Source: an uncultured Erythrobacter sp.
Lineage (GTDB): Bacteria > Pseudomonadota > Alphaproteobacteria > Sphingomonadales > Sphingomonadaceae
Assembly (NCBI GenBank): GCA_947495695.1
Contig: CANLZP010000002.1
Coordinates: forward strand, 620,001-684,000
DNA length: 64,000 nucleotides
Direction: 5' to 3'
The notes beneath the pieces are model-generated. The model ran no database searches and was not told the origin of the DNA. It worked only from the letters and a program-made list of their open reading frames with translations. Shown piece after piece: positions 1 to 64,000 of the stretch; positions within the stretch are counted from its first letter, which is position 1, and each line of letters opens with the position of its first letter. The translations under genes were made by a program, and so were the position numbers.

Positions 1-245
<245 letters not shown>

Positions 246-265
246 TTACTGCGCCTTTATGCGTC

Positions 266-290
266 GGAACTTTGAGGCGCAAGTTGCGTT
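266..290 (+). promoter_or_regulatory. Candidate sigma-EcfG (general stress) promoter
   Basis: GGAAC at 266-270 and CGTT at 287-290 are separated by exactly 16 bases. This is the published consensus of EcfG, the alphaproteobacterial general-stress sigma factor (GGAAC-N16/17-CGTT). It lies 73 bases before the ATG at 364 and points into the DUF883/holin-like operon. That proteins of this type are stress-induced in related bacteria is general knowledge; control here is inferred from the motif alone. Confidence 0.72.
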
Positions 291-363
291 GCAACATAGA
301 ACCCCAAACTTTATAGTTTGGCCATTGGAATACGTAGCCGCACCGGGCACAAAGGAGGCATTT

Positions 364-948
364 ATGGCACAAGGAAGCTCTAGCAGCTCCAGCGCGACCA
401 AATCGCGCAAGACACCCGCAAAGAAAACAACCGCTAAGAAAGCAACCAAAGTGACGAAAACAACAGACAACACATCCGAAGCGAAAACCCGTTTCTCCGC
501 CGCGCTTGATGAAGCGAAGGCCGGCGCTGCTGCGCTGAAGGCAGAAGCAGGCGATCGCGCAGGTTCATATCGCGACCAAGCCAAAGGTAAGACCGGTGAT
601 CTGGTCGAAGAAGCAAAGCATTATGGCGCCGATGCCAAAGCAAAGGCTGGCGAGCTAGCCGTTGAAGGCAAGACCAAGGCAAGTGATGCATTGTCTTCGC
701 TGGGCAAGGTTGTGTCTGACACCGCTCCGCAAATCGACGAGAAGCTGGGTGAGCAATATGGCGATTACGCCCGCAAAGCCTCGCGCAGCCTGGCCGAAGC
801 ATCTGCCAAGTTGGAAGCAAAAAGCGTCGACGAAATCGGCGAAGATGCGCGTGAATTTGTCCGCAAAAGCCCCGGCGTTGCCGTAGGTATCGCAGCAGTG
901 GCTGGCTTCTTGCTGGCCCGCATGTTCAGCGGCGGCGGACGCGACTAA
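364..948 (+). CDS. DUF883/ElaB-YqjD-like protein, first gene of stress operon
   Basis: A 194-residue protein with a Ser/Lys/Ala/Thr-rich N-terminus (about 1-45), a long Ala/Lys/Glu-rich amphipathic middle likely to form helical or coiled-coil structure (50-165), and a C-terminal hydrophobic segment (KSPGVAVGIAAVAGFLLARMF) ending in GGGRD. This Lys-Ser-Pro plus Gly/Ala-rich membrane helix is the arrangement of the DUF883 (ElaB/YqjD) family, small inner-membrane anchored proteins, some of which bind ribosomes in stationary phase. The ATG at 364 follows AAAGGAGG with good spacing; an upstream in-frame start at 205 has no such site. It is the first of four short genes that resemble E. coli yqjCDEK in layout, behind the promoter at 266-290. 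Exact role is unknown. Confidence 0.75.
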   Translation: MAQGSSSSSSATKSRKTPAKKTTAKKATKVTKTTDNTSEAKTRFSAALDEAKAGAAALKAEAGDRAGSYRDQAKGKTGDLVEEAKHYGADAKAKAGELAVEGKTKASDALSSLGKVVSDTAPQIDEKLGEQYGDYARKASRSLAEASAKLEAKSVDEIGEDAREFVRKSPGVAVGIAAVAGFLLARMFSGGGRD

Positions 949-970
949 GCACCAGCTGAGGGGGCTGTAC

Positions 971-1396
971 ATGCGCGATGACGACCTGCCGGTTGAGCGG
1001 CAGGATGCAGACACTGATTTGGACGCAGCGGTACGCGGCGAAGACGAGTTGGAAGATGCACGCGATGTGTCTCTGACAGAGGAAATCGCTGCGCTGGTCG
1101 AAGACGGCAAAAATTATGCCGAGGCTGAGCTGGCGTTCCAGAAGACCCGCGCTGGCTTTGTTGCCAATCGCGGAAAATCGGCTGCATTGTACGGCCTTTT
1201 CGCACTCGGCTTTATCCACCTTGCGCTCATCGCATTGGTGGTGGGCGTGTTGTTTGGCTTGATCCCGGTATTGGGAGCTTGGGGCGCGACAGCTGTCGTT
1301 GTTGGCGTTCTGTTGCTGGTCGCAGTGATACTGCTGCTGTTGGTGCGTTCCAACGGCATCGAAATCGCCAATTCGTTCAAGAGCGACGGAAAATGA
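971..1396 (+). CDS. Holin-like membrane protein (YqjE/DUF1469 type)
   Basis: A 141-residue protein with an acidic soluble N-terminal third and two adjacent hydrophobic helices (about residues 73-95 and 100-126) joined by a short Gly/Ala turn. The length, the pair of helices in the second half, and the position between a DUF883 protein and another small membrane protein match the YqjE/putative holin superfamily III group. These are host envelope proteins, not evidence of a prophage. GAGGGGG ends about 6 bases before the ATG. The stop TGA overlaps the next start (ATGA at 1393-1396), so the two genes are translationally coupled. Confidence 0.7.
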   Translation: MRDDDLPVERQDADTDLDAAVRGEDELEDARDVSLTEEIAALVEDGKNYAEAELAFQKTRAGFVANRGKSAALYGLFALGFIHLALIALVVGVLFGLIPVLGAWGATAVVVGVLLLVAVILLLLVRSNGIEIANSFKSDGK

Positions 1397-1779
1397 GCAA
1401 GCTGAAGCAACAGATGCGGGAAGATAAGGCCCTGCGCGACACCGCGCACAGCCTGATCGTCGCTGATGTGGCTCATGTCCGCAATATTATGAATGCGGAG
1501 ACCCTGGGCAAACGCATTGCCGGACGCATCGGCGATGGCGCCAGCGATGTGTTGCACAAGGCCGGAAACACGGCCGGCAACAATAGCGGTATCTTGGCGG
1601 CCGTGGTGGCCGCCGCGGCTCTATGGTTCGCGCGCAAGCCAATCCTTGAGCTGCTGAGCGATGAAGCGACAGAGGATCTGCCCCCGGACCAGGCCTCTCG
1701 TGATGAAACCGACCCTGTCACCCTTCCCCCGAATGATGATCGTGGTGATAGAATAATTGGAGAAGACCATGAGCAGTGA
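1393..1779 (+). CDS. Small single-pass membrane protein, unknown function
   Basis: A 128-residue protein with a basic N-terminal half, one Ala-rich transmembrane helix (about 56-73, ILAAVVAAAALWF) followed by RKP, and an acidic Asp/Glu/Pro-rich tail of about 50 residues. I do not recognise a named domain; by position it corresponds to the last small membrane gene of yqjCDEK-like operons. The ATG at 1393 overlaps the stop of the previous gene by four bases, and the gene end overlaps the next ATG (1769) by 11 bases, so the operon is tightly coupled. Confidence 0.7.
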   Translation: MSKLKQQMREDKALRDTAHSLIVADVAHVRNIMNAETLGKRIAGRIGDGASDVLHKAGNTAGNNSGILAAVVAAAALWFARKPILELLSDEATEDLPPDQASRDETDPVTLPPNDDRGDRIIGEDHEQ

Positions 1780-2248
1780 TGAAAAGCGTGATGCACTCCG
1801 CGTGAAAATCGAGGCCGCTGAACAGCGCCATGAAGAACGCTCCTTGCAAGTAGCGGCACAAGAAGCTGCCGAAAACGCGACGGAATTTGTGAAAAAGCAT
1901 CCTTTCGCCACAGTGGGCGCAGCGATCCTGGTTGGCCTCGCCATCGGTTCCATGACGAAGCCAGGCCGCCGTTTGACCAAGCGAACCGGTGTGTTGGCAG
2001 CCTTGGTGACCGATGCGGTCATCACCTATGGCATTCAGGCCTTCGACGCGGCGAGCGATGTCGCGCGCGAAGGACAGGACAAATTGGAAGACTTGAGCGA
2101 CAGTGTCAGCGACAAGGCGCGGACCGCAAAGCGCGAAGCCGCCCATCTGGCGGGTACCGCAGCCGATCGCACTCGGACTGTGACGCGCACAGCCACGCGT
2201 AAAGCGAGCCGCACGGTGCGCGATGTGCGCGATCGGATCGTCCACTAA
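1769..2248 (+). CDS. Second DUF883-like membrane-anchored protein
   Basis: A 159-residue protein. An N-terminal charged helix (1-40) leads to FVKKHPFATVGAAILVGLAIGSM, the Lys-His-Pro-Phe plus Gly-rich helix typical of DUF883/ElaB membrane anchors. Here the anchor is in the middle (about 43-65) rather than at the C-terminus. The rest is an Arg/Thr/Ala-rich helical region ending in TVRDVRDRIVH. The ATG at 1769 is preceded by GGAG at 1759-1762 with good spacing and is preferred over the TTG at 1757. It closes the stress-type operon. Confidence 0.68.
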   Translation: MSSDEKRDALRVKIEAAEQRHEERSLQVAAQEAAENATEFVKKHPFATVGAAILVGLAIGSMTKPGRRLTKRTGVLAALVTDAVITYGIQAFDAASDVAREGQDKLEDLSDSVSDKARTAKREAAHLAGTAADRTRTVTRTATRKASRTVRDVRDRIVH

Positions 2249-2341
2249 CCGCGCAAAGATGCTGGTCCAAACCGTCCAATGAGTCTATGGGCCTGCGCTT
2301 ATCGACAGATCGGGCATTGGCCCTCAAGAAAGATTTAAGTG

Positions 2342-2572
2342 ATGGAAGAAACCACCCCAAAACAGAAACTTCACTTGGTCATGGGTGGACGGGTCACTGA
2401 TCCGCGCTCCATGGAATTCCAGGATCCAGAGAGTGTCCATGTGGTTGGCGTTTTCAGCGACTATGAAGCCGCCGAAGATGCGTGGCGTGCGCAAGCGCAA
2501 AGGACCGTTGATGACGCAGAGATGCGCTATGTTGTGGTCCATCTACACAAATTGCTGACACCCGACGCATAA
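2342..2572 (+). CDS. DUF4170 domain protein
   Basis: A 76-residue soluble protein. LHLVMGGRVTDPRSMEFQD near the start and AQRTVDDAEMRYVVVHLHK near the end are the conserved signatures of DUF4170, a family of short proteins widespread in Alphaproteobacteria with no known function. A GTG lies directly before the ATG, so the start could be at 2339 or 2342. It stands alone between the DUF883 operon and the GNAT gene. Confidence 0.88.
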   Translation: MEETTPKQKLHLVMGGRVTDPRSMEFQDPESVHVVGVFSDYEAAEDAWRAQAQRTVDDAEMRYVVVHLHKLLTPDA

Positions 2573-2633
2573 GCGCGCGCTGGCTTTGGACCGAGCATTC
2601 GCCACCCAATCAGCACTCAGCCAACGCACAGTT

Positions 2634-3134
2634 ATGAGCTATTCCCTTCGCCCGTTCCGCGATACCGATCCACCGCGTCTGGCCGAGATTACTCGCGCGG
2701 CCATTACCGCGATTGGGCCGCATGGCTATAGCCCGGCGCAAGTTGCTGCATGGACAAACCGCCATCTCACAGCAGATCGCTTTGTCACTCGCGCTGCTGC
2801 AGGAGCACTTATCTGGGTCGCAGAAGACGCAACCGGTCAACCCGTAGCCTATGCTCTGTTGGAAGTGGACGAGCATGGCGAGGGTCATCTCGACATGCTG
2901 TATTGCCACCCAGACCACACGCGGCGCGGGTTGGCCGACCAATTGCTAGCTTCAGCCGAAGCGCATGCTCGCACGACCAGAATTGTCCGGCTGTATACCG
3001 AGGCGAGCGAACTTGCCCGCAGCGCATTCGAGCGCGCCGGATACGCCGTCACACACAGGCGTGATTTTGACATCGGGTCCGCTCAGCAGCCTGTCCCGAT
3101 CCACAATTATGCGATGGAAAAGCTGCTCGATTGA
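2634..3134 (+). CDS. GNAT family N-acetyltransferase
   Basis: A 166-residue single-domain GNAT acetyltransferase, which would move an acetyl group from acetyl-CoA to an unknown amine. MSYSLRPFRDTD is the usual first strand; DMLYCHPDHTRRGLADQLL (about residues 82-100) is the core with the acetyl-CoA pyrophosphate loop R-R-G-L-A; the C-terminal FERAGYAVTHRRDF is the usual last motif. The ATG at 2634 gives the normal GNAT start; a longer frame from TTG 2586 adds residues with no family match. The substrate cannot be predicted. It converges with greA, 13 bases between stops. Confidence 0.85.
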   Translation: MSYSLRPFRDTDPPRLAEITRAAITAIGPHGYSPAQVAAWTNRHLTADRFVTRAAAGALIWVAEDATGQPVAYALLEVDEHGEGHLDMLYCHPDHTRRGLADQLLASAEAHARTTRIVRLYTEASELARSAFERAGYAVTHRRDFDIGSAQQPVPIHNYAMEKLLD

Positions 3135-3147
3135 GCAGCCCCCTTGA

Positions 3148-3615
3148 TCAAATGAATTCGATCTTCTCGACAAGGTAGAACTTGTCGCCCGATGGCACGG
3201 TCACTTCGATCTCGTCACCTTTGTTCTTGCCAATCAGGGCACGAGCCAAAGGAGAGCTGAACGAAATGCGGCCACTGGCTGCATCCGCTTCGGTCTCGCC
3301 AACAATCTGGTATTTCACCGGTTTGTCGTTATCATCCAGCAGCGTGACGGTCGCGCCGAACACAATCTTGTCACCCGACAAACTTGCCGGATCAATGATT
3401 TGAGCGCGAGTCACCTTGCTTTCGATGTCACCGATCATGGCCTCTACCTGGCCCTGACGTTCTTTCGCGGCGTGATATTCAGCATTTTCCGAGAGATCAC
3501 CATGCGCGCGAGCTTCCTCGATCGCATCAACAATCTTCGGGCGTTCCGCGCGCAAGATCTTGAGATCAGCCGTAAGCCGCTCATAGCCTTCCGCGAGCAT
3601 GGGAACCTTATCCAT
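3148..3615 (-). CDS. greA: Transcription elongation factor GreA
   Basis: GreA rescues backtracked RNA polymerase by stimulating cleavage of the nascent RNA 3' end. The 155-residue protein is close to the usual 158. The N-terminal coiled coil carries the acidic tip [16 protein letters not shown] (about residues 38-53), whose Asp and Glu enter the polymerase channel; the C-terminal FKBP-like half has the family motifs [18 protein letters not shown]. The ATG at 3615 gives the standard start [14 protein letters not shown]; a longer frame to 3663 adds 16 unconserved residues. It lies 122 bases downstream of carB on the same strand and may share its transcript. Confidence 0.96.
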
Positions 3616-3737
3616 CGTAGCAATCCAGTCTTTTTCGTTCGGCGCGCGCCCCCCAAAATTCACGACATCGAGACCATGGCCGCTTCACAGGAGGCGGCGC
3701 GATCTCGTCGAAATGTCGGGAGGAACGCTAGATTTGT

Positions 3738-6700
3738 TTAGCTATAATAGTCTTGCAATGAGCGGACTTCAAGCTGCCTTGCGTTTACAGCCCCAATTGC
3801 CTGGGCTGCAGCGAGCGAAGCAGTGGCCGTTGTGTAGTAAGGAATCTTCTCTTCCAGGGCCGAAGCGCGGATCGATTTCGAATCGAGCAAACTCTGCCAA
3901 CCCTCGGTTGTGTTGAAGATCAAAGCGACATCGCCATCGATGATTTTATCGACCACATGCGGTTGGCCTTCAGCAACCTTATTCACCCGCTCAACCTTTA
4001 ATCCCTGCTCGGTCAAATAGGCCTGCGTGCCGCCCGTGGCGATTATGTCAAATCCTTGTTCCAACAGCGATTTTACCGCCGGAACGATGATCGACTTGTC
4101 GCTGGTCTTGACCGAAACAAACACCGTCCCGCTTTCCGGCAAGCTTGATCCCGCGCCCAATTGAGACTTGAGGAAAGCGGCCGCAAATGTGGTGTCGATG
4201 CCCATCACTTCGCCGGTTGATTTCATCTCCGGTGTCAGCACAGGATCGCTGCCGGGGAAGCGATTGAACGGGAACACGGCCTCTTTCACCGCCATGTAAG
4301 GCAGGTCGCGTTTGAACGGTTCAAAATTGCTCAATTTTTCGCCCGCCATGACGCGCGCAGCAATTTTTGCGACCGGTTGTCCGATCGCCTTGGCGACAAA
4401 TGGCACCGTGCGGCTAGCGCGCGGATTGACCTCGATCAGGTAAACCTCGCCATCTTTCACCGCAAATTGGATATTCATCAGGCCGCGCACCTTCAGGGCA
4501 AAGGCCAGCGCCTCGGCCTGACGCTCCATCTCGGCGATGATATCATCGGGCAGGGAGTATGGCGGCAATGTGCAGGCGCTATCGCCCGAGTGAACCCCGG
4601 CCTCTTCAATATGCTGCATCACGCCCGCAATCCGCACTTCATCGCCATCGCACAAGGCATCCACGTCGCATTCGGTCGCATCGCGCAAGTATTGGTCGAT
4701 CAACACCGGACTGTCGCCCGACACATTGACCGCGGTGTTGATGTAATTGTCGAGTTGAGCCTCGCTATCGACGATTTCCATCGCGCGGCCGCCCAAGACG
4801 TAGGATGGGCGCAGCAGCACCGGATAACCAATGCGAGCGGCAACTGCGGCGGCTTCGTCCCGACTCTTGGCGATGCCATTCTCCGGCTGCTTTAGCTTCA
4901 GCTTGTCGACCAGCTTGGCAAAGCGTTCGCGATCTTCAGCCAGGTCAATCGCATCGGGCGAGGTGCCAAGGATCGGAATGCCCTCGTCCTCCAGCGCCTG
5001 CGCCAATTTCAGCGGCGTTTGCCCACCAAATTGCACGATCACACCCACCAATTCGCCGTTGGATTGCTCAACCCGCAGGATTTCGAGCACATCCTCGGCG
5101 GTCAGCGGTTCGAAATAGAGCCTGTCGGACGTGTCATAATCGGTCGAGACGGTTTCCGGATTGCAATTGACCATGATGGTCTCAAAACCCGCTTCTTCAA
5201 GCGCGAAACAGGCATGGACGCAGCAATAATCGAACTCGATCCCCTGCCCGATGCGGTTGGGTCCACCGCCCAAAATAACGACCTTGCGACGGTCCGAAGG
5301 CATCGCCTCGCATTCCGGCTCGCCAAAGCTGGGCGCTTCATAGGTCGAGTACATATAGGGCGTGATCGCCTCAAACTCGGCTGCACAGCTATCGATCCGC
5401 TTGAACACGGGGCGCACACCCAGCTTGTCACGAAGCGCGCGCACTTCGTCTTCCGATGTCGCCCCGGCCATGGCTTGCAGAGCATCGTGCAGCAATCCGC
5501 TGCGCCGCGCCTGCGTTTCCGCCATTCCGCCGGCCACGCCAACAGAGCGCACCGCCAAGGTCGCCAGACGCTTGTCGGAAAAGCCCATCGATTTCAGCTT
5601 ACGTAAAGACGCAGCATCGCCGGGCAAACCATTGCTGGAAATGTCTTTTTCAGCGTCAATGATCTCTTCGATCTGGCGTAAGAACCATTTGTCATAGCCG
5701 GTGATCGGGTGAATATCCTCCACCGTCAGACCTTCGCGAAAAGCCTGCCCCACTTGCAGCAAACGGTCCGGTGTACGCTTGGACAGCGCCGCGGTAATCA
5801 CATCACGATGGACCCCTTCCAGCTCTGGCACGCGGTTAAACCCGTCGAGGCCCGTTTCCAGACCGCGCAGCGCCTTTTGCATGCTCTCCTGAAAATTGCG
5901 GCCAATCGCCATGACTTCGCCGACCGATTTCATCGCGGTGGCCAATTCATTCTTGGCCCCTTTGAATTTCTCAAATGCAAAACGCGGGATCTTGGTCACG
6001 ACATAGTCAATTGTCGGTTCAAAGCTGGCCGGCGTTGCGCCGGTAATTTCGTTGGTGATCTCGTCCAGAGTGTACCCAACCGCCAATTTCGCCGCGACAC
6101 GAGCAATCGGGAAGCCGGTGGCTTTCGATGCGAGCGCAGAGGAGCGTGAGACACGCGGGTTCATCTCGATCACGATCAGTCGGCCATCGGCTGGATTGAC
6201 CGCGAACTGCACATTGGACCCGCCGGTTTCCACACCAATTTCGCGCAGCACATTGAGCGATGCGGTGCGCATAATCTGATATTCTTTATCGGTCAGCGTC
6301 AGCGCCGGTGCCACGGTGATGGAATCGCCTGTGTGCACACCCATCGCATCGACATTTTCGATCGAGCAGATGATGATGCAATTGTCCTTTTTATCGCGGA
6401 CAACCTCCATCTCATACTCTTTCCAGCCAAGCAGCGATTCCTCGATCAGCACTTCATTGGTCGGGCTGGCATCAATGCCGCCGCGCACAATCGCTTCGAA
6501 CTCAGCCTTGTTATAGGCGATCCCGCCGCCGGTCCCGCCCATCGTAAAGCTGGGGCGGATGATGGAGGGCAGACCGGTGCGTTCCAGCACGGCAAAGGCT
6601 TCGTCCACTGTATGGGCTGTGCCGCTGCGCGCGCTTTCCAAGCCGATTTTGTCCATCGCATCGCGGAACCGCAGGCGGTTTTCGGCCTTGTCGATCACAT

Positions 6701-7061
6701 CAGCCTTGGCACCGATCATCTCGACGCCGAATTTCTCCAGCGTACCATCCGCATCCAAAGCAAGCGCGCAATTCAGCGCGGTTTGTCCGCCCATCGTCGG
6801 CAGCAAGGCATCGGGGCGTTCTTTATCAATGATTTTGGCGACGATGTCGGGCGTGATCGGCTCGATATAGGTCGCATCGGCAAATTCGGGATCGGTCATG
6901 ATCGTGGCCGGATTGGAATTGACCAGGATGACGCGATAGCCCTCCTCCTTCAGCGCCTTGATTGCCTGGGTGCCGGAATAATCAAACTCGCACGCCTGGC
7001 CGATAATGATAGGACCAGCGCCAATGACGAGGATCGAGGAGATGTCAGTTCTTTTAGGCAT
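3738..7061 (-). CDS. carB: Carbamoyl-phosphate synthase large subunit
   Basis: CarB makes carbamoyl phosphate from bicarbonate, two ATP and ammonia channelled from CarA, feeding arginine and pyrimidine synthesis. The 1107 residues contain two homologous ATP-grasp halves (about 1-400 and 555-935) joined by an oligomerisation region, and a C-terminal MGS-like allosteric domain (about 940-1090). Visible motifs are [23 protein letters not shown] at the start (first 20 residues after the Met region), [16 protein letters not shown] in half one, [16 protein letters not shown] opening half two, and [16 protein letters not shown]. Its ATG overlaps the stop of the upstream lipoprotein gene by one base (TAATG), so carA, the lipoprotein gene and carB appear to be one translationally coupled unit. 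Confidence 0.98.
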
Positions 7062-7381
7062 TATTGTTCGATCTCTCTTGCTTTCCCGTTGCCGGTGAAG
7101 CCAACTTTCGTGATCCCGGTCTTTCGGATCATCTCAAAAACGCAACCTGCCGCTTCGAAATTCGGATCGAATTCCCCGGAAGCGATCTCCTCATCAGTGA
7201 TCGGCCGGAAATTTACCTGCGATCCATCAAGCTGAAGCCAATCACGGGGTGCATCACAACTGTCCGCAATCGCATCAAGCTCGATTTGGGTTGGATTGTC
7301 TGGATCAGCTACATTTGCAGGCACGTCGGTTGAGGCACAGGCGGCGGCTATTAAGGTTACTGGCAATAAGACGAGCTTCAC
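7061..7381 (-). CDS. Small predicted lipoprotein encoded between carA and carB
   Basis: A 106-residue protein starting with a GTG. The N-terminus is a lipoprotein signal: a short basic start, hydrophobic [12 protein letters not shown], then the lipobox Cys at residue 15. The mature part is acidic and has two further Cys (42 and 80 approximately) that could form a disulfide in the periplasm. A conserved-looking region [22 protein letters not shown] is followed by [12 protein letters not shown] do not recognise a domain, although small I78-type inhibitor-like lipoproteins have a similar size. Its GTG overlaps the carA stop (GTGA, four bases) and its stop overlaps the carB start (TAATG), an unusual place for an envelope gene. 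Confidence 0.82.
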
Positions 7382-8571
7382 CCCAAACCTCCCACGAATT
7401 TTTCGAACAGGTAGAAGCTGTCCTGCGGGCCGGGAGAGGCCTCAGGGTGGTATTGCACGCCAAAGGCATTCTTGCCCTTGATCGCAATGCCGCAATTGCT
7501 GCCATCGAACAGGCTGACATGGGTTTGCTCAACGCCTTCCGGCAGGCTGTCACCATCTACCGCAAAGCCATGGTTCATGCTGGTGATCTCCACCAGGTCT
7601 CGCGAGGTCTGCCATGTATCTCCCACACGCTGAACAGGGTGATTGGCGCCGCGATGGCCCTGATGCATCTTGGTGGTTTTGGCCCCCGCAGCCAGCGCCA
7701 GCATCTGATGGCCCAGGCAAATACCGAACAGCGGCATATCCCGGTCGAGCAGCGCCTTGATCACCGGCACCGCATATTCGCCCGTTGCCGCCGGATCGCC
7801 CGGGCCGTTGGACAGAAACACGCCATCGGGATTGTGGCTGAGGATATCCTCCAGCGAGGATTGCGCCGGCACTACCGTAACCCGGGCACCGGCCTTCACC
7901 AGATTGCGGAAGATATTGTCCTTCGCACCGTAATCAATCGCCACCACATGGGGGCGATCTGCGCCCTCACCTTCGGCATAGCCGTCACCCAGCGTCCAAG
8001 CCCCGGCTCCTCCGGGCATTTTGGCCCAATCTTCCAGAGCCTTGCGCGTCACAGTCTCGGCCAGATCCAGTCCCTCTAGGCCAGACCACTTCTGCGCCTG
8101 CTTCAGCAAAGCGGGAATGTCGAATTTGCCATCGGCATTATGCGCAATCACCGCGTTGGGAGCGCCCGACAGCCGGATGCGGCGCGTCAGCGCACGCGTA
8201 TCAACGCCGGACAGGCCGATCTTGCCATTGGCCTCCATCCAGCTGGTGAAATCCTGCTCGCTGCGGAAATTGCTGGCGGGGGTCACGGCTTCGCGCACGA
8301 TACAGCCCACCGCGCTATCCACCCGGCTTTCCAGATCTTCGTTATTGGTGCCGACATTGCCGATATGGGGAAAGGTGAAGGTGACGATCTGGGCGGCATA
8401 GCTGGGGTCGGTCATCACTTCCTGATAGCCGGTCATGGCTGTGTTGAAGCACACTTCGCCCACCGCAGAACCGCTAGCCCCAAAGCCCATTCCCCAAATC
8501 ACTGTGCCATCGGCGAGAACAATGACTCCCGTCGCATCTTTGGGTTGCGCAGGCGTAGAGGCAGAAGCCAT
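7378..8571 (-). CDS. carA: Carbamoyl-phosphate synthase small subunit
   Basis: CarA is the glutaminase that hands ammonia to CarB. The 397-residue protein has the N-terminal CPSase domain (GVIVLADGTVIWGMGFGA, TGYQEVMTDPSY) and a C-terminal class I glutamine amidotransferase domain with the nucleophile elbow GICLGHQML (catalytic Cys), LSNGPGDP, and the His-Glu pair in YHPEASPGP. The ATG at 8571 follows GGAGAG with 7-base spacing and gives the family start; a frame open to 8700 adds 43 unconserved residues. The leader upstream carries a hairpin (8601-8624). Confidence 0.97.
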   Translation of the reverse strand: MASASTPAQPKDATGVIVLADGTVIWGMGFGASGSAVGEVCFNTAMTGYQEVMTDPSYAAQIVTFTFPHIGNVGTNNEDLESRVDSAVGCIVREAVTPASNFRSEQDFTSWMEANGKIGLSGVDTRALTRRIRLSGAPNAVIAHNADGKFDIPALLKQAQKWSGLEGLDLAETVTRKALEDWAKMPGGAGAWTLGDGYAEGEGADRPHVVAIDYGAKDNIFRNLVKAGARVTVVPAQSSLEDILSHNPDGVFLSNGPGDPAATGEYAVPVIKALLDRDMPLFGICLGHQMLALAAGAKTTKMHQGHRGANHPVQRVGDTWQTSRDLVEITSMNHGFAVDGDSLPEGVEQTHVSLFDGSNCGIAIKGKNAFGVQYHPEASPGPQDSFYLFEKFVGGLG

Positions 8572-8600
8572 TGGGGGCTCTCCAGGTAAAAGGTTTTCCG

Positions 8601-8624
8601 GCGATGTCGCTAAGAGACATTCGC
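8601..8624 (-). promoter_or_regulatory. Hairpin in the carA leader
   Basis: On the minus strand GCGAATGTC and GACATCGC pair over 8 bp with one bulged A around a 7-base loop, 30 bases before the carA start. A TTGACG box lies about 30 bases further upstream. No T-run follows, so it is not a simple terminator. It may only be a stable 5' UTR element; a role in pyrimidine or arginine control is speculation. Confidence 0.3.
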
Positions 8625-8718
8625 TAGGGCCGCCCCTGCCCCACGTCAACCTATCGCAAGGTGCAAATGTACGATAAGTTGAACGCCAACAACGATCCAT
8701 CCACAGGAAACACCAAAC

Positions 8719-9183
8719 ATGTCCGATTCCTCACTGCGCGACCAAATAAAAGCCGCCACTATCACGGCGATGAAGGCGAAGGATAAAGAGCGCACCGCGA
8801 CGCTTCGTCAGGTCTCTGCCAAGATCAAGGACAAGGATATTGAGCTGCGCACGTCCGACAAAAATGTGCCGGACGATGAATTGGTCACCGGCGTCTTGCA
8901 GAAAATGGTCAAGCAACGGCGCGAATCGATAACCATGTATGTTGACGGTGGCCGCGACGAATTGGCCGATGCTGAACGCGCGGAACTGGCCATTATCGAG
9001 GAATTTCTGCCTCAGATGATGAGCGAGGAAGATACCAAGGCTGCAATCGCCGAAATCAAGACCGCCACGGGTGCCGACGGGATGAAAGACATGGGCAAGG
9101 TCATCGGCCAGTTGAAGGCCAAATATGGTGCTGAACTGGACATGAGCCTGGCCAGCGGATTGGTAAAACAGGCGCTATCATAA
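8719..9183 (+). CDS. yqeY: GatB/YqeY domain protein
   Basis: A 154-residue protein matching the stand-alone YqeY family over its full length: SLRDQIKAATITAMKAKDKERTATLR start, a Lys-rich middle, VLQKMVKQRRESITMYVDGGRDELADAE, EEFLPQMMSEED, and the C-terminal GAxGMKDMGKVIGQLKAKYG-like helix pair. The fold is shared with the tail domain of the GatB subunit of Glu/Asp-tRNA amidotransferase and is thought to bind tRNA, but no function is established for the free protein. It opens the yqeY-dnaG-rpoD block, 64 bases before dnaG, a common arrangement in Alphaproteobacteria. Confidence 0.92.
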   Translation: MSDSSLRDQIKAATITAMKAKDKERTATLRQVSAKIKDKDIELRTSDKNVPDDELVTGVLQKMVKQRRESITMYVDGGRDELADAERAELAIIEEFLPQMMSEEDTKAAIAEIKTATGADGMKDMGKVIGQLKAKYGAELDMSLASGLVKQALS

Positions 9184-9247
9184 AATGCTCACAGACTGGT
9201 CCACAGCCTGCGCTTGAATCCAGCCCGTCACTCGCGCACTAAAGGGT

Positions 9248-11149
9248 ATGGCACTTTCACCGCAATGGCTGGACGAATTACGCGCTCGCGTGACGCTGTC
9301 GACCGTGATCATGCGGACCGACAAATTGCAGCGTGCCGGGCGCGAATGGAAGGCGTGTTGCCCGTTCCATGACGAGAAATCGCCTAGCTTTACGGTCAAT
9401 GATCAGAAGGGTTTTTACCACTGCTTTGGCTGCGGCGCGCATGGCGACGTCATCCGCTGGATGACCGATCAGCGCGGCATGGGCTTTATGGATGCGGTCA
9501 AGCAATTGGCCGAAGAAGCCGGGATGGAAGTGCCCGCGCCCGATCCCCGCGCAGCCAAGCAAGCGGAAAAGCGCGCCAGCCTGATCGATGTTACCGAAGC
9601 CGCCCAGCAATGGTTCTTTGACAACTTGCGTAGCGATGGCGGCAAACATGCGCGCGACTATTTGATCAACCGCGGTTTCAATCGGACAATCATCGAAGAA
9701 TTTGGCTTTGGCTATGCGCCAGACAGCAAGGTCGCGTTGAAAGGCGCCCTATCGAAGTTCGAAACGGGGATGCTGGTCGAATCCGGCATGCAAATCAGCG
9801 TCGAAGACAAAGCGCCTTATGACCGCTTTCGCGATCGGTTGATGCTGCCTATTCAAGATGCACGCGGACGCGTGATCGCTTTTGGCGGACGCATTCTGGA
9901 TTCGCGCGATGGGGTCGCGAAATATCTCAACTCGCCCGACACGCCCTTGTTCGACAAAGGTCGCACGCTGTATAATTTGCATCGTGCCGGCCCTGCATCG
10001 CGAAAGACCGACCGGATGGTGGTGGTCGAGGGTTATATGGACGTCATCGCTCTGGCCAATGCAGGGATTGAAGACGCTGTTGCTCCGTTGGGGACTGCGC
10101 TGACCGAAACTCAGTTGCAGATGCTGTGGCGGATGGTCGATGTGCCGGTGCTGTGTTTTGACGGCGATGCAGCTGGCCAACGCGCCGCCATGCGCGCCAT
10201 CGGACGGGCGCTTCCGATGCTGCAACCGGGCAAATCCTTGTCGATTGTGCAACTGCCAGCGGGGCTCGATCCCGATGATTTGATCAACCAACGCGGTACA
10301 GCGGCGATAGAACAATTGCTGGCCGAACCGACCAGCCTGCTGGAAATGCTGTGGCTGTTTGAACGCGATGCGCAATCGCTCAGCACTCCGGAAGACAAGG
10401 CCGGATTGAAAGCACGCCTGATGGATCATGTGAACGCCATCGAGCATCCTGATATTCAAGCATTGTATCGGCGCGAATTGCTGGACCGCTTTTCTGCCTT
10501 TGCCTTCCCCAAGCGGGAGTTTACACCGCGCCAAAGCGGGCAACGCCCCGATTGGAAAAATCGCGACCGTAAACAACCTATTCCGCAAATGTCTGGCGAT
10601 GCGCTGGGACGGTTGCGCAAAGCCATTTCGGGTGGGTCGCGCGATGCCCTGATTGCCGGGGTGTTGGCAGGCCTGTTGCGCTATCCCGATCAGATCGAGC
10701 AGCACACAGAAGCCTTGGGCAGATTGGCCAGACTTGATCCAAAAACCACAATTCTGGTGGAATCGCTGTTTGAAATTGCAGAAACGCTTGATTCGGGCGC
10801 AGGAACAGCCATATCGCTAGAGCAAGGCCTTCCCGCCCCACCGGATCGAGATCGATACGCCTTCCTCAGAGAAGGCACCAACCCGGTAGATGCGTGCGCG
10901 GAATTGGCTGAGGCTGTGACGTTGCTGGTCGAAAAACCGGCTTTGGAGGCTGCGATAGCTGCGTCCACTGCTCGTTTCGATTCAGATCCCGAAGGGGCTT
11001 TTGCCGAGCAGGCAAGATTGCGTCAGCGGCTGAAAACTTTAAATGACCGCCTGAAAACTTTCGGGCGAAAAAAAGCGGCTAATGCGGCCGATGTGGATAT
11101 TGTTCACGAACCGGAAGACCATCCGGTTGGTGATCTGGAAACGGATTGA
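9248..11149 (+). CDS. dnaG: DNA primase
   Basis: DnaG makes the RNA primers for chromosome replication. The 633 residues show the CHC2 zinc ribbon near the start (CPFHDEKSPSFTV and YHCFGCGAHGD, about residues 38-65), the primase core, the Toprim metal site (VVVEGYMDVIAL near 260 and FDGDAAGQRA near 310), and a poorly conserved C-terminal helicase-binding domain that ends in a basic then acidic tail. The ATG follows AAAGGG closely. The gene ends 9 bases before rpoD, so the two are almost certainly cotranscribed, as in the classical macromolecular synthesis operon. Confidence 0.98.
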   Translation: MALSPQWLDELRARVTLSTVIMRTDKLQRAGREWKACCPFHDEKSPSFTVNDQKGFYHCFGCGAHGDVIRWMTDQRGMGFMDAVKQLAEEAGMEVPAPDPRAAKQAEKRASLIDVTEAAQQWFFDNLRSDGGKHARDYLINRGFNRTIIEEFGFGYAPDSKVALKGALSKFETGMLVESGMQISVEDKAPYDRFRDRLMLPIQDARGRVIAFGGRILDSRDGVAKYLNSPDTPLFDKGRTLYNLHRAGPASRKTDRMVVVEGYMDVIALANAGIEDAVAPLGTALTETQLQMLWRMVDVPVLCFDGDAAGQRAAMRAIGRALPMLQPGKSLSIVQLPAGLDPDDLINQRGTAAIEQLLAEPTSLLEMLWLFERDAQSLSTPEDKAGLKARLMDHVNAIEHPDIQALYRRELLDRFSAFAFPKREFTPRQSGQRPDWKNRDRKQPIPQMSGDALGRLRKAISGGSRDALIAGVLAGLLRYPDQIEQHTEALGRLARLDPKTTILVESLFEIAETLDSGAGTAISLEQGLPAPPDRDRYAFLREGTNPVDACAELAEAVTLLVEKPALEAAIAASTARFDSDPEGAFAEQARLRQRLKTLNDRLKTFGRKKAANAADVDIVHEPEDHPVGDLETD

Positions 11150-11158
11150 TAGAAAATA

Positions 11159-13186
11159 ATGGCTTCGAAAGCGAAATCTGCTGATTCTGAAGATGCTCCT
11201 CTGATCGACCTCAACGAAGGTGCGATCAAGAAGCTGATCACCAAGGCCAAGAAGAAAGGCTATGTCACGCTGGACGAGCTGAATGCAGCTTTGCCTGGTG
11301 ACATGGGCTCTGATCAGATCGAAGACGTGCAAACGGCCTTATCTGAAATGGGCGTGCAGATCGTCGAAAATGACGAAGAAGCCGAAGCTGAGGCCGAGCA
11401 AGAAGCCGAAGTCGAGGAAATCAGCGTCGGCGCCAAGAAAGACGCCAAGAAAGACATCAAGGCACCCGCCGCCAAGAAAACCGGCACAGGCGAACGCACC
11501 GATGATCCGGTGCGTATGTACTTGCGCGAGATGGGCGCGGTTGAATTGCTCAGCCGCGAGGGCGAGATCGCCATCGCCAAACGGATTGAATCCGGCCGTG
11601 ACACGATGATCATTGGTCTGTGTCAAAGCCCGATCACTTTCCACGCTATCATCCAGTGGTCTGAAGCGCTGAACAGCGAAGAGATGCAGCTGCGTGAGAT
11701 CCTCGATCTGGACGCTATGCTCTCGAAAGAGCCGCCGGCTGACAAAATGGAAGAGGGCGCCGAGGAAGATGACGACGGTGAGATCACCGAAGATTCTGCA
11801 GGCCCCTCTATCCGCGACGATGACGAGGACGACAGCGACAGCGAAGACATAGACGCTGAAGATGGCGAAGGCGGCGAAGGTGGCTCCAAAAAGGACGACG
11901 AAGAAGAGGAAGAGGATAACACTCTTTCGCTTGCCCAGATGGAAGCAGCGCTGAAGCCCGACGCGATCGAACGCTTCGCCCGCATCACCAGCACCTTCAA
12001 GAAGTTCGAGAAACTTCAGGCAGAGCGCGTGGATACGCTTGCTCGCGGTGAAGTGCTGCCCAAGGCCAAGGAAAATCGTTACGAGAAGTTGGGTGAAGAG
12101 CTGACTTCTGAAGTGGAAAGCATGCAATTCCACGCGACCAAGATCGAATTTCTGGTCGACAATCTGTACGCCTTTAACCGTCGCCTAACCGCTCTGGGTG
12201 GTCAAATGCTGCGTTTGGCAGAGCGCCATAAAGTTAAGCGGGTCGACTTCTTGAAAGTCTATATCGGCAACGAAATGGACGACACTTGGCTGAAAGAAAA
12301 GGCCAAGAAGGACAAGAAATGGGCTGCTTTCGCCGAGAAAGAAGCCGATGCGGTTGAGCGTATCCGCGCTGAAATCGCTGACATTGCCGCCAACACCGGC
12401 ATGAGCCTGGAAGAATTCCGCCGCATCGTGAACATGGTGCAAAAGGGCGAACGCGAAGCGCGCATTGCCAAGAAGGAAATGGTTGAAGCCAACCTTCGTC
12501 TGGTTATCTCCATCGCCAAGAAATACACCAATCGCGGCTTGCAATTCCTTGATCTTATTCAGGAAGGCAACATCGGCCTGATGAAGGCGGTTGATAAGTT
12601 TGAATACCGTCGCGGCTATAAATTCAGCACTTATGCGACGTGGTGGATCCGTCAGGCGATCACGCGTTCTATCGCCGATCAGGCCCGCACGATCCGCATC
12701 CCTGTCCATATGATCGAAACGATCAACAAGCTGGTCCGCACAAGCCGTCAGTTCCTGCACGAAGAAGGGCGCGAGCCTACGCCAGAAGAAATGGCAGCGC
12801 GTCTGTCCATGCCACTGGAAAAAGTGCGCAAGGTCATGAAGATCGCGAAAGAACCGATTTCACTCGAAACGCCGATTGGCGACGAGGAAGATTCGCATCT
12901 GGGCGACTTCATCGAGGATAAGAACGCGATCATTCCGGTGGACGCTGCGATACAGGCTAACCTGAAGGAAACCGTCACCCGCGTGCTCGCCAGCCTTACT
13001 CCGCGCGAAGAACGCGTGCTGCGCATGCGTTTTGGCATCGGCATGAACACCGACCATACTTTGGAAGAAGTTGGTCAACAGTTCAGCGTGACGCGCGAAC
13101 GTATCCGTCAGATCGAAGCAAAGGCGCTGCGCAAGCTCAAGCACCCAAGCCGGTCGCGCAAAATGCGTTCGTTCCTGGATCAGTAA
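11159..13186 (+). CDS. rpoD: RNA polymerase primary sigma factor RpoD
   Basis: The housekeeping sigma-70 factor. The 675 residues include region 1.1, a non-conserved insert that is extremely acidic (about residues 198-256, mostly Asp, Glu, Ser and Gly), region 2 with [19 protein letters not shown] and [15 protein letters not shown] (about 455-500) for core binding and -10 melting, region 3, and region 4.2 with the helix-turn-helix [20 protein letters not shown] that reads the -35 box. The ATG at 11159 is 9 bases after the dnaG stop. A weak GC-rich hairpin (aacgggc / gacccgcgtt, about 13188-13209) follows the stop but lacks a T-run. Confidence 0.98.
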
Positions 13187-13267
13187 TAAACGGGCAAAAG
13201 ACCCGCGTTACATCACAGTTTGTCATCGGGAGAGGAATTGCCTGACCAATGTTAGGGAGCACCCGAT

Positions 13268-13927
13268 ATGGCCATTACCGATCCGCAGACTAATCCAAAA
13301 ACTATAGCCATCGTCAGCCAGAAGGGCGGCTCGGGCAAGACAACCCTTGCCATCCATCTGGCCACCCGTGCGGCCCAAGCTAAACACGAAAGCTGCGTCA
13401 TCGATATCGATCCGCAAGCAACCGCTGCGGCGTGGAGCGATTGGCGCGGCGATTTTCTGCCCGTGGTTGTCACCAGCCCCCCTGCCCGGCTTGGCCGGAC
13501 AATTGAGGGCGCGCAGAAGAACGGGGTCGACTTTGTCGTGATCGACACGCCCCCGCATGCCGATGCCGCCGCACGTGAAGCGATCAAAGCCGCCGATATT
13601 GTCCTGATCCCCAGCAAGCCGCGCGCGTTCGATCTTCACGCGCTTGAACCCATTGCAGAGCTGGTCAGTTTTGCCAAAACGCCCGCCTTTGTGGTGCTCA
13701 ATTCGGTTCCAGCTGGCGCAAGCGTACTGACCAGGGATGCCAAAGACTCGGCCAAGGCGATGGGGCTAAAGCTGTGTCCGGTCACTCTGGGTGATCGCGC
13801 CGCCTTCCACCGGTCGTCTGCGAAAGGCGAAACGGCCGCTGAAATTGACCCGGCGGGCAAGGCTGCGCAGGAAATCGAAGCCTTGTGGAAATGGCTCGGC
13901 AAGAAGCTCAACAAGCTCGACGCTTAA
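13268..13927 (+). CDS. ParA/Soj-family ATPase without a ParB partner
   Basis: A 219-residue P-loop ATPase of the ParA/MinD group. The deviant Walker A motif KGGSGKTT has the signature first Lys (19) and the catalytic Lys (24); VIDIDPQATA carries the DxDPQ motif; VVIDTPPHADA is Walker B. The short form without an N-terminal helix-turn-helix resembles small plasmid-type ParA proteins, which position DNA or protein cargo on the nucleoid. No parB, centromere-like repeats or cargo gene lies nearby: rpoD is upstream, and downstream a convergent gene overlaps its stop by four bases. The cargo is unknown. PGAP-style 'ParA family protein' is as far as the sequence allows. Confidence 0.88.
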   Translation: MAITDPQTNPKTIAIVSQKGGSGKTTLAIHLATRAAQAKHESCVIDIDPQATAAAWSDWRGDFLPVVVTSPPARLGRTIEGAQKNGVDFVVIDTPPHADAAAREAIKAADIVLIPSKPRAFDLHALEPIAELVSFAKTPAFVVLNSVPAGASVLTRDAKDSAKAMGLKLCPVTLGDRAAFHRSSAKGETAAEIDPAGKAAQEIEALWKWLGKKLNKLDA

Positions 13928-15108
13928 TTGTTTGATTTGGTCCTGGCGAAGGGCCAAACCAGCTGCGTTAAATAGCCGTCCGGCGCCCGCACGCCATCGA
14001 TCCCATAGCGCTTTGGCCATCGTTCATCGGGAAAGAATTGAGTGCCGAAAATTCTGTCGAGTAGCGGAACGTGCACTGCAAAATTGGTGTCCACTGCTTC
14101 TGGCTCATTCGCATGATGCCAATGGTGATAGCGGGGTGTCACAAGCCATTTATCAAGCCAGAGCATTGATGGCGCAAAATTGGCGTGAATAAACACCGCG
14201 TGGACTGACACGAAAGCAAGATAGGCGAAAATTGCACGCTCATCAAAACCGGCAGCCATCAACGGTAGCAGCACAATTCCCCTGGTGACGATCACGTCGA
14301 CAAGGTGGAGCCTTGATCCGGCCAGCCAATCCATCTTCTCCACCGAATGATGCACCTTATGAAAGCGCCAAAGAACCGGGATCCGATGGAATGCGCGATG
14401 AACCCAATATTGCGAGATGTCAGCCAGGACGACGCACGCAGCAAATTGCAAAACCAAAGGCGTGGCCGAAATCCAACTTTGAAGGCTGTCGATCGCGATG
14501 AACTCGCTCACGCTAACAACGGGAAGTAGGACCAGGACCGACATCAACTGAACCAGGGCATGGCTCATGAAGAAGTATTGTGTATCGGTCAGCCAACTCC
14601 GGCGAAACGCACCTTGCTCCTTTCGCAGCGGAAATGCCCGCTCTAGCGGCACAAAGACCGCTGCCGTTGTCAGCACCCCTAGGACAAACCAGTCGAGGCC
14701 AAGATAGATGGCAGAGCCCTCGCTTCGCCCAATCTCGACGCCTCCTGCCCCCAGCGCCAGCGCGATGGCCACAAGCGATAGGCCGGTTAGCCCCAAAACT
14801 TTTCGGCGGCGCAGGGCCATGGAAACAGCGGCCAGAACCATTCCAAGCAAAATGCCTGCATCAATCGCTAGCCTTACCAACTCCAAGGGATAGCGATCTC
14901 GCAATTCAGGCAGGGTGAGCAGCGCGGGAAAGTGAAGCGCAAGTACCGTCGAAATTGCCAGAATACCCAGCACAATCGACAACACACCGCTTAACCAGCC
15001 ACTGCCAAATTTCCGGCGGCCTTCATCACTAAAAAAGCGATTTAGCCAAGATTCCAACCTAGCTGTGAGGCTCGGATCGGATCCGCTCGGTGCAACATCA
15101 TTTGGCAT
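13924..15108 (-). CDS. Sterol desaturase/fatty acid hydroxylase family membrane protein
   Basis: A multi-pass membrane protein of the di-iron FA-hydroxylase superfamily. After about five hydrophobic helices come the histidine clusters expected for the metal site: HRAFHRIPVLWRFHKVHHS, then HANFAPS further on, and RYHHWHHANE near the C-terminus. The substrate (sterol, lipid or carotenoid) cannot be told from sequence. The start is uncertain: the frame is open to an ATG at 15192 that overlaps the rpiB ATG (CATG), which would leave no room for either promoter or ribosome site, so I use the ATG at 15108 (394 residues). Its stop overlaps the convergent ParA gene by four bases. Confidence 0.85.
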   Translation of the reverse strand: MPNDVAPSGSDPSLTARLESWLNRFFSDEGRRKFGSGWLSGVLSIVLGILAISTVLALHFPALLTLPELRDRYPLELVRLAIDAGILLGMVLAAVSMALRRRKVLGLTGLSLVAIALALGAGGVEIGRSEGSAIYLGLDWFVLGVLTTAAVFVPLERAFPLRKEQGAFRRSWLTDTQYFFMSHALVQLMSVLVLLPVVSVSEFIAIDSLQSWISATPLVLQFAACVVLADISQYWVHRAFHRIPVLWRFHKVHHSVEKMDWLAGSRLHLVDVIVTRGIVLLPLMAAGFDERAIFAYLAFVSVHAVFIHANFAPSMLWLDKWLVTPRYHHWHHANEPEAVDTNFAVHVPLLDRIFGTQFFPDERWPKRYGIDGVRAPDGYLTQLVWPFARTKSNN

Positions 15109-15190
15109 ATAATGAGCAAAATACGCTGTGCGGTCGAAAAATCCATACTTGGGGTGGAGAGAATCAAACCGCCACACTATGTAGGCGGCC

Positions 15191-15670
15191 ATGCGTATTG
15201 CGATAGCTTCAGATCACGCGGCCACAGACATGAAGGCCGAACTTGTTGAATGGTTGATGGACCAAGGGCACGAGGTGGCCGATCTCGGGCCTAACCCCGG
15301 CGAAAGTGTCGATTACCCGGACTATGGTTACAAATTGGCAGCGGTGGTTGCTGATGGAACCGTGGAACGCGGAGTTGCGCTGTGCGGCAGCGGCATTGGC
15401 ATCTCGATCAGCGTCAATCGCCACCCCGCTCTGCGCTGCGCATTGGTGTCAGAACCGCTGTCCGCCGCCCTAGCGCGCGAGCACAATGACGCCAATTGCA
15501 TTGCCTTGGGCGCCAGACTGAGCGGTATCGAGATGGCCAAATCTTGCATCGCAACTTTCATTGCGACCGATTTTGCCGATGCGGACGACTTTAAAGGCCG
15601 CCATCGTCGCCGGGTGGACAAATTGGGTCATCCGCCGGACGGATCGGACACGATTGAACCGCTTCAATAA
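15191..15670 (+). CDS. rpiB: Ribose-5-phosphate isomerase B
   Basis: RpiB interconverts ribose-5-phosphate and ribulose-5-phosphate in the pentose phosphate pathway. The 159 residues show the family start RIAIASDHAATDMK, VDYPDYGYKLA, the active-site loop CGSGIGISI with its catalytic Cys, and HNDANCIALGAR. The C-terminus is about ten residues longer than the usual 149. It lies 33 bases before glyA on the same strand, and the rpiB-glyA-nrdR order is common in Alphaproteobacteria. Confidence 0.95.
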   Translation: MRIAIASDHAATDMKAELVEWLMDQGHEVADLGPNPGESVDYPDYGYKLAAVVADGTVERGVALCGSGIGISISVNRHPALRCALVSEPLSAALAREHNDANCIALGARLSGIEMAKSCIATFIATDFADADDFKGRHRRRVDKLGHPPDGSDTIEPLQ

Positions 15671-15703
15671 CACCTTCTCTGCCCCAGTTTAAAGAGCATG
15701 ATC

Positions 15704-17014
15704 ATGAGCACCGCACCTTCTACACAAACCGATATTATGCACCGATTTTGGCACGATGACCTTGCTTCGGCTGATCCCGAAATCGCCGCTGCGATTGGCA
15801 ATGAGCTGAGCCGCCAGCAGGATAAAATTGAGCTGATTGCGAGCGAGAATATCGCCTCCAAGGCCGTGCTGGAAGCAACCGGCAGCGTCTTCACCAACAA
15901 ATATGCCGAAGGCTATCCAGGCAAGCGCTATTATGGCGGCTGCGATTATGCCGATGTGGTCGAAACTCTGGCGATCGAACGCGCCAAGGAGTTGTTCGGC
16001 TGCAATTTTGCCAATGTTCAACCCAATTCGGGCAGCCAGATGAACCAAGCGGTGTTCCTGGCTCTGCTGCAACCGGGCGACACCTTCATGGGGCTTGATC
16101 TGAATTCAGGCGGCCACCTTACCCACGGATCACCCGTCAATATGAGCGGCAAGTGGTTCAACCCAGTATCCTATGGCGTACGCAAGGATGACGAGCTGAT
16201 CGATATGGACGCGGTCGCCGCAACCGCGCGCGAGCACAAGCCAAAGCTGATCATTTGCGGCGGCACCGCCTATTCGCGTCTGTGGGACTTCAAGCGCTTC
16301 CGCGAAATTGCCGATGAAGTGGGCGCCTATCTGCTGTGCGATATGAGCCATATCTCTGGCTTGGTAGCAGGCGGCGCTCATCCATCGCCCTTCCCCCACG
16401 CACATGTCGTGACGAGCACGACCCACAAGAGCCTGCGCGGTCCGCGTTCGGGCATCATTTTGTGGAATGACGAGGAACTGACCAAACCTTTTAACATGGC
16501 GGTCTTTCCAGGCCTGCAAGGTGGTCCGTTGATGCATGTCATTGCCGCCAAGGCTGTGGCTTTCCGTGAGGCCTTGCGCCCTGATTTCAAAGCCTATGCG
16601 AGTGCTGTGGTGGAGAACGCCCGCGCTTTGGCCGCAAGTCTGGAAGAGAATGGCCTGCGGATCGTGTCGGGCGGTACAGACAATCACTCAATGTTGGTTG
16701 ATTTGACCGCGATGGATGTGACCGGCAAATCGGCCGAGGTTGGTCTCGACCGCGCTTGGCTCACCTGCAACAAAAACGGCATCCCCTACGATACGCGCAG
16801 TCCCTTTGTGACCAGCGGCATCCGTCTTGGCACCCCGGCGGGAACAACGCGCGGCTTCGGTCCAGCGGAATTTCGCAATGTCGGCGCATTGATCGCAGAA
16901 GTGATCACTGGCCTGTCCAAGAACGGTCCGGAAGGCGATGCGCAGGTTGAAGAAAGCGTGCGCTCACGCGTCAGCGAATTGTGTGCGGCCTTCCCAGTGT
17001 ACCCCGGAGCATAA
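15704..17014 (+). CDS. glyA: Serine hydroxymethyltransferase
   Basis: GlyA converts serine and tetrahydrofolate to glycine and 5,10-methylene-THF, the main source of one-carbon units. The 436-residue PLP enzyme has [44 protein letters not shown] and the PLP-lysine motif [14 protein letters not shown]. Two ATGs are possible; the one at 15704 has an AAGAG ribosome site 7 bases away, while that at 15698 is too close to it, so 15704 is chosen. It is followed directly by a small membrane gene, nrdR and trmJ on the same strand. Confidence 0.97.
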
Positions 17015-17017
17015 GTG

Positions 17018-17233
17018 ATGAGCGACAAATCCGATGGCCCCGATTGGGTCAATGACACCAAGGAAGAACTGACCGGTATCGCCAAGGAAGGGATGAAGCA
17101 TCCCGGAACCAAGCCTTTGTTGGCAGGGGCCGCTATTGGCGCGCTGGGTGGCGGTCTGCTGCCCGTCATCACTTGGCCCATCGGACTGCTCGCAGGGGCC
17201 GGCCTCGCGATCTACAGCCGGGTGAAGAAGTAA
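17018..17233 (+). CDS. Small membrane protein between glyA and nrdR
   Basis: A 71-residue protein: a charged N-terminal half ([18 protein letters not shown]), then a Gly/Ala-rich hydrophobic stretch ([33 protein letters not shown], about 34-66) that can form one or two membrane helices, ending in SRVKK. The glycine-zipper pattern suggests membrane insertion. GTG at 17015 directly precedes the ATG. Short proteins like this sit between glyA and nrdR in relatives as far as I recall, but no function is known. Confidence 0.72.
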
Positions 17234-17234
17234 C

Positions 17235-17732
17235 GTGCGTTGCCCCTTCTGCGCCAATGAAGACAGCCAGGTAAAAGACAGTCGACCGACCGAGGACAAC
17301 ACCTCGATCCGGCGCCGTCGTCAATGCGCTAGCTGCGGTGCTCGATTCACGACGTTTGAACGCGTGCAATTGCGCGAAGTTGTGGTCGTAAAAAGCGGGA
17401 TCGATGGTCGGGAACCGCGCCGCGAGGCGTTTGACCGGACCAAGCTGGAACAATCGGTCGCACTCGCCTGCCGCAAACGCGGGGTTGAGCAAGAACGGAT
17501 CGATCAATTGGTCTCAGGCATCCAGCGCCAAGTGGAAACTGCAGGCGATGCCGAAGTCCCATCGGCGAAAATTGGCGAAATGGTTATGAACGGTCTGCGC
17601 CAGATCGACAGCGTGGCCTATATTCGCTTTGCCAGTGTCTATCGTGATTTTTCCGAAGCGCGCGATTTTGAAGAATTCGCCAGCACCGTACAGGAAGCCG
17701 CGCAAAGCGATCCGACCGGCCCCAATGGCTGA
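17235..17732 (+). CDS. nrdR: Transcriptional repressor NrdR
   Basis: NrdR senses ATP/dATP and represses ribonucleotide reductase genes. The 165-residue protein has the N-terminal zinc ribbon (CPFC at residues 3-6 and the CASCG pair near 31-34), the signature [21 protein letters not shown], and the ATP-cone domain ([22 protein letters not shown] onward). The start is GTG at 17235, which gives the invariant MRCPFC. Its end overlaps trmJ by 8 bases. No ribonucleotide reductase gene is in the window. Confidence 0.96.
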
Positions 17733-18459
17733 CGCAGCACCCAACCGGCCTGTCATCATCTTGGTGCGCCCTCAATTGGGCGAGAATATAGGTAAAGCCG
17801 CAAGGGCCATGCTCAATTTCGGTCTGACCGAAATGCGCATCGTCAATCCGCGCGATGGTTGGCCAAATCCCTCTGCAGGCCCCGCCGCATCGGGCGCAGA
17901 TCAGGTGCTGGACGAGGCAAAGATTTACAACACCACGGCAGAGGCAGTGGCCGATTGCGCCAATATTTATGCCACAACGGTGCGCAAACGCGGGCTGACA
18001 AAGCCGGTTGTTGGACCGGATGAGGCCGCCCAGCAGATCATGAATCAACCCGGACGCAGCGCAATCCTATTTGGACGCGAAGCGTCCGGGCTGGAAACAG
18101 AGGATGTCGCGCTAGCTCGCGAAATTCTAACCGTGCCGATCAATCCGGAATTTGGCTCATTGAATCTTGCCCAAGCGGTAATTCTTTGCGCCTACGAATG
18201 GTCCAAATTGCAAAATCTGGTCCAGCCCACAGTGGAAGAGACCCTACCACCTGCTCCACAAGAGGAGTTGGATGGGTTGGTCAAACATTTGGAGGCGATG
18301 CTTGAGCCAAAGGGATATTTTTATCCGCCAGATCGCGTCGAAATGACCCGCCGAACCCTGCGCAATGTGCTGACAAAGCCGGGCTGGAATCACCTGGAAG
18401 TGCGGACCTTGCGCGGTGTTTTAACCCATCTTAATCGTGAAGATCGCGATCGCAGCTAA
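17725..18459 (+). CDS. trmJ: tRNA/rRNA methyltransferase of the SpoU family, TrmJ-like
   Basis: A 244-residue SPOUT methyltransferase. The three SpoU motifs are visible: [20 protein letters not shown] (motif 1), [14 protein letters not shown] (motif 2) and [20 protein letters not shown] (motif 3), which form the knotted SAM site. The full-length match and C-terminal helical extension fit TrmJ, which 2'-O-methylates position 32 of several tRNAs. The ATG at 17725 lies inside the end of nrdR (8-base overlap); an open frame further upstream has no conserved residues. The exact target is inferred from family membership. Confidence 0.9.
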
Positions 18460-18527
18460 CACCTCGACAAACTCAATTTTGCCGACTAAGTCCCCGTTTT
18501 TACTTACATCCCCCCAGGATTTACATC

Positions 18528-18851
18528 ATGAAATTTGCTGCCCCCACACTCGCTTTTGCGTTAGCCCTAACTTTCGCACCAGCATTCGCCGGAGAGAAGG
18601 CCGAAGATCAGGCCAATTCTGAATACGCGCAGTCTGAAGCGACCGAAAAAAGCGCAGATGCGGCCGAGGCTACCTCTACTCAACCTGTTCCAGCTCAACC
18701 TATGCAAGCCGATCAGGCCGACCAGAAAAAGGCAGCTAAGGCCGAGGATAAACGGATTTGCCGCCGCGTCTCAATGGACATGAGCAGCCGCCGTAAGGAA
18801 AAGGTCTGCCTGACCAAAGAGCAATGGGTTGAATTCAACCGGATGGGTTAA
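18528..18851 (+). CDS. Secreted small protein with conserved C-terminal Cys motif
   Basis: A 107-residue exported protein. Residues 1-21 form a classical signal peptide with cleavage after AFA. The middle is low-complexity (Ala, Glu, Gln, Ser). The C-terminal 35 residues are distinct: KRICRRVSMDMSSRRKEKVC then LTKEQWVEFNR, with two Cys spaced 16 apart that could form a disulfide. Only this C-terminal block looks conserved. The function is unknown. It converges with the GMC gene; a GCCCCGGGGC palindrome lies between the stops (18862-18871). Confidence 0.78.
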   Translation: MKFAAPTLAFALALTFAPAFAGEKAEDQANSEYAQSEATEKSADAAEATSTQPVPAQPMQADQADQKKAAKAEDKRICRRVSMDMSSRRKEKVCLTKEQWVEFNRMG

Positions 18852-18873
18852 CTAGCCAATCGCCCCGGGGCTG

Positions 18874-20721
18874 CTATGCGGCCTCGGCCGCAACCATCAA
18901 TCCGTGGTCTTCCTTGATCAAATCAGAAGCGCGTTCACCGATCATCATGGTGGGGGCATTGATATTGCCGCTGGGAATTTCGGGCATAATGCTGGCATCG
19001 GCCACACGCAGATTATTGACCCCCATCACGCGCAAGCGATTGTCCACCACATCGCCCATCCGGCAGGTGCAGCTGAGGTGATAGATCGTATTGCCAAAAT
19101 GCAGAGCCAGATTTTCGAGCAGTGCGTCGCTTGGCTCGTCGCCATCTTTATAGCCGTGCTTTTCGGCCAGCATTGGCGGGATTAGTAGTTCTCCCGGACC
19201 TTCCCCCGGCACATCGGTCGGCCAGTTCTTGGCAATTTCCAATGACTTGCGCATCAAGGCAACCATAACCTTGAGGTCATGCGGATCGGCAAAGTAATTG
19301 AAATCGATAAGAGGAGCCTCTGCTGGATCGTTTGATTTCAGCACGATCTCGCCCTCGCTGCGCGGCACGCAGTTGCTGGGTAGAAGAATGATGTTCTCTT
19401 TTTCGACTGCCAAGGCGGCTTCTGGATCATCGAACATCATGTCGATATCCATATTGAGGCCATTACGATAAAACTCAGCCGTGTTGGTCGCCGTCAAGAA
19501 GCCAATCTGCCCGTCATGGGTAAATTCATCACCCAGTCCCGTGGAGAAGAAGCACACGCCATCGTAAGTGCTGGATGATGCCAAACTGCTGCCCGAATTC
19601 TCCCATTCGGCCAGCTGCCGCTCGGCTTCGGCTTTTAGCGCCTTTTGCTCCTCGTCCAGATGCACATCATCGGCTGGATCAACCGGCAATGGCCCATCGG
19701 GACCGCGCAACAATTCTGGCCCGCAAGCCAGGCCGATCTCGGCCACGTTTTGACCGATGCCGGGAGCGTGAAAGGTCATTCCGACCAGATAGTGGTCCTT
19801 CAAATGCTTTCCGACATGCGGTTGATCGAGGCGGCAGGTGACACCGGCCTCTTCCAGCTCGCGCCTTGGTCCGATCCCGGACAGCATCAGCAAATGCGGC
19901 GATCCCACAGCGCCTGCCGACAAGATTGTCTCGCGTGTGGCATGAACCTCATGCACATTGCCATCCGCATCGCGATATTCCACGCCGCGGGCTGACAAGC
20001 CACCAGCCTCGTCGTCCAGAATCAAGCCATTGGCATGGGCATTGGTGATAATGGTCAGATTGGGCCGGTTCTCGGCCGCATTCTCCAGATATCCGTGATA
20101 GCTGCTAGACCGTTTCCCATCGCGCGTATTGGTTTGCACCAGAGAAGAAACGCCGCCTTCCTGAAAGCGTCCGCTGCCATTGTAATCGCCTTCAGGCATC
20201 CCCGTGCGCGTTGCCGCCGTCACAAATTGCCGCGAGCATGGCAAAACGGGCGACCGAATGCCCACTCCGATCGGGCCAGAGCGCCCCCGACCCTGCCCAT
20301 CAATGGCTGCCTCATTGGACGGCGTGACCTGCTCAAGACGCTCAAAACAATGCTCCACATCGGCAAAGCTCCAGCCCGAAGCGCCCTTGGCTTCCCAATT
20401 GTCGAAATCGCCTGGATGCCCGCGCACGAACACCATATAATTCATCGCAGAAGAGCCTCCGAGCATCTTGCCGCGCGGCACCGGGATCTGGCGGTCGTTC
20501 AAACCGCGTCCGGCCTTGCCAGCCTCACCCTTGAACATCCAATCCACCTCTGGATCCAGCTGCAGCGTCGCGCATGCCGCTGGTATGGCCTCACGTGCTG
20601 GAGGCTTGCCACCAGCCTCTAACAAAGCAACCGTGACGCCGGGATCTTCGCTCAGTCGAGCAGCCAATGCCGCCCCGGCAGAACCACCACCAACAATTAC
20701 GAAGTCATATGAAGCAGACAT
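18874..20721 (-). CDS. GMC-family FAD oxidoreductase (choline/alcohol dehydrogenase-like)
   Basis: A 615-residue flavoprotein of the glucose-methanol-choline family. It has the N-terminal FAD dinucleotide fold (FVIVGGGSAGAALAARLSE), GMC signature 1 (PRGKMLGGSSAMNYMVFVRG), signature 2 (SAGAVGSPHLLMLSGIGP), and the C-terminal block with the catalytic His in YHLSCTCRMG and DASIMPEIPSGNINAPTMMI. It is longer than choline dehydrogenase (about 550), with an insert near residues 320-365 that is rich in Asp, Glu and Lys. The substrate is an alcohol of unknown identity. It stands alone, with no aldehyde dehydrogenase nearby. Confidence 0.9.
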   Translation of the reverse strand: MSASYDFVIVGGGSAGAALAARLSEDPGVTVALLEAGGKPPAREAIPAACATLQLDPEVDWMFKGEAGKAGRGLNDRQIPVPRGKMLGGSSAMNYMVFVRGHPGDFDNWEAKGASGWSFADVEHCFERLEQVTPSNEAAIDGQGRGRSGPIGVGIRSPVLPCSRQFVTAATRTGMPEGDYNGSGRFQEGGVSSLVQTNTRDGKRSSSYHGYLENAAENRPNLTIITNAHANGLILDDEAGGLSARGVEYRDADGNVHEVHATRETILSAGAVGSPHLLMLSGIGPRRELEEAGVTCRLDQPHVGKHLKDHYLVGMTFHAPGIGQNVAEIGLACGPELLRGPDGPLPVDPADDVHLDEEQKALKAEAERQLAEWENSGSSLASSSTYDGVCFFSTGLGDEFTHDGQIGFLTATNTAEFYRNGLNMDIDMMFDDPEAALAVEKENIILLPSNCVPRSEGEIVLKSNDPAEAPLIDFNYFADPHDLKVMVALMRKSLEIAKNWPTDVPGEGPGELLIPPMLAEKHGYKDGDEPSDALLENLALHFGNTIYHLSCTCRMGDVVDNRLRVMGVNNLRVADASIMPEIPSGNINAPTMMIGERASDLIKEDHGLMVAAEAA

Positions 20722-20815
20722 TCAGAGTTTCTCCCAATCAGTTTAGGCAAATGGAGCGACCTCGCCATATCCAAGCTGGTGAGACTACACATGTGCTTGG
20801 CAATCTCCAAACGTC

Positions 20816-20843
20816 TTGACCTGAGGAATAATCCTGCTAATCC
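20816..20843 (+). promoter_or_regulatory. Candidate rpsD promoter
   Basis: TTGACC at 20816-20821 and TAATCC at 20838-20843 are 16 bases apart, with TGC just before the -10. The -35 is a 5/6 match to the housekeeping consensus. It would give an rpsD mRNA with a leader of about 120 bases containing the hairpins annotated next. The site is supported only by motif match. Confidence 0.4.
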
Positions 20844-20857
20844 GCGCGCTCGCAATT

Positions 20858-20946
20858 GGCTCCGCACCCCGGTGAAGCGGAAGCCGCGTCAGGCAATAGG
20901 TCTGACGGAGCGATGCCGGGTTAAACGGTCACCCAATGGGGTGATC
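20858..20946 (+). promoter_or_regulatory. Three consecutive hairpins in the rpsD leader
   Basis: Hairpin A pairs 20858-20865 with 20877-20885 (8 bp, one bulge). Hairpin B pairs CGTCAG at 20887-20892 with CTGACG at 20902-20907. Hairpin C pairs 20927-20934 with 20939-20946 around an AATG tetraloop, 8 bp with one G-U pair, ending 23 bases before the rpsD ATG. S4 autoregulates through structured mRNA leaders in enteric bacteria and bacilli; a similar role here is inference. Confidence 0.4.
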
Positions 20947-20969
20947 CTGCAAATTGAAGGAAACGACTC

Positions 20970-21584
20970 ATGTCGAAGCGTACACGCGCAAAGCATAAAC
21001 TTGACCGCCGGATGGGTGAAAACATCTGGGGTCGTCCAAATTCTCCCGTAAACAAGCGTTCTTATGGTCCTGGCCAGCACGGTCAGCGTCGTAAGAGCAA
21101 GATGAGCGACTTTGGCTTGCAATTGCGCGCCAAGCAGAAGCTCAAAGGCTATTACGGTGACGTAACCGAGAAGCAATTCAAGCGCACCTACACCGACGCC
21201 ACCCGCATGAAGGGTGACACCGGCCAGAACCTGATCGGTTTGCTTGAGCGCCGTCTGGACATGATCGTTTACCGCGCCAAATTCGCGCCGACGATCTTTG
21301 CCGCACGTCAAATCGTCAACCACGGTCACATCTATGTGAACGGTGTGAAGTGTAACATCCCTAGCCGTCGGATTGACGTTGGTGATGTGATCAGCCTGGG
21401 CAGCAAAGCCAAGGACATGGCGCTGGTTATCGAAGCGCAGAGCCTGCCCGAGCGTGAAGTTCCTGACTATGTTGCTGCTGATGGCACGGACAAGGTGAGC
21501 TTCACCCGCGTACCGAAGCTGGATGAAGTTCCTTATCCGGTAACGATGGAACCGAACCTCGTGGTCGAGTTCTACTCACGCTGA
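20970..21584 (+). CDS. rpsD: 30S ribosomal protein S4
   Basis: S4 nucleates assembly of the 30S subunit on 16S rRNA. The 204-residue protein begins [20 protein letters not shown], has [20 protein letters not shown], and carries the S4 RNA-binding domain ([41 protein letters not shown]). GAAGGAA lies upstream of the ATG with good spacing. It is monocistronic: a stable terminator follows at 21610-21635. Confidence 0.98.
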
Positions 21585-21609
21585 TCGATTGACCAGCCTG
21601 AAACAAAGG

Positions 21610-21635
21610 GGCGGCCTTTCGGGGCCGCCTTTTTT
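21610..21635 (+). terminator. Rho-independent terminator of rpsD
   Basis: A perfect 7-bp GC stem (GGCGGCC at 21610-21616 with GGCCGCC at 21623-21629) around a 6-base loop, followed by six T (21630-21635), 26 bases after the rpsD stop. It is the clearest intrinsic terminator in the window. Confidence 0.92.
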
Positions 21636-21646
21636 GTGTGCTTCAT

Positions 21647-21715
21647 ATGGCCCTTTTTGTAAGTGCCCTTTTCATTCTTGCGCTGGGCGGGCATGCACTC
21701 GTCCGCGAGGCGTAA
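21647..21715 (+). CDS. Possible 22-residue hydrophobic peptide
   Basis: An ATG frame of 22 codons encodes MALFVSALFILALGGHALVREA, a short hydrophobic helix followed by a polar end (hydrophobic about residues 2-14). It sits between the rpsD terminator and the oxidoreductase gene, 12 bases before the latter's ATG, and its stop codon TAA is part of the TAAGAGGA sequence that serves as that gene's ribosome site. No ribosome site of its own is visible. It may be chance or a short upstream peptide coupled to the next gene. Confidence 0.2.
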   Translation: MALFVSALFILALGGHALVREA

Positions 21716-21727
21716 GAGGAATAATCA

Positions 21728-22363
21728 ATGAAGGTGCTTTTGATCGACGGACACCCTGATGAAGGGCGCTATTGTTCGCATTTGCTCGACATCTATGAGC
21801 AAGCATTACCGGCAACATGCGATGTCACACGTGTGGCCGTTCGTGACCTCTCCTTCACGCCGAACCTTTCACATGGTTATCGGAAGCGCACCGATTGGGA
21901 GCCCGACATTGCAGCTTTGGCCGAGAAGCTAGACGCCTGTGACCATGTCGTCTTTGTATTTCCTATGTGGTGGGGTGCTGAACCGGCCCTGCTAAAGGGC
22001 TTGCTCGACCGAATAATGCTCCCCGGCTTCACTTTTGCCTATCACGAAGAAGACACATGGTGGGACAAGAACATGGTTGGTCGCTCTGCCGATGCCATCA
22101 TCACTATGGATACACCCCCGATTTTCCACCGGCTCGCGCATGGCAATGCAATCGTTAACCGCTGGAAGAAACAGATTCTGGAGTTCTGCGGTTTCAAGCC
22201 TGCGCGAATTCTAGCTTTGGGACAGGTTAAGTTTGGCGGAGCAGAGAAAAACGCTGCCAAATGGACGGCTCGGGTAGAAAAGCTAGCCCGGACGATCAAA
22301 CAGGCTAAGCCCGATGCGAAAGAACTTCGGCTGGCCAAATTCCTTGGCAAAACTCCAAAGTAA
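21728..22363 (+). CDS. NAD(P)H-dependent oxidoreductase, flavodoxin-like fold
   Basis: A 211-residue flavoprotein of the NQO1/MdaB/KefF-type group. The first strand and FMN/FAD phosphate loop are KVLLIDGHPDEGRYCSHLL; the central motif HVVFVFPMWWGAEPALLKGLLDRIMLPGF (first 20: HVVFVFPMWWGAEPALLKGL) is diagnostic, followed by FAY and GRSADAIITMDTPP. Such enzymes reduce quinones or other electrophiles with two electrons. AGAGGAA precedes the ATG at 21728. The C-terminus has an extra Lys-rich tail. The physiological substrate is unknown. Confidence 0.85.
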   Translation: MKVLLIDGHPDEGRYCSHLLDIYEQALPATCDVTRVAVRDLSFTPNLSHGYRKRTDWEPDIAALAEKLDACDHVVFVFPMWWGAEPALLKGLLDRIMLPGFTFAYHEEDTWWDKNMVGRSADAIITMDTPPIFHRLAHGNAIVNRWKKQILEFCGFKPARILALGQVKFGGAEKNAAKWTARVEKLARTIKQAKPDAKELRLAKFLGKTPK

Positions 22364-22372
22364 AGCTGCCGA

Positions 22373-22675
22373 TTAGTCTCTAAGGCGATCCCACTCGACC
22401 AATTCATAGGCTATGGAGCCTTCGACCAAACGCTCCCAGATATCGCCGATCACATCGGCAGGAATGCCCCGCGCAGCCGCATCATCTTGTGCAGCCTTGA
22501 TCACGGCCGCCTTGCGGTCCTCATCGCGCACAGTGTCACGGCTGGTCTTAATCCGGGCAGCAGCCCGCATATAGCCGAACCGGCGATCGAGCAGCGCAAC
22601 CAACTCTTTGTCGGTGGCATCCACGCCTTCGCGAACATCGACCATTGTTCTGCATTGATCAGGGCTGTTCGGCAT
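22373..22675 (-). CDS. Chorismate mutase, AroQ type
   Basis: A 100-residue all-helical AroQ-fold protein, which would rearrange chorismate to prephenate for phenylalanine and tyrosine synthesis. Family features are VREGVDATDKELVALLDRRFGYM (Arg near 15, Asp 18, Arg near 31), AARIKTSRDTVRDEDRK, and the final helix IWERLVEGSIAYE. Isochorismate-pyruvate lyase (PchB) shares the fold; without siderophore genes nearby, chorismate mutase is the better call. Its ATG overlaps the tgt stop by one base (TGATG), so it is coupled to tgt. Confidence 0.88.
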   Translation of the reverse strand: MPNSPDQCRTMVDVREGVDATDKELVALLDRRFGYMRAAARIKTSRDTVRDEDRKAAVIKAAQDDAAARGIPADVIGDIWERLVEGSIAYELVEWDRLRD

Positions 22676-23808
22676 CAGTCTGTCTGTCCCAAATAATCGC
22701 GTCGGAAATTACTCGCGAATTCTGCAAAGCGTGACTGCGTAATGGCATCGCGCATCGCTTGCATCAACTGCTGGTAGAACGCCAAATTGTGTTCTGTCAC
22801 CAGCATTGCGCCCAATATCTCGCCCGATTTTTGCAAATGGTGCAGATATGCGCGGCTATAGGTCCCGCAAGTTGGGCAGCTGCATCGCTCATCCAGTGGT
22901 CCTGTGTCCTCTGCAAAGCGCGCATTGCGCAAATTCAACGGCCCATTCCAGGTGAAGGCCTGCCCATTGCGGCCCGAGCGGGTGGGCAAAACGCAGTCGA
23001 ACATGTCTACCCCGCGCTCAACCGCGCCAACCAGATCATCAGGCTTACCCACGCCCATCAGATAACGCGGACGATCAGCGGGCAATTGCTCGGGCGCAAA
23101 GTCCAAAGTGGCAAACATGGCCTCCTGCCCCTCGCCTACAGCCAAGCCGCCAATAGCATAGCCATCAAAGCCAATCTCGGTCAGTTTCTCGGCGCTTATC
23201 TGGCGCAGTTCCTGATCCAGCGCGCCTTGCTGAATACCAAACAGCGCAGAGCGAGCAGCATGCTCATCACCTGCATCAAAACCATCACGGCTGCGCTTTG
23301 CCCAGCGCATGGACAATTCCATACTGGCAGCGATTTCATCACGCGGTTGATCGGCGCGCGGGCATTCATCGAACGCCATTACAATGTCCGATCCCAACAG
23401 ACGCTGGATCTCCATCGAACGCTCTGGCGTCAACATGTGTTTGGAGCCATCAATATGGCTGCGAAACTCAACGCCCTCTTCGGTCAATTTGCGCAAATCG
23501 GATAGGCTCATCACTTGATAACCGCCGCTGTCGGTCAAGATGGGGCAATCCCAATTCATGAACTGGTGCAACCCGCCAAGCCGTGCAACGCGCTCAGCCC
23601 CTGGCCTCAACATCAGATGATAAGTGTTGCCCAGGATTATGTCCGCACCGCCTGCGCGCACGCTTTCCGGCTTCATCGCTTTTACTGTTGCAGCGGTGCC
23701 AACCGGCATGAATGCCGGTGTGCGGATGTCCCCGCGTTGCATGGAAATTGTGCCCGTGCGAGCGCGCCCATCGGTGGCGCTGATATCAAAGGAGAAGCGA
23801 GTACTCAT
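22675..23808 (-). CDS. tgt: tRNA-guanine transglycosylase
   Basis: Tgt swaps guanine 34 of tRNA-Asp, Asn, His and Tyr for preQ1, the entry step of queuosine on tRNA. The 377 residues contain [16 protein letters not shown], the substrate Asp region [15 protein letters not shown], the catalytic Asp motif [17 protein letters not shown], and the zinc site CSCPTC plus downstream His. queA, which acts next in the pathway, is 1.8 kb upstream on the same strand, separated by an ABC exporter pair. Confidence 0.97.
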
Positions 23809-23843
23809 AGGCTGGCGCGCCTAGCGGCAAAGAGGCGGCGAGA

Positions 23844-24614
23844 CTAGTCTCTTAACCGCCATCCGGTCTTGAAAATAATGGCGATCACGGTGACGCACAG
23901 CGCCAGAAAGCCCAACGTCAGCCCAAAGGACAGACCAATCGACACATCCGACGAGCCATAGAAGGTCCAGCGCAAGCCATTGACCAGATAGACAATCGGA
24001 TTGGCCAAGGCGACCGTGTCCCATGGCTCTGGCAGCATATCGATCGAGTAGAATGTCCCGCCCAGAAACGTTAGCGGCATCAGGATCAGCATAGGAATGA
24101 TGCCGAGCTTTTCAAAATTGTCGGCCCAAACGCCCAGGATAAAGCCGAACAGAGAAAAGCTGGCAGCAACCAGCATAATATAGCACGCTGCCAGAACCGG
24201 ATGCGCGATGTGATAATCGACAAACAATGTTGCCGTGGACAGGATAATTGCCGCCAAAATCAGGCTTTTTGTGGCGGCGGCTCCAACAAAGCCGACCAGC
24301 GTCTCGGCCACTCCGACAGGGGCAGACAATAGCTCGTAAATCGTGCCGGTGAAGCGCGGCATGTAAATGCCAAAGCTGGCATTTGATGTGCTTTCGCTGA
24401 GCAATGTCAGCAAAAGCAATCCGGGCACAATAAACGCACCATACTCCACCCCGCCCAGATCGGGCATCCGATCGCCGATGGCAGATCCAAACACGATAAA
24501 ATATAGCGAGGTCGTGAGCACTGGTGACAAGATGGATTGGAACGCGGTGCGCAAGGCCCGCATCAGTTCGCGCACGTAAATCGACCATGCGCCGCGCAGA
24601 TTGAAATGCATCAT
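23844..24614 (-). CDS. ABC-2 type exporter permease
   Basis: A 256-residue permease with about six transmembrane helices and the ABC-2 pattern: cytoplasmic start YVRELMRALRTAFQSILSP, the helix TSLYFIVFGSAIGDRM, and the C-terminal motif LGGTFYSIDMLPEPW before the last helices. It pairs with the ATPase encoded just upstream; its ATG overlaps the ATPase stop (ATGA). The family (NodJ/DrrB type) exports lipids, polysaccharides or drugs. Substrate unknown. Confidence 0.9.
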   Translation of the reverse strand: MMHFNLRGAWSIYVRELMRALRTAFQSILSPVLTTSLYFIVFGSAIGDRMPDLGGVEYGAFIVPGLLLLTLLSESTSNASFGIYMPRFTGTIYELLSAPVGVAETLVGFVGAAATKSLILAAIILSTATLFVDYHIAHPVLAACYIMLVAASFSLFGFILGVWADNFEKLGIIPMLILMPLTFLGGTFYSIDMLPEPWDTVALANPIVYLVNGLRWTFYGSSDVSIGLSFGLTLGFLALCVTVIAIIFKTGWRLRD

Positions 24615-25552
24615 TGCGCCTCCTGCTCTGCCACCAGCCCGACGAAAATATCTTCCAGACTGGATTCTCGCACGTCGATCCCGACATAGTCGATGTCGGC
24701 AGCAATCAATGCCTTGGTCAAATCGGCTACCTCAGCGCGGCCCTTGCCGGTGCCATCTCCGCCACGATAGCAAATCTCGCGCCCATCCTCGATCAACTCG
24801 ATGGGAAAGCTCTGGAGTGCAGGCGGTATCGCATCAAGCGGCGCAGCCAAGGCGATCCGCGCTTCGGTCCGACCCAAGCGCGTCATCATCGCATGCTTAT
24901 CGTCCACCATCAGGATCTTGCCATTGCGGATCACACCGACTCGGTCGGCCATTTCTTCGGCTTCCTCGATATAGTGGGTGGTCAGGATAATGGTGGTCCC
25001 GCGCTGGCGCATCTGTTCGATCAACGCCCACATATCGCGCCGCAATTCGACGTCTACGCCCGCAGTAGGCTCGTCCAGAAACAACAGATCAGGCTCGTGC
25101 GACAGGGCCTTGGCGATCAGAACGCGACGCTTCATCCCGCCTGACAGAGCCATGATCTTTTCGTTGCGCTTATCCCACAGGCTGAGGCTCCTCAGCACTT
25201 CTTCGATCCGAGCAGCGTCAGGCGGATAGCCGAACAGCCCGCGTGAATAGGACACCGCCCGAATGACTGTTTCGAACATGTCGGTTGAAAGTTCTTGCGG
25301 CACCAAGCCGATCCGCGATCTGGCGCTGCGCCAATGTTTACGCATGTCATGGCCAAAAGCGGAAATTGTGCCCGATGTTGGGCGCACCAAACCGCAAACA
25401 GCGCCAATCAACGTCGTCTTGCCGGCACCATTGGGACCAAGCAGTGCAAAAATCTCGCCCTGTTGAATTTTCAGATCAACATTGTCCAGCGCCTTCAGGC
25501 CGCCAGCATAGACCTTGGTCAGGCCCGTAATATCCAAAATGGGGTCGCTCAT
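24611..25552 (-). CDS. ABC transporter ATP-binding protein (exporter type)
   Basis: A 313-residue ABC ATPase. Walker A is GPNGAGKTT (about residues 39-47), the signature is LSGGMKRRVLIAKAL, Walker B is LLFLDEPTAGVD and the switch His is in TTHYIEEAEEM. The last 80 residues form the C-terminal extension found in NodI/DrrA/CcmA-like exporters. It lies 9 bases after queA and overlaps the permease gene, making queA-ATPase-permease-tgt a likely single transcript. Confidence 0.93.
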   Translation of the reverse strand: MSDPILDITGLTKVYAGGLKALDNVDLKIQQGEIFALLGPNGAGKTTLIGAVCGLVRPTSGTISAFGHDMRKHWRSARSRIGLVPQELSTDMFETVIRAVSYSRGLFGYPPDAARIEEVLRSLSLWDKRNEKIMALSGGMKRRVLIAKALSHEPDLLFLDEPTAGVDVELRRDMWALIEQMRQRGTTIILTTHYIEEAEEMADRVGVIRNGKILMVDDKHAMMTRLGRTEARIALAAPLDAIPPALQSFPIELIEDGREICYRGGDGTGKGRAEVADLTKALIAADIDYVGIDVRESSLEDIFVGLVAEQEAQ

Positions 25553-25561
25553 ATTTCCCCG

Positions 25562-26602
25562 CTAGGGCAGCAGAAGCGAAGAGTCACCATAGGAATAAAA
25601 CCGATAGTTATGCTCAATCGCATGGGCATAGGCCTGCTGCATTCGGTCTGTGCCCATCAGAGCGCTAACCAGCATAAACAATGTTGATTTGGGCAGATGG
25701 AAATTGGTCATCAGGCCATCAATCGCGCGGAATCGATAACCCGGCGTAATGAAAATGGACGTGTCATCGGCAAAGGGTTCAATCACGCCGTCCTCACGCG
25801 CAGCGCTTTCCAGCAATCGCAGCGATGTTGTGCCAACAGAGATAATCCGTCCGCCAGCAGCGCGCGCCGCATTCAACCGATCGGCCACCTCCGGCTCGAT
25901 CCGGCCCCATTCGGCATGCATCTGGTGATCGTCTGTATCGTCCGCCTTCACTGGCAGAAAAGTCCCTGCCCCAACATGTAACGTCAGCGTTTCACGGATG
26001 ATGCCCGCCTCGTCCAGCGCCGCCAACAGTTCGGGCGTAAAATGCAGGGCGGCAGTGGGAGCAGCAACAGCCCCATCTTCCTTGGCAAAGATGGTTTGGT
26101 AATCTTGCTTGTCTTGCTCGTCTGTCGGTCGCTTACCCGCGATATAGGGTGGCAGTGGCATCCGCCCTGCCCGTTCCAATAAGACCTCTACCGGCTGGTC
26201 CCCGTCAAAGGCCAAGGTAAAGCTGCCATCATCATGGCGTTGCTCTGCAATAGCAGTAACCTCGCCGCCAAACTCGATTGTATCGCCTTTACGCAACCGT
26301 TTTGCATTGCGGATAAAAGCCTGCCAGCGCCGCAAATCGATCCGTTTGTGCAGCGTGGCACCAATCTTGGCTTCGCCGGTGGCAGAGACCCTACGTCCAT
26401 CCAGCTGGGCCGGAATTACCCGCGTATCGTTGAACACCAGCACATCGCCAGCGCGCAGACATTGCGGCAGATCGCGCACGATCTGGTCGCGCATAGTCTC
26501 ACCGCCCGGCACCACCAACATGCGAGCGGAATCGCGCGGCCGCGCAGGACGAAGCGCAATGCTTTCCTGCGGCAAATCAAAATCGAAAAGATCAACCTTC
26601 AT
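25562..26602 (-). CDS. queA: tRNA preQ1 S-adenosylmethionine ribosyltransferase-isomerase
   Basis: QueA adds the ribosyl moiety of SAM to preQ1 in tRNA to give epoxyqueuosine. The 346 residues match the family throughout: [18 protein letters not shown] start, [54 protein letters not shown] and the end [18 protein letters not shown]. The queG and queCDEF genes are not in the window. Confidence 0.96.
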
Positions 26603-26645
26603 GCCGCGCCCCTAAGCGCAGCCAAGGTCTGCTGCCAAGCGAATA

Positions 26646-27311
26646 TTACTGCAGCGGCGCGTTGAGATCATCCAGCGTGATCTGTTCTTCAACTGGAGGC
26701 GCCTGCGGTGCTGGCACGGGCGCGTTGTCCGAAGCCATGGATGCCTGCACGATACGGGTCGGGTTGGAAGGAGGCTCGCCCATCGCGATTGCATCCACGC
26801 CGCCCATATTGCTGATCACTCGGCCGATGTTGGTGTAACGCTTATCGAGCGAGAAACGCGGATAAAACACAATGAAAAACTGGCTGTTTGCGCTGTTTTC
26901 ATCGGCAGCACGCGCCATCGCCAGCGAACCGCGAACATGCGGCATCGGGTTAAACTCAGCTTCCAGATCAGGCATGGCCGAACCACCCTGTCCGGTGCCG
27001 GTTGGGTCGCCACCTTGCGCCATAAATCCGTCAATCACGCGGTGAAAAATCACCCCGTCGTAAAAATTTTGGCGAGTCAAAGTCTTGATCCGCTCAACAT
27101 GGTTGGGCGCCCATTCCGGCATCAGGCGGATTTTGACCCGCTCTCCATTCGACAAATCGAGTACCCAGATATTCTCCGGTTCCTCGGTGATGTTGAAATT
27201 TACCGGAGGATAGCTGCGCGGTGCAACGGGTGCCTCTTCCTGAGCGGCGACCATTTGAGGGCCAGCCAACAGAGAAAGCGATGCAACCAATGTGAAAATC
27301 GTCTTGTACAT
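26646..27311 (-). CDS. Periplasmic cyclophilin-type peptidyl-prolyl isomerase
   Basis: A 221-residue exported cyclophilin, which catalyses proline cis-trans isomerisation during folding of envelope proteins. Residues 1-23 are a signal peptide ending VAA. The core shows YDGVIFHRVIDGFMAQGGDP with the catalytic Arg after FH, then GTGQGG, ENSANSQFFIVF and a C-terminal Pro-rich tail that is unlike the domain. It lies 43 bases upstream of queA on the same strand. Confidence 0.93.
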   Translation of the reverse strand: MYKTIFTLVASLSLLAGPQMVAAQEEAPVAPRSYPPVNFNITEEPENIWVLDLSNGERVKIRLMPEWAPNHVERIKTLTRQNFYDGVIFHRVIDGFMAQGGDPTGTGQGGSAMPDLEAEFNPMPHVRGSLAMARAADENSANSQFFIVFYPRFSLDKRYTNIGRVISNMGGVDAIAMGEPPSNPTRIVQASMASDNAPVPAPQAPPVEEQITLDDLNAPLQ

Positions 27312-27433
27312 AAGAGCCTTTGAGTACCCTGAGATTGATTTCGACGCGGTCTAGCCGCTGGCGTCTGTCACTTCAATGAATGATCCAGCTTGCTGCACAG
27401 CTTAGGAATGCGGGCGCGCAGATCGACTTTGGC

Positions 27434-27946
27434 TCAATAATCGCCCAGTGGACCGATCTTCTTCACCCGCGCCACAACGTCTTCGCAAACATCCTTGCTG
27501 ACGAACGGCGTGATATCGCCGCCAAACAGAGCGATTTCCTTGACCAGTTTGGATGCGATAGGCTGCAGCGAGACATCGGCCATCAAGAACACTGTTTCGA
27601 TGTCATCATCCAATTGCTGGTTCATTCCAGCCATTTGATACTCATACTCAAAATCAGCCACAGCGCGCAGCCCGCGGATCAGTACATTCGCACCCTGCTT
27701 CCGAGCGAATTTGACGAGCAAGGCGTTGAAACCGGTGACTTCAACATTCTTCAGGCCCAAATTGGCGACTTCTCGCTCAACCATCGCAAAGCGTTCTTCG
27801 GTGGTGAACATCGGATTTTTTGATGGATTGGTGGTGACCCCGATGATCAATTTGTCGACCAGCTTGGACCCGCGCCGAATGATGTCGGCATGCCCCAGGG
27901 TAATGGGATCAAATGTTCCGGGATAAATTCCGATGCGCTGTGTCAT
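27434..27946 (-). CDS. coaD: Phosphopantetheine adenylyltransferase
   Basis: CoaD adenylates 4'-phosphopantetheine, the fourth step of coenzyme A synthesis. The 170 residues include the nucleotidyltransferase motif GTFDPITLGHADII (T/HxGH near residues 10-20), NPSKNPMFTTEERFAMV, LIRGLRAVADFEYEYQMAGMN and the second ATP motif region SKLVKEIALFGGD. The family normally has about 160 residues. Confidence 0.97.
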   Translation of the reverse strand: MTQRIGIYPGTFDPITLGHADIIRRGSKLVDKLIIGVTTNPSKNPMFTTEERFAMVEREVANLGLKNVEVTGFNALLVKFARKQGANVLIRGLRAVADFEYEYQMAGMNQQLDDDIETVFLMADVSLQPIASKLVKEIALFGGDITPFVSKDVCEDVVARVKKIGPLGDY

Positions 27947-28038
27947 ATTCTATCTCTCATCCATCTGATCGTGCGGCATGCCTTAAGCGCAAGCGCTGGC
28001 GGCCGATCGCGAAAACCCAATCCGCAGACAGAGCAGCC

Positions 28039-28944
28039 TTACCTGTCTCTCTCCACGATAAACCGCGCCAATGCGCGCAGCATATCTGCTTCTTCGCCGT
28101 GACCGGCTAAATGCGCCACTGCCTGTTCAACCAGTGCATGCGCCTGCTCTCGCGCCTTGTCCGCGCCCATCAAACTGACGAAGGTGGCTTTGCCTTGCTC
28201 ACCATCCTTGCGCAGCGCCTTGCCTGCCTTGGCTTCGTCACCCTCTTCATCCAACAAATCGTCAGCAATCTGAAAGGCAAGTCCGATATCGCGAGCGTAG
28301 GCACGCAACTGAGCGCGACCCTCGGGCGGAACCTTACCCAATATTGCTCCCATTTCGACCGAAGCCGCCAATAGAGCGCCCGTTTTCAGCTGCTGCAAGC
28401 GGGTGATGGTGTGCAAATCGTAATCGGCATCCTCGGCCACCATATCCATCATCTGACCGCCGGCCATGCCATCCTTGCCGCTTGCCATTGCCAAGGTGGC
28501 AATCAGTTCCGCCCGCGTGAAAGGATCATTGCTGGTTCCCAAATCGGACAGGATCTCGAACGCCAGAGCATGCAGAGAATCGCCTGCCAGAACTGCTGTC
28601 GCCTCGTCGAAAACTTTGTGCACAGTGGGCTTGCCATGCCGCAGATCATCATCATCCATGCAGGGCAAATCGTCATGAATCAGCGAATAAACGTGTATCG
28701 CCTCGACCGCACAGCCCGCGCGCAGCGCTGCATCGCGATCCACCCCGAACATCTCGGCCGTGCTGACCAACAGCAAGGGGCGCACCCGTTTGCCGCCGCC
28801 AATCGCGGCATAGCGCATGGCCTCTACCAGCCTTGCACGCGTGTCACCTGGCACAGGTAGAAAGGCATCAAACACCGAATCGACCTCTCGCTGAACACGC
28901 TTTAGGCCTTCACTGAGCATTGGGATGTTTTGTACGCTCGACAC
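28039..28944 (-). CDS. ispA: Polyprenyl synthetase, farnesyl diphosphate synthase type
   Basis: A 301-residue prenyltransferase that elongates DMAPP with IPP, the route to farnesyl or geranylgeranyl diphosphate for quinones and carotenoids. The first aspartate motif is HDDLPCMDDDDLRHG and the second is FQIADDLLDEEGD; GGGKRVRPLLL is the IPP-binding start. Length and the DDxxxxD form of the first motif fit bacterial IspA. It starts with GTG at 28944, five bases after the xseB stop, as in the common xseB-ispA operon (dxs often follows elsewhere but is not present here). Confidence 0.93.
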   Translation of the reverse strand: MSSVQNIPMLSEGLKRVQREVDSVFDAFLPVPGDTRARLVEAMRYAAIGGGKRVRPLLLVSTAEMFGVDRDAALRAGCAVEAIHVYSLIHDDLPCMDDDDLRHGKPTVHKVFDEATAVLAGDSLHALAFEILSDLGTSNDPFTRAELIATLAMASGKDGMAGGQMMDMVAEDADYDLHTITRLQQLKTGALLAASVEMGAILGKVPPEGRAQLRAYARDIGLAFQIADDLLDEEGDEAKAGKALRKDGEQGKATFVSLMGADKAREQAHALVEQAVAHLAGHGEEADMLRALARFIVERDR

Positions 28945-28949
28945 TGTTG

Positions 28950-29201
28950 TTATCCAGCAGAATCAAACGGCTGAGTGCCGGTTGGATTGCCCTCTCGATC
29001 AGTCACGATCTTCTCAATCCGTGCCTGCGCAGAATCGAGACGAGCCTGACAATGCTGTCGCAAGGCCTCTCCCTTTTCATAAAGCGTGATGGACTGGTCC
29101 AGCGGGACATTGCCCGTCTCCAGCTGCTGCACAATCTCTTCGAGCGCTCCTAAAGCCTGCTCAAAGCTCATCTGCGAAATATCGGAATTACCCTCTGCCA
29201 T
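28950..29201 (-). CDS. xseB: Exodeoxyribonuclease VII small subunit
   Basis: An 83-residue protein made of one helical hairpin: MSFEQALGALEEIVQQLETG, then LDQSITLYEKGEALRQHCQ and LDSAQARIEKI are the family signatures. XseB binds in several copies to XseA, which is not in the window, to degrade single-stranded DNA. The ATG at 29201 gives the normal length; an open frame to 29300 is not conserved. Confidence 0.94.
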   Translation of the reverse strand: MAEGNSDISQMSFEQALGALEEIVQQLETGNVPLDQSITLYEKGEALRQHCQARLDSAQARIEKIVTDREGNPTGTQPFDSAG

Positions 29202-29266
29202 AGCAAAGGAGCATTGACCCGAGCGGCGCAGGTGGTCAAGCTGATAAGCTAGACGGGGAAGCATGA

Positions 29267-29668
29267 ATGAAGTGGATAATTGCATATATCGCTGCGGCAT
29301 TGACCTTTGGCATGCTGGATTTCTTGTGGCTGGGTTGGGCCGGACCCAATTTGTACCGTCCGATCATTGGGGAGATCATGGCTGACGAGATTCGGGTGGG
29401 CGCCGCTGGTGTTTTCTATTTTTCGTATATCGCGGGAATGGTGTGGTTCGCGATTAGGCCCGGCTTGGAAAGCGGCAAGGTCAAGACCGCCACAATCAAT
29501 GGCATTTTGCTTGGCATGCTGTGTTACGCGACCTTTGATCTGACCAGCCAGGCAGTCTTCAAGGTTTGGGACACCAAGGTGACCGTGCTCGATATACTTT
29601 GGGGCGGCTTTGCCACGGGAGTGGCCAGCACTGTGGCGACCTGGATCACCCTGAAATTGAAGGCATAA
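29267..29668 (+). CDS. DUF2177 family membrane protein
   Basis: A 133-residue protein with four hydrophobic helices. LDFLWLGW near residue 17, YRPIIGEIM, and GMLCYATFDLTSQAVFKVW are the conserved DUF2177 signatures. The family is found across Proteobacteria and has no assigned function. It starts divergently from xseB, 65 bases away, and ends 3 bases before another membrane protein gene, so the two are likely an operon. Confidence 0.9.
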   Translation: MKWIIAYIAAALTFGMLDFLWLGWAGPNLYRPIIGEIMADEIRVGAAGVFYFSYIAGMVWFAIRPGLESGKVKTATINGILLGMLCYATFDLTSQAVFKVWDTKVTVLDILWGGFATGVASTVATWITLKLKA

Positions 29669-29671
29669 GCC

Positions 29672-30328
29672 ATGTTTATCGGTCACTTCGCCCCTGCTTT
29701 CGCAGCGGCAGCGGTCAGCCCGCGCGCGCCTAAACTTGGTACGCTGTTTATTGCGGCCCAATTGGTCGACTGGGCGTTTTTCATATTTGCCGCAATTGGC
29801 ATCGAGAAGATGCGAGTGGACCCCAATGCGACGGTGATGGTTCCGTTCGATCTGTACCATATGCCCTATACACACAGCCTGCTGGGGACGGCGGTTTGGG
29901 CCATATTGTTTGGCTTGTTCATACGATTTCGAGACCGTGATAGCGGCGCTGCTTTACTAGCTGCATTGGTTGTCGCATCGCATTGGTTGCTCGATTTTCT
30001 CACCCATCGGCCAGATCTAACCATTGGTGGTGGAGAGCAGACCTATGGGCTTGGGCTTTGGAATTACCCATATATTGCCATGCCGCTGGAATTGCTGATC
30101 ACCGTGGGAGTCTTTGTCTGGTATATCAAGCGCACGCGCGGACCCATTGCTCCACCAATGATCCTGATGGCGCTGTTGCTAGCCTTCCAAGCGATCAATT
30201 GGTTTGGCCCTGCCCCCCAAGAAGCGAACCTGTTCCTATACCTGCAATCGCTGCTGGCATTTGGCGTCGCGGCTCTGTTTGCACGCTGGGTTGGGAATAA
30301 CCGGTGGCACAAACGCGCTCGGGGCTAG
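29672..30328 (+). CDS. YdjM-like membrane-bound putative metal-dependent hydrolase
   Basis: A 218-residue integral membrane protein with about six helices. GHFAPAFAAAA at the start, YTHSLLGTAVWA in the middle and ASHWLLDFLTHRPDL hold the spaced His and Asp residues expected for the YdjM/LexA-regulated membrane hydrolase group (putative metal ligands). It lies 3 bases after the DUF2177 gene. Enzymatic activity has not been shown for most members; the call is from pattern. Confidence 0.68.
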   Translation: MFIGHFAPAFAAAAVSPRAPKLGTLFIAAQLVDWAFFIFAAIGIEKMRVDPNATVMVPFDLYHMPYTHSLLGTAVWAILFGLFIRFRDRDSGAALLAALVVASHWLLDFLTHRPDLTIGGGEQTYGLGLWNYPYIAMPLELLITVGVFVWYIKRTRGPIAPPMILMALLLAFQAINWFGPAPQEANLFLYLQSLLAFGVAALFARWVGNNRWHKRARG

Positions 30329-30360
30329 CGAGGCAAAGCATGCGGCGCTAAGGCGCAGCT

Positions 30361-32607
30361 ATGGCTAGCAACGCATCGCAGATCACCCCAGAAGTCGTCG
30401 AACAACACGGGCTCAGCCCGGAAGAGTATGAGCGCGTTCTCAGTGGATTGGGGCGCGAGCCCAATCTGGTGGAATTGGGCATCTTTTCCGTCATGTGGTC
30501 TGAGCATTGCTCATACAAATCATCACGCCTGCATCTAAAGAAGCTGCCAACCGAAGCTCCGTGGGTCATCTGCGGACCTGGCGAGAATGCAGGCATTATC
30601 GACATTGGCGATAATCAGGCCGCGATCTTCAAGATGGAGAGCCACAACCACCCATCCTATATCGAGCCCTATCAAGGCGCGGCGACGGGTGTGGGCGGCA
30701 TTTTGCGCGATGTGTTCACCATGGGTGCGCGACCGGTGGCCAATGCCAATGCGCTGCGCTTTGGCCGGCCCGAACATCCCAAGATGCAGCATCTGGTCAA
30801 AGGTGTGGTCGCGGGCATTGGCGGTTATGGCAACTGCGTAGGCGTTCCCACTGTGTGCGGCGAGACCAATTTTCACCCGGCCTATGACGGCAATATTCTG
30901 GTCAATGCGATGACCGTTGGCGTGGCCGATCAGGACAAGATATTCTACTCCGCAGCGACCGGCGTGGGCAATCCGATCGTCTATGTCGGATCCAAAACCG
31001 GGCGAGACGGCATCCATGGTGCGACCATGGCCAGCGCCGACTTTGAAGAGGATGCAGAAGCCAAGCGCCCGACCGTTCAAGTCGGCGATCCGTTTACCGA
31101 AAAGCTGCTGATCGAGGCGTGCCTTGAACTGATGGCGACAGATGCCATCGTTGCCATTCAGGACATGGGCGCTGCTGGCCTGACATCCTCCAGCGTGGAA
31201 ATGGCAACCAATGGCAAGGCCGGCATCCGGCTCAACATGAACAAGGTGCCCTGCCGCGAAACCGGTATGACGCCTTACGAAATGATGCTGAGCGAAAGCC
31301 AGGAGCGGATGCTGATGGTGCTCAAGCCGGGCAAAGAAGCCATGGCGGCCGAAATTTTCGAGAAGTGGGAGCTGGACTTTGCCATTATTGGCGAAGTGAC
31401 TGACACGCAGCATATGGTGCTGGAATTTGAAGGTGAGGTCGTTTGCGACATTCCTTTGGGGCCTCTCGCAGCCGACGCACCCGAGTATGACCGGCCATAT
31501 CTGTCCAAAGAGGAATACAAGGCCTGGGCGCAAGTCAAACCGCTGAAAAGCGTTCCGGAAAGCACCGACATTGGTGCGGATCTGCTCAAGCTGATGGCCT
31601 CCCCCGCCCTCGCCTCGAGGCGCTGGATCTCCGAACAATATGATAGCCAAGTGGGCGCAGATACCTTGCAAACCGGCGGCGATGCCGGTGTTGTCCGCGT
31701 CCACGGCACTAAGAAGGCGCTGGCAATCACCACCGATTGCACGCCACGCTATGTCTATGCTGATCCGTATGAGGGCGGCAAACAGGCGATTGCTGAGGCC
31801 TACCGGAATCTATGCGCGGTGGGTGCAAGGCCGCTGGCGGTGACCAATTGCCTCAATTTTGCAAATCCACAGCGCCCCGAAATCATGAGCCAGTTCGTCC
31901 ATGCCCTAGAAGGTATGGGCGAAGCTTGCCGAGCGCTCGACTTCCCGATCGTGTCGGGCAATGTCAGCCTCTATAATGAAAGCAAGGCAACGGGCGGCGG
32001 TTCAGCCATCCTTCCCACACCGGCCATCGGCGGCGTTGGCATCATCGACGATTATTCGAAGATGATGACGATGGGCTTCAAGAATGCTGGCGACACGCTT
32101 TATCTGGTTGGTCCAGAATTTTGGGCCAAGCCTGATCCTACCCGGTCGCATTTGGGCAAATCCTTGTGGTTAAAAGAAATTCATGGCCAAGACGATGGCC
32201 GCGCGCCTCCGACAGATTTGACGGTTGAGCGGAATGCTGGCGCGATCATTCACGAATTGATCGAAGATGGCTTGGTCAATGCTGTCCATGACCTTTCCGA
32301 CGGCGGGTTGGCTGTTGGCCTTGCTGAAATGGCCTTGGCCAGTGGTCTGGGTGCCGATGTTGAAGGCAATGACTCTTACACGTCAGCGCAATGGTGGTTT
32401 GGCGAAGACCAGGGTCGCTATATTATCTCAGTCCCCGACACCGATGCACTAAACGAGGCATTGGCCAAAGGCACGCAAGATGCCGAAACCGCTCAAATCG
32501 GGTTCCGCAGGCTTGGGACCGTTGGCGGCGAGGCGCTGTTAGGCGTTCCCCTCGCCGACCTTCGCGAGGCTCATGCGAGCTTCTTCCGCGACTGGATGGA
32601 GGGGTGA
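30361..32607 (+). CDS. purL: Phosphoribosylformylglycinamidine synthase subunit PurL
   Basis: Small-type PurL, which with PurQ and PurS converts FGAR to FGAM in purine synthesis. At 748 residues it lacks the N-terminal PurS-like and C-terminal glutaminase domains of the large type. The catalytic His is in [11 protein letters not shown] (His 49); [32 protein letters not shown] and [11 protein letters not shown] are further AIRS-family signatures in the two tandem halves. purQ and purS are not in the window. An intergenic inverted repeat follows the stop. Confidence 0.97.
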
Positions 32608-32616
32608 TACGCCTAG

Positions 32617-32696
32617 CCCGTTCATGCTGAGCCTGTCGAAGTACGAACGGGTGGAGCGCAACTGCACTCGCCCTTCGACAAGCTCAGGACGAACGG
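32617..32696. repeat. Intergenic inverted-repeat element after purL
   Basis: Left arm 32618-32641 and right arm 32673-32696 are inverted copies of 24 bases with three mismatches; the core is of the type CCGTTC..CTGAGC..GTCGAAG. A nested hairpin pairs CCCGTTC (32617-32623) with GAACGGG (32645-32651). Elements with this TTCGACAAGCTCAG core are dispersed between genes in many sphingomonads and related bacteria; only one copy is in this window. It could act as a transcript end or processing site after purL. Confidence 0.85.
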
Positions 32697-32699
32697 TGA

Positions 32700-33032
<333 letters not shown>

Positions 33033-33040
33033 GTGACGTC

Positions 33041-33448
33041 ATGACTGCCGGATATTCAGAAACGCCGCTCGCTCAAAAGCTCACTCTGCGCGATGGCCAG
33101 GTGTGTTGGTTTGATGCCATGCCCGAGAATATCATCGACGAAATTGACGAATATGCGCTGGAGCTGCGCTTTGCTTCTGAACCGTTTGAGGGGCTGGACG
33201 CGGCCCATATTTTTGTAACCGAAGAAGACGACTTGACCGCTAAGTTGGAAAATCTGCGTGGGTTGATCGACAAGAAGGGTCAGATCTGGGTCAGCTGGCC
33301 CAAGAAGGGTTCTGGTCGGGAAACCGCCTTAGATCAAGCTGCGGTCCAGCGCATCGGGCTGGCAGCTGGACTGGTTGATACCAAGAAATGCGCCGTAGAC
33401 GAGATTTGGTCCGGCCTCAAATTTGTGATTCCGAAAGCAGACCGATGA
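33041..33448 (+). CDS. DUF3052 family protein
   Basis: A 135-residue soluble protein. GYSETPLAQKLTLRDGQ at the start, WVSWPKKGSGRETALDQ in the second half and DEIWSGLKFVIPK at the end are the DUF3052 signatures. The family is widespread and uncharacterised. The ATG at 33041 gives the conserved start; the frame is open further upstream inside the DUF6122 gene but without similarity. Its stop overlaps the next ATG by four bases (ATGA). Confidence 0.88.
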   Translation: MTAGYSETPLAQKLTLRDGQVCWFDAMPENIIDEIDEYALELRFASEPFEGLDAAHIFVTEEDDLTAKLENLRGLIDKKGQIWVSWPKKGSGRETALDQAAVQRIGLAAGLVDTKKCAVDEIWSGLKFVIPKADR

Positions 33449-34701
33449 ACAGCCAACCGGCAACCGGCGCGCCCGTATCGGGACGGCCCGATACATCTAC
33501 TCTGCTGTTCGTCGCCTTTGTCCTGTTCATCGACATGGTCGGCATCGGACTGATCATTCCAGTCATGCCCGCCCTGCTCGAGACACTAACAGGGCAAGGC
33601 GTGGAGCAAACCGCAGAAATTGGCGGCTGGCTACTGTTTGCCTATGCCGTCATGCAATTCCTGTTTGCTCCGATCATTGGTGGCCTGTCCGATCGCTATG
33701 GCAGACGACCGATATTGCTGTTCACTCTGTTTTTTCTGGGCATTGATTACGCCATTATGGCTTGGGCCCCGGATCTGTGGTGGTTGTTTGTCGGTCGATT
33801 GTTGTCGGGCATCATGGGGGCAAGCTGGGGCGCTGCCAACAGCTGCGTTGCCGATGTTGTCTCGCCGCAAGATCGAGGCCGCTATTTCGGCATTTTGGGC
33901 GGTGCCGCAGCCAGCGGATTTGTTGTAGGACCAGCCATCGGCGGCGTTCTGGGCAGTGTCGATGAGCGCCTGCCATTTGTGGCAGCGGCCATTCTCTCCA
34001 TCACCGTCGCGGCGATTGGCTATTTCATCCTCAAGGAAACGCTGCCGACTGAAAAGCGCCGCCGATTCACCATCGGGCGTGCCAATCCTTTTGGAACGAT
34101 CATCCAGATGGCCCAGACCCCCATCGTGCTCGGCTTTTTGGGTATTATCTTCCTGATGCAGCTGGCTTCCCAATCGACCTTCACCGTTTGGGCTTACTAC
34201 AACGTCCTCGCCTTTGGCTGGAATGAATTGCAGATTGGTTTGAGCATCGCATTTTACGGCCTGCTGCTTGCCATCGTTCAGGGCGGGTTGACCGGCCCAG
34301 CAATCGCGCGCTTCGGCGCCAAATCGACGAGCATGATCGGGTTTGTATTTGCGGTGCCCGCTTATGCCATGTTCGCTTTTGCGCCAGGCGGTTGGACCAT
34401 GCTGGCAGGCATATTGCTGGGCAGCCTTGCCGGCCTCAGTTTTCCGGCCATGCAGCAATTGATGACCGAACGGATCAGCGATAATGCGCAAGGCGAGCTG
34501 CAGGGCGCTATTGCCTCTGTCATCAGCCTGACCAGCATCATCGGGCCCGTTGTCATGACCGGATTGTTTGGCGCTTTTGCCGATGACAAGGGCCTCTATT
34601 TCCCCGGCGCACCGTTCTTGCTCTCGGTCTTTATCCTGTTTGCAGCACTGGCTTTGCTGCGCTGGAATCTTGGCCGAATAACAACCGAGGCCTCTGCTTA
34701 A
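33445..34701 (+). CDS. MFS transporter, TCR/Tet-like exporter
   Basis: A 418-residue major facilitator with 12 predicted helices. Motif A between helices 2 and 3 is GGLSDRYGRRPILL; helix 1 has DMVGIGLIIPVMP and helix 5 the motif C-like GFVVGPAIGGVLG, both typical of drug:H+ antiporters such as TetA. Whether it exports tetracycline is unknown; chromosomal homologues are common and often not resistance genes. It is coupled to the DUF3052 gene by a four-base overlap and its stop overlaps the convergent coq4 stop. Confidence 0.88.
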   Translation: MNSQPATGAPVSGRPDTSTLLFVAFVLFIDMVGIGLIIPVMPALLETLTGQGVEQTAEIGGWLLFAYAVMQFLFAPIIGGLSDRYGRRPILLFTLFFLGIDYAIMAWAPDLWWLFVGRLLSGIMGASWGAANSCVADVVSPQDRGRYFGILGGAAASGFVVGPAIGGVLGSVDERLPFVAAAILSITVAAIGYFILKETLPTEKRRRFTIGRANPFGTIIQMAQTPIVLGFLGIIFLMQLASQSTFTVWAYYNVLAFGWNELQIGLSIAFYGLLLAIVQGGLTGPAIARFGAKSTSMIGFVFAVPAYAMFAFAPGGWTMLAGILLGSLAGLSFPAMQQLMTERISDNAQGELQGAIASVISLTSIIGPVVMTGLFGAFADDKGLYFPGAPFLLSVFILFAALALLRWNLGRITTEASA

Positions 34702-35492
34702 GCTGCAAGAGCCTCTTCCGGCATGCGCATGTCTTCATCGGCAGTGCCCTCGGCAATCATCTGCGCGATACATTGGCGATAAATAACCGGCTCGCCGATA
34801 TTCAACCGCTTGCGCGCTTCATCAATATCTTCGCGCATCAAAGCTTCGATATCTTCATGCGCAATTTTCGCAGCCGCCTTACCCAGACGCCGCCCTTCGC
34901 GGATCGCCTCGAATAAGGGAGCGTTGGTGTCCGATTCCTTCAAGCGCTGCCTGGTTCCGGCATAGGCAATGAACAACACACCCAGATTGTGGTTCTGTTC
35001 ATAGCTAAAGCCGAGCAATGCAGCCTCGCCCAAACCGTCACGGTTATAGCTGGTCAGCACGTGAAACAGATCATGCGTATCGCGCAGCCGTTCAAAATAC
35101 CATTCGGTTTGATCTTGTAGACGCGCTTTCTTGTCCTGCCATTTGTGGCTTTCTGCCACTAGGCCCGCAGCAGATAGACCTTCGCGCTTCATAAACTTCA
35201 TATAGTGCTGAGCGACAGTGTTCGCGCCGCAATCAGCCCAGCGGTTATGATCGTCCAACATAGCCGGCAGATCGACATTCTCGCGCATCATGCGCTGGCC
35301 TTCTGGCGACCGGATGAAATTCCAGCCCTGTTTGTGGCCCTTTTTCCCCTTCAAAGCCTCGATAATATGAAAGACCTGCTCGGTGTCTTCCTTATCCTCG
35401 ACCAATTTGCGGAAATGGTGCAGCACCTTGAACGGGCGGAAACCCGATGTTTTGCGATCTGGATGGACCAGCGGGAGATCAGTAAGAGCCAT
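34698..35492 (-). CDS. coq4: Coq4-family ubiquinone biosynthesis protein
   Basis: A 264-residue protein of the Coq4 family, whose signature is the metal-binding DTHDLFHVLTSYNRDGLGE (HDxxH...E type, about residues 138-156). Coq4 is a ubiquinone biosynthesis protein, recently linked to decarboxylation/hydroxylation of the quinone ring. The ATG at 35492 follows a strong GGAGGT with 5-base spacing and a good promoter lies at 35515-35543. It converges with the MFS gene, overlapping its stop by four bases. Confidence 0.88.
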   Translation of the reverse strand: MALTDLPLVHPDRKTSGFRPFKVLHHFRKLVEDKEDTEQVFHIIEALKGKKGHKQGWNFIRSPEGQRMMRENVDLPAMLDDHNRWADCGANTVAQHYMKFMKREGLSAAGLVAESHKWQDKKARLQDQTEWYFERLRDTHDLFHVLTSYNRDGLGEAALLGFSYEQNHNLGVLFIAYAGTRQRLKESDTNAPLFEAIREGRRLGKAAAKIAHEDIEALMREDIDEARKRLNIGEPVIYRQCIAQMIAEGTADEDMRMPEEALAA

Positions 35493-35514
35493 AATTACCT
35501 CCGTAACGCAGCAC

Positions 35515-35543
35515 TATTTACAGTAATGTTAATAGCCTGTCTA
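35515..35543 (-). promoter_or_regulatory. Candidate sigma-70 promoter of coq4
   Basis: On the minus strand TAGACA (35538-35543) and TAAATA (35515-35520) are 17 bases apart, 22 bases before the coq4 ATG. Spacing is ideal and both boxes are close to consensus. Motif evidence only. Confidence 0.5.
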
Positions 35544-35593
35544 CTTCCTCACATGCGTACTGTCCGCTAGGCTGAGTTGCAGGGAGATTTCAC

Positions 35594-36190
35594 ATGACGA
35601 GACGGTGGCCAATGTGGCTGGGTTTGCTGTTGGGATTAGGCGCCATGCTGCTGCCATTTGTCTTGCAAATCGACTGGGTGACACAATGGCAATTGGCGAC
35701 CCGGTGGACGTCCCGAGTGGGATTCCCTTTGCTAATGCTCGCCTATGTCGCTCGACCACTTGTGCAAATTTGGAGCAATGGGTTTTCGAAAGCATTGCTC
35801 AGCATGCGCAAATACGTTGGCCTTGGATTTGCCTTAAGCCACACAGTCCACCTGTTTGCCTTAGTTTCCTATTTGCAAATCAGCGGCCAGCCCGCGCCTG
35901 TTGCAACACTTTACGGCGGAGGTGCGGGCTATGTCATTTTGTACGCTATGGCATTCACCTCAAACAGATCCGCGATGAAGGCAATGGGAGTTTGGTGGAA
36001 ACGGCTCCATACGCTGGGAATCCACGCACTGTGGTTCATCTATTTGGTGACCTATTCCGGCCGCTTGTTTGATCCTGACACACGCTTGCTGGGTGTGATA
36101 ACCGTTTCTATCCTTGCACTGACAGGAGCTATCAGGCTCAACGCTTGGCTGAAAGCACGTCGCAAAAGGATTCCAGCAAAAGCAATTTAG
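35594..36190 (+). CDS. Ferric-reductase-like transmembrane protein (MsrQ-like)
   Basis: A 198-residue protein with six hydrophobic helices. Histidines lie in pairs expected for haem ligation in the ferric reductase-like domain: SHTVHLFALVSY (helix 3) and LHTLGIHALWFIYL (helix 5). TLYGGGAGYVILYAMAFTSN joins them, and RKYVGLGFA precedes helix 3. Size and layout resemble MsrQ, the haem subunit of the periplasmic methionine sulfoxide reductase, but no msrP is adjacent, so the partner is unknown. It is divergent from coq4. Confidence 0.75.
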   Translation: MTRRWPMWLGLLLGLGAMLLPFVLQIDWVTQWQLATRWTSRVGFPLLMLAYVARPLVQIWSNGFSKALLSMRKYVGLGFALSHTVHLFALVSYLQISGQPAPVATLYGGGAGYVILYAMAFTSNRSAMKAMGVWWKRLHTLGIHALWFIYLVTYSGRLFDPDTRLLGVITVSILALTGAIRLNAWLKARRKRIPAKAI

Positions 36191-37107
36191 CCGCGGATCC
36201 AGTCGCCCTCGGGAATATCCATCAGTTTCAGGATCGAGCTCAAATCACCATAATCGATCCAACCATTGGCAGCTTGGCGCGCTTTGGGCTTGGCACGATA
36301 GGCCAGCCCGAAATCGGCAGCTTCGAGCATCGGGATGTCATTGGCTCCGTCACCTGTTGCCAAAGACACTGCATTGGCGCCTAATTGCTCCAATTCCTCC
36401 AGCAGGACGGCTCGTTTAACCGAGCTGTCCGTAATGGTGCCAACCAATCCGCCCGTAAGCCGGCCACTTGAGACCTCAAGGCGGTTGCCAACCACGCGAT
36501 CAAACCCAAGCTGCTGCGCGATCACATCAGCAAAATGGTGGAACCCACCAGTTACCAGGACCGTTCGGCATCCATGCGCTTTCAGGGTTTGAACCAAAGC
36601 TCGCGCGCCGGGCATGGCGGTAATCCGTTCGGACAAACATTGCTCAATCGCGCCTTCATCCAGACCAGCCAACAGACCAACCCGCTCCAGCAGCGCGCTT
36701 TCAAAGTCGAGTTCGCCCAACATAGCGCGTTCGGTAATGTCGGCGATCTTGTCTTTGATACCCGCATAATCGGCCAACTCGTCAATGCATTCCTGCTCAA
36801 TCATGGTGGAATCCATGTCGGAGACGAACAAACGCGGTACCGTAATGTCCGCGCGCGCAATCAGCACATCGGACGGAGAGAAATGCTGATCCAGCACCTC
36901 GCGCAGTGCCGCTTCGTCACCATCAGGCAGGGACAAATGCAGCGCGCCGCCGTGGTGATCCAGCATGCGAGCCATCGCAACCGGCATTCCGAGCGCCTCC
37001 AAAGCGGCGATAGCCTGTTCAACAGACGTTTCCAGCGACGCAGGGTCTGCTATCAGTCGGGCGATGAGCAAGCGAGAATCTCCAAAACGAACAAGCGTGG
37101 CGCTCAT
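36187..37107 (-). CDS. serB: Phosphoserine phosphatase
   Basis: SerB dephosphorylates phosphoserine, the last step of serine synthesis. The 306-residue HAD enzyme has the nucleophile motif VSDMDSTMIEQE (Asp 97, Asp 99), the threonine/serine motif VLVTGGFHHFAD and the metal motif ATGDGANDIPMLEAADFG. The N-terminal 85 residues are a degenerate ACT-like domain. The ATG at 37107 gives SATLVRFGDSR; this 5' end overlaps the divergent miaA 5' end by 44 bases. Confidence 0.95.
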   Translation of the reverse strand: MSATLVRFGDSRLLIARLIADPASLETSVEQAIAALEALGMPVAMARMLDHHGGALHLSLPDGDEAALREVLDQHFSPSDVLIARADITVPRLFVSDMDSTMIEQECIDELADYAGIKDKIADITERAMLGELDFESALLERVGLLAGLDEGAIEQCLSERITAMPGARALVQTLKAHGCRTVLVTGGFHHFADVIAQQLGFDRVVGNRLEVSSGRLTGGLVGTITDSSVKRAVLLEELEQLGANAVSLATGDGANDIPMLEAADFGLAYRAKPKARQAANGWIDYGDLSSILKLMDIPEGDWIRG

Positions 37108-38011
37108 CGCAGGGCCAACCGCCAGCGGCAAGAGCGATTGCGCGGTTCAGCTTGCCTTGGCTCTGGAAAAGCAGGGTCGAAAGTCCGCTATTATCAATGC
37201 CGACAGCGCGCAAGTCTATGCCGACCTGCAGATATTGAGCGCTCGCCCGACAAGCCAAGAAATGGGCGGGATCGAGCACCGACTGTTCGGAACCTGGGAT
37301 GGCGCGGAGGCATGTTCAGCGGCGGATTGGGCCACCGAGGCCAAGGGAGAGATTGCCGCCTTGCATGCACAAGATGCCGTGCCGATCCTGTGCGGCGGGA
37401 CCGGGATGTATGTCAAAACCTTGCTAGAAGGTATCGCGCCCATTCCAGAGATCACCCCCTCCATTCGCGAGATGGTGCGCAGACTGCCCACACATGATGC
37501 CTATAACGCGCTGGCCGATGAAGACCCCGAGCGCCACGCTGCCCTCGCCCCAAACGATAGCCAGAGGATCGCCCGAGCGTTGGAAGTTGTGCGCTCAACC
37601 GGAAAGCCGATGGAACATTGGCTGAAGCACAAAACGGGCGGCATTGCCGATCAAGTTGAGTTGCATCCCATGATTATGCTGCCCGATCGTGATTGGCTGT
37701 ACGAGCGGTGCGACCGGCGGTTCCTGCTCATGCTGGAGCAAGGCGCGCTGGACGAGGTAGAAAGACTGGTCGCCCGTGACCTAGACCCGGGCCTACCGGT
37801 TATGCGGGCCATCGGCGTGCGTGAAATCGCGGCCTATCTCAGAGCATTGTGCTCGCGAGAGGAAATGGTGGAGCAAGGCCAGCAAGCGACCAGAAATTAC
37901 GCAAAGCGCCAATATACGTGGTTTCGGCGGCAAACGGGTGAGGACTGGCCAAAGGTTGAGTCTCAAAATTGCGACATTGATACAATATTCGCATCATTAT
38001 TACGCAATTAG
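37064..38011 (+). CDS. miaA: tRNA dimethylallyltransferase
   Basis: MiaA puts a dimethylallyl group on A37 of tRNAs that read UNN codons. The 315 residues have the P-loop AGPTASGKS (residues 16-24), NADSAQVYADLQILSARP, the tRNA-contact motif VPILCGGTGMYVKTLLEG and the C-terminal RQYTWFRR-like KRQYTWFRRQ. The ATG at 37064 leaves the normal short N-terminus; because serB starts at 37107 on the other strand, both 5' coding ends overlap. Confidence 0.95.
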   Translation: MSKRESPKRTSVALIAGPTASGKSDCAVQLALALEKQGRKSAIINADSAQVYADLQILSARPTSQEMGGIEHRLFGTWDGAEACSAADWATEAKGEIAALHAQDAVPILCGGTGMYVKTLLEGIAPIPEITPSIREMVRRLPTHDAYNALADEDPERHAALAPNDSQRIARALEVVRSTGKPMEHWLKHKTGGIADQVELHPMIMLPDRDWLYERCDRRFLLMLEQGALDEVERLVARDLDPGLPVMRAIGVREIAAYLRALCSREEMVEQGQQATRNYAKRQYTWFRRQTGEDWPKVESQNCDIDTIFASLLRN

Positions 38012-38141
38012 CGGTTGACACGTTATAAACGAACGCATAGCGGAGGCTTCAACGGCTCGGTGCGCTTTTGCTGCCCCGGGCCTCATTTATTGTTAGAAGC
38101 ACGCATCGCGAATCCGGCATCCGTGCTGCTGATGGAAGGAA

Positions 38142-39905
38142 ATGCAAGTGTCACAGGAGCGCAGCGGCGCAGCTATCCTGGTTAAGTGCCTGGTTGAGCA
38201 AGGGGTCGAATTTGTATTCGGCTATCCCGGCGGCGCGGTGCTGCCCATCTATGACGAACTGTTCGGAGATGAACGCCTACGTCATATTCTTGTGCGGCAT
38301 GAAGCTGGCGCAGCGCATGCAGCCGAAGGCTATGCCCGGTCCACCGGCAAGCCTGGAGTGGTTCTTGTCACATCCGGTCCAGGCGCAACAAACGCCGTTA
38401 CCGGCATTGCCGACGCCTTTATGGATTCGATCCCGATGGTGGTTATCACCGGTCAGGTGCCAACCGCACTGATCGGCACCGATGCCTTTCAGGAAGCCGA
38501 TACGGTTGGCATCACGCGCCACTGCACCAAGCATAATTATCTGGTGAAAGACCCGGACGAGCTTGAAGCCATTTTGCACGAAGCATTTCGCATCGCCACC
38601 AGTGGCCGCCCCGGCCCCGTTGTGGTTGATATCCCCAAGGACGTGCAGATTGCCATCGCTTCCAGCAGCAATGCGGAAGCTTCTCCTGCATCGCATCGCT
38701 ATCAGCCGCAGATGGCTGGCACGGACAGCAAGATTGCCGAAGCTATTGAATTGATGGCCAAGGCCGAGCGGCCGATCCTCTACACCGGCGGCGGCATCAT
38801 TAACTCCGGTCCCGAAGCAAGTCGTTTGCTCCGGCAGTTGCAAGATCTGACCGGCGCGCCCGTCACCAGCACATTGATGGGTTTGGGCGCATTGCCTGCC
38901 GATCATCCCGATTGGCTGGGCATGTTGGGTATGCACGGCACCTTCGAAGCCAATATGGCGATGAACAAATGCGATGTGATGGTTTGCCTCGGTGCTCGCT
39001 TCGACGATCGCGTCACCGGTCGGCTCGATGCGTTTTCTCCAGACAGCAAGAAAATCCACATCGATATCGACCGAGCCAGCATCAATAAGAATGTGCCGGT
39101 TGATCTGGGCATAGTTGGCGATTGCGCGACCGTATTGGGGCAATTGATAGAGGCATGGGGTGATCGCAAACCGCAGGATCTGGGCGAATGGAAAGCCCGC
39201 ATCACGGGCTGGCGAGCCCGCGAATGTCTGGCCTACCCCGAAAAGTCGGCCAAGGATCCCAGCGCCATCATGCCGCAAAAGGCAATCGAACGCCTGTTTG
39301 CGCTTACCAAGGATCGCAATCCGATCATCACGACAGAGGTTGGCCAGCACCAGATGTGGGCAGCCCAATATTTCCATTTCTTCGATCCCAACAAATGGCT
39401 CACGTCAGGCGGCTTGGGAACGATGGGATATGGTCTGCCCGCTGCCATCGGCGCCCAATTGGGTAATCCCGACGATCTGGTAATCGACATTGCTGGCGAA
39501 GCCTCCATTCAGATGAATATTCAAGAGCTTGGAACGGCCAGCCAATACCGCCTGCCGGTCAAGATCTTCGTCCTGAACAATGAGTATATGGGCATGGTCC
39601 GCCAATGGCAGGAACTGACCTATGAAAGCCGCTATTCCAATTCCTATTCTGACAGCCTGCCTGACTTTGTCGCGCTGGCAGAGGCCTATGGGTGGAAAGG
39701 CATCCGGATTGAAGATGGAGTCGATCTGGACGCGGGCATCGAAGCGATGCTGGCCCATGACGGTCCAGTGATCGTCGATTGTATGGTGGCCAAGGATGCC
39801 AATTGTTTCCCGATGATCCCGTCGGGCGCAGCGCATACTGAAATGCTGCTCTATGGTGACCAGGTTGAAGGCACGATGGACGATGAAGCCAAGGCTTTGG
39901 TGTAA
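38142..39905 (+). CDS. ilvB: Acetolactate synthase large subunit
   Basis: The catalytic subunit of acetohydroxyacid synthase, first common enzyme of valine, leucine and isoleucine synthesis. The 587 residues have the ThDP-activating Glu in [16 protein letters not shown] (Glu 54), the central FAD-binding domain, and the C-terminal ThDP site. In that site the usual Gly-Asp of the Mg-binding motif is Gly-Glu (GEASIQMN, Glu 453), with the second ligand Asn in LNNEYMGMV (about 480). GGAAGGA sits only 2 bases from the ATG but 8 from a GTG at 38148, so translation may start at either. It leads ilvB-ilvN-ilvC. Confidence 0.97.
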
Positions 39906-39917
39906 GGACAGATTCTC

Positions 39918-41484
<1,567 letters not shown>

Positions 41485-41494
41485 GTCCAGCCCG

Positions 41495-42103
41495 GTGAGC
41501 ATCATGCAGGATGCTCGCACATTCAAACTGGTCTTGGCGCTATGTGCGCTTGGCTGGGTGGTTATCGTCGCAAAATCGATCCTGAACACTAAGGGTCCGG
41601 AAGACTTTGTGGTGACGGTAACTCCCGGCCATGTGCAAGCCTATGCCAAGCAGCAATTGGGCCAATTGCAGAAACCATCGTTCGATCAGAACACAGAATT
41701 GTGTCAGATAATCTTTGAAGATGGCACTGGCGCTTTGGGAACCAGCCCAATCATCGAGGGCGCTAGGGCCAGCTGCGATATTTTCTATTTTGACGAGCCA
41801 GGAATGGCGCCTGTCGCCAGCCTGCATACGCATGGCGGCTTTGACAGTGAATTTGACAGCGAAGTGCCCTCGGTATTGGATATGGAAAGCGATATTGCCA
41901 GCAGGATGGATGGCTTTGTCGCGACGCCGGGCGGGCGGCTGTGGCGAATTGATTGGGTTGGACAGCAAGCGATCATGGTTTGCGGCACCAATTGTCTTCC
42001 GCAAGACAGCGCATATCGGGCCTGCCCTGCGCATGAGCCCGAACAATCCTATACGCTTGACGCTTTGCGCAGTCGGTTCGAAAACGACTTGGGAGTATGC
42101 TGA
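41495..42103 (+). CDS. DUF4329 (JAB-like) membrane-anchored protein
   Basis: A 202-residue protein with an N-terminal membrane anchor (about 10-27) and an extracytoplasmic domain. SLHTHGGFDSEF followed by VPSVLDMESD reproduces the H-x-H ... S-x2-D zinc site of JAB/MPN-type metallo-isopeptidases (His 111, His 113, Ser 126, Asp 129), the core of DUF4329. Two Cys (70, 94) and two more near the end may form disulfides. Activity and target are unknown. Start may be GTG 41495 or ATG 41504. It lies between ilvC and lldD and overlaps lldD by one base. Confidence 0.78.
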   Translation: MSIMQDARTFKLVLALCALGWVVIVAKSILNTKGPEDFVVTVTPGHVQAYAKQQLGQLQKPSFDQNTELCQIIFEDGTGALGTSPIIEGARASCDIFYFDEPGMAPVASLHTHGGFDSEFDSEVPSVLDMESDIASRMDGFVATPGGRLWRIDWVGQQAIMVCGTNCLPQDSAYRACPAHEPEQSYTLDALRSRFENDLGVC

Positions 42104-43251
42104 TGCGCCTTAGCGATTGCCACAATATCGATGATTTCAGATCGCTCGCCAAAGCGCGGCTGCCGTGGCCTGTGTTCGATTATATCGATGGCGCTGCCGA
42201 TGACGAAGTGACCAAGGCGCGCAATACCGATGCCTATGGCTCGTGCGATCTGGTTCCCGATGTGTTGGCCGGCGTGGCCGAGATCGACACCAGCTGCACC
42301 ATCATGGGCCGCAAAAGCGCCCTGCCCCTGATGCTTAGCCCCACAGCTGTGCAACGAGCCTTTCATCATCAAGGCGAAACCGCTGTTGCCAAGGCGGCGG
42401 AAAAATTCGGCCTGTGGTTCGGCATTTCCAGCCTAGCCACGCGCAGTATTGAAGAGATCGCCGCGCTGACCAACGCCCCCAAGCTGTTCCAACTATATGT
42501 TCACAAGGACAAGGGCTTGAACTCCTCGATGATCGAGCGCTGTCAGGCATCCAATTTCGATGCATTGGCGCTGACGGTGGACACTATTGTGTCCGGCAAG
42601 CGTGAGCGGTGCCTGCGCAGCGGCTTCACCACCCCGCCCCGTTTTACCCCCTCAGCGGTTTGGTCCTACGCCACACGTCCGCGCTGGACGCTGGATTACC
42701 TGTTTCGCAAGAAATTTCGTCTGCCCAATCTGGATACCCATGTCAGCGAAGGCAGCGGAAAAGCCGTCAGCATCGCTGAGTATTTCAACACCATGCTCGA
42801 CACATCGATGGATTGGGACACGGCGGCCAAGATCCGGCAAGATTGGGGCGGCAAGTTCTGTCTGAAGGGCGTGATGAGCGCGAATGATGCTCGGCGTGCA
42901 GTAGAGATTGGGGCCGATGCGATCATGATCTCCAACCATGGTGGCCGCCAGCTGGATGGCAGCCGCGCTCCGTTCGATCAATTGCGCGAAATTGTCGACA
43001 CAGTTGGCGGCGAGATAGAGATCATTTGCGATGGCGGCGTTCGGCGCGGCACGCATGCTTTGAAATCGGTATGCGCCGGTGCCACTGCGGCCAGCGGCGG
43101 CAGACTTTACCTCTATGCGCTTGCGGCAGCCGGGCAGGATGGGGTCGAGCGAGCCATTGGTATCTTGCAAGATGAGATCTCCCGAGGAATGCGCCTGATG
43201 GGCGTCACATCGGTGGATCAGCTCACCCCGGACAGATTGCGCTGGCGATAG
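42103..43251 (+). CDS. lldD: FMN-dependent alpha-hydroxy acid dehydrogenase, L-lactate dehydrogenase type
   Basis: A 382-residue TIM-barrel flavoprotein that oxidises an alpha-hydroxy acid, most likely L-lactate, passing electrons to quinone. Evidence is ARLPWPVFDYIDGAADDE at the start, LMLSPTAVQRAFHHQGE, FQLYVHKDKG, the catalytic-His motif ISNHGGRQLDGSRAP and the FMN-phosphate loop CDGGVRRGTHALKS. GGGAG with 7-base spacing supports the ATG at 42103 over 42097. It overlaps the DUF4329 stop (TGATG). Confidence 0.9.
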   Translation: MRLSDCHNIDDFRSLAKARLPWPVFDYIDGAADDEVTKARNTDAYGSCDLVPDVLAGVAEIDTSCTIMGRKSALPLMLSPTAVQRAFHHQGETAVAKAAEKFGLWFGISSLATRSIEEIAALTNAPKLFQLYVHKDKGLNSSMIERCQASNFDALALTVDTIVSGKRERCLRSGFTTPPRFTPSAVWSYATRPRWTLDYLFRKKFRLPNLDTHVSEGSGKAVSIAEYFNTMLDTSMDWDTAAKIRQDWGGKFCLKGVMSANDARRAVEIGADAIMISNHGGRQLDGSRAPFDQLREIVDTVGGEIEIICDGGVRRGTHALKSVCAGATAASGGRLYLYALAAAGQDGVERAIGILQDEISRGMRLMGVTSVDQLTPDRLRWR

Positions 43252-43260
43252 AACCGACAA

Positions 43261-43288
43261 AGCCCCCGCTCAATTAAGAACAGGGGCT
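43261..43288 (-). terminator. Weak candidate terminator of the YHS lipoprotein gene
   Basis: AGCCCC (43261-43266) and GGGGCT (43283-43288) pair around a 16-base AT-rich loop. Read on the minus strand the stem is followed by TTTGT, a short T-run, 27 bases after the YHS gene stop. It lies between convergent lldD and YHS genes and may slow both. Confidence 0.4.
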
Positions 43289-43315
43289 CAGCCAAATTCA
43301 TGATCTTCGCAGCGA

Positions 43316-43852
43316 TTAGCTGGTGAAGTGTTCGTCCGGCGAGTGGGTCGGGTAGTTTACGTCACCCTTCTCGATAAATCCGGGAATGTCCTTGTTCCAA
43401 CGCTCGGCAACGCCTTCGCTGAAGTTCAGATACAGCTTGCCATCTACAATCTTGTAAACATTGGGATCACCTGGTGCCAGCGCATCATTGGCGCCAATCG
43501 CCCATGCGCAATAGCCGCCATATTGCGGCGCATATTTGGCTGGGTCTGCGCTGAAGGTTTTCGCGTTCTCTTCACTCGAGAAACGATAGTCATAGCCTTG
43601 ATAGTTTACGGTGAACTCTTCTGTTCCTTCAACCGGGCCGCCTTCGGCGTTGAAGTAGCTGACCGCATCATAGCCGCTGAGTGCCAGAGTATCACCGATT
43701 GAAGCGGTGTGAATTGGGCCGGCAGGTGTGCCGCCAAGTTGGGTAAGAGCGCCAGCTTCGACAGCGGCAGTTTCTTGAGCGACATTTTCGCTCCCAGGTG
43801 AACACGCAGCTACCGTTGCCAGCAGAGCGATTGAGATAAGTGACTTGTGCAT
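43316..43852 (-). CDS. YHS domain lipoprotein
   Basis: A 178-residue predicted lipoprotein: basic start, hydrophobic LISIALLATVAAC with lipobox Cys at 17. The YHS domain follows (LSGYDAVSYFNAEGGPVEGT, YRFSSEENAKTFSADPAKYA, PQYGGYCAWAI), a fold often tied to metal or redox functions; the conserved Tyr-Cys-Ala is present. A GTG start further out is ignored because AGGAG lies right before the ATG at 43852. It is divergent from the leuA leader region, 119 bases away. The molecular role is unknown. Confidence 0.88.
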   Translation of the reverse strand: MHKSLISIALLATVAACSPGSENVAQETAAVEAGALTQLGGTPAGPIHTASIGDTLALSGYDAVSYFNAEGGPVEGTEEFTVNYQGYDYRFSSEENAKTFSADPAKYAPQYGGYCAWAIGANDALAPGDPNVYKIVDGKLYLNFSEGVAERWNKDIPGFIEKGDVNYPTHSPDEHFTS

Positions 43853-43971
43853 TGAATTACTCCTGACCGCGTAAGTGCGGGATGCCCACTCTTTCGCAAG
43901 GCGGCGCTGTAAGGTTACACAATTTTTCAATCCGCTTGCCATCTTTGTGGTTTTGGGCGAAGACACGGGTC

Positions 43972-44022
43972 ATGAAACGCATGGCAAACTTACTGCTACG
44001 ACTATCCCGCCCTTGGGCGTAG
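43972..44022 (+). CDS. Candidate leucine leader peptide upstream of leuA
   Basis: A 16-codon frame encodes MKRMANLLLRLSRPWA. Four of residues 7-11 are leucine, read by TTA, CTG, CTA and CTA, of which TTA and CTA are uncommon here. It ends 99 bases before the leuA ATG and its last codons form one arm of a perfect 10-bp inverted repeat. Clustered codons for the pathway's own end product in a short peptide just upstream of leuA are the mark of ribosome-mediated attenuation. The ribosome site is weak (ACGGG close to the ATG), and a second in-frame ATG lies at 43981. Confidence 0.55.
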   Translation: MKRMANLLLRLSRPWA

Positions 44023-44104
44023 GTGGCCGCGTGCTCTGAAGGCGCGGCAAGCGCCCAAGGGAGATTTAGAACGCGCATTTAGCCGCACTTCCTCGTAAAA
44101 TCTC
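44010..44104 (+). promoter_or_regulatory. Candidate attenuator structures between leader peptide and leuA
   Basis: CCCTTGGGCG (44010-44019, the end of the leader peptide frame) is the exact reverse complement of 44052-44061. Nested inside, GCCGCG (44026-44031) pairs with CGCGGC (44043-44048). A following stem pairs GAGATTT (44061-44067) with AAATCTC (44098-44104), six bases before the AAGAG ribosome site of leuA, and GCGGC at 44044-44048 can instead pair with GCCGC at 44082-44086. No strong T-run follows any stem, so control could act on transcription or on leuA translation. Confidence 0.5.
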
Positions 44105-44121
44105 AGTTTAAGAGCTTGCCC

Positions 44122-45792
44122 ATGCCCATGCTTTCCAATCCTTCGCAAAAATACAGCGCATTCCCACAAGTAGATTTGCCTGATCGGCAATGGCCCAGTC
44201 GGACTATCACTGCCCCGCCGCGGTGGCTGTCGACCGATTTGCGCGATGGCAATCAATCGATCATTGACCCGATGGATGCCGTTAAGAAACGGCGCTTTTT
44301 TGAGGAATTGGTCCGAATTGGCGTCAAAGAAATCGAAGTGGGTTTCCCCAGTGCGGGAGCCACCGAATTTGACTTCATTCAAGGTCTGGTCCGCTCGGGT
44401 GATATTCCCGATGATGTGACGGTGCAGGTCCTCACACAAAGCCGCGAAGATCTGATCCGCACCAGCTTTGAAAGCTTGGATGGCGCCAAAAGCGCCATTG
44501 TTCATTTGTACAATGCTGTCAGCCCGGCATGGCGCGACATCGTGTTCCGGATGAGCAAGGATGAAGTGCGCAAGATCGCCCGAGACGGCGCCATGGTGAT
44601 GCGAGACGAGGCGGCCAAGCGACCAGACACCGATTGGCACTTCCAATACTCGCCCGAGACATTCTCGACCGCAGAATTGGATTTCAGCATCGCAGTCTGC
44701 GAAACCGTGATGGAGGTTCTCGAACCGACACCAGACAAACCAATCATCCTCAATCTGCCCGCAACGGTAGAGGCTGCAACTCCCAATATCTACGCCGACC
44801 AAATCGAGTATTTCTGCCGCAATCTGCCAAATCGTGACAGCGCCATCATCAGCCTGCACACGCACAATGATCGCGGAACAGGCGTGGCCGCTGCGGAATT
44901 GGGCCTGATGGCAGGGGCAGACCGGGTTGAAGGTTGTCTGTTCGGTAATGGCGAGCGGACCGGCAATTGTTGCTTGGTCACAGTTGCTCTTAACTTATAC
45001 ACTCAGGGCATTGATCCTAAATTGGATTTCTCTGACATTGATCGTGTCATTGAAACGGTGGAATACTGTAACGAGTTGCCCGTGCATCAGCGCCACCCCT
45101 ATGGTGGTGAGCTGGTGTTCACTGCCTTTTCCGGGTCGCATCAAGATGCGATCAAGAAGGGCTTTGAGGCGAACAGCCAGCAGAATGACGAACAATGGCG
45201 CGTGCCATATCTCCCCATCGATCCAGCCGATTTGGGTCGGGATTATGAGGCAGTAATCCGAGTAAACTCGCAAAGCGGTAAAGGCGGCTTTGCCTGGGTT
45301 CTGGAGCAGGATCAGGGTCTCAAACTGCCTAAGAAGATGCAGGCCGACTTCTCAAAACAGGTTCAGAACTTGGCCGATGAATTGGGCCGCGAACTGAATG
45401 CAGACGACATCTGGGAAGCATTTAAGTCCAGTTATCATGTCCAGACACCGGATAAACACTTCCAATTGGTCAGCTATGAAGAAAGCCGCGGGTCCGACGG
45501 GACACGTCTGTTTGCCGGCACAATTGCTGTGGCGGGCCAAGAACAGAGCGTTAGCGGTCGCGGAAACGGCCTAATTTCGTCGGTAGTCAGCACGATCGAA
45601 GACACATTTGGGCTGGAGATCAAAGTGCTCGATTATAGCGAGCATGCTTTGGGATCTGGCCGCGACGCGCGCGCGGCGGCTTATTTGCACTGCCAATCCG
45701 GTGGAAAGCAATTCTGGGGCTGCGGGATTGACGAGGACGTCGCAACTGCATCTGTCAGAGCCGTGCTGAGTGCTGCAAATAGTGCAATTTAA
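44122..45792 (+). CDS. leuA: 2-isopropylmalate synthase
   Basis: LeuA condenses acetyl-CoA with 2-ketoisovalerate, the committed step to leucine. The 556 residues are the longer type (LeuA2, as in yeast and actinobacteria): [16 protein letters not shown] holds the catalytic Arg-Asp, [18 protein letters not shown] the HxH metal ligands, [19 protein letters not shown] follows, and the C-terminal 130 residues are the leucine-binding regulatory domain. AAGAG with 7-base spacing supports the ATG at 44122 over TTG 44116. Regulation is likely by the upstream leader peptide. Confidence 0.96.
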
Positions 45793-45907
45793 TGGCTTTT
45801 ACTGCGCCAAGCATTGTTTAACAGAGCATTAGTCATTCTGTAAGTATCTACTACTATAGTTCCACTAGGGTTCATTGAGATCACAGGGAACAATTGACGC
45901 GCGCATT

Positions 45908-48148
45908 ATGGCTAATGCTCAAGCATCATCTGGCAAACAAACGGCGCGCGGCGGTTCAACGCTGGGTGCCTTGTCGCGCTGGAAGAATGACCGGTCCCTA
46001 TCTCGAGAGCAAATCGCTCTGTTCCTTGACTATGAAGATTCCGGTCTTGCCTGGTTCTGGGCAACCGACAGCGATGGCGCATTAACCTACGTATCGCAGC
46101 AGGCGGCCGCATCTTTAGACAGCGATGTTGAAGAATTGATCGGCAGGCCACTCAATGCACTGGTCGATCTGAGAACTGTTTCTGAAAATGATATGTCTTC
46201 AGAAGCTGCCACTGGCCGCAATGTAGAATTTCTGCTCCGGGCCAAGAATACTTTTACCCATAAAGAGGTGCGCACAAGGCTGGGCACCGAAGAGGCCTGG
46301 TGGTCGATCAGTGGAAGGCCGCAATTTGATTCAGCCGGAACATTTATTGGCTATCGCGGCAACGCTAGCGATGTAACCATTCAGCGCCGCGAGCGAGCGG
46401 ATACAACCCGCCTTTCGCAATTTGATTCCCTTACTGGTTTGGCCAACCGCGTGCGCATGAGCACGCGCCTGCAAATCCTATTGACGGGCTACAAAGTGGC
46501 TCAAAGGCCATGCAGTTTGCTGATGTTGGATTTGGACCGGTTCAAACACATCAATGATACCTTGGGGCACCCGACTGGAGACGCTTTGCTGCAGCAAGTT
46601 GCCCAAAGATTGCAGCGCATTGTGGGCAGCAAAGGTGAAATAGGACGGCTGGGCGGAGACGAGTTTCAAATCTTCATCCCAGATGAAGACGATCGCAGCG
46701 AACTTGGGAATCTGGCAAATCACATAATCCAATTGTTGTCCCAGCCCTATGTGATTGAAGGCAATAGCTGCGTTATTGGTGCCTCAGTTGGCATTGCCAT
46801 CGCACCGTTTGACGGGGAAGATGTCGATGATCTTGTCCGCAGTGCCGATCTGGCGCTGTATGCAGCCAAAGCCGGAGGGCGCGGTCAATTCCGCTTCTAT
46901 TCGAGCGACCTGCATAGCCGCGCAGAAGAACGCCGCTTGATCGAGGAAGATTTGCGGCGCGCGATCCCTGAAGGCGCGCTGGAATTGCATTATCAGCCTT
47001 TGACATGCCCCCAAACCAACCAGGTCAAATCCTTCGAAGCTTTGCTGCGCTGGAACCATCCCGAAAGAGGTTGGATGAGTCCGGACATCGTCATCTCTGT
47101 GGCCGAAGAAACCGGCTTGATCGTTCCCTTGGGCGAATGGGCAATCCGCCAGGCATGCGATGATGCTGCGCTGTGGCCAGAGGACATTAGGGTCGCGGTG
47201 AACGTATCACCTGTTCAATTCATGACCGAAAACCTAGCCGGGGTGGTGACGAGCGCTTTGGCCAATTCTGGTTTGCAGCCACACCGGCTCGAATTGGAGA
47301 TCACCGAGAGCGTATTCTTGGGCGATACGGATGGCACCACTCGCCGGTTCCAGTCGCTGAAAGAGCTTGGCATTCGCTTCGCACTGGATGACTTTGGAAC
47401 GGGCTATTCCTCGCTCGGCTACTTGCGTGATGCTCCGTTTGACAAAATCAAAATCGATCAGAGCTTTATTCGGGGCGCGGTCGATAACAGCGTGCGCGGC
47501 AACGCGGCCATTATTGCTGCGATTGTTGGGTTAGCAAACTCCCTCGGAATGGAAACCACAGCCGAAGGGATTGAGGCCATCGACGAATTGGACTTCGTGC
47601 GATCCCAAGGTGTCACCAGCGTTCAAGGCTATATCTACGGCAAAGCCACGCCTAATACCCAAGTTCTGGAAATGGTCGAAAACGATGTTATCGAACTCGT
47701 CCCCAAAGGACCGAGCAGAGCGCGATCAAACCGCCGAACTGTGCTGCGCAAGGTAGGCCTGATCCATGATGATTATCGATACGAAGTGACAATGCGCGAT
47801 CTGTCTCAGACCGGCGCTCGTCTTCAGGGCCTGTGCGATGTCCCTGTTGGCACGCGCTTCATTGTCGACTTTGGAGATGGGCAGACCGTGGGCGCGGAAG
47901 TCCGGCGCGCAGTCGATGACTGGATTGGTGTCGAATTTGAAGAGCATTTGACCAGTGATGGTGGCGGGGATTGGTGCACCAAGCAGCGCGCGCCCAGCCG
48001 CTCAGATGGTCATTCAAAAATCGCGCGCGTTGCGGGCCAACCGTCGGCCTTAGTAAATGACCAGGGCACAGCCGAGGTTGAACTGCAGGAAATCGAAGAA
48101 CCCAAAACTCAACCAAGGTTTCGCCAAAGTTCGCCTCAGGAAGATTGA
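45908..48148 (+). CDS. PAS-GGDEF-EAL-PilZ cyclic-di-GMP protein
   Basis: A 746-residue cytoplasmic protein with no membrane segment. Order: disordered start, PAS-like sensor (about 45-155), GGDEF domain (DSLTGLANR near 173, intact RLGGDEF near 247-253), EAL domain (FEALLRWNH near 377, DDFGTGYSSLGYL, KIDQSFI) and a C-terminal PilZ-like domain (RSNRR then DLSQTGARLQG and WIGVEFEEH, about 610-690). Both the cyclase and phosphodiesterase motifs look complete, so it may make, break and bind cyclic-di-GMP. The upstream TTG at 45875 is an alternative start. Confidence 0.9.
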   Translation: MANAQASSGKQTARGGSTLGALSRWKNDRSLSREQIALFLDYEDSGLAWFWATDSDGALTYVSQQAAASLDSDVEELIGRPLNALVDLRTVSENDMSSEAATGRNVEFLLRAKNTFTHKEVRTRLGTEEAWWSISGRPQFDSAGTFIGYRGNASDVTIQRRERADTTRLSQFDSLTGLANRVRMSTRLQILLTGYKVAQRPCSLLMLDLDRFKHINDTLGHPTGDALLQQVAQRLQRIVGSKGEIGRLGGDEFQIFIPDEDDRSELGNLANHIIQLLSQPYVIEGNSCVIGASVGIAIAPFDGEDVDDLVRSADLALYAAKAGGRGQFRFYSSDLHSRAEERRLIEEDLRRAIPEGALELHYQPLTCPQTNQVKSFEALLRWNHPERGWMSPDIVISVAEETGLIVPLGEWAIRQACDDAALWPEDIRVAVNVSPVQFMTENLAGVVTSALANSGLQPHRLELEITESVFLGDTDGTTRRFQSLKELGIRFALDDFGTGYSSLGYLRDAPFDKIKIDQSFIRGAVDNSVRGNAAIIAAIVGLANSLGMETTAEGIEAIDELDFVRSQGVTSVQGYIYGKATPNTQVLEMVENDVIELVPKGPSRARSNRRTVLRKVGLIHDDYRYEVTMRDLSQTGARLQGLCDVPVGTRFIVDFGDGQTVGAEVRRAVDDWIGVEFEEHLTSDGGGDWCTKQRAPSRSDGHSKIARVAGQPSALVNDQGTAEVELQEIEEPKTQPRFRQSSPQED

Positions 48149-48261
48149 TCGGCCCAACGCTCCGGTCATCCATATCAGCCACTTGATGGAACTCTCTCAA
48201 AATGAGAGTGTCAAAAAACTGTCGTTCCAACAAGAACGCAGCCTGACCAAGGGATGTGTGC

Positions 48262-49305
48262 ATGGCTGAAGAAATTCTCGAACCTGATCTGCAGATTATT
48301 GATCCGCATCACCATTTTTGGGATCTTCGTCCCATGGTGCCGATGTTTCCGAAGCCTCGCCATAGGTTCATCGAGACTATTGTTCCCACCGCCTATTACA
48401 ACTTTGACCATTTGCGCGGTGACATTGAAACAGGCCACAACGTGATCGCCACGGTGTTTATGGAATGCGGCGCGTTTTATCGTGCCGACACGACAGATGA
48501 CATGAAAGTGATTGGCGAAGTTGAATATGTAAATGGTGTCGCAGCCCAGTCCGCCAGCGGGCTCTATGGCAATTTGCGCGCCTGTGCCGGTATTGTCGGG
48601 CATGCGGACTTGATGCTGGGAGACGGAGCAGGACCCGTGTTGGAGCGCCTGCAAAGCGCTGCCCCGGACCGGTTTAGAGGCATCCGATACGCAGCGGCAT
48701 GGGACGCTGACCCCGAAGTCTTGGGGGTGCCCATCCAAAAGGTTGAGGGTTTGTATCGTGAAACAGCTTTTCGCGAAGGGTTTGCTCATTTGGGCAAGAT
48801 GGGCCTGACGTTCGATGCCTGGATTGTCGAGCCGCAAATCCCCGATGTGATCGATCTGGCTAGGGCGTTCCCTGATCAACCGATTTGCCTAGATCACTGC
48901 GGCACGCCGCTTGGCATGGCGTCCTACGAGGGGCGACTGGAAGAGCGCTTTGATATCTGGCGCTCCAATATTCTGGAGCTGGGCAAATGTGAAAACGTCA
49001 GCATAAAGCTGGGCGGACTGGCGATGCATAATTGCGCCATGCCGGCACAAGGTCCGGCAGCAGGCGTGGGATCAGAGGAACTGGCCGCAATGTGGCGGCC
49101 CTATATCGAAACCTGTATCGAATCCTTTGGAACGCGCCGCGCGATGTTTGAAAGCAATTATCCGGTGGATCGTTGGGGTGCGACATACCCCGTCCTGTGG
49201 AACGCTTTTAAACGGATAACATCTGGCGCAAGTGCCGCTGAAAAGCATGACCTCTATTCCAACACAGCCGCTCGGTTTTACAGTCTGGATCAATTCCTCA
49301 ACTAA
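48262..49305 (+). CDS. Amidohydrolase family protein (amidohydrolase 2 type)
   Basis: A 347-residue TIM-barrel metal hydrolase. QIIDPHHHFWD at the start has the HxH pair of the amidohydrolase-2 group; the later ligands are in ICLDHCGTP and FESNYPVD. Relatives act on lactones and on decarboxylation substrates; the substrate here is unknown. AAGGGA with 7-base spacing supports the ATG at 48262. It is followed by a nitronate monooxygenase-like gene 114 bases on, which may belong to the same catabolic function. Confidence 0.82.
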   Translation: MAEEILEPDLQIIDPHHHFWDLRPMVPMFPKPRHRFIETIVPTAYYNFDHLRGDIETGHNVIATVFMECGAFYRADTTDDMKVIGEVEYVNGVAAQSASGLYGNLRACAGIVGHADLMLGDGAGPVLERLQSAAPDRFRGIRYAAAWDADPEVLGVPIQKVEGLYRETAFREGFAHLGKMGLTFDAWIVEPQIPDVIDLARAFPDQPICLDHCGTPLGMASYEGRLEERFDIWRSNILELGKCENVSIKLGGLAMHNCAMPAQGPAAGVGSEELAAMWRPYIETCIESFGTRRAMFESNYPVDRWGATYPVLWNAFKRITSGASAAEKHDLYSNTAARFYSLDQFLN

Positions 49306-49419
49306 GGTGACGCTACGGCATCTTGATGCTGCGCGTCCCTAGCACATTCGCTCTCTCGACAGGCGCCGATCGGCTGCCTAAGCGAAAGCGATTACGAACA
49401 AGTTCCAACGGAGTTTTGC

Positions 49420-50403
49420 ATGTCCCTACCCGCACCATTTGATCGCCTGCGCCTTCCTCTGATCGGATCGCCCTTGTTCATCGTGTCGGGCCCGGAATTG
49501 GTCATCGCTCAATGTAAGGCGGGCATCATCGGCAGCTTCCCATCGCTCAACGCTCGGCCGCAAAGTCTGTTGGACGAATGGCTGCATCAGATCACCGAAG
49601 AACTGGCCAAGCACAATCGGGAAAACCCTGACAAGCCCGCTGCGCCCTTCGCCGTTAATCAGATCGTTCATAAGACGAATGACCGGGTCGATGCGGATAT
49701 GGCAACGTGCGAGAAGTGGCAGGTGCCTATGATCATCACATCGCTCGGCGCGCGCACCGAATTGTTTGACGCTGTTCGTAATTGGGGCGGCATCACAATG
49801 CATGATGTGATCAACAATCGATTTGCCAGAAAGGCGATTGAAAAGGGCGCTGATGGGTTGATCCCCGTGGCCGCTGGCGCTGGCGGGCATGCTGGGGCAT
49901 TGTCGCCCTTCGCACTGATGCAGGAAATCCGCGAATGGTTTGACGGCTTGGTGGCTTTGTCTGGGTCAATCGCCAATGGCTACTCCATATTGGCTGCCCA
50001 GGCGATGGGCGCAGACTTTGGCTATGCCGGAAGCGCCTTTATTGCGACCGAAGAAGCCAATGCTACCCAAGGGTATAAAGAAGGCATTGTCGGCGGCAGC
50101 TCAGAGGGAATTGTCTACACTAACCTGTTCACGGGTGTGCACGGCAATTACTTGCGTTCAAGCATTGAACAAGCTGGTCTGGATCCTGATGATCTGCCCG
50201 TTAGCGACCCCAGCAAGATGAATTTTGGCAGCGGCGGCAATACCAAAGCCAAAGCGTGGAAAGATATCTGGGGATCGGGCCAAGGCGTGGGTGCCATCAA
50301 GAGCGTCGGCACGGTTGAAGACTTGGTCGCACGCATGGAGGCGGAATATCACGCTGCCAAAGCCGAATTGATTGCCAAGTCAAACTACACCAGTTGGAAA
50401 TAA
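49420..50403 (+). CDS. Nitronate monooxygenase-like FMN oxidoreductase
   Basis: A 327-residue TIM-barrel flavoprotein of the NMO/2-nitropropane dioxygenase family. FDRLRLPLIGSPLFIVSGPE opens it, PVAAGAGGHAGALSPFALMQ carries the Gly-rich phosphate site and the His that acts as base in the class, and SGSIANGYSILAAQAMGADF plus GSAFIATEEANA complete the FMN site. Natural substrate unknown (propionate 3-nitronate in characterised cases). Confidence 0.87.
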   Translation: MSLPAPFDRLRLPLIGSPLFIVSGPELVIAQCKAGIIGSFPSLNARPQSLLDEWLHQITEELAKHNRENPDKPAAPFAVNQIVHKTNDRVDADMATCEKWQVPMIITSLGARTELFDAVRNWGGITMHDVINNRFARKAIEKGADGLIPVAAGAGGHAGALSPFALMQEIREWFDGLVALSGSIANGYSILAAQAMGADFGYAGSAFIATEEANATQGYKEGIVGGSSEGIVYTNLFTGVHGNYLRSSIEQAGLDPDDLPVSDPSKMNFGSGGNTKAKAWKDIWGSGQGVGAIKSVGTVEDLVARMEAEYHAAKAELIAKSNYTSWK

Positions 50404-50422
50404 TTCCCTCTACCAATAAACG

Positions 50423-51280
50423 CTATCGAACCAAGAGTACCTTGCCCTCTTCCGCGGGGATCAAACTGACCCTGCGCCCATTGGGTGCAATCAATTCTTG
50501 TTGCTCGGTTGCCGGGCCACTTAGAACCAGCTGGTTGACGAGCCGCGCGCTAAGCCCGCCAGGCGACGCAGTATCATCCATCAAGCCTGCTGCGATGCGC
50601 AATTCTTGCCCGACAAAAAAGTCCAAACCCAGGCTGCAAAATTCTCCATTCGTAGCCTCTTGAAAGGCGACAAGACCTCGCGGCGGAAAGATGCCGCGTT
50701 CCAACCATGCCGAAATACTCGAATCGAAATAGCGGCGACCGATCACGCTGTTTGCTGGGGGCCAGATAATTGCGGATATCTGCTTGAAATGCAGCACAAA
50801 ATCGCGCGCAAGCTCCATAAAGCTGCGCATGATCGGCAGGCTGTTTGCGCCCGAGCCGATATGGTATCCGGGGCGAAGTTGAAGGACGCCGGAAAAACCT
50901 GCCTCAACTGGCCAATCGCAATCGAAATTTATCAGGTTCGACGGAAGGGCATCATCTTGCCCATCCGTTGGAAAGCCCAAATCAAAGGTCAAACCGCCGT
51001 GCAACAATTGCACCGACAATGAATGCGGCTCTGACAGATTATCTAATGCATCTCCCGTCGCCAATACCGGCTTGTTCATTGCACCGCGATGCCGCTCAAT
51101 AGAGATAAATGTGTTTCTGGCCGCTTCTGCGAAAGCGCGAATTGCGCCAATATCCGGCATCTCCTCCTTGTCGAAGACAAAGAAGATTCCTTGCACGCCA
51201 TGCTGATCAGCTATTTGACGGTTAAAGGAAGTACCGATTGCGTCACCTCCCGAGCTGGCGCAAATTACACTTGAAACCAT
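50423..51280 (-). CDS. Protein of unknown function (285 residues)
   Basis: I do not recognise this protein with confidence. It has no signal peptide or membrane helix. The middle has INFDCDWPVEAGFSGV and GYHIGSGANSLPIM; the second half has IIWPPANSVIGRRYFDSSIS, WLERGIFPPRGLVAF and FCSLGLDFFVGQELRI, a pattern vaguely like DUF4261 (Trp-Pro-x-Ser and Gly-Leu-x2-Phe-Gly). Codon use is normal for the region, so it is probably a real gene. It lies 60 bases downstream of a flavodoxin-like gene on the same strand and may be cotranscribed with it; it converges with the NMO gene. Confidence 0.7.
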   Translation of the reverse strand: MVSSVICASSGGDAIGTSFNRQIADQHGVQGIFFVFDKEEMPDIGAIRAFAEAARNTFISIERHRGAMNKPVLATGDALDNLSEPHSLSVQLLHGGLTFDLGFPTDGQDDALPSNLINFDCDWPVEAGFSGVLQLRPGYHIGSGANSLPIMRSFMELARDFVLHFKQISAIIWPPANSVIGRRYFDSSISAWLERGIFPPRGLVAFQEATNGEFCSLGLDFFVGQELRIAAGLMDDTASPGGLSARLVNQLVLSGPATEQQELIAPNGRRVSLIPAEEGKVLLVR

Positions 51281-51340
51281 TACGACAAACCCGTCGTAAA
51301 GTCATCTGCGGGGTCAAGTTCGTGGGATTGCAAGTGACAG

Positions 51341-51826
51341 CTAAAACAATCCAATTTCCAGACCTTCTTTCAGAGCGTTACCCAATTGATCACAGGCAAT
51401 CAAATATGCGTTTGGCGCAGTTTTCCGGGCCATAATGGATTGTTCTGTTTGCGCCGAGAAGTTGTAGATCATCGGTTCAGCAACTCGGCGCATCCGCCAA
51501 CCCTTTACGATGCGATCCAATTGGCGCTGAGCCCCCTCCCCGTCTGATCCAGCAGCAATGATACTGGCGTAGGGCTTGCCCTCTATTTCCCCCAAAACGG
51601 GATAATAACAGCGATCGAACATCTCTTTCATTTCGCCTGACATGGTCGCCAAATTTTCGGGGCAGACGAAAACACAGGCTTGAGCGGCCAGTAAATGCTC
51701 TGGCTGAACCGCATTGGCGCGCATTAACAACGCCGCTCCATCGGCCCCTTGGTGCACAGCCTTTGCCAGCGCCTCGCTGGCTCCAGTTCTGCTGTGCCAG
51801 GCAATCAGGATTGGAACATCCAACAT
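51341..51826 (-). CDS. Flavodoxin-like family protein
   Basis: A 161-residue single-domain protein with the flavodoxin fold. The N-terminal strand and phosphate-binding loop AWHSRTGASEALAKAV (T/SxTGxT form: SRTGAS) and CVFVCPENLATMSGEMKEMFDR, which forms the FMN isoalloxazine loop, match small NAD(P)H-dependent FMN reductase/flavodoxin-like proteins. Redox partner unknown. It is divergent from recJ (82 bases) and precedes the unknown gene at 50423-51280. Confidence 0.8.
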   Translation of the reverse strand: MLDVPILIAWHSRTGASEALAKAVHQGADGAALLMRANAVQPEHLLAAQACVFVCPENLATMSGEMKEMFDRCYYPVLGEIEGKPYASIIAAGSDGEGAQRQLDRIVKGWRMRRVAEPMIYNFSAQTEQSIMARKTAPNAYLIACDQLGNALKEGLEIGLF

Positions 51827-51908
51827 GGCGCATGGTCAAAGCCCGCTGACTGTCGATTGTCAATCACACCATCTGTCGCAATTGGGCACTATCCGTTACA
51901 ATGCGTTC

Positions 51909-53696
51909 ATGGCTTCAACATCTCTTGCTCCCGTCCTTGGCGTATCCTCCTCTTTATCTGGCCGTGCATGGCAATGGCGTGGCGGCAATATGGCGCTGGA
52001 AACCGGTGCTCATACACTGGGCGAGGATATCCTCACGCAATTGCTGCTGACACGCGGCGTCGCTCAAGATGACATTGCCCGGCACGCAAAACCAACTCTG
52101 CGTGAATTTCTGCCGGACCCGTCCCAGTTCATGGATATGGAAGCAGCGGCAGAGCGGATCGCGCAAGCCATTGTCGGCAACGAGAACATCACGGTTTATG
52201 GCGATTATGATGTTGATGGAGCAACCAGCGCCGCCTTGCTGATCGATTTGCTGCGCGGTCTGGGCGCACATGCCGATTACTACATTCCCGACCGCCTTCT
52301 GGAGGGGTATGGCCCAAGCGGCGAGGCGTTGGTTCGTCTGGGCAAGAGCGGATCAAGCCTTATCGTCACGGTTGATTGCGGCGCGATGGCGCATGACGCC
52401 CTCAAGCAGGCCCATGACGCAGGGATCGATGTGATTGTGGTCGACCATCACAAATGCTCGCCCGAGCTTCCCAAGGCCGCCGCTCTGGTCAATCCCAATC
52501 GACTGGACGAGAACGATATTGCCGCTGCGCATGGCCATCTGGCTGCTGTTGGAGTGGCCTTCCTTTTATCCATCGCCATTGTGCGAACCATGCGAGGCCG
52601 AGGCTTCTTTTCCGGCCGTAATGAACCTGATCTGATGGCATTGCTGGATTTGGTCGCTTTAGGCACGGTGGCGGACGTCGCCGCTCTGCACGGCTTGAAC
52701 CGCGCCTTTGTGGCTCAGGGTTTGAAGATCATGGCCCGCCGCGAACGGATTGGCATGGCAGCTTTGATCGATGCCAGTAGATTAAAGCGAGCGCCCCAAT
52801 GCAGCGACCTGGGGTTTGCCTTGGGGCCGCGGATTAACGCGGGTGGCCGGGTGGGTGAATCCACGCTCGGGGTGAGGCTGTTGACCACCGATGATCCCGA
52901 AGAAGCCCGCGCGATTGCTGAGCAATTATCCGATCTGAACGAGGACCGCCGAGCGATAGAGGCAGCGGTCCAGCAACAGGCCGAAGAACAGATAACCGGT
53001 CAAGGCAACAGAGCCGTCATCATCGCTTCGGGCACAGGTTGGCATCCCGGTGTGATCGGTATTGTCGCAGGTCGATTGAAAGAGAAGACTGGAAAGCCAG
53101 CCATCGTCATTGCACTGGATGAAGAAAGCGGGACCGGAAAAGGATCTGGCCGTTCGATCTCTGGGGTTGATCTGGGTGCAGCCATCATCGCAGCACGCGA
53201 AACAGACTTTCTGAGTGCGGGCGGCGGCCATGCAATGGCAGCGGGATTGTCTATCGATGCAAGCAAAGTCGATGCATTTGCAGATTTTCTGGACCAGCGA
53301 TTGTCGAAGGATATTGCGCGCGCTCGTGAAAACCAGTCGATGCTACTGGATATTTCTGTGGCACCCGGTGGCCTGACCCCCGAATTGGTCGAAACGCTCG
53401 ATACAGCGGGCCCTTATGGCGTTGGCTGGCCCGGTCCGCGCATTGCTGTGGGACCGGTTCGAATCATCAAGGCAGATATTGTTGGGCAAGATCATTTACG
53501 CATCATCGCAGCTGGTGAAGATGGAAAATCGATCAAAGGCATCGCATTTCGCGCCGCCGAAACAGAGATGGCACAGACGCTTTTGCACCGTTCTGCAGGG
53601 CGCAGGTTCCATCTGGCCGGGCGCGCCAAGATTGATGATTGGGGCAATCGTCCGGCAGCGGAATTGCATCTGGAAGATGCAGCTTTTGCAGATTGA
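51909..53696 (+). CDS. recJ: Single-stranded-DNA-specific exonuclease RecJ
   Basis: RecJ degrades single-stranded DNA 5' to 3' in recombination and mismatch repair. The 595 residues have the DHH-family motifs VYGDYDVDGATSAALLID, VDHHKCSPELP, GTVADVAAL and GPRINAGGRVGES, then the DHHA1 domain with GIVAGRLKEK, GSGRSISGVDL and GGGHAMAAGLSI. The ATG at 51909 is taken because the frame further upstream overlaps the divergent flavodoxin gene and is unconserved. The stop is 62 bases before tRNA-Glu. Confidence 0.96.
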   Translation: MASTSLAPVLGVSSSLSGRAWQWRGGNMALETGAHTLGEDILTQLLLTRGVAQDDIARHAKPTLREFLPDPSQFMDMEAAAERIAQAIVGNENITVYGDYDVDGATSAALLIDLLRGLGAHADYYIPDRLLEGYGPSGEALVRLGKSGSSLIVTVDCGAMAHDALKQAHDAGIDVIVVDHHKCSPELPKAAALVNPNRLDENDIAAAHGHLAAVGVAFLLSIAIVRTMRGRGFFSGRNEPDLMALLDLVALGTVADVAALHGLNRAFVAQGLKIMARRERIGMAALIDASRLKRAPQCSDLGFALGPRINAGGRVGESTLGVRLLTTDDPEEARAIAEQLSDLNEDRRAIEAAVQQQAEEQITGQGNRAVIIASGTGWHPGVIGIVAGRLKEKTGKPAIVIALDEESGTGKGSGRSISGVDLGAAIIAARETDFLSAGGGHAMAAGLSIDASKVDAFADFLDQRLSKDIARARENQSMLLDISVAPGGLTPELVETLDTAGPYGVGWPGPRIAVGPVRIIKADIVGQDHLRIIAAGEDGKSIKGIAFRAAETEMAQTLLHRSAGRRFHLAGRAKIDDWGNRPAAELHLEDAAFAD

Positions 53697-53758
53697 GGCA
53701 TTGCAGGGGTTGACCCCTATCCAAGTGCCTCGTAAAGGCGCGCTCTCGCGATTGCGAT

Positions 53759-53833
53759 GGCCCCTTCGTCTAGCGGTTAGGACGCGGCCCTTTCACGGCT
53801 GAAACACGGGTTCGATTCCCGTAGGGGTCACCA
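53759..53833 (+). tRNA. tRNA-Glu (anticodon TTC)
   Basis: A 75-base cloverleaf. The acceptor stem GGCCCCT pairs with AGGGGTC (one G-U pair), the anticodon loop is CTTTCAC with TTC at positions 34-36, the T arm contains GGTTCGATTCC, and CCA is encoded at 53831-53833. It lies between recJ and phoR. Confidence 0.98.
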
Positions 53834-53858
53834 CCTCTCTTCAATGCGGAAGTATGTG

Positions 53859-53872
53859 CGCCAAATTTGGCG
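53859..53872. promoter_or_regulatory. Perfect 14-bp palindrome upstream of phoR
   Basis: CGCCAAATTTGGCG is fully self-complementary and lies 59 bases before the phoR ATG, after tRNA-Glu. With no loop it is not a good terminator, and it looks like a binding site for a dimeric regulator. It is not a Pho box. A role is inferred from symmetry and position only. Confidence 0.4.
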
Positions 53873-53930
53873 TGCAAGAGGTGCAATTGCGGCTTCACTA
53901 GAAACCTGCATCTGATATGGCCCAGCCCAG

Positions 53931-55139
53931 ATGGAAACGCGCAACTCGATTCCCTGGTTCGGCGTCATGGCAGCGCTGGGTACCTTTGGCCTGCTGCTGA
54001 TTGCCGGGCTGGACTTTGCCTTAGCAATTGCAGTGGCGATTTTGTGGATCGGAACCTTGTTCCTGGCCACCATGCGTGCGCCTGAGCGTCTACAGGTTCA
54101 GCAGGACAAGACCTTATCGCGCGACAATATGAGCGGCTTGATCGAGCATGCTGCCACCCCCTTGCTGCTGACCGAGCGCAACAAGATCGCCGAGGCGAAT
54201 CGTGCAGCGCGAAAAATGCTGGGTAAACACATCATTGGTCAGGACGTGCGCGTGGCCTTTCGCCAGCCCGAAGCGATCGCTTTGTTGGACAAGGGCCGCA
54301 ACGGAACCGCCATGGTCCGCGGACTTGTGCGCAGACGTGATATTTGGCGGATGCAGGTACAAGGCATCTCTGATGATTTGTCTGTTGTAGAGCTGGTCAG
54401 CAGAACCGCCGAGGCAGACATCAGCCGCGCCCACACCGATTTTGTTGCCAATGCCAGCCACGAACTGCGCACGCCCCTCGCCTCGATTATCGGATATGTC
54501 GAAACGCTGGACGAGGCCGAAGGTGACATTGATCAGCCGACAGAGCGCAAGTTTCTGACAACGATCCTGCGCGAGGCAAGGCGGCTACAAAGCCTTGTCA
54601 GCGATTTGATGTCGCTATCCCGGGTCGAAGCGGAAAAGCACGATCAACCAAGCGAGCCGATTGACTTGGCGGTTGTGGTTGAACGGGCAGCTCGCGATGC
54701 GGCCGGATCAGAGCGTGCCTCTCGCCTCATATTCGATCTTGCCGATAAGGTGTCGATTGCTGGCGACACTCAGCAGATGGAGCAATTGGTGCGCAATCTG
54801 GTCGACAATGCGTTCAAATACGGGGCAGCCGATGCTCCTGTGACAGTCAAGATTGATCGTAGGGCTGACAATTACGCCAGGCTGTCCGTTATGGATCAGG
54901 GCGAAGGCATTGCTGCTGAGCATATCCCGCATTTGACCCGCCGCTTTTACCGTACCGATCCGGGCCGCAGCAGAGCCTCTGGGGGCACCGGATTGGGTCT
55001 GGCGATTGTGAAGCATATTGTTGAGCGCCATCGCGGACGTCTGGATATCACCAGCGAAGTTGGATCTGGCACCGTCATCAGCGCAAGATTCCCGATCCTT
55101 GACGATCAATCAGCTGGCCAGCCATCAACGGCGTCATAA
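53931..55139 (+). CDS. phoR: Phosphate regulon sensor histidine kinase PhoR
   Basis: PhoR phosphorylates PhoB when phosphate is scarce. The 402-residue membrane kinase has two close N-terminal helices (about 9-27 and 29-47), a PAS-like region (65-160), the H box ASHELRTPLASIIGYVE with phospho-His 177, the N box NLVDNAFKYG, and the G boxes DQGEGI and GGTGLGLAIV. As in other PhoR proteins the periplasmic loop is almost absent. It leads the block phoR-pstCAB-phoU-phoB, but a 219-base gap with a Pho box separates it from pstC. Confidence 0.93.
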   Translation: METRNSIPWFGVMAALGTFGLLLIAGLDFALAIAVAILWIGTLFLATMRAPERLQVQQDKTLSRDNMSGLIEHAATPLLLTERNKIAEANRAARKMLGKHIIGQDVRVAFRQPEAIALLDKGRNGTAMVRGLVRRRDIWRMQVQGISDDLSVVELVSRTAEADISRAHTDFVANASHELRTPLASIIGYVETLDEAEGDIDQPTERKFLTTILREARRLQSLVSDLMSLSRVEAEKHDQPSEPIDLAVVVERAARDAAGSERASRLIFDLADKVSIAGDTQQMEQLVRNLVDNAFKYGAADAPVTVKIDRRADNYARLSVMDQGEGIAAEHIPHLTRRFYRTDPGRSRASGGTGLGLAIVKHIVERHRGRLDITSEVGSGTVISARFPILDDQSAGQPSTAS

Positions 55140-55148
55140 ACGGCCCAA

Positions 55149-55166
55149 TTGTCATAAAACCGTCTT
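55149..55166 (+). promoter_or_regulatory. Candidate Pho box upstream of pstC
   Basis: TTGTCAT at 55149-55155 and CCGTCTT at 55160-55166 are separated by AAAA. This fits the PhoB box of two 7-base direct repeats (CTGTCAT type) with a 4-base A-rich spacer; the first half is a 6/7 match, the second weaker. It lies ten bases after the phoR stop and about 190 bases before pstC, so pstCAB-phoU-phoB may have its own phosphate-controlled promoter. Confidence 0.6.
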
Positions 55167-55358
55167 ATTATTTGCCCATGGCCCTCCTCATAAAGGCGAA
55201 CATATCCCCAGCCTCAGCTTTGTTGAGCCGTCGCCACTTGATCGCCAAGCCTGCAAACCGTAGTCGCCAAAATATCATTGGCCAGAAAGTTAGTGGATCG
55301 AAGGCTTGATAATGTCTGTTTCGGTGAAGCAATCTTGGAAAGTATCAGGCTCTAACCC

Positions 55359-56744
55359 ATGTCGCCGATAACACTCTTTCTTATCGCGTTTGGTCTGGGA
55401 TTGGCCGGTTGGCTTGCAGCCCGCGCTAAGGCGTGGAGCTTCCAACAGGAATCCGGTGCGAAGCGCATGGCCGCGCGTCCCAATTATCATGCATGGTATG
55501 TCGCATTGTGGATTGTGATCCCAACGCTTGCCTTCGCATTGATATGGACTCTGGCGGCACCGCAATTGGTCATCCAATCAGTATTGGCCAGTGAAGCTGC
55601 TAGCAGGCTTCCAGAATTTGGCTTTCAACGCGAATCGATTCTTTCCGAGGCCCGCGCTGTCGCGAGCGGAAACGCAGGTTCGGTGTTCAACCCGGCTGCG
55701 CAAGAATTCGTCGAGCCCTTTCGCGAGGCCATCAACCGGTATCACTTGATCGGTATCGCGGTTGCTGTGGTGATTGCCTTTGGCTGCGGAGTGGCATCCT
55801 TCTTGCGCCTGAGGCCTGATTTCACGGCCCGCACCCGGGTTGAGCGGACCGTAATGGCAATCCTGCTGCTGGCGTCTCTGGTGGCTATCCTGACCACCTT
55901 TGGTATCTTCGCCAGCCTGGTATTCGAAACATTCCGGTTCTTCGGAATGGTCAATCCGATAGACTTCTTGTTTGGCACGTTCTGGGGGCCTGACCCCATG
56001 AGCAATCCCGACAATCCAGACGGTTCGCGCTATGGTGCCATTCCTCTGTTCTGGGGAACGATCTATATTGGCGCGGTCATCGCGATGATTGTGGCCATTC
56101 CGCTGGGCCTGATGAGCGCGATTTACCTAACACAATATGCCCACCCAAAGGTTCGTGCCTGGGTCAAACCGACGCTGGAAATTCTCGCCGGTGTCCCCAC
56201 CGTTGTTTATGGCTATTTCGCCGCGCTTACGGTCGCACCGGCAATCCGCGACATGGCCTATTCGGTCGGCTTTACCAGCGCCTCTAGCGAAAGCGCCTTG
56301 GCCGCTGGCTTGGTAATGGGGGTGATGATCATCCCGTTCGTCTCGTCCATGGCTGATGATTCTATCGCCGCTGTGCCCAGTGCAATGCGGGACGGCAGCC
56401 TGGCGATGGGCGCCACGACGTCTGAAACCATTCGCAAGGTGCTGGTGCCCGCCGCCTTGCCCGGTATTGTCGCTGGCGTGATGCTGGCCATCAGCCGTGC
56501 CATTGGCGAGACAATGATTGTCGTTATGGCAGCGGGTGCTGCGGCCAATCTGACCGGCAACCCGTTGGAGGCCATGACCACGGTCACGTTCCAAATTGTT
56601 GCCATGCTGACCGGCGAGGGCAGTTTTGACCACCCAGCTACCCTCAGCGCATTTGCGCTGGGCTTTGTGCTGTTCATGGTCACACTGGGACTGAACTTTG
56701 TGGCCCTTCGCGTCGTTAAGAGGTTCCGAGAAGCCTATGAGTAA
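55359..56744 (+). CDS. pstC: Phosphate ABC transporter permease PstC
   Basis: One of two membrane subunits of the high-affinity phosphate importer. At 461 residues it is longer than E. coli PstC (319) because of an N-terminal extension with two additional membrane segments (about 1-60 and 128-150). The permease domain follows from about residue 225, with the ABC importer EAA-like loop RDGSLAMGATTSETIRKVLVPAALPGIVAGV (core GATTSETIRKVLVPAALPGI). Its stop overlaps the pstA start by 8 bases. Confidence 0.95.
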   Translation: MSPITLFLIAFGLGLAGWLAARAKAWSFQQESGAKRMAARPNYHAWYVALWIVIPTLAFALIWTLAAPQLVIQSVLASEAASRLPEFGFQRESILSEARAVASGNAGSVFNPAAQEFVEPFREAINRYHLIGIAVAVVIAFGCGVASFLRLRPDFTARTRVERTVMAILLLASLVAILTTFGIFASLVFETFRFFGMVNPIDFLFGTFWGPDPMSNPDNPDGSRYGAIPLFWGTIYIGAVIAMIVAIPLGLMSAIYLTQYAHPKVRAWVKPTLEILAGVPTVVYGYFAALTVAPAIRDMAYSVGFTSASSESALAAGLVMGVMIIPFVSSMADDSIAAVPSAMRDGSLAMGATTSETIRKVLVPAALPGIVAGVMLAISRAIGETMIVVMAAGAAANLTGNPLEAMTTVTFQIVAMLTGEGSFDHPATLSAFALGFVLFMVTLGLNFVALRVVKRFREAYE

Positions 56745-57987
56745 GATCACGGCCCCTACCCGCAACGAGGCGTTCGCGAAGCGCCTGAAGAAGCGTTACG
56801 CGGCCGAGCGCCGGTTTAAACTGGCCGGCCTTAGCGCGATTGCGTTTTCTGTTGCTGTGCTGATTTTCTTGCTCAGCAGCATGACGTTGAATGGCTTGGG
56901 CGGGTTCCAACGCGCCGAATTAGCCGTGCCCATTAATCTGTCCGAATATGGTCTGAGCGCCACTGCCGAACAGATGGCATCGCCCTCCGCCGAGCAAACG
57001 CTGGAAGCGCAGGGATTGCCCGACATTGTGCAATTGTCCGCTGAAAGCGCCTTGGGCGAACAAGCCGCCAGCGAGCTAAGTTCGCAAGCTTGGCGCGATC
57101 TTGCCGGGCAAATTATTGCCAATCCAGAGCTCGCCCAGGGTCCGCAAACATTCAATCTGCCCGCCAGCGCTGACTTGGCAGCCGGTTTGGATAATGAAGG
57201 CTCTCCTGAAATGCAGACGCTGGCAGACCAATTGGCCAGCCAAGGCGTTTTGTCGGAGAATTTTGATTTCGGCTTTTTGCAAAGGTCGGATGCGACCGAT
57301 CCTCAACTGGCAGGTATCTGGGGCGCGCTCAAAGGCTCGATCCTGACGATGATTGTGACATTGCTGATGGCGTTCCCGGTCGGGGTGCTTGCAGCATTGT
57401 ATTTGGAAGAATACGCGCCAAAAAATCGGTGGACTGACGTTATCGAGGTCTCGATCAACAATTTGGCCGCCGTGCCTTCCATCATATTTGGTCTGCTTGG
57501 CCTGGCTGTGTTCTTATGGATTTTCCCGAACTTCCGATCCGCACCATTGATCGGCGGGATGACGCTGGCGCTCATGACGATGCCCGTCATCGTTATCAGC
57601 GGCCGCAACGCCATCAAGGCGGTTCCTCCATCGATCCGTGACGGCGCATTGGCGGTTGGTGCCTCGCCCATCCAAGTGGTGTTCCACCATGTCCTACCGC
57701 TCGCCTTACCCGGAATATTGACCGGCACGATCATCGGCATGGCCCGAGCCTTGGGCGAGACGGCACCGCTCTTGATGATCGGCATGCGCGCCTTTGTCGC
57801 AACGCCCCCTGACGGCTTTACCGCACCAGCCACGGTACTGCCGGTGCAGATCTTCCTGTGGTCAGACGAAATCGACCGCGGCTTTGTCGAACGCACAAGC
57901 GCCGCAATCATCGTGCTGCTGCTGTTCCTCTTGTTGATGAACGGCTTGGCTATCTATCTTCGCAACAAATTTGAGAAAACCTGGTGA
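56737..57987 (+). CDS. pstA: Phosphate ABC transporter permease PstA
   Basis: The second permease subunit. The 416 residues carry a large insert between helix 1 (about 30-48) and helix 2: about 130 residues, Gln/Ala/Ser-rich, predicted periplasmic, as in the DUF3333 form of PstA found in Alphaproteobacteria. The permease core has the loop [20 protein letters not shown] and [14 protein letters not shown]. The ATG at 56737 lies inside the end of pstC, and its stop overlaps the pstB start (GTGA). Confidence 0.95.
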
Positions 57988-58772
57988 CTGTAATCCATCC
58001 CAATTTGAAGCAAACTGAAGCCAAAATGCGCGCAAGCGACGTGTCGGTATATTATGGCGACAAGAAAGCGATCGACGAAGTCTCGATCGACATTCCGTCC
58101 GAGTATGTCACGGCATTCATTGGTCCCTCCGGTTGTGGCAAGTCGACTTTTCTGCGGACACTTAATCGCATGAACGACACGATCCCCTCGGCGCGGGTCG
58201 AAGGCTTGATCGAGCTGGATGGCGAAAACATCTACACATCCGCAATGGATGTTGTGCAATTGCGTGCCAGGGTGGGGATGGTGTTCCAAAAGCCAAACCC
58301 CTTCCCCAAGTCAATTTACGACAATATCGCCTATGGCCCGCGCATTCACGGATTGGCCGAAACGAAAGATGAAGTTGACGAAGTGGTCGAGCGTTCGCTG
58401 CGCCGCGCTGGTCTTTGGGAAGAGGTCAAGGACCGCTTGAGCGATTCCGGCACCGCGCTATCTGGCGGCCAGCAGCAGCGACTGTGTATCGCCCGTGCCA
58501 TCGCCGTGGATCCCGAAGTGATCTTGATGGACGAGCCTTGCTCGGCCCTGGATCCGATTGCCACAGCCAAGATCGAAGAGCTGATCGATGATCTGAATGG
58601 TCGTTACGCCATTGTCATCGTAACGCACTCGATGCAGCAAGCCGCGCGCGTTTCCCAGCGGACTGCTTTCTTCCATCTCGGTAAAATGGTAGAATACGGC
58701 AAGACTTCGGATATTTTCACCAACCCGATTGAGCAACGCACTCAAGATTATATCACAGGACGCTACGGCTAA
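57984..58772 (+). CDS. pstB: Phosphate ABC transporter ATPase PstB
   Basis: The ATPase that powers phosphate uptake. The 262 residues have Walker [10 protein letters not shown] (47-55), [10 protein letters not shown], the Pst-specific [19 protein letters not shown], signature LSGGQQQR and Walker [13 protein letters not shown]. The start is GTG 57984, coupled to the pstA stop; the stop overlaps the phoU start (TAATG). Confidence 0.98.
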
Positions 58773-59440
58773 TGTCAGATCATACGGTTAAGGCCTTCGA
58801 CGAGGACATCACCCGGCTTCGCGGCTTGATTGCGGAAATGGGCGGCTTGTCCGAGGTGGCAATCCAGGGCGCAATGGATGCGCTGGTTAAAGGCGATCAA
58901 GAGCTCGCTCAGAGGGTTGTCGATGGCGACAAGAAGATCGATGCACTGGAAACCGAGGTTGATAAGCTGGCGGTGCGGGTCATCGCTTTGCGCGCACCCA
59001 TGGCAGACGATTTGCGCGAAGTAATCGCGGCGTTGAAAATCGCTGGCGTGGTTGAGCGCATTGGCGACTATTCCAAGAACATCGCAAAACGTGTGGGCCA
59101 GATTGACGGGCGTCAGCATTTTGAGCCTCTGACATTGCTGCCCGCGATGGGTGAGCTTGCCGGTGAGATGGTGCACGATGTGCTGACGGCCTATTCTGCG
59201 CGAGACCCCGATTTGGCGCGCGAAGTTATTGCCACCGATGACAAGGTCGATGCGTTCTACAACAGCATCTTTCGCAATCTGGTCAGCTACATGGTGGAAA
59301 ATCCGGCAACGATCTCCAGCGCTGCTCAATTACTGTTTGTGGCTAGAAACCTCGAACGGATCGGTGATCACGCAACCAATGTCGCCGAGATGGTGCACTA
59401 TGCTGCAACGGGTGTTTACCCTCCTGACGATGAGGGCTGA
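58772..59440 (+). CDS. phoU: Phosphate signalling protein PhoU
   Basis: PhoU links Pst transport to PhoR, keeping the regulon off when phosphate is plentiful. The 222 residues form two repeated three-helix bundles, each with the metal-binding E/D-x3-D motif region (EVDKLAVRVIALRAPMADDLRE in repeat one, first 20; ATDDKVDAFYN and LFVARNLERIGDHATNVAE in repeat two). The start overlaps the pstB stop by one base. Confidence 0.97.
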   Translation: MSDHTVKAFDEDITRLRGLIAEMGGLSEVAIQGAMDALVKGDQELAQRVVDGDKKIDALETEVDKLAVRVIALRAPMADDLREVIAALKIAGVVERIGDYSKNIAKRVGQIDGRQHFEPLTLLPAMGELAGEMVHDVLTAYSARDPDLAREVIATDDKVDAFYNSIFRNLVSYMVENPATISSAAQLLFVARNLERIGDHATNVAEMVHYAATGVYPPDDEG

Positions 59441-59507
59441 GCAAGCCTGTCTTATAATCGTAACAATCGCCGTGCTTTGTGGCGATTGGCGGTTGAAGGA
59501 GTAAACC

Positions 59508-60197
59508 ATGTCGAGCGCAAAGCTATTACTGGTGGAAGACGATCCAGCGCTGTCAGAACTGTTGGAGTTTCGCTTTCGCAAGGAAGGCTACTCGGTCCGC
59601 TGCACGTCGGACGGTGACGAAGCACTAATTTTGGCCCATGAAGACCTGCCCGACCTGATCATCCTTGATTGGATGATTGAAGGAACCAGCGGGATCGAGG
59701 TCTGCCGGCAATTGCGGCGCAGCAAGCAATGCGCGCATGTCCCGATCATCATGCTGACCGCGCGCGAAGGTGAAGACGACAGAGTTCGCGGTTTGGATAC
59801 CGGAGCAGACGATTATCTGACCAAGCCGTTCAGCCCGCGCGAATTGCTGGCAAGGGTTGCAGCCGTCATGCGTCGCATTCGTCCGGCGCTGGCAGGTGAA
59901 TCCATCCAGGTCGGCGATATCAAGCTCGACCCAATAGCCTTCAAAGTCGTGCGGCAGAACCAACAATTGCAGCTGGGCCCGACTGAATACCGTCTGTTGA
60001 AATTCTTCATGGAAAGCCCGGGCCGGGTGTTCAGCCGCGGGCAATTGCTGGACGGCGTTTGGGGCACTGATAGCGATATCGAATTGCGCACCGTGGATGT
60101 TCACATTCGCCGTTTACGCAAAGCCATCGTGATAGACGGATTGGCTGATCCGATCCGAACCGTTCGTGCGGCGGGCTATTCGTTCGAGGCAACCTGA
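59508..60197 (+). CDS. phoB: Phosphate regulon response regulator PhoB
   Basis: PhoB activates Pho-box promoters when phosphorylated by PhoR. The 229 residues consist of a receiver domain (acidic pocket EDD at 10-12, phospho-acceptor Asp 54 in LDWM, Thr 84, Lys 106 in TKPF) and an OmpR-type winged helix (LGPTEYRLLKFFMESPGRVF, VDVHIRRLRKAI). The AAGGAG upstream of the ATG is well placed. It converges with the PDO-rhodanese gene, 7 bases between stops, with no terminator visible. Confidence 0.97.
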   Translation: MSSAKLLLVEDDPALSELLEFRFRKEGYSVRCTSDGDEALILAHEDLPDLIILDWMIEGTSGIEVCRQLRRSKQCAHVPIIMLTAREGEDDRVRGLDTGADDYLTKPFSPRELLARVAAVMRRIRPALAGESIQVGDIKLDPIAFKVVRQNQQLQLGPTEYRLLKFFMESPGRVFSRGQLLDGVWGTDSDIELRTVDVHIRRLRKAIVIDGLADPIRTVRAAGYSFEAT

Positions 60198-60204
60198 CGA
60201 ATTG

Positions 60205-61257
60205 TCAGATCAGCAATGCGGGGTCTTCTCCGCTATCGATCGGAAATCCCTGCTCGCGCCACTGTTTCATGCCGCCATCCAAAGCGACAGCGCGCACAAA
60301 TCCCAATTCCCGCAAGGTTGCAGCGGCCAATGTCGAGATTTTGCCAACCGTGCAAACGGTAACGATCTCGATGCCAGGATCGGGGAATGTCTCGTCCACC
60401 TTTAGTTCCAACTGCCCTCGTGCAAGATGCATCGCACCGGGAATATGAGCGGTGGAATAGGCGTCGCGCTCGCGCACATCCAGAACCACCAGATCGTTGC
60501 GCTGCTGGCCCAAACGCGCATTGAGCTCCTTCATCGAGATGAAGGGGACGCTTTCACCAGCCTCACCCAGCATCTGCTGGACCGTTTTCCCACCCGTCAT
60601 ATTGGTCCGCAGGGCTTCTGTCAGATGTGTGGGTGCGGCAAGGTTGAGACTTTGCATCAGCTCTATAAATTCGGCCTCAGACCGGGGCTTTAGACGTCTG
60701 TTGCCAGCGATCTCTGCGCTGATGGTCGAGGAACCCAAATCCTTGTAGTCATGCGCAGGATAGACAAGTGTTTCGCCCGGAAGGGAGAGCAACTTGTCGA
60801 ACAGGCTGGAATACAGCTGGGCGGGATCGCCTGTGGGAAGATCGGACCGGCCAGTCCCTCCAATCAGCAAGGTGTCGCCAGTGAACAGGTGGTCTTCAAC
60901 ATAATAGCACACTGAATCGCGCGTGTGCCCGGGCGTGTGGATGACCTGGACTCGCAATTGTCCCAGCGGGATCAGATGACCGTCTTCAACATGAATATCG
61001 ACATGCGGCGCAGGGCTATCACGGTGCATTACCACGCGCGCATCGAACAGCTTTGCCAATTGGGCGGCCGCTGAAAAATGATCGGCATGTGTGTGCGTTT
61101 CGAAGATATACTTGATCCGCAAACCTTCGCGATTGGCGATGCCCTGATACCGGTCAAGCTGGTTGAGATTGGGATCGATTATTGCCGCGCTGCAGGTAGC
61201 CTCGCAGCCAATAACATAGGATTTGCACCCGCCATCGGCGACAATTTCAAATATCAT
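60205..61257 (-). CDS. Persulfide dioxygenase-rhodanese fusion protein
   Basis: A 350-residue two-domain protein. The N-terminal 235 residues are an ETHE1-type metallo-beta-lactamase-fold persulfide dioxygenase: ETHTHADHFSAAAQL, HTPGHTRDSVCY and FTGDTLLIGGTGRSDLP, PAHDYKD. The C-terminal 100 residues are a rhodanese with LDVRERDAYSTAHIPGA and the sulfur-carrying Cys in VTVCTVGKIST. Such fusions oxidise glutathione persulfide and move sulfane sulfur, detoxifying sulfide. The ATG at 61257 gives the usual start; a GTG at 61269 is possible. No squB/sqr gene is nearby. Confidence 0.92.
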   Translation of the reverse strand: MIFEIVADGGCKSYVIGCEATCSAAIIDPNLNQLDRYQGIANREGLRIKYIFETHTHADHFSAAAQLAKLFDARVVMHRDSPAPHVDIHVEDGHLIPLGQLRVQVIHTPGHTRDSVCYYVEDHLFTGDTLLIGGTGRSDLPTGDPAQLYSSLFDKLLSLPGETLVYPAHDYKDLGSSTISAEIAGNRRLKPRSEAEFIELMQSLNLAAPTHLTEALRTNMTGGKTVQQMLGEAGESVPFISMKELNARLGQQRNDLVVLDVRERDAYSTAHIPGAMHLARGQLELKVDETFPDPGIEIVTVCTVGKISTLAAATLRELGFVRAVALDGGMKQWREQGFPIDSGEDPALLI

Positions 61258-61336
61258 ACCTTGGCCCACCCTGCTCGATATTGGCGATCTCTACAACGCG
61301 ATTACACCATCATGGTGATGGAACCAATATGCCGGT

Positions 61337-62059
61337 TTAGCGGCAAACAGTTGCCCAACGCGTGCCCTGATCGAGATGAAAGTGGTTACTGTGCGATGCG
61401 TTGTAATCAGGTGATAAAACGGTGCGGAAACTTGCGCATGCGGCATTCCTGGCCGCCACCAGAAATTCGCCTTCCTGGCCCTGCCCCCAGCCCGATTCGA
61501 TATCCACTACCCGACCATCGCTGAGAGTAAATGAGCGGATATCTATCGCATTGCCACGCGCATGCTCGCTCCATGGACCAGAACGACGATTGTTCATCCT
61601 GCGACAGTTGACGGTGCCGATATGATCGATTTGTGTCACAGTCGCGCCCAAATGCTCTTGTGCGGCGGTTTGCAACCTATGCCGGACCCAGATCTCCAAT
61701 CCAGCAGCAATAGGGCAGGTCATGACGGGGCCAGATGGAGCCAAGGCGGTCTGCGTCAGCTGGGTTCTATCCAACAAGCCGCATGGCCCCTCACCTTGGG
61801 CCGGCAATTGGCGGAATTGTACACCGCTGCGGGCAAGCGCTGCACGGCATTCACCTCGATTTTCGGTAACGGCGAGCAGTTTTGACGAGGTTGCAATTCC
61901 GGGGGGATGACGAACATCCAACGGAGCAAGTGGGTTGTGTTGCGGATAGGCCTGCAAATACATCCACCCAGCAAACAGGAATGCTGCCCCAACCAGCCAC
62001 CCCAATATACGGCTGTCGAAGCTAAATTGGCCGATCCGCTTAGAGAAGTTGAGCGCCAC
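61337..62059 (-). CDS. Extensin-like family protein, membrane-anchored
   Basis: A 240-residue protein with an N-terminal membrane helix (about 19-35) and a periplasmic extensin-like C-terminal domain (PF06904 type). The conserved histidine/aspartate residues are in WSEHARGNAIDIRSFTLSDG and SHSNHFHLDQG, resembling the H-x6-D and H-x-H zinc site of LAS-type peptidoglycan peptidases, so cell wall binding or cutting is plausible. Four Cys may pair. The start is uncertain: GTG 62059 has GGGGGCG in front; the frame is open to GTG 62116. Confidence 0.85.
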   Translation of the reverse strand: MALNFSKRIGQFSFDSRILGWLVGAAFLFAGWMYLQAYPQHNPLAPLDVRHPPGIATSSKLLAVTENRGECRAALARSGVQFRQLPAQGEGPCGLLDRTQLTQTALAPSGPVMTCPIAAGLEIWVRHRLQTAAQEHLGATVTQIDHIGTVNCRRMNNRRSGPWSEHARGNAIDIRSFTLSDGRVVDIESGWGQGQEGEFLVAARNAACASFRTVLSPDYNASHSNHFHLDQGTRWATVCR

Positions 62060-62434
62060 TATTCGCCCCCTCGCCCTGTGTGAGCTGGACACAGATATTG
62101 GCCGATGTGTTTGCACACACGGCCATCATTGCTCTGTTCTAAATGGTAAAACTGTTCGCTCATCAGCCGCTATACCCTCACGTATAATCAATGTATTACG
62201 TGGTGCGATAACGACCCGGCTGTTTGTTTTCTAGCACCGGATTGAGCTGCAAACTAACGACTATTGGCGTTGGCACAAGAGCGATTGTGCTGGTTTGTTC
62301 TGAACTGACGCAGTCGGAATTGTCGGCGAAATCATGTGGATCCACCCAGAAGCGAGTAAATTCGATGATATTGGACTGGCTTATGCCGGTTCCATTTGTC
62401 GTCAGATGCTATGGCGTAATCGCGGCCAATGAGC
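62060..62434. other. Non-coding gap with inverted repeats, no gene seen
   Basis: 375 bases between the extensin-like and PilZ genes, both on the minus strand. A hairpin GGCCG.TGTGT / ACACACGGCC spans 62100-62124. CACGTA (62179-62184) and TACGTG (62197-62202) form a second inverted repeat that includes a perfect plus-strand TATAAT (62183-62188). No reading frame with convincing composition lies here; it might hold a promoter or a small RNA, but nothing is demonstrable. Confidence 0.4.
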
Positions 62435-62755
62435 CTATTCTGCTCCGCGGTCGCGCTTCTTGATCAATTCCTGCTTGCACAGATGATCAATCACTCCAGG
62501 GTGCATGGTCCCGGTGAATTTGACACCGGCATATTTGCCTTCGACCCACACAACATTGCCCAGAGGCGCGCGGATGCCGTTAACCTTCAAGGTAACGTGC
62601 TCGCCTTCTTTGGCGAAACCGTGGCGTCCGCGAATTTTGCAGCCACCTTCGGAAACATCAATCAATTCAACGCAAATTGGGCGCGCACGAAGGCGTCCTT
62701 CGACAAGAATGTCGAGTGGTTTGCGCAGGGATGAGCGAGTTGTGTCCTGATCCAT
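62435..62755 (-). CDS. PilZ domain protein
   Basis: A 106-residue single-domain protein. The PilZ pattern is RSSLRKPLDI (Arg motif, RxxxR form), VELIDVSEGGCKIRG (DxSxxG) and GNVVWVEGKYAGVKFTG for the last strands. PilZ domains bind cyclic-di-GMP when both motifs are complete, as they are here. Its target is unknown; the window also has a cyclase/phosphodiesterase with a PilZ domain at 45908-48148. Confidence 0.88.
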   Translation of the reverse strand: MDQDTTRSSLRKPLDILVEGRLRARPICVELIDVSEGGCKIRGRHGFAKEGEHVTLKVNGIRAPLGNVVWVEGKYAGVKFTGTMHPGVIDHLCKQELIKKRDRGAE

Positions 62756-62823
62756 TTGGCCGTGATGCCAGATAATGGTTAATGAATTATAAGCTTTGCT
62801 AAGGGTTTTCGCCGGTTTCTGGA

Positions 62824-63648
62824 CTAACCAGCAGCCTGAAGCAGATCGAGTTGAGCCTGATTTCGGATCGCATCAGCCCCGATCAACCTTTTGCGGACAA
62901 AGGCATTGCCCACCATCTGCTGTTTTGCAGCTGTATGCGATTGTCGCTGCGGGGACTGCCTGAGTTGACCGGCATCCTCATACAAATTCCAAACCCCGGG
63001 CGCATGACTGCGTGAGCGGAACAATTCGGCCTTCCACGAAGGCAAGCCGGGTGCCTGACGATCCCACAGCGCCGCCAGCGAGCGGTCAGAGGCAACCGAC
63101 CAGCGCATACGGGCTGAGGAAAGATCAGGCCGCGCGTCCAACCGAATTAAGCACAAGGGGACACCGTAACGCTCGCTAACCAAGCTCAAACGGCGCGAGG
63201 CAGTGAATGTCAGCGCGCGTGGATTGCCGGCTATTTCACCGATCACAAAGGCCAGCTCGCGGCACCGAAGCCCCTCTTCCAATGCGAACAGAGCATCTTC
63301 GCAGCTGCTGGCTTCAACATAAATCAACCGATCGCGCCATTGCTGCGGCAAGCCATGGCGATAGGGCCTGCCCGAAAGCCGCACGGCCCTGCGATCCTGC
63401 ACCCACATAATCCGGCCATCATCCATGCTGCGCTGATCAGCAACGGCCTGTATCGCATCGCGCGCCAAAGCCAGTGTCAGGCCTGCGCCTGCTCCATCAC
63501 CGGCAGAGGCAAACACCTCGCTATGCGCAGAACCTGCAACGCCCGGGCGCCAGCGATTGTCCTGTCGGGCCGCCAACGCTGAAACATCACACGTTGGAAC
63601 AACGGAAGAAAAATCGGAAAGAGAACAGGATCGCAGAGATGGAGTCAT
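62824..63648 (-). CDS. imuA: ImuA-family SOS protein, without imuB neighbour
   Basis: A 274-residue RecA/SulA-like protein of the ImuA group (COG4544 type). SALAARQDNRWRPGVAGSAHSEVFAS is the usual N-terminal block (first 20 SALAARQDNRWRPGVAGSAH), followed by GAGAGLTLALARDA, an IMWVQDRRAVRLSGRPY strand, LFALEEGLRCRELAFVIGEI and RRLSLVSERYGVPLCLIRLD. In many bacteria imuA-imuB-dnaE2 form the SOS mutagenesis cassette. Here the next gene downstream is a PilZ protein, so imuB and dnaE2 are not adjacent. A LexA box overlaps its promoter. Confidence 0.85.
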   Translation of the reverse strand: MTPSLRSCSLSDFSSVVPTCDVSALAARQDNRWRPGVAGSAHSEVFASAGDGAGAGLTLALARDAIQAVADQRSMDDGRIMWVQDRRAVRLSGRPYRHGLPQQWRDRLIYVEASSCEDALFALEEGLRCRELAFVIGEIAGNPRALTFTASRRLSLVSERYGVPLCLIRLDARPDLSSARMRWSVASDRSLAALWDRQAPGLPSWKAELFRSRSHAPGVWNLYEDAGQLRQSPQRQSHTAAKQQMVGNAFVRKRLIGADAIRNQAQLDLLQAAG

Positions 63649-63683
63649 GTTCTTATTATGTTCTATTTATTGATGATTCGCAA
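63649..63683 (-). promoter_or_regulatory. LexA box overlapping the imuA promoter
   Basis: GTTC at 63649-63652 and 63660-63663 are separated by 7 bases: the alphaproteobacterial LexA box GTTC-N7-GTTC, directly before the imuA ATG (63648). On the minus strand CATAAT (63655-63660) serves as -10 inside the box and TTGCGA (63678-63683) as -35, with 17-base spacing. A transcript starting about 7 bases after the -10 would begin at the ATG itself, so the mRNA may be leaderless. Confidence 0.8.
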
Positions 63684-63707
63684 TTGCTCTCTTCACAGTC
63701 ATGCAAA

Positions 63708-63735
63708 AGGGCGGGAAAGTTGCCCTTCCCGCCCT
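63708..63735 (-). terminator. Rho-independent terminator of the symporter gene
   Basis: AGGGCGGGA (63708-63716) and TCCCGCCCT (63727-63735) form a perfect 9-bp stem with a 10-base loop. On the minus strand the stem is followed by TTTT, about 36 bases after the symporter stop, and separates that gene from the imuA promoter. Confidence 0.85.
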
Positions 63736-63771
63736 ATTGAAGGCCGTTATTGTTTAAAAGAAACCGAGCCG

Positions 63772-64000
63772 TCAGCCTCCTAGAATGCCAGGGAACAGAC
63801 CCGTCACCAAAATTGCACCGACCGCTAGCGGGCACAACCAAGCGATCAAGAAACGCCAAATTCCCAGCCAGAAACCCGATAGGCCCGTCATTTCCTCAAC
63901 CAAATTTCGGTCAGCCTTCCAGCCAACGAAAACGGCTGTGAACAATGCGCCCAGCGGTAACATTACCTTACCTGTAAACCCGTCGACCGTATCGAGAATA
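63772..64000 (-). CDS. Sodium-dependent transporter (SNF/NSS family), C-terminal part
   Basis: The frame is open through the window edge, so this is the end of a longer minus-strand gene; 75 residues are visible. DTVDGFTGKVMLPLGALFTAVFVGW is the penultimate helix region (first 20: DTVDGFTGKVMLPLGALFTA) and FWLGIWRFLIAWLCPLAVGAI the last, both characteristic of the C-terminus of bacterial neurotransmitter:sodium symporters such as LeuT relatives. The substrate is likely an amino acid. The gene ends at TGA 63772 and is followed by a clear terminator. Confidence 0.82.
   Translation of the reverse strand, partial: ILDTVDGFTGKVMLPLGALFTAVFVGWKADRNLVEEMTGLSGFWLGIWRFLIAWLCPLAVGAILVTGLFPGILGG

Follow-up and report, generated by a model that had tools for sequence, protein, structure and literature searches.

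The leuA locus and its leader

The window (that is, the whole stretch of 64,000 nucleotides analysed here) carries a leuA gene whose product is a 2-isopropylmalate synthase of the yeast/actinobacterial type (805.5 bits against the family model, cut-off 697.4), preceded by a short leader ORF and a hairpin, P1, with a divergent gene for a YHS-domain protein flanking the leader on its other side (Table 1). The leader codons are ATG AAA CGC ATG GCA AAC TTA CTG CTA CGA CTA TCC CGC CCT TGG GCG TAG, and 99 bases lie between the leader stop and the leuA ATG. The initial annotation of this DNA had described this leucine-rich frame of 16 codons at that distance from leuA, together with an exact 10-bp inverted repeat, and all of its coordinates agree with the letters of the window, the two arms of the repeat (P1) being perfectly complementary. 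The sensor core of the leader departs from the class consensus at two places, CTA for CTT and T for A, and the CUA found here retains a rare leucine codon (CTA accounts for 4.2% of the Leu codons in the window) at the leucine position of the core. A relaxed core pattern has a single copy in the genome. Should Met39 (43852) be the start of the YHS-domain gene, both promoters would have to fit into the roughly 119 bases separating the two ORFs.

Table 1. Features of the leuA leader region, in window positions
Feature	Position	Strand	Basis
Predicted leader promoter, -35-like hexamer TTGCCA	43936..43941	+	position match in relatives, inferred
-10-like hexamer GAAGAC, weak	43959..43964	+	A-rich block in relatives
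Leader ORF, 16 aa, MKRMANLLLRLSRPWA + TAG	43972..44022	+	window letters
Sensor core CTA CGA CTA T	43996..44005	+	class consensus CTN CGA CTT A
P1 5' arm CCCTTGGGCG, within last leader codons	44010..44019	+	shuffle, covariation, de novo prediction
P1 3' arm CGCCCAAGGG	44052..44061	+	covariation
P1-to-ribosome-site segment, possible Rho loading site	44062..44109	+	base composition
leuA ribosome site AAGAG, 7 nt before ATG 44122	44110..44114	+	window letters
leuA, 2-isopropylmalate synthase, yeast/actinobacterial type	44122..45792	+	TIGR00970

An in-frame ATG 12-60 nt upstream of the core was found in 99 of 118 sequences, the 19 without one being mostly distant loci, and where there was a single candidate (74 sequences) the ATG lay 24 or 27 nt upstream of the CTN codon in 65 cases (24 nt in the window). 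These 74 sequences showed no Shine-Dalgarno sequence before the leader ATG; they had T at -36, T or G at -35 and an A-rich block at about -13 to -11 before it, the -10-like block lying about 10 nt from the ATG. This arrangement suggests that transcription may start at or next to the leader ATG, that is, that the ORF is leaderless in the order. The leader-start counts come from a first set of 118 records, which missed 22 loci because the LeuA motif used disallowed DMRDGN (9 of the 22 inspected), and the same set underlies the mean T counts after P1 and the stalling, frameshift, P1-swap, duplex-energy, C-bias and segment-accessibility tests described below; the key counts were redone on 139 records, with none missed.

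A fixed codon pair and next base in close relatives

As relatives we took 80 leuA loci selected solely on LeuA similarity, and the leader core was found in all 80 of them, 104-151 bases upstream of the matched LeuA start in 78 (L067 being the 79th and L040 the 80th). Codon counts use 79 of the 80 loci, with L040, whose copy reads CGA CTT A, left outside since that copy precedes a run of Ns. CGA was present in 79/79 relatives although it makes up only 6.6% of the Arg codons across these loci, and the codon after it was CTT in 77 and CTA in 2, CTT being 13.8% of the Leu codons in the same loci. The base after CTT was A in 79/79, opening a codon that encodes T, I, M or S, and the codon following this A-initial codon was invariably CGC (79/79). 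The codon before CGA was CTT (31), CTA (23), CTG (23), TTT (1) or TTG (1), and never CTC (0/79), though CTC represents 30% of Leu codons. At the peptide level, the relatives share LRL-x-RP followed by WA (54), a stop (20) or R (5), with LRL in 78/79 (FRL in one) and RP in 79/79, and the four codons preceding the CTN codon encode Leu in 59, 47, 30 and 34 of the 79.

Hairpin P1

A perfect Watson-Crick partner for the 5' arm of P1 in the window arose in 0.02% of 20,000 shuffles (80 bases searched). The folding energy of the whole leader RNA in the window was no better than that of shuffles (z -0.94), and hence the structural signal lies in P1 and its covariation and not in overall energy. In an alignment (A1) of 43 diverse copies, 98.1% of 430 P1 cells were paired, a percentage that is favoured because the 43 rows were picked from 53 representatives, all of them preselected for at least 9 of 10 P1 pairs; across all 53 representatives, 515 of 530 cells were paired. 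The alignment is without L011, L035, L044, L123, L169, L170, L171, L174, L191 and L193, several of which have awkward loops, an odd register or only 9 of 10 pairs, and their omission gives a slight bias towards P1. Six of the ten pairs vary on both sides among the 43 copies, the covariation score was 0.400 vs. 0.234 for shuffled data (0 of 500 shuffles as high) and at most 0.196 for slid versions of the helix, and RNAalifold predicted P1 de novo. A swap test used 52 representatives for which the sole criteria were the leader core and LeuA after it; 38 of them had a perfect 10/10 P1 partner, compared to 4.6 with arms swapped between types and 0.2 when shuffled.

The initial annotation had proposed this element as a candidate leucine leader peptide, to be checked in relatives by conserved Leu codons and compensatory changes in the stems. 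Close relatives do retain both the Leu codons and the pairing, with compensatory changes in P1, and therefore leucine sensing by the leader peptide is well supported, with leuA presumably responding to leucine. The nested and alternative stems that the same annotation had placed after the repeat fared differently: they are present in the letters of the window (e.g., GAGATTT at 44061-44067 with AAATCTC at 44098-44104), but they are not conserved, the sequence downstream of P1 varying among relatives.

Distribution across Alphaproteobacteria

Among 196 genomes of the order, 81 have a 17-mer pattern, CTNCGACTTANNCGCCC, always as a single copy (5 genomes for the reversed-pattern control), 80 of these belonging to the family of the window and the 81st (L106) being without P1. 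Across the class, the 17-mer was found in 19 of 289 genomes (vs. 8 for the control). Sixteen of the 19 lie outside the family of the window, and all 16 of these matches precede a LeuA-like gene; family models applied to 10 of the 16 placed all 10 above the 2-isopropylmalate synthase cut-off, nine as bacterial-type and one as yeast-type. At the phylum level, 24 of 398 genomes matched, including two beyond the class (L185, L186). These two and L106 were set aside as 17-mer matches without a 9/10 P1 partner, as were L146 (looser pattern) and the repeats L081 and L153; L163 is a genuine copy and has a P1 of its own (CCCTTAAGGC), but it was excluded from the counts, without good reason.

A motif-independent sample was also assembled, consisting of the 400 bases upstream of 88 leuA candidates from profile hits, two Sphingomonad loci being excluded. 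CGACTTA was found upstream of 32 of 48 yeast-type alphaproteobacterial candidates (0.8 when shuffled) and of 13 of 40 bacterial-type candidates (0.7 when shuffled), the latter set resting on weak profile hits and possibly including related non-leuA synthases; the heptamer was absent before 16/48 and 27/40, respectively, and on the opposite strand it was found in 1/48 and 0/40. An open leader frame in the CGA-CTT phase was present at 61 of 62 CGACTTA sites, vs. 37 of 124 for the other phases. Two or more CGACTTA leaders precede 16 of the 48 yeast-type genes, and in such paired leaders the distal one typically ends like LRLxxPxL and the proximal one like LRLIGGxRA. Individual examples include SLRLIRP before leuA in Sphingomonas parapaucimobilis, and ALRLSRGRRA (Rhizobium sp. 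AB2/73) and ALRLTGGRRA (Shinella sumterensis) before plasmid leuA genes. Judged from sequence, the leader and its RNA hairpin are kept across many Alphaproteobacteria, beyond Sphingomonadales. By eye, and with looser cases included, two CGACT-core leaders were seen before yeast-type leuA in L142, L144-L148, L151, L158-L162, L164, L165, L227, L229, L230, L237 and L246.

The segment after P1

The initial annotation had remarked on the lack of a clear T-run, and this holds well beyond the window: just 12 of 139 element copies have at least 5 T within 10 bases after P1, and the mean number of T there is at background (1.98 vs. 2.13 expected). T-tailed hairpins in window positions 30000-49999 (20 kb) were no commoner than chance (17 vs. 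20.6 expected), and therefore the missing T-run says little in this genome. This hints that U-tract terminators play little part in the lineage. The search for a conserved antiterminator found none, P1 being the only general helix and a second helix, P0 (below), being restricted to 13 of 75 representatives.

The pre-leuA segment in the order is rich in C (0.34) relative to G (0.20), with C exceeding G in 47 of 49 representatives but in only 93 of the 203 upstream regions used for comparison (p 1e-14), and in 67 of 73 representatives in the enlarged set. The bias is weaker in distant Alphaproteobacteria (12/15, p 0.017) and only mild in the window, whose segment of 48 bases comprises 12 C, 8 G, 13 A and 15 T. 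The segment is less structured than other upstream regions (-0.10 vs. -0.25 kcal per base). The order thus has, downstream of the leader, the kind of C-rich, G-poor and weakly structured segment on which Rho would load, and a rho gene is present. Compared to its own shuffles the segment is no more open, the low structure following from composition, and simulated stalling left its accessibility about the same (0.503 to 0.494, p 0.23); for these reasons, folding fails to show P1 switching Rho, and a connection between the two is conjectural.

Two minor observations concern the same region. Between leader and leuA, the +2 frame was open as far as leuA in 3 of 41 representatives vs. 13.7 expected, i.e., closed more often than in shuffles, and frame 0 was likewise closed more often than in shuffles. 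Further, leaders ending in LRLTRP-stop (e.g., L049, L050, L074) are accompanied by a hairpin with a CTTGCC loop immediately upstream of the leuA ribosome site, and by eye this loop might base-pair with that ribosome site, around AAGG.

A proposed mechanism and its alternatives

Taken together, we think that leuA is probably controlled by leucine-sensing, ribosome-mediated attenuation with a non-canonical output. That is, the short leader ORF would be translated, probably from an mRNA starting at or next to its AUG, and its Leu codons would lead the ribosome to a terminal Arg-Leu pair (CGA-CUU as the rule of the class, CGA-CUA here). When charged leucine tRNA is scarce, the ribosome would wait at this pair with its front covering the 5' arm of P1, so that P1 would not form and leuA would be on; when leucine is ample, the ribosome would reach the stop beside or inside the 5' arm of P1 and leave, P1 would form, and leuA would be off. 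What we infer in this scheme is that the ribosome stalls, in which direction control acts and what the output is. As to the output in this order, we would first guess at Rho-dependent termination within the C-rich segment downstream of P1, tentatively and at somewhat less than even probability, with translational masking and a non-canonical intrinsic stop both possible but doubtful.

A translational rather than transcriptional form of attenuation, which the initial annotation had left open, would rest on base pairing of the leader sequence CUNCGAC with a GUCGN'A(G) that overlaps the leuA ribosome site or lies upstream of it; the pairing would mask the ribosome site until stalling on the leader sets it free, an arrangement like the one proposed for the actinobacterial LEU element. 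Such a second helix (P0, formed by leader CUNCGAC and GUCGN'A upstream of leuA) occurs in 13 of 75 representatives (2.8 expected), and wherever GTCGN'A follows P1, N' is complementary to the leader's wobble base N (13/13 representatives, permutation p 5e-05). In the leuA start window, CGN'AG matches N in 9 of 11 cases (p 0.013) and CGAG is found in 29/75 representatives vs. 30/241 control starts in relatives, GGAG being rare there (2/75 vs. 46/241). However, 62 of the 75 representatives are without GTCGN'A, and by duplex energy the core binds its own leuA start region no more strongly than the start regions of other genes (mean percentile 0.555; 7/64 in the best 5%). Shuffling that start region makes no clear difference either (0.460, p 0.14, although 14/64 are in the best 5%), and the actual wobble base is not favoured (p 0.63). 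Moreover, a simulated stalled ribosome produced no consistent opening of the leuA start among 118 sequences (mean change +0.016; more than 0.1 up in 21 and more than 0.1 down in 13). Since the stalling simulation and the duplex energies were both negative, general masking of the leuA start was rejected; pairing of CGACTTA with a downstream partner was likewise rejected as a general cause, its reverse complement not being enriched in the motif-independent sample. Hence, we consider translational attenuation unlikely as the explanation of the element, a purely translational general rule being unsupported and a translational form being possible in the P0 lineages. Because P0 is real where present but is restricted to these lineages, a single conserved sensor may be coupled to different outputs in different lineages. 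P1 could also serve as an intrinsic terminator despite its poor U-tract, giving transcription attenuation of the kind known from the leu operon of E. coli. This appears quite unlikely to us: P1 is GC-rich, widespread and at a terminator-like position, and the few copies with T-runs would fit, but T after P1 is at background and no conserved antiterminator was found.

Other explanations were weighed as well. TnaC senses tryptophan by nascent-peptide arrest, and a comparable arrest sensing a free metabolite, in which LRLxRP close to the stop would cause the arrest, would account for the near-invariance of LRL and RP in the relatives; we nonetheless regard it as very unlikely, given that outside the 79 relatives the residues after LRL vary freely (I, T, S, M, R; then, e.g., GGxRA, xxP or xxPxL) and that the constraint acts on codons plus one base, which a peptide would not need. 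Conservation at the base level, which extends to the A even though the amino acid encoded there varies, is in turn consistent with CGACTTA being a binding site for a trans-acting protein or RNA and the ORF being incidental, but the open frame in the same codon phase at nearly all sites and the frequent Leu just upstream make this highly improbable. Finally, +1 frameshifting at CUU-A, as it takes place in Ty1, was considered and found unsupported, since 34 of 41 representatives have a +1 frame without a stop across P1 vs. a shuffled expectation of 29.7, and 18 of 41 have one open to leuA vs. 16.0 expected; a match of CGACUU to 16S rRNA was considered and dropped because the conserved A does not fit.

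CGA would be decoded by an inosine-A wobble and CUU by a G-U wobble. Because the codon phase is kept while the peptide varies, we favour slow decoding of CGA followed by slow decoding of CUU, with a context effect of the next base, as the reason for the fixed core. It is conceivable, if on balance rather doubtful, that CGA-CUU-A is an ancient, dedicated decoding trap that turns one codon step into a leucine sensor, kept across Alphaproteobacteria while peptide, hairpin sequence, output and LeuA type changed, and doubled in tandem in one third of the sampled yeast-type leuA genes. Leader-peptide attenuators are usually viewed as fast-evolving runs rich in Leu, Trp or His, and here a fixed codon pair and next base persists across much of a class, before two LeuA types and often twice. 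Such a core points to a decoding rule testable by single synonymous changes, would provide a searchable signature of unannotated leucine control in Alphaproteobacteria, and presents a probable case of attenuation without a U-tract.

Relation to known attenuators

The leu operon attenuator of E. coli and Salmonella (leuL) has, in the parts of the source available, a Leu-codon leader peptide upstream of leuA (PMC6123439). The element described here is like leuL in having such a leader before leuA and in that stalling would alter a hairpin (PMC6123439, same parts), so that of the classical features the Leu leader ORF directly before leuA and the hairpin are found and the U-tract is not. Unlike leuL, it has no U-tract and no conserved antiterminator was found; in addition, its Arg-Leu codon pair and the base after it are fixed, and no leader 5' UTR is predicted. 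The actinobacterial LEU element, according to the text passages compared, combines a Leu leader ORF before leuA with base-stem pairing near the ribosome site and a conserved pseudoknot (PMC1262725); the likeness lies in the Leu leader ORF and in the pairing of leader codons near the leuA ribosome site in some lineages (PMC1262725, same passages). In contrast to the LEU element, P1 here overlaps the leader end and covaries, and the base stem is not general; a CGA-CTT-A core is not mentioned for the LEU element in those passages (PMC1262725). Among Alphaproteobacteria, the accessible portion of the work on Sinorhizobium trpL describes a leaderless leader ORF (PMC10117765), similar to what is predicted here, although the trpL/rnTrpL attenuator concerns tryptophan and trpE and gives rise to an attenuator-derived sRNA (PMC10117765, same portion). 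The Caulobacter ilvBN attenuator shares a branched-chain leader peptide with the present element but, in the excerpts available, uses Ile/Val codons and a Rho-independent terminator hairpin (PMC4117421).

Rfam gave no match at gathering score over the element in the window or in 17 loci, and no match on the window stretch even at E up to 5. The open papers, as far as they were searched, contained no description of this alphaproteobacterial leuA element, and an earlier prediction may exist (Vitreschak et al. 2004). Because a U-tract and a general base stem are missing, no conserved antiterminator was found and Rfam is without a match, we view the element as a variant of the known attenuators rather than as identical to one of them. 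It would work like a leu attenuator and resembles the actinobacterial LEU element, and matches neither fully.

Leaders outside the main set show further variation. Two actinobacterial leuA leaders (L253, L254; GLLLSCR and GLLLLSCR) end their Leu run in CTT-A, i.e., the last Leu codon plus the next base, as in the alphaproteobacterial core, and the leuA leader of Cupriavidus (L255) reads SLLLALPIGCRA. The leuA leaders of S. meliloti, Shinella sp. PSBB067 and R. leguminosarum differ, reading SLLLLGL(I/T)RGCRV. Leaders with a Leu run before leuA were thus also seen in actinobacteria, Cupriavidus and Rhizobiaceae (L248, L249, L256), the last Leu codon and next base of the rhizobial leaders likewise being CTT-A. 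By eye, the leuA start of R. leguminosarum holds CGAGGAG, the complement of CTCCTCG in its leader. Record CP090106.1 (L248), labelled pSymB, is 3.7 Mb long and carries leuA, a size that suggests a mislabelled chromosome.
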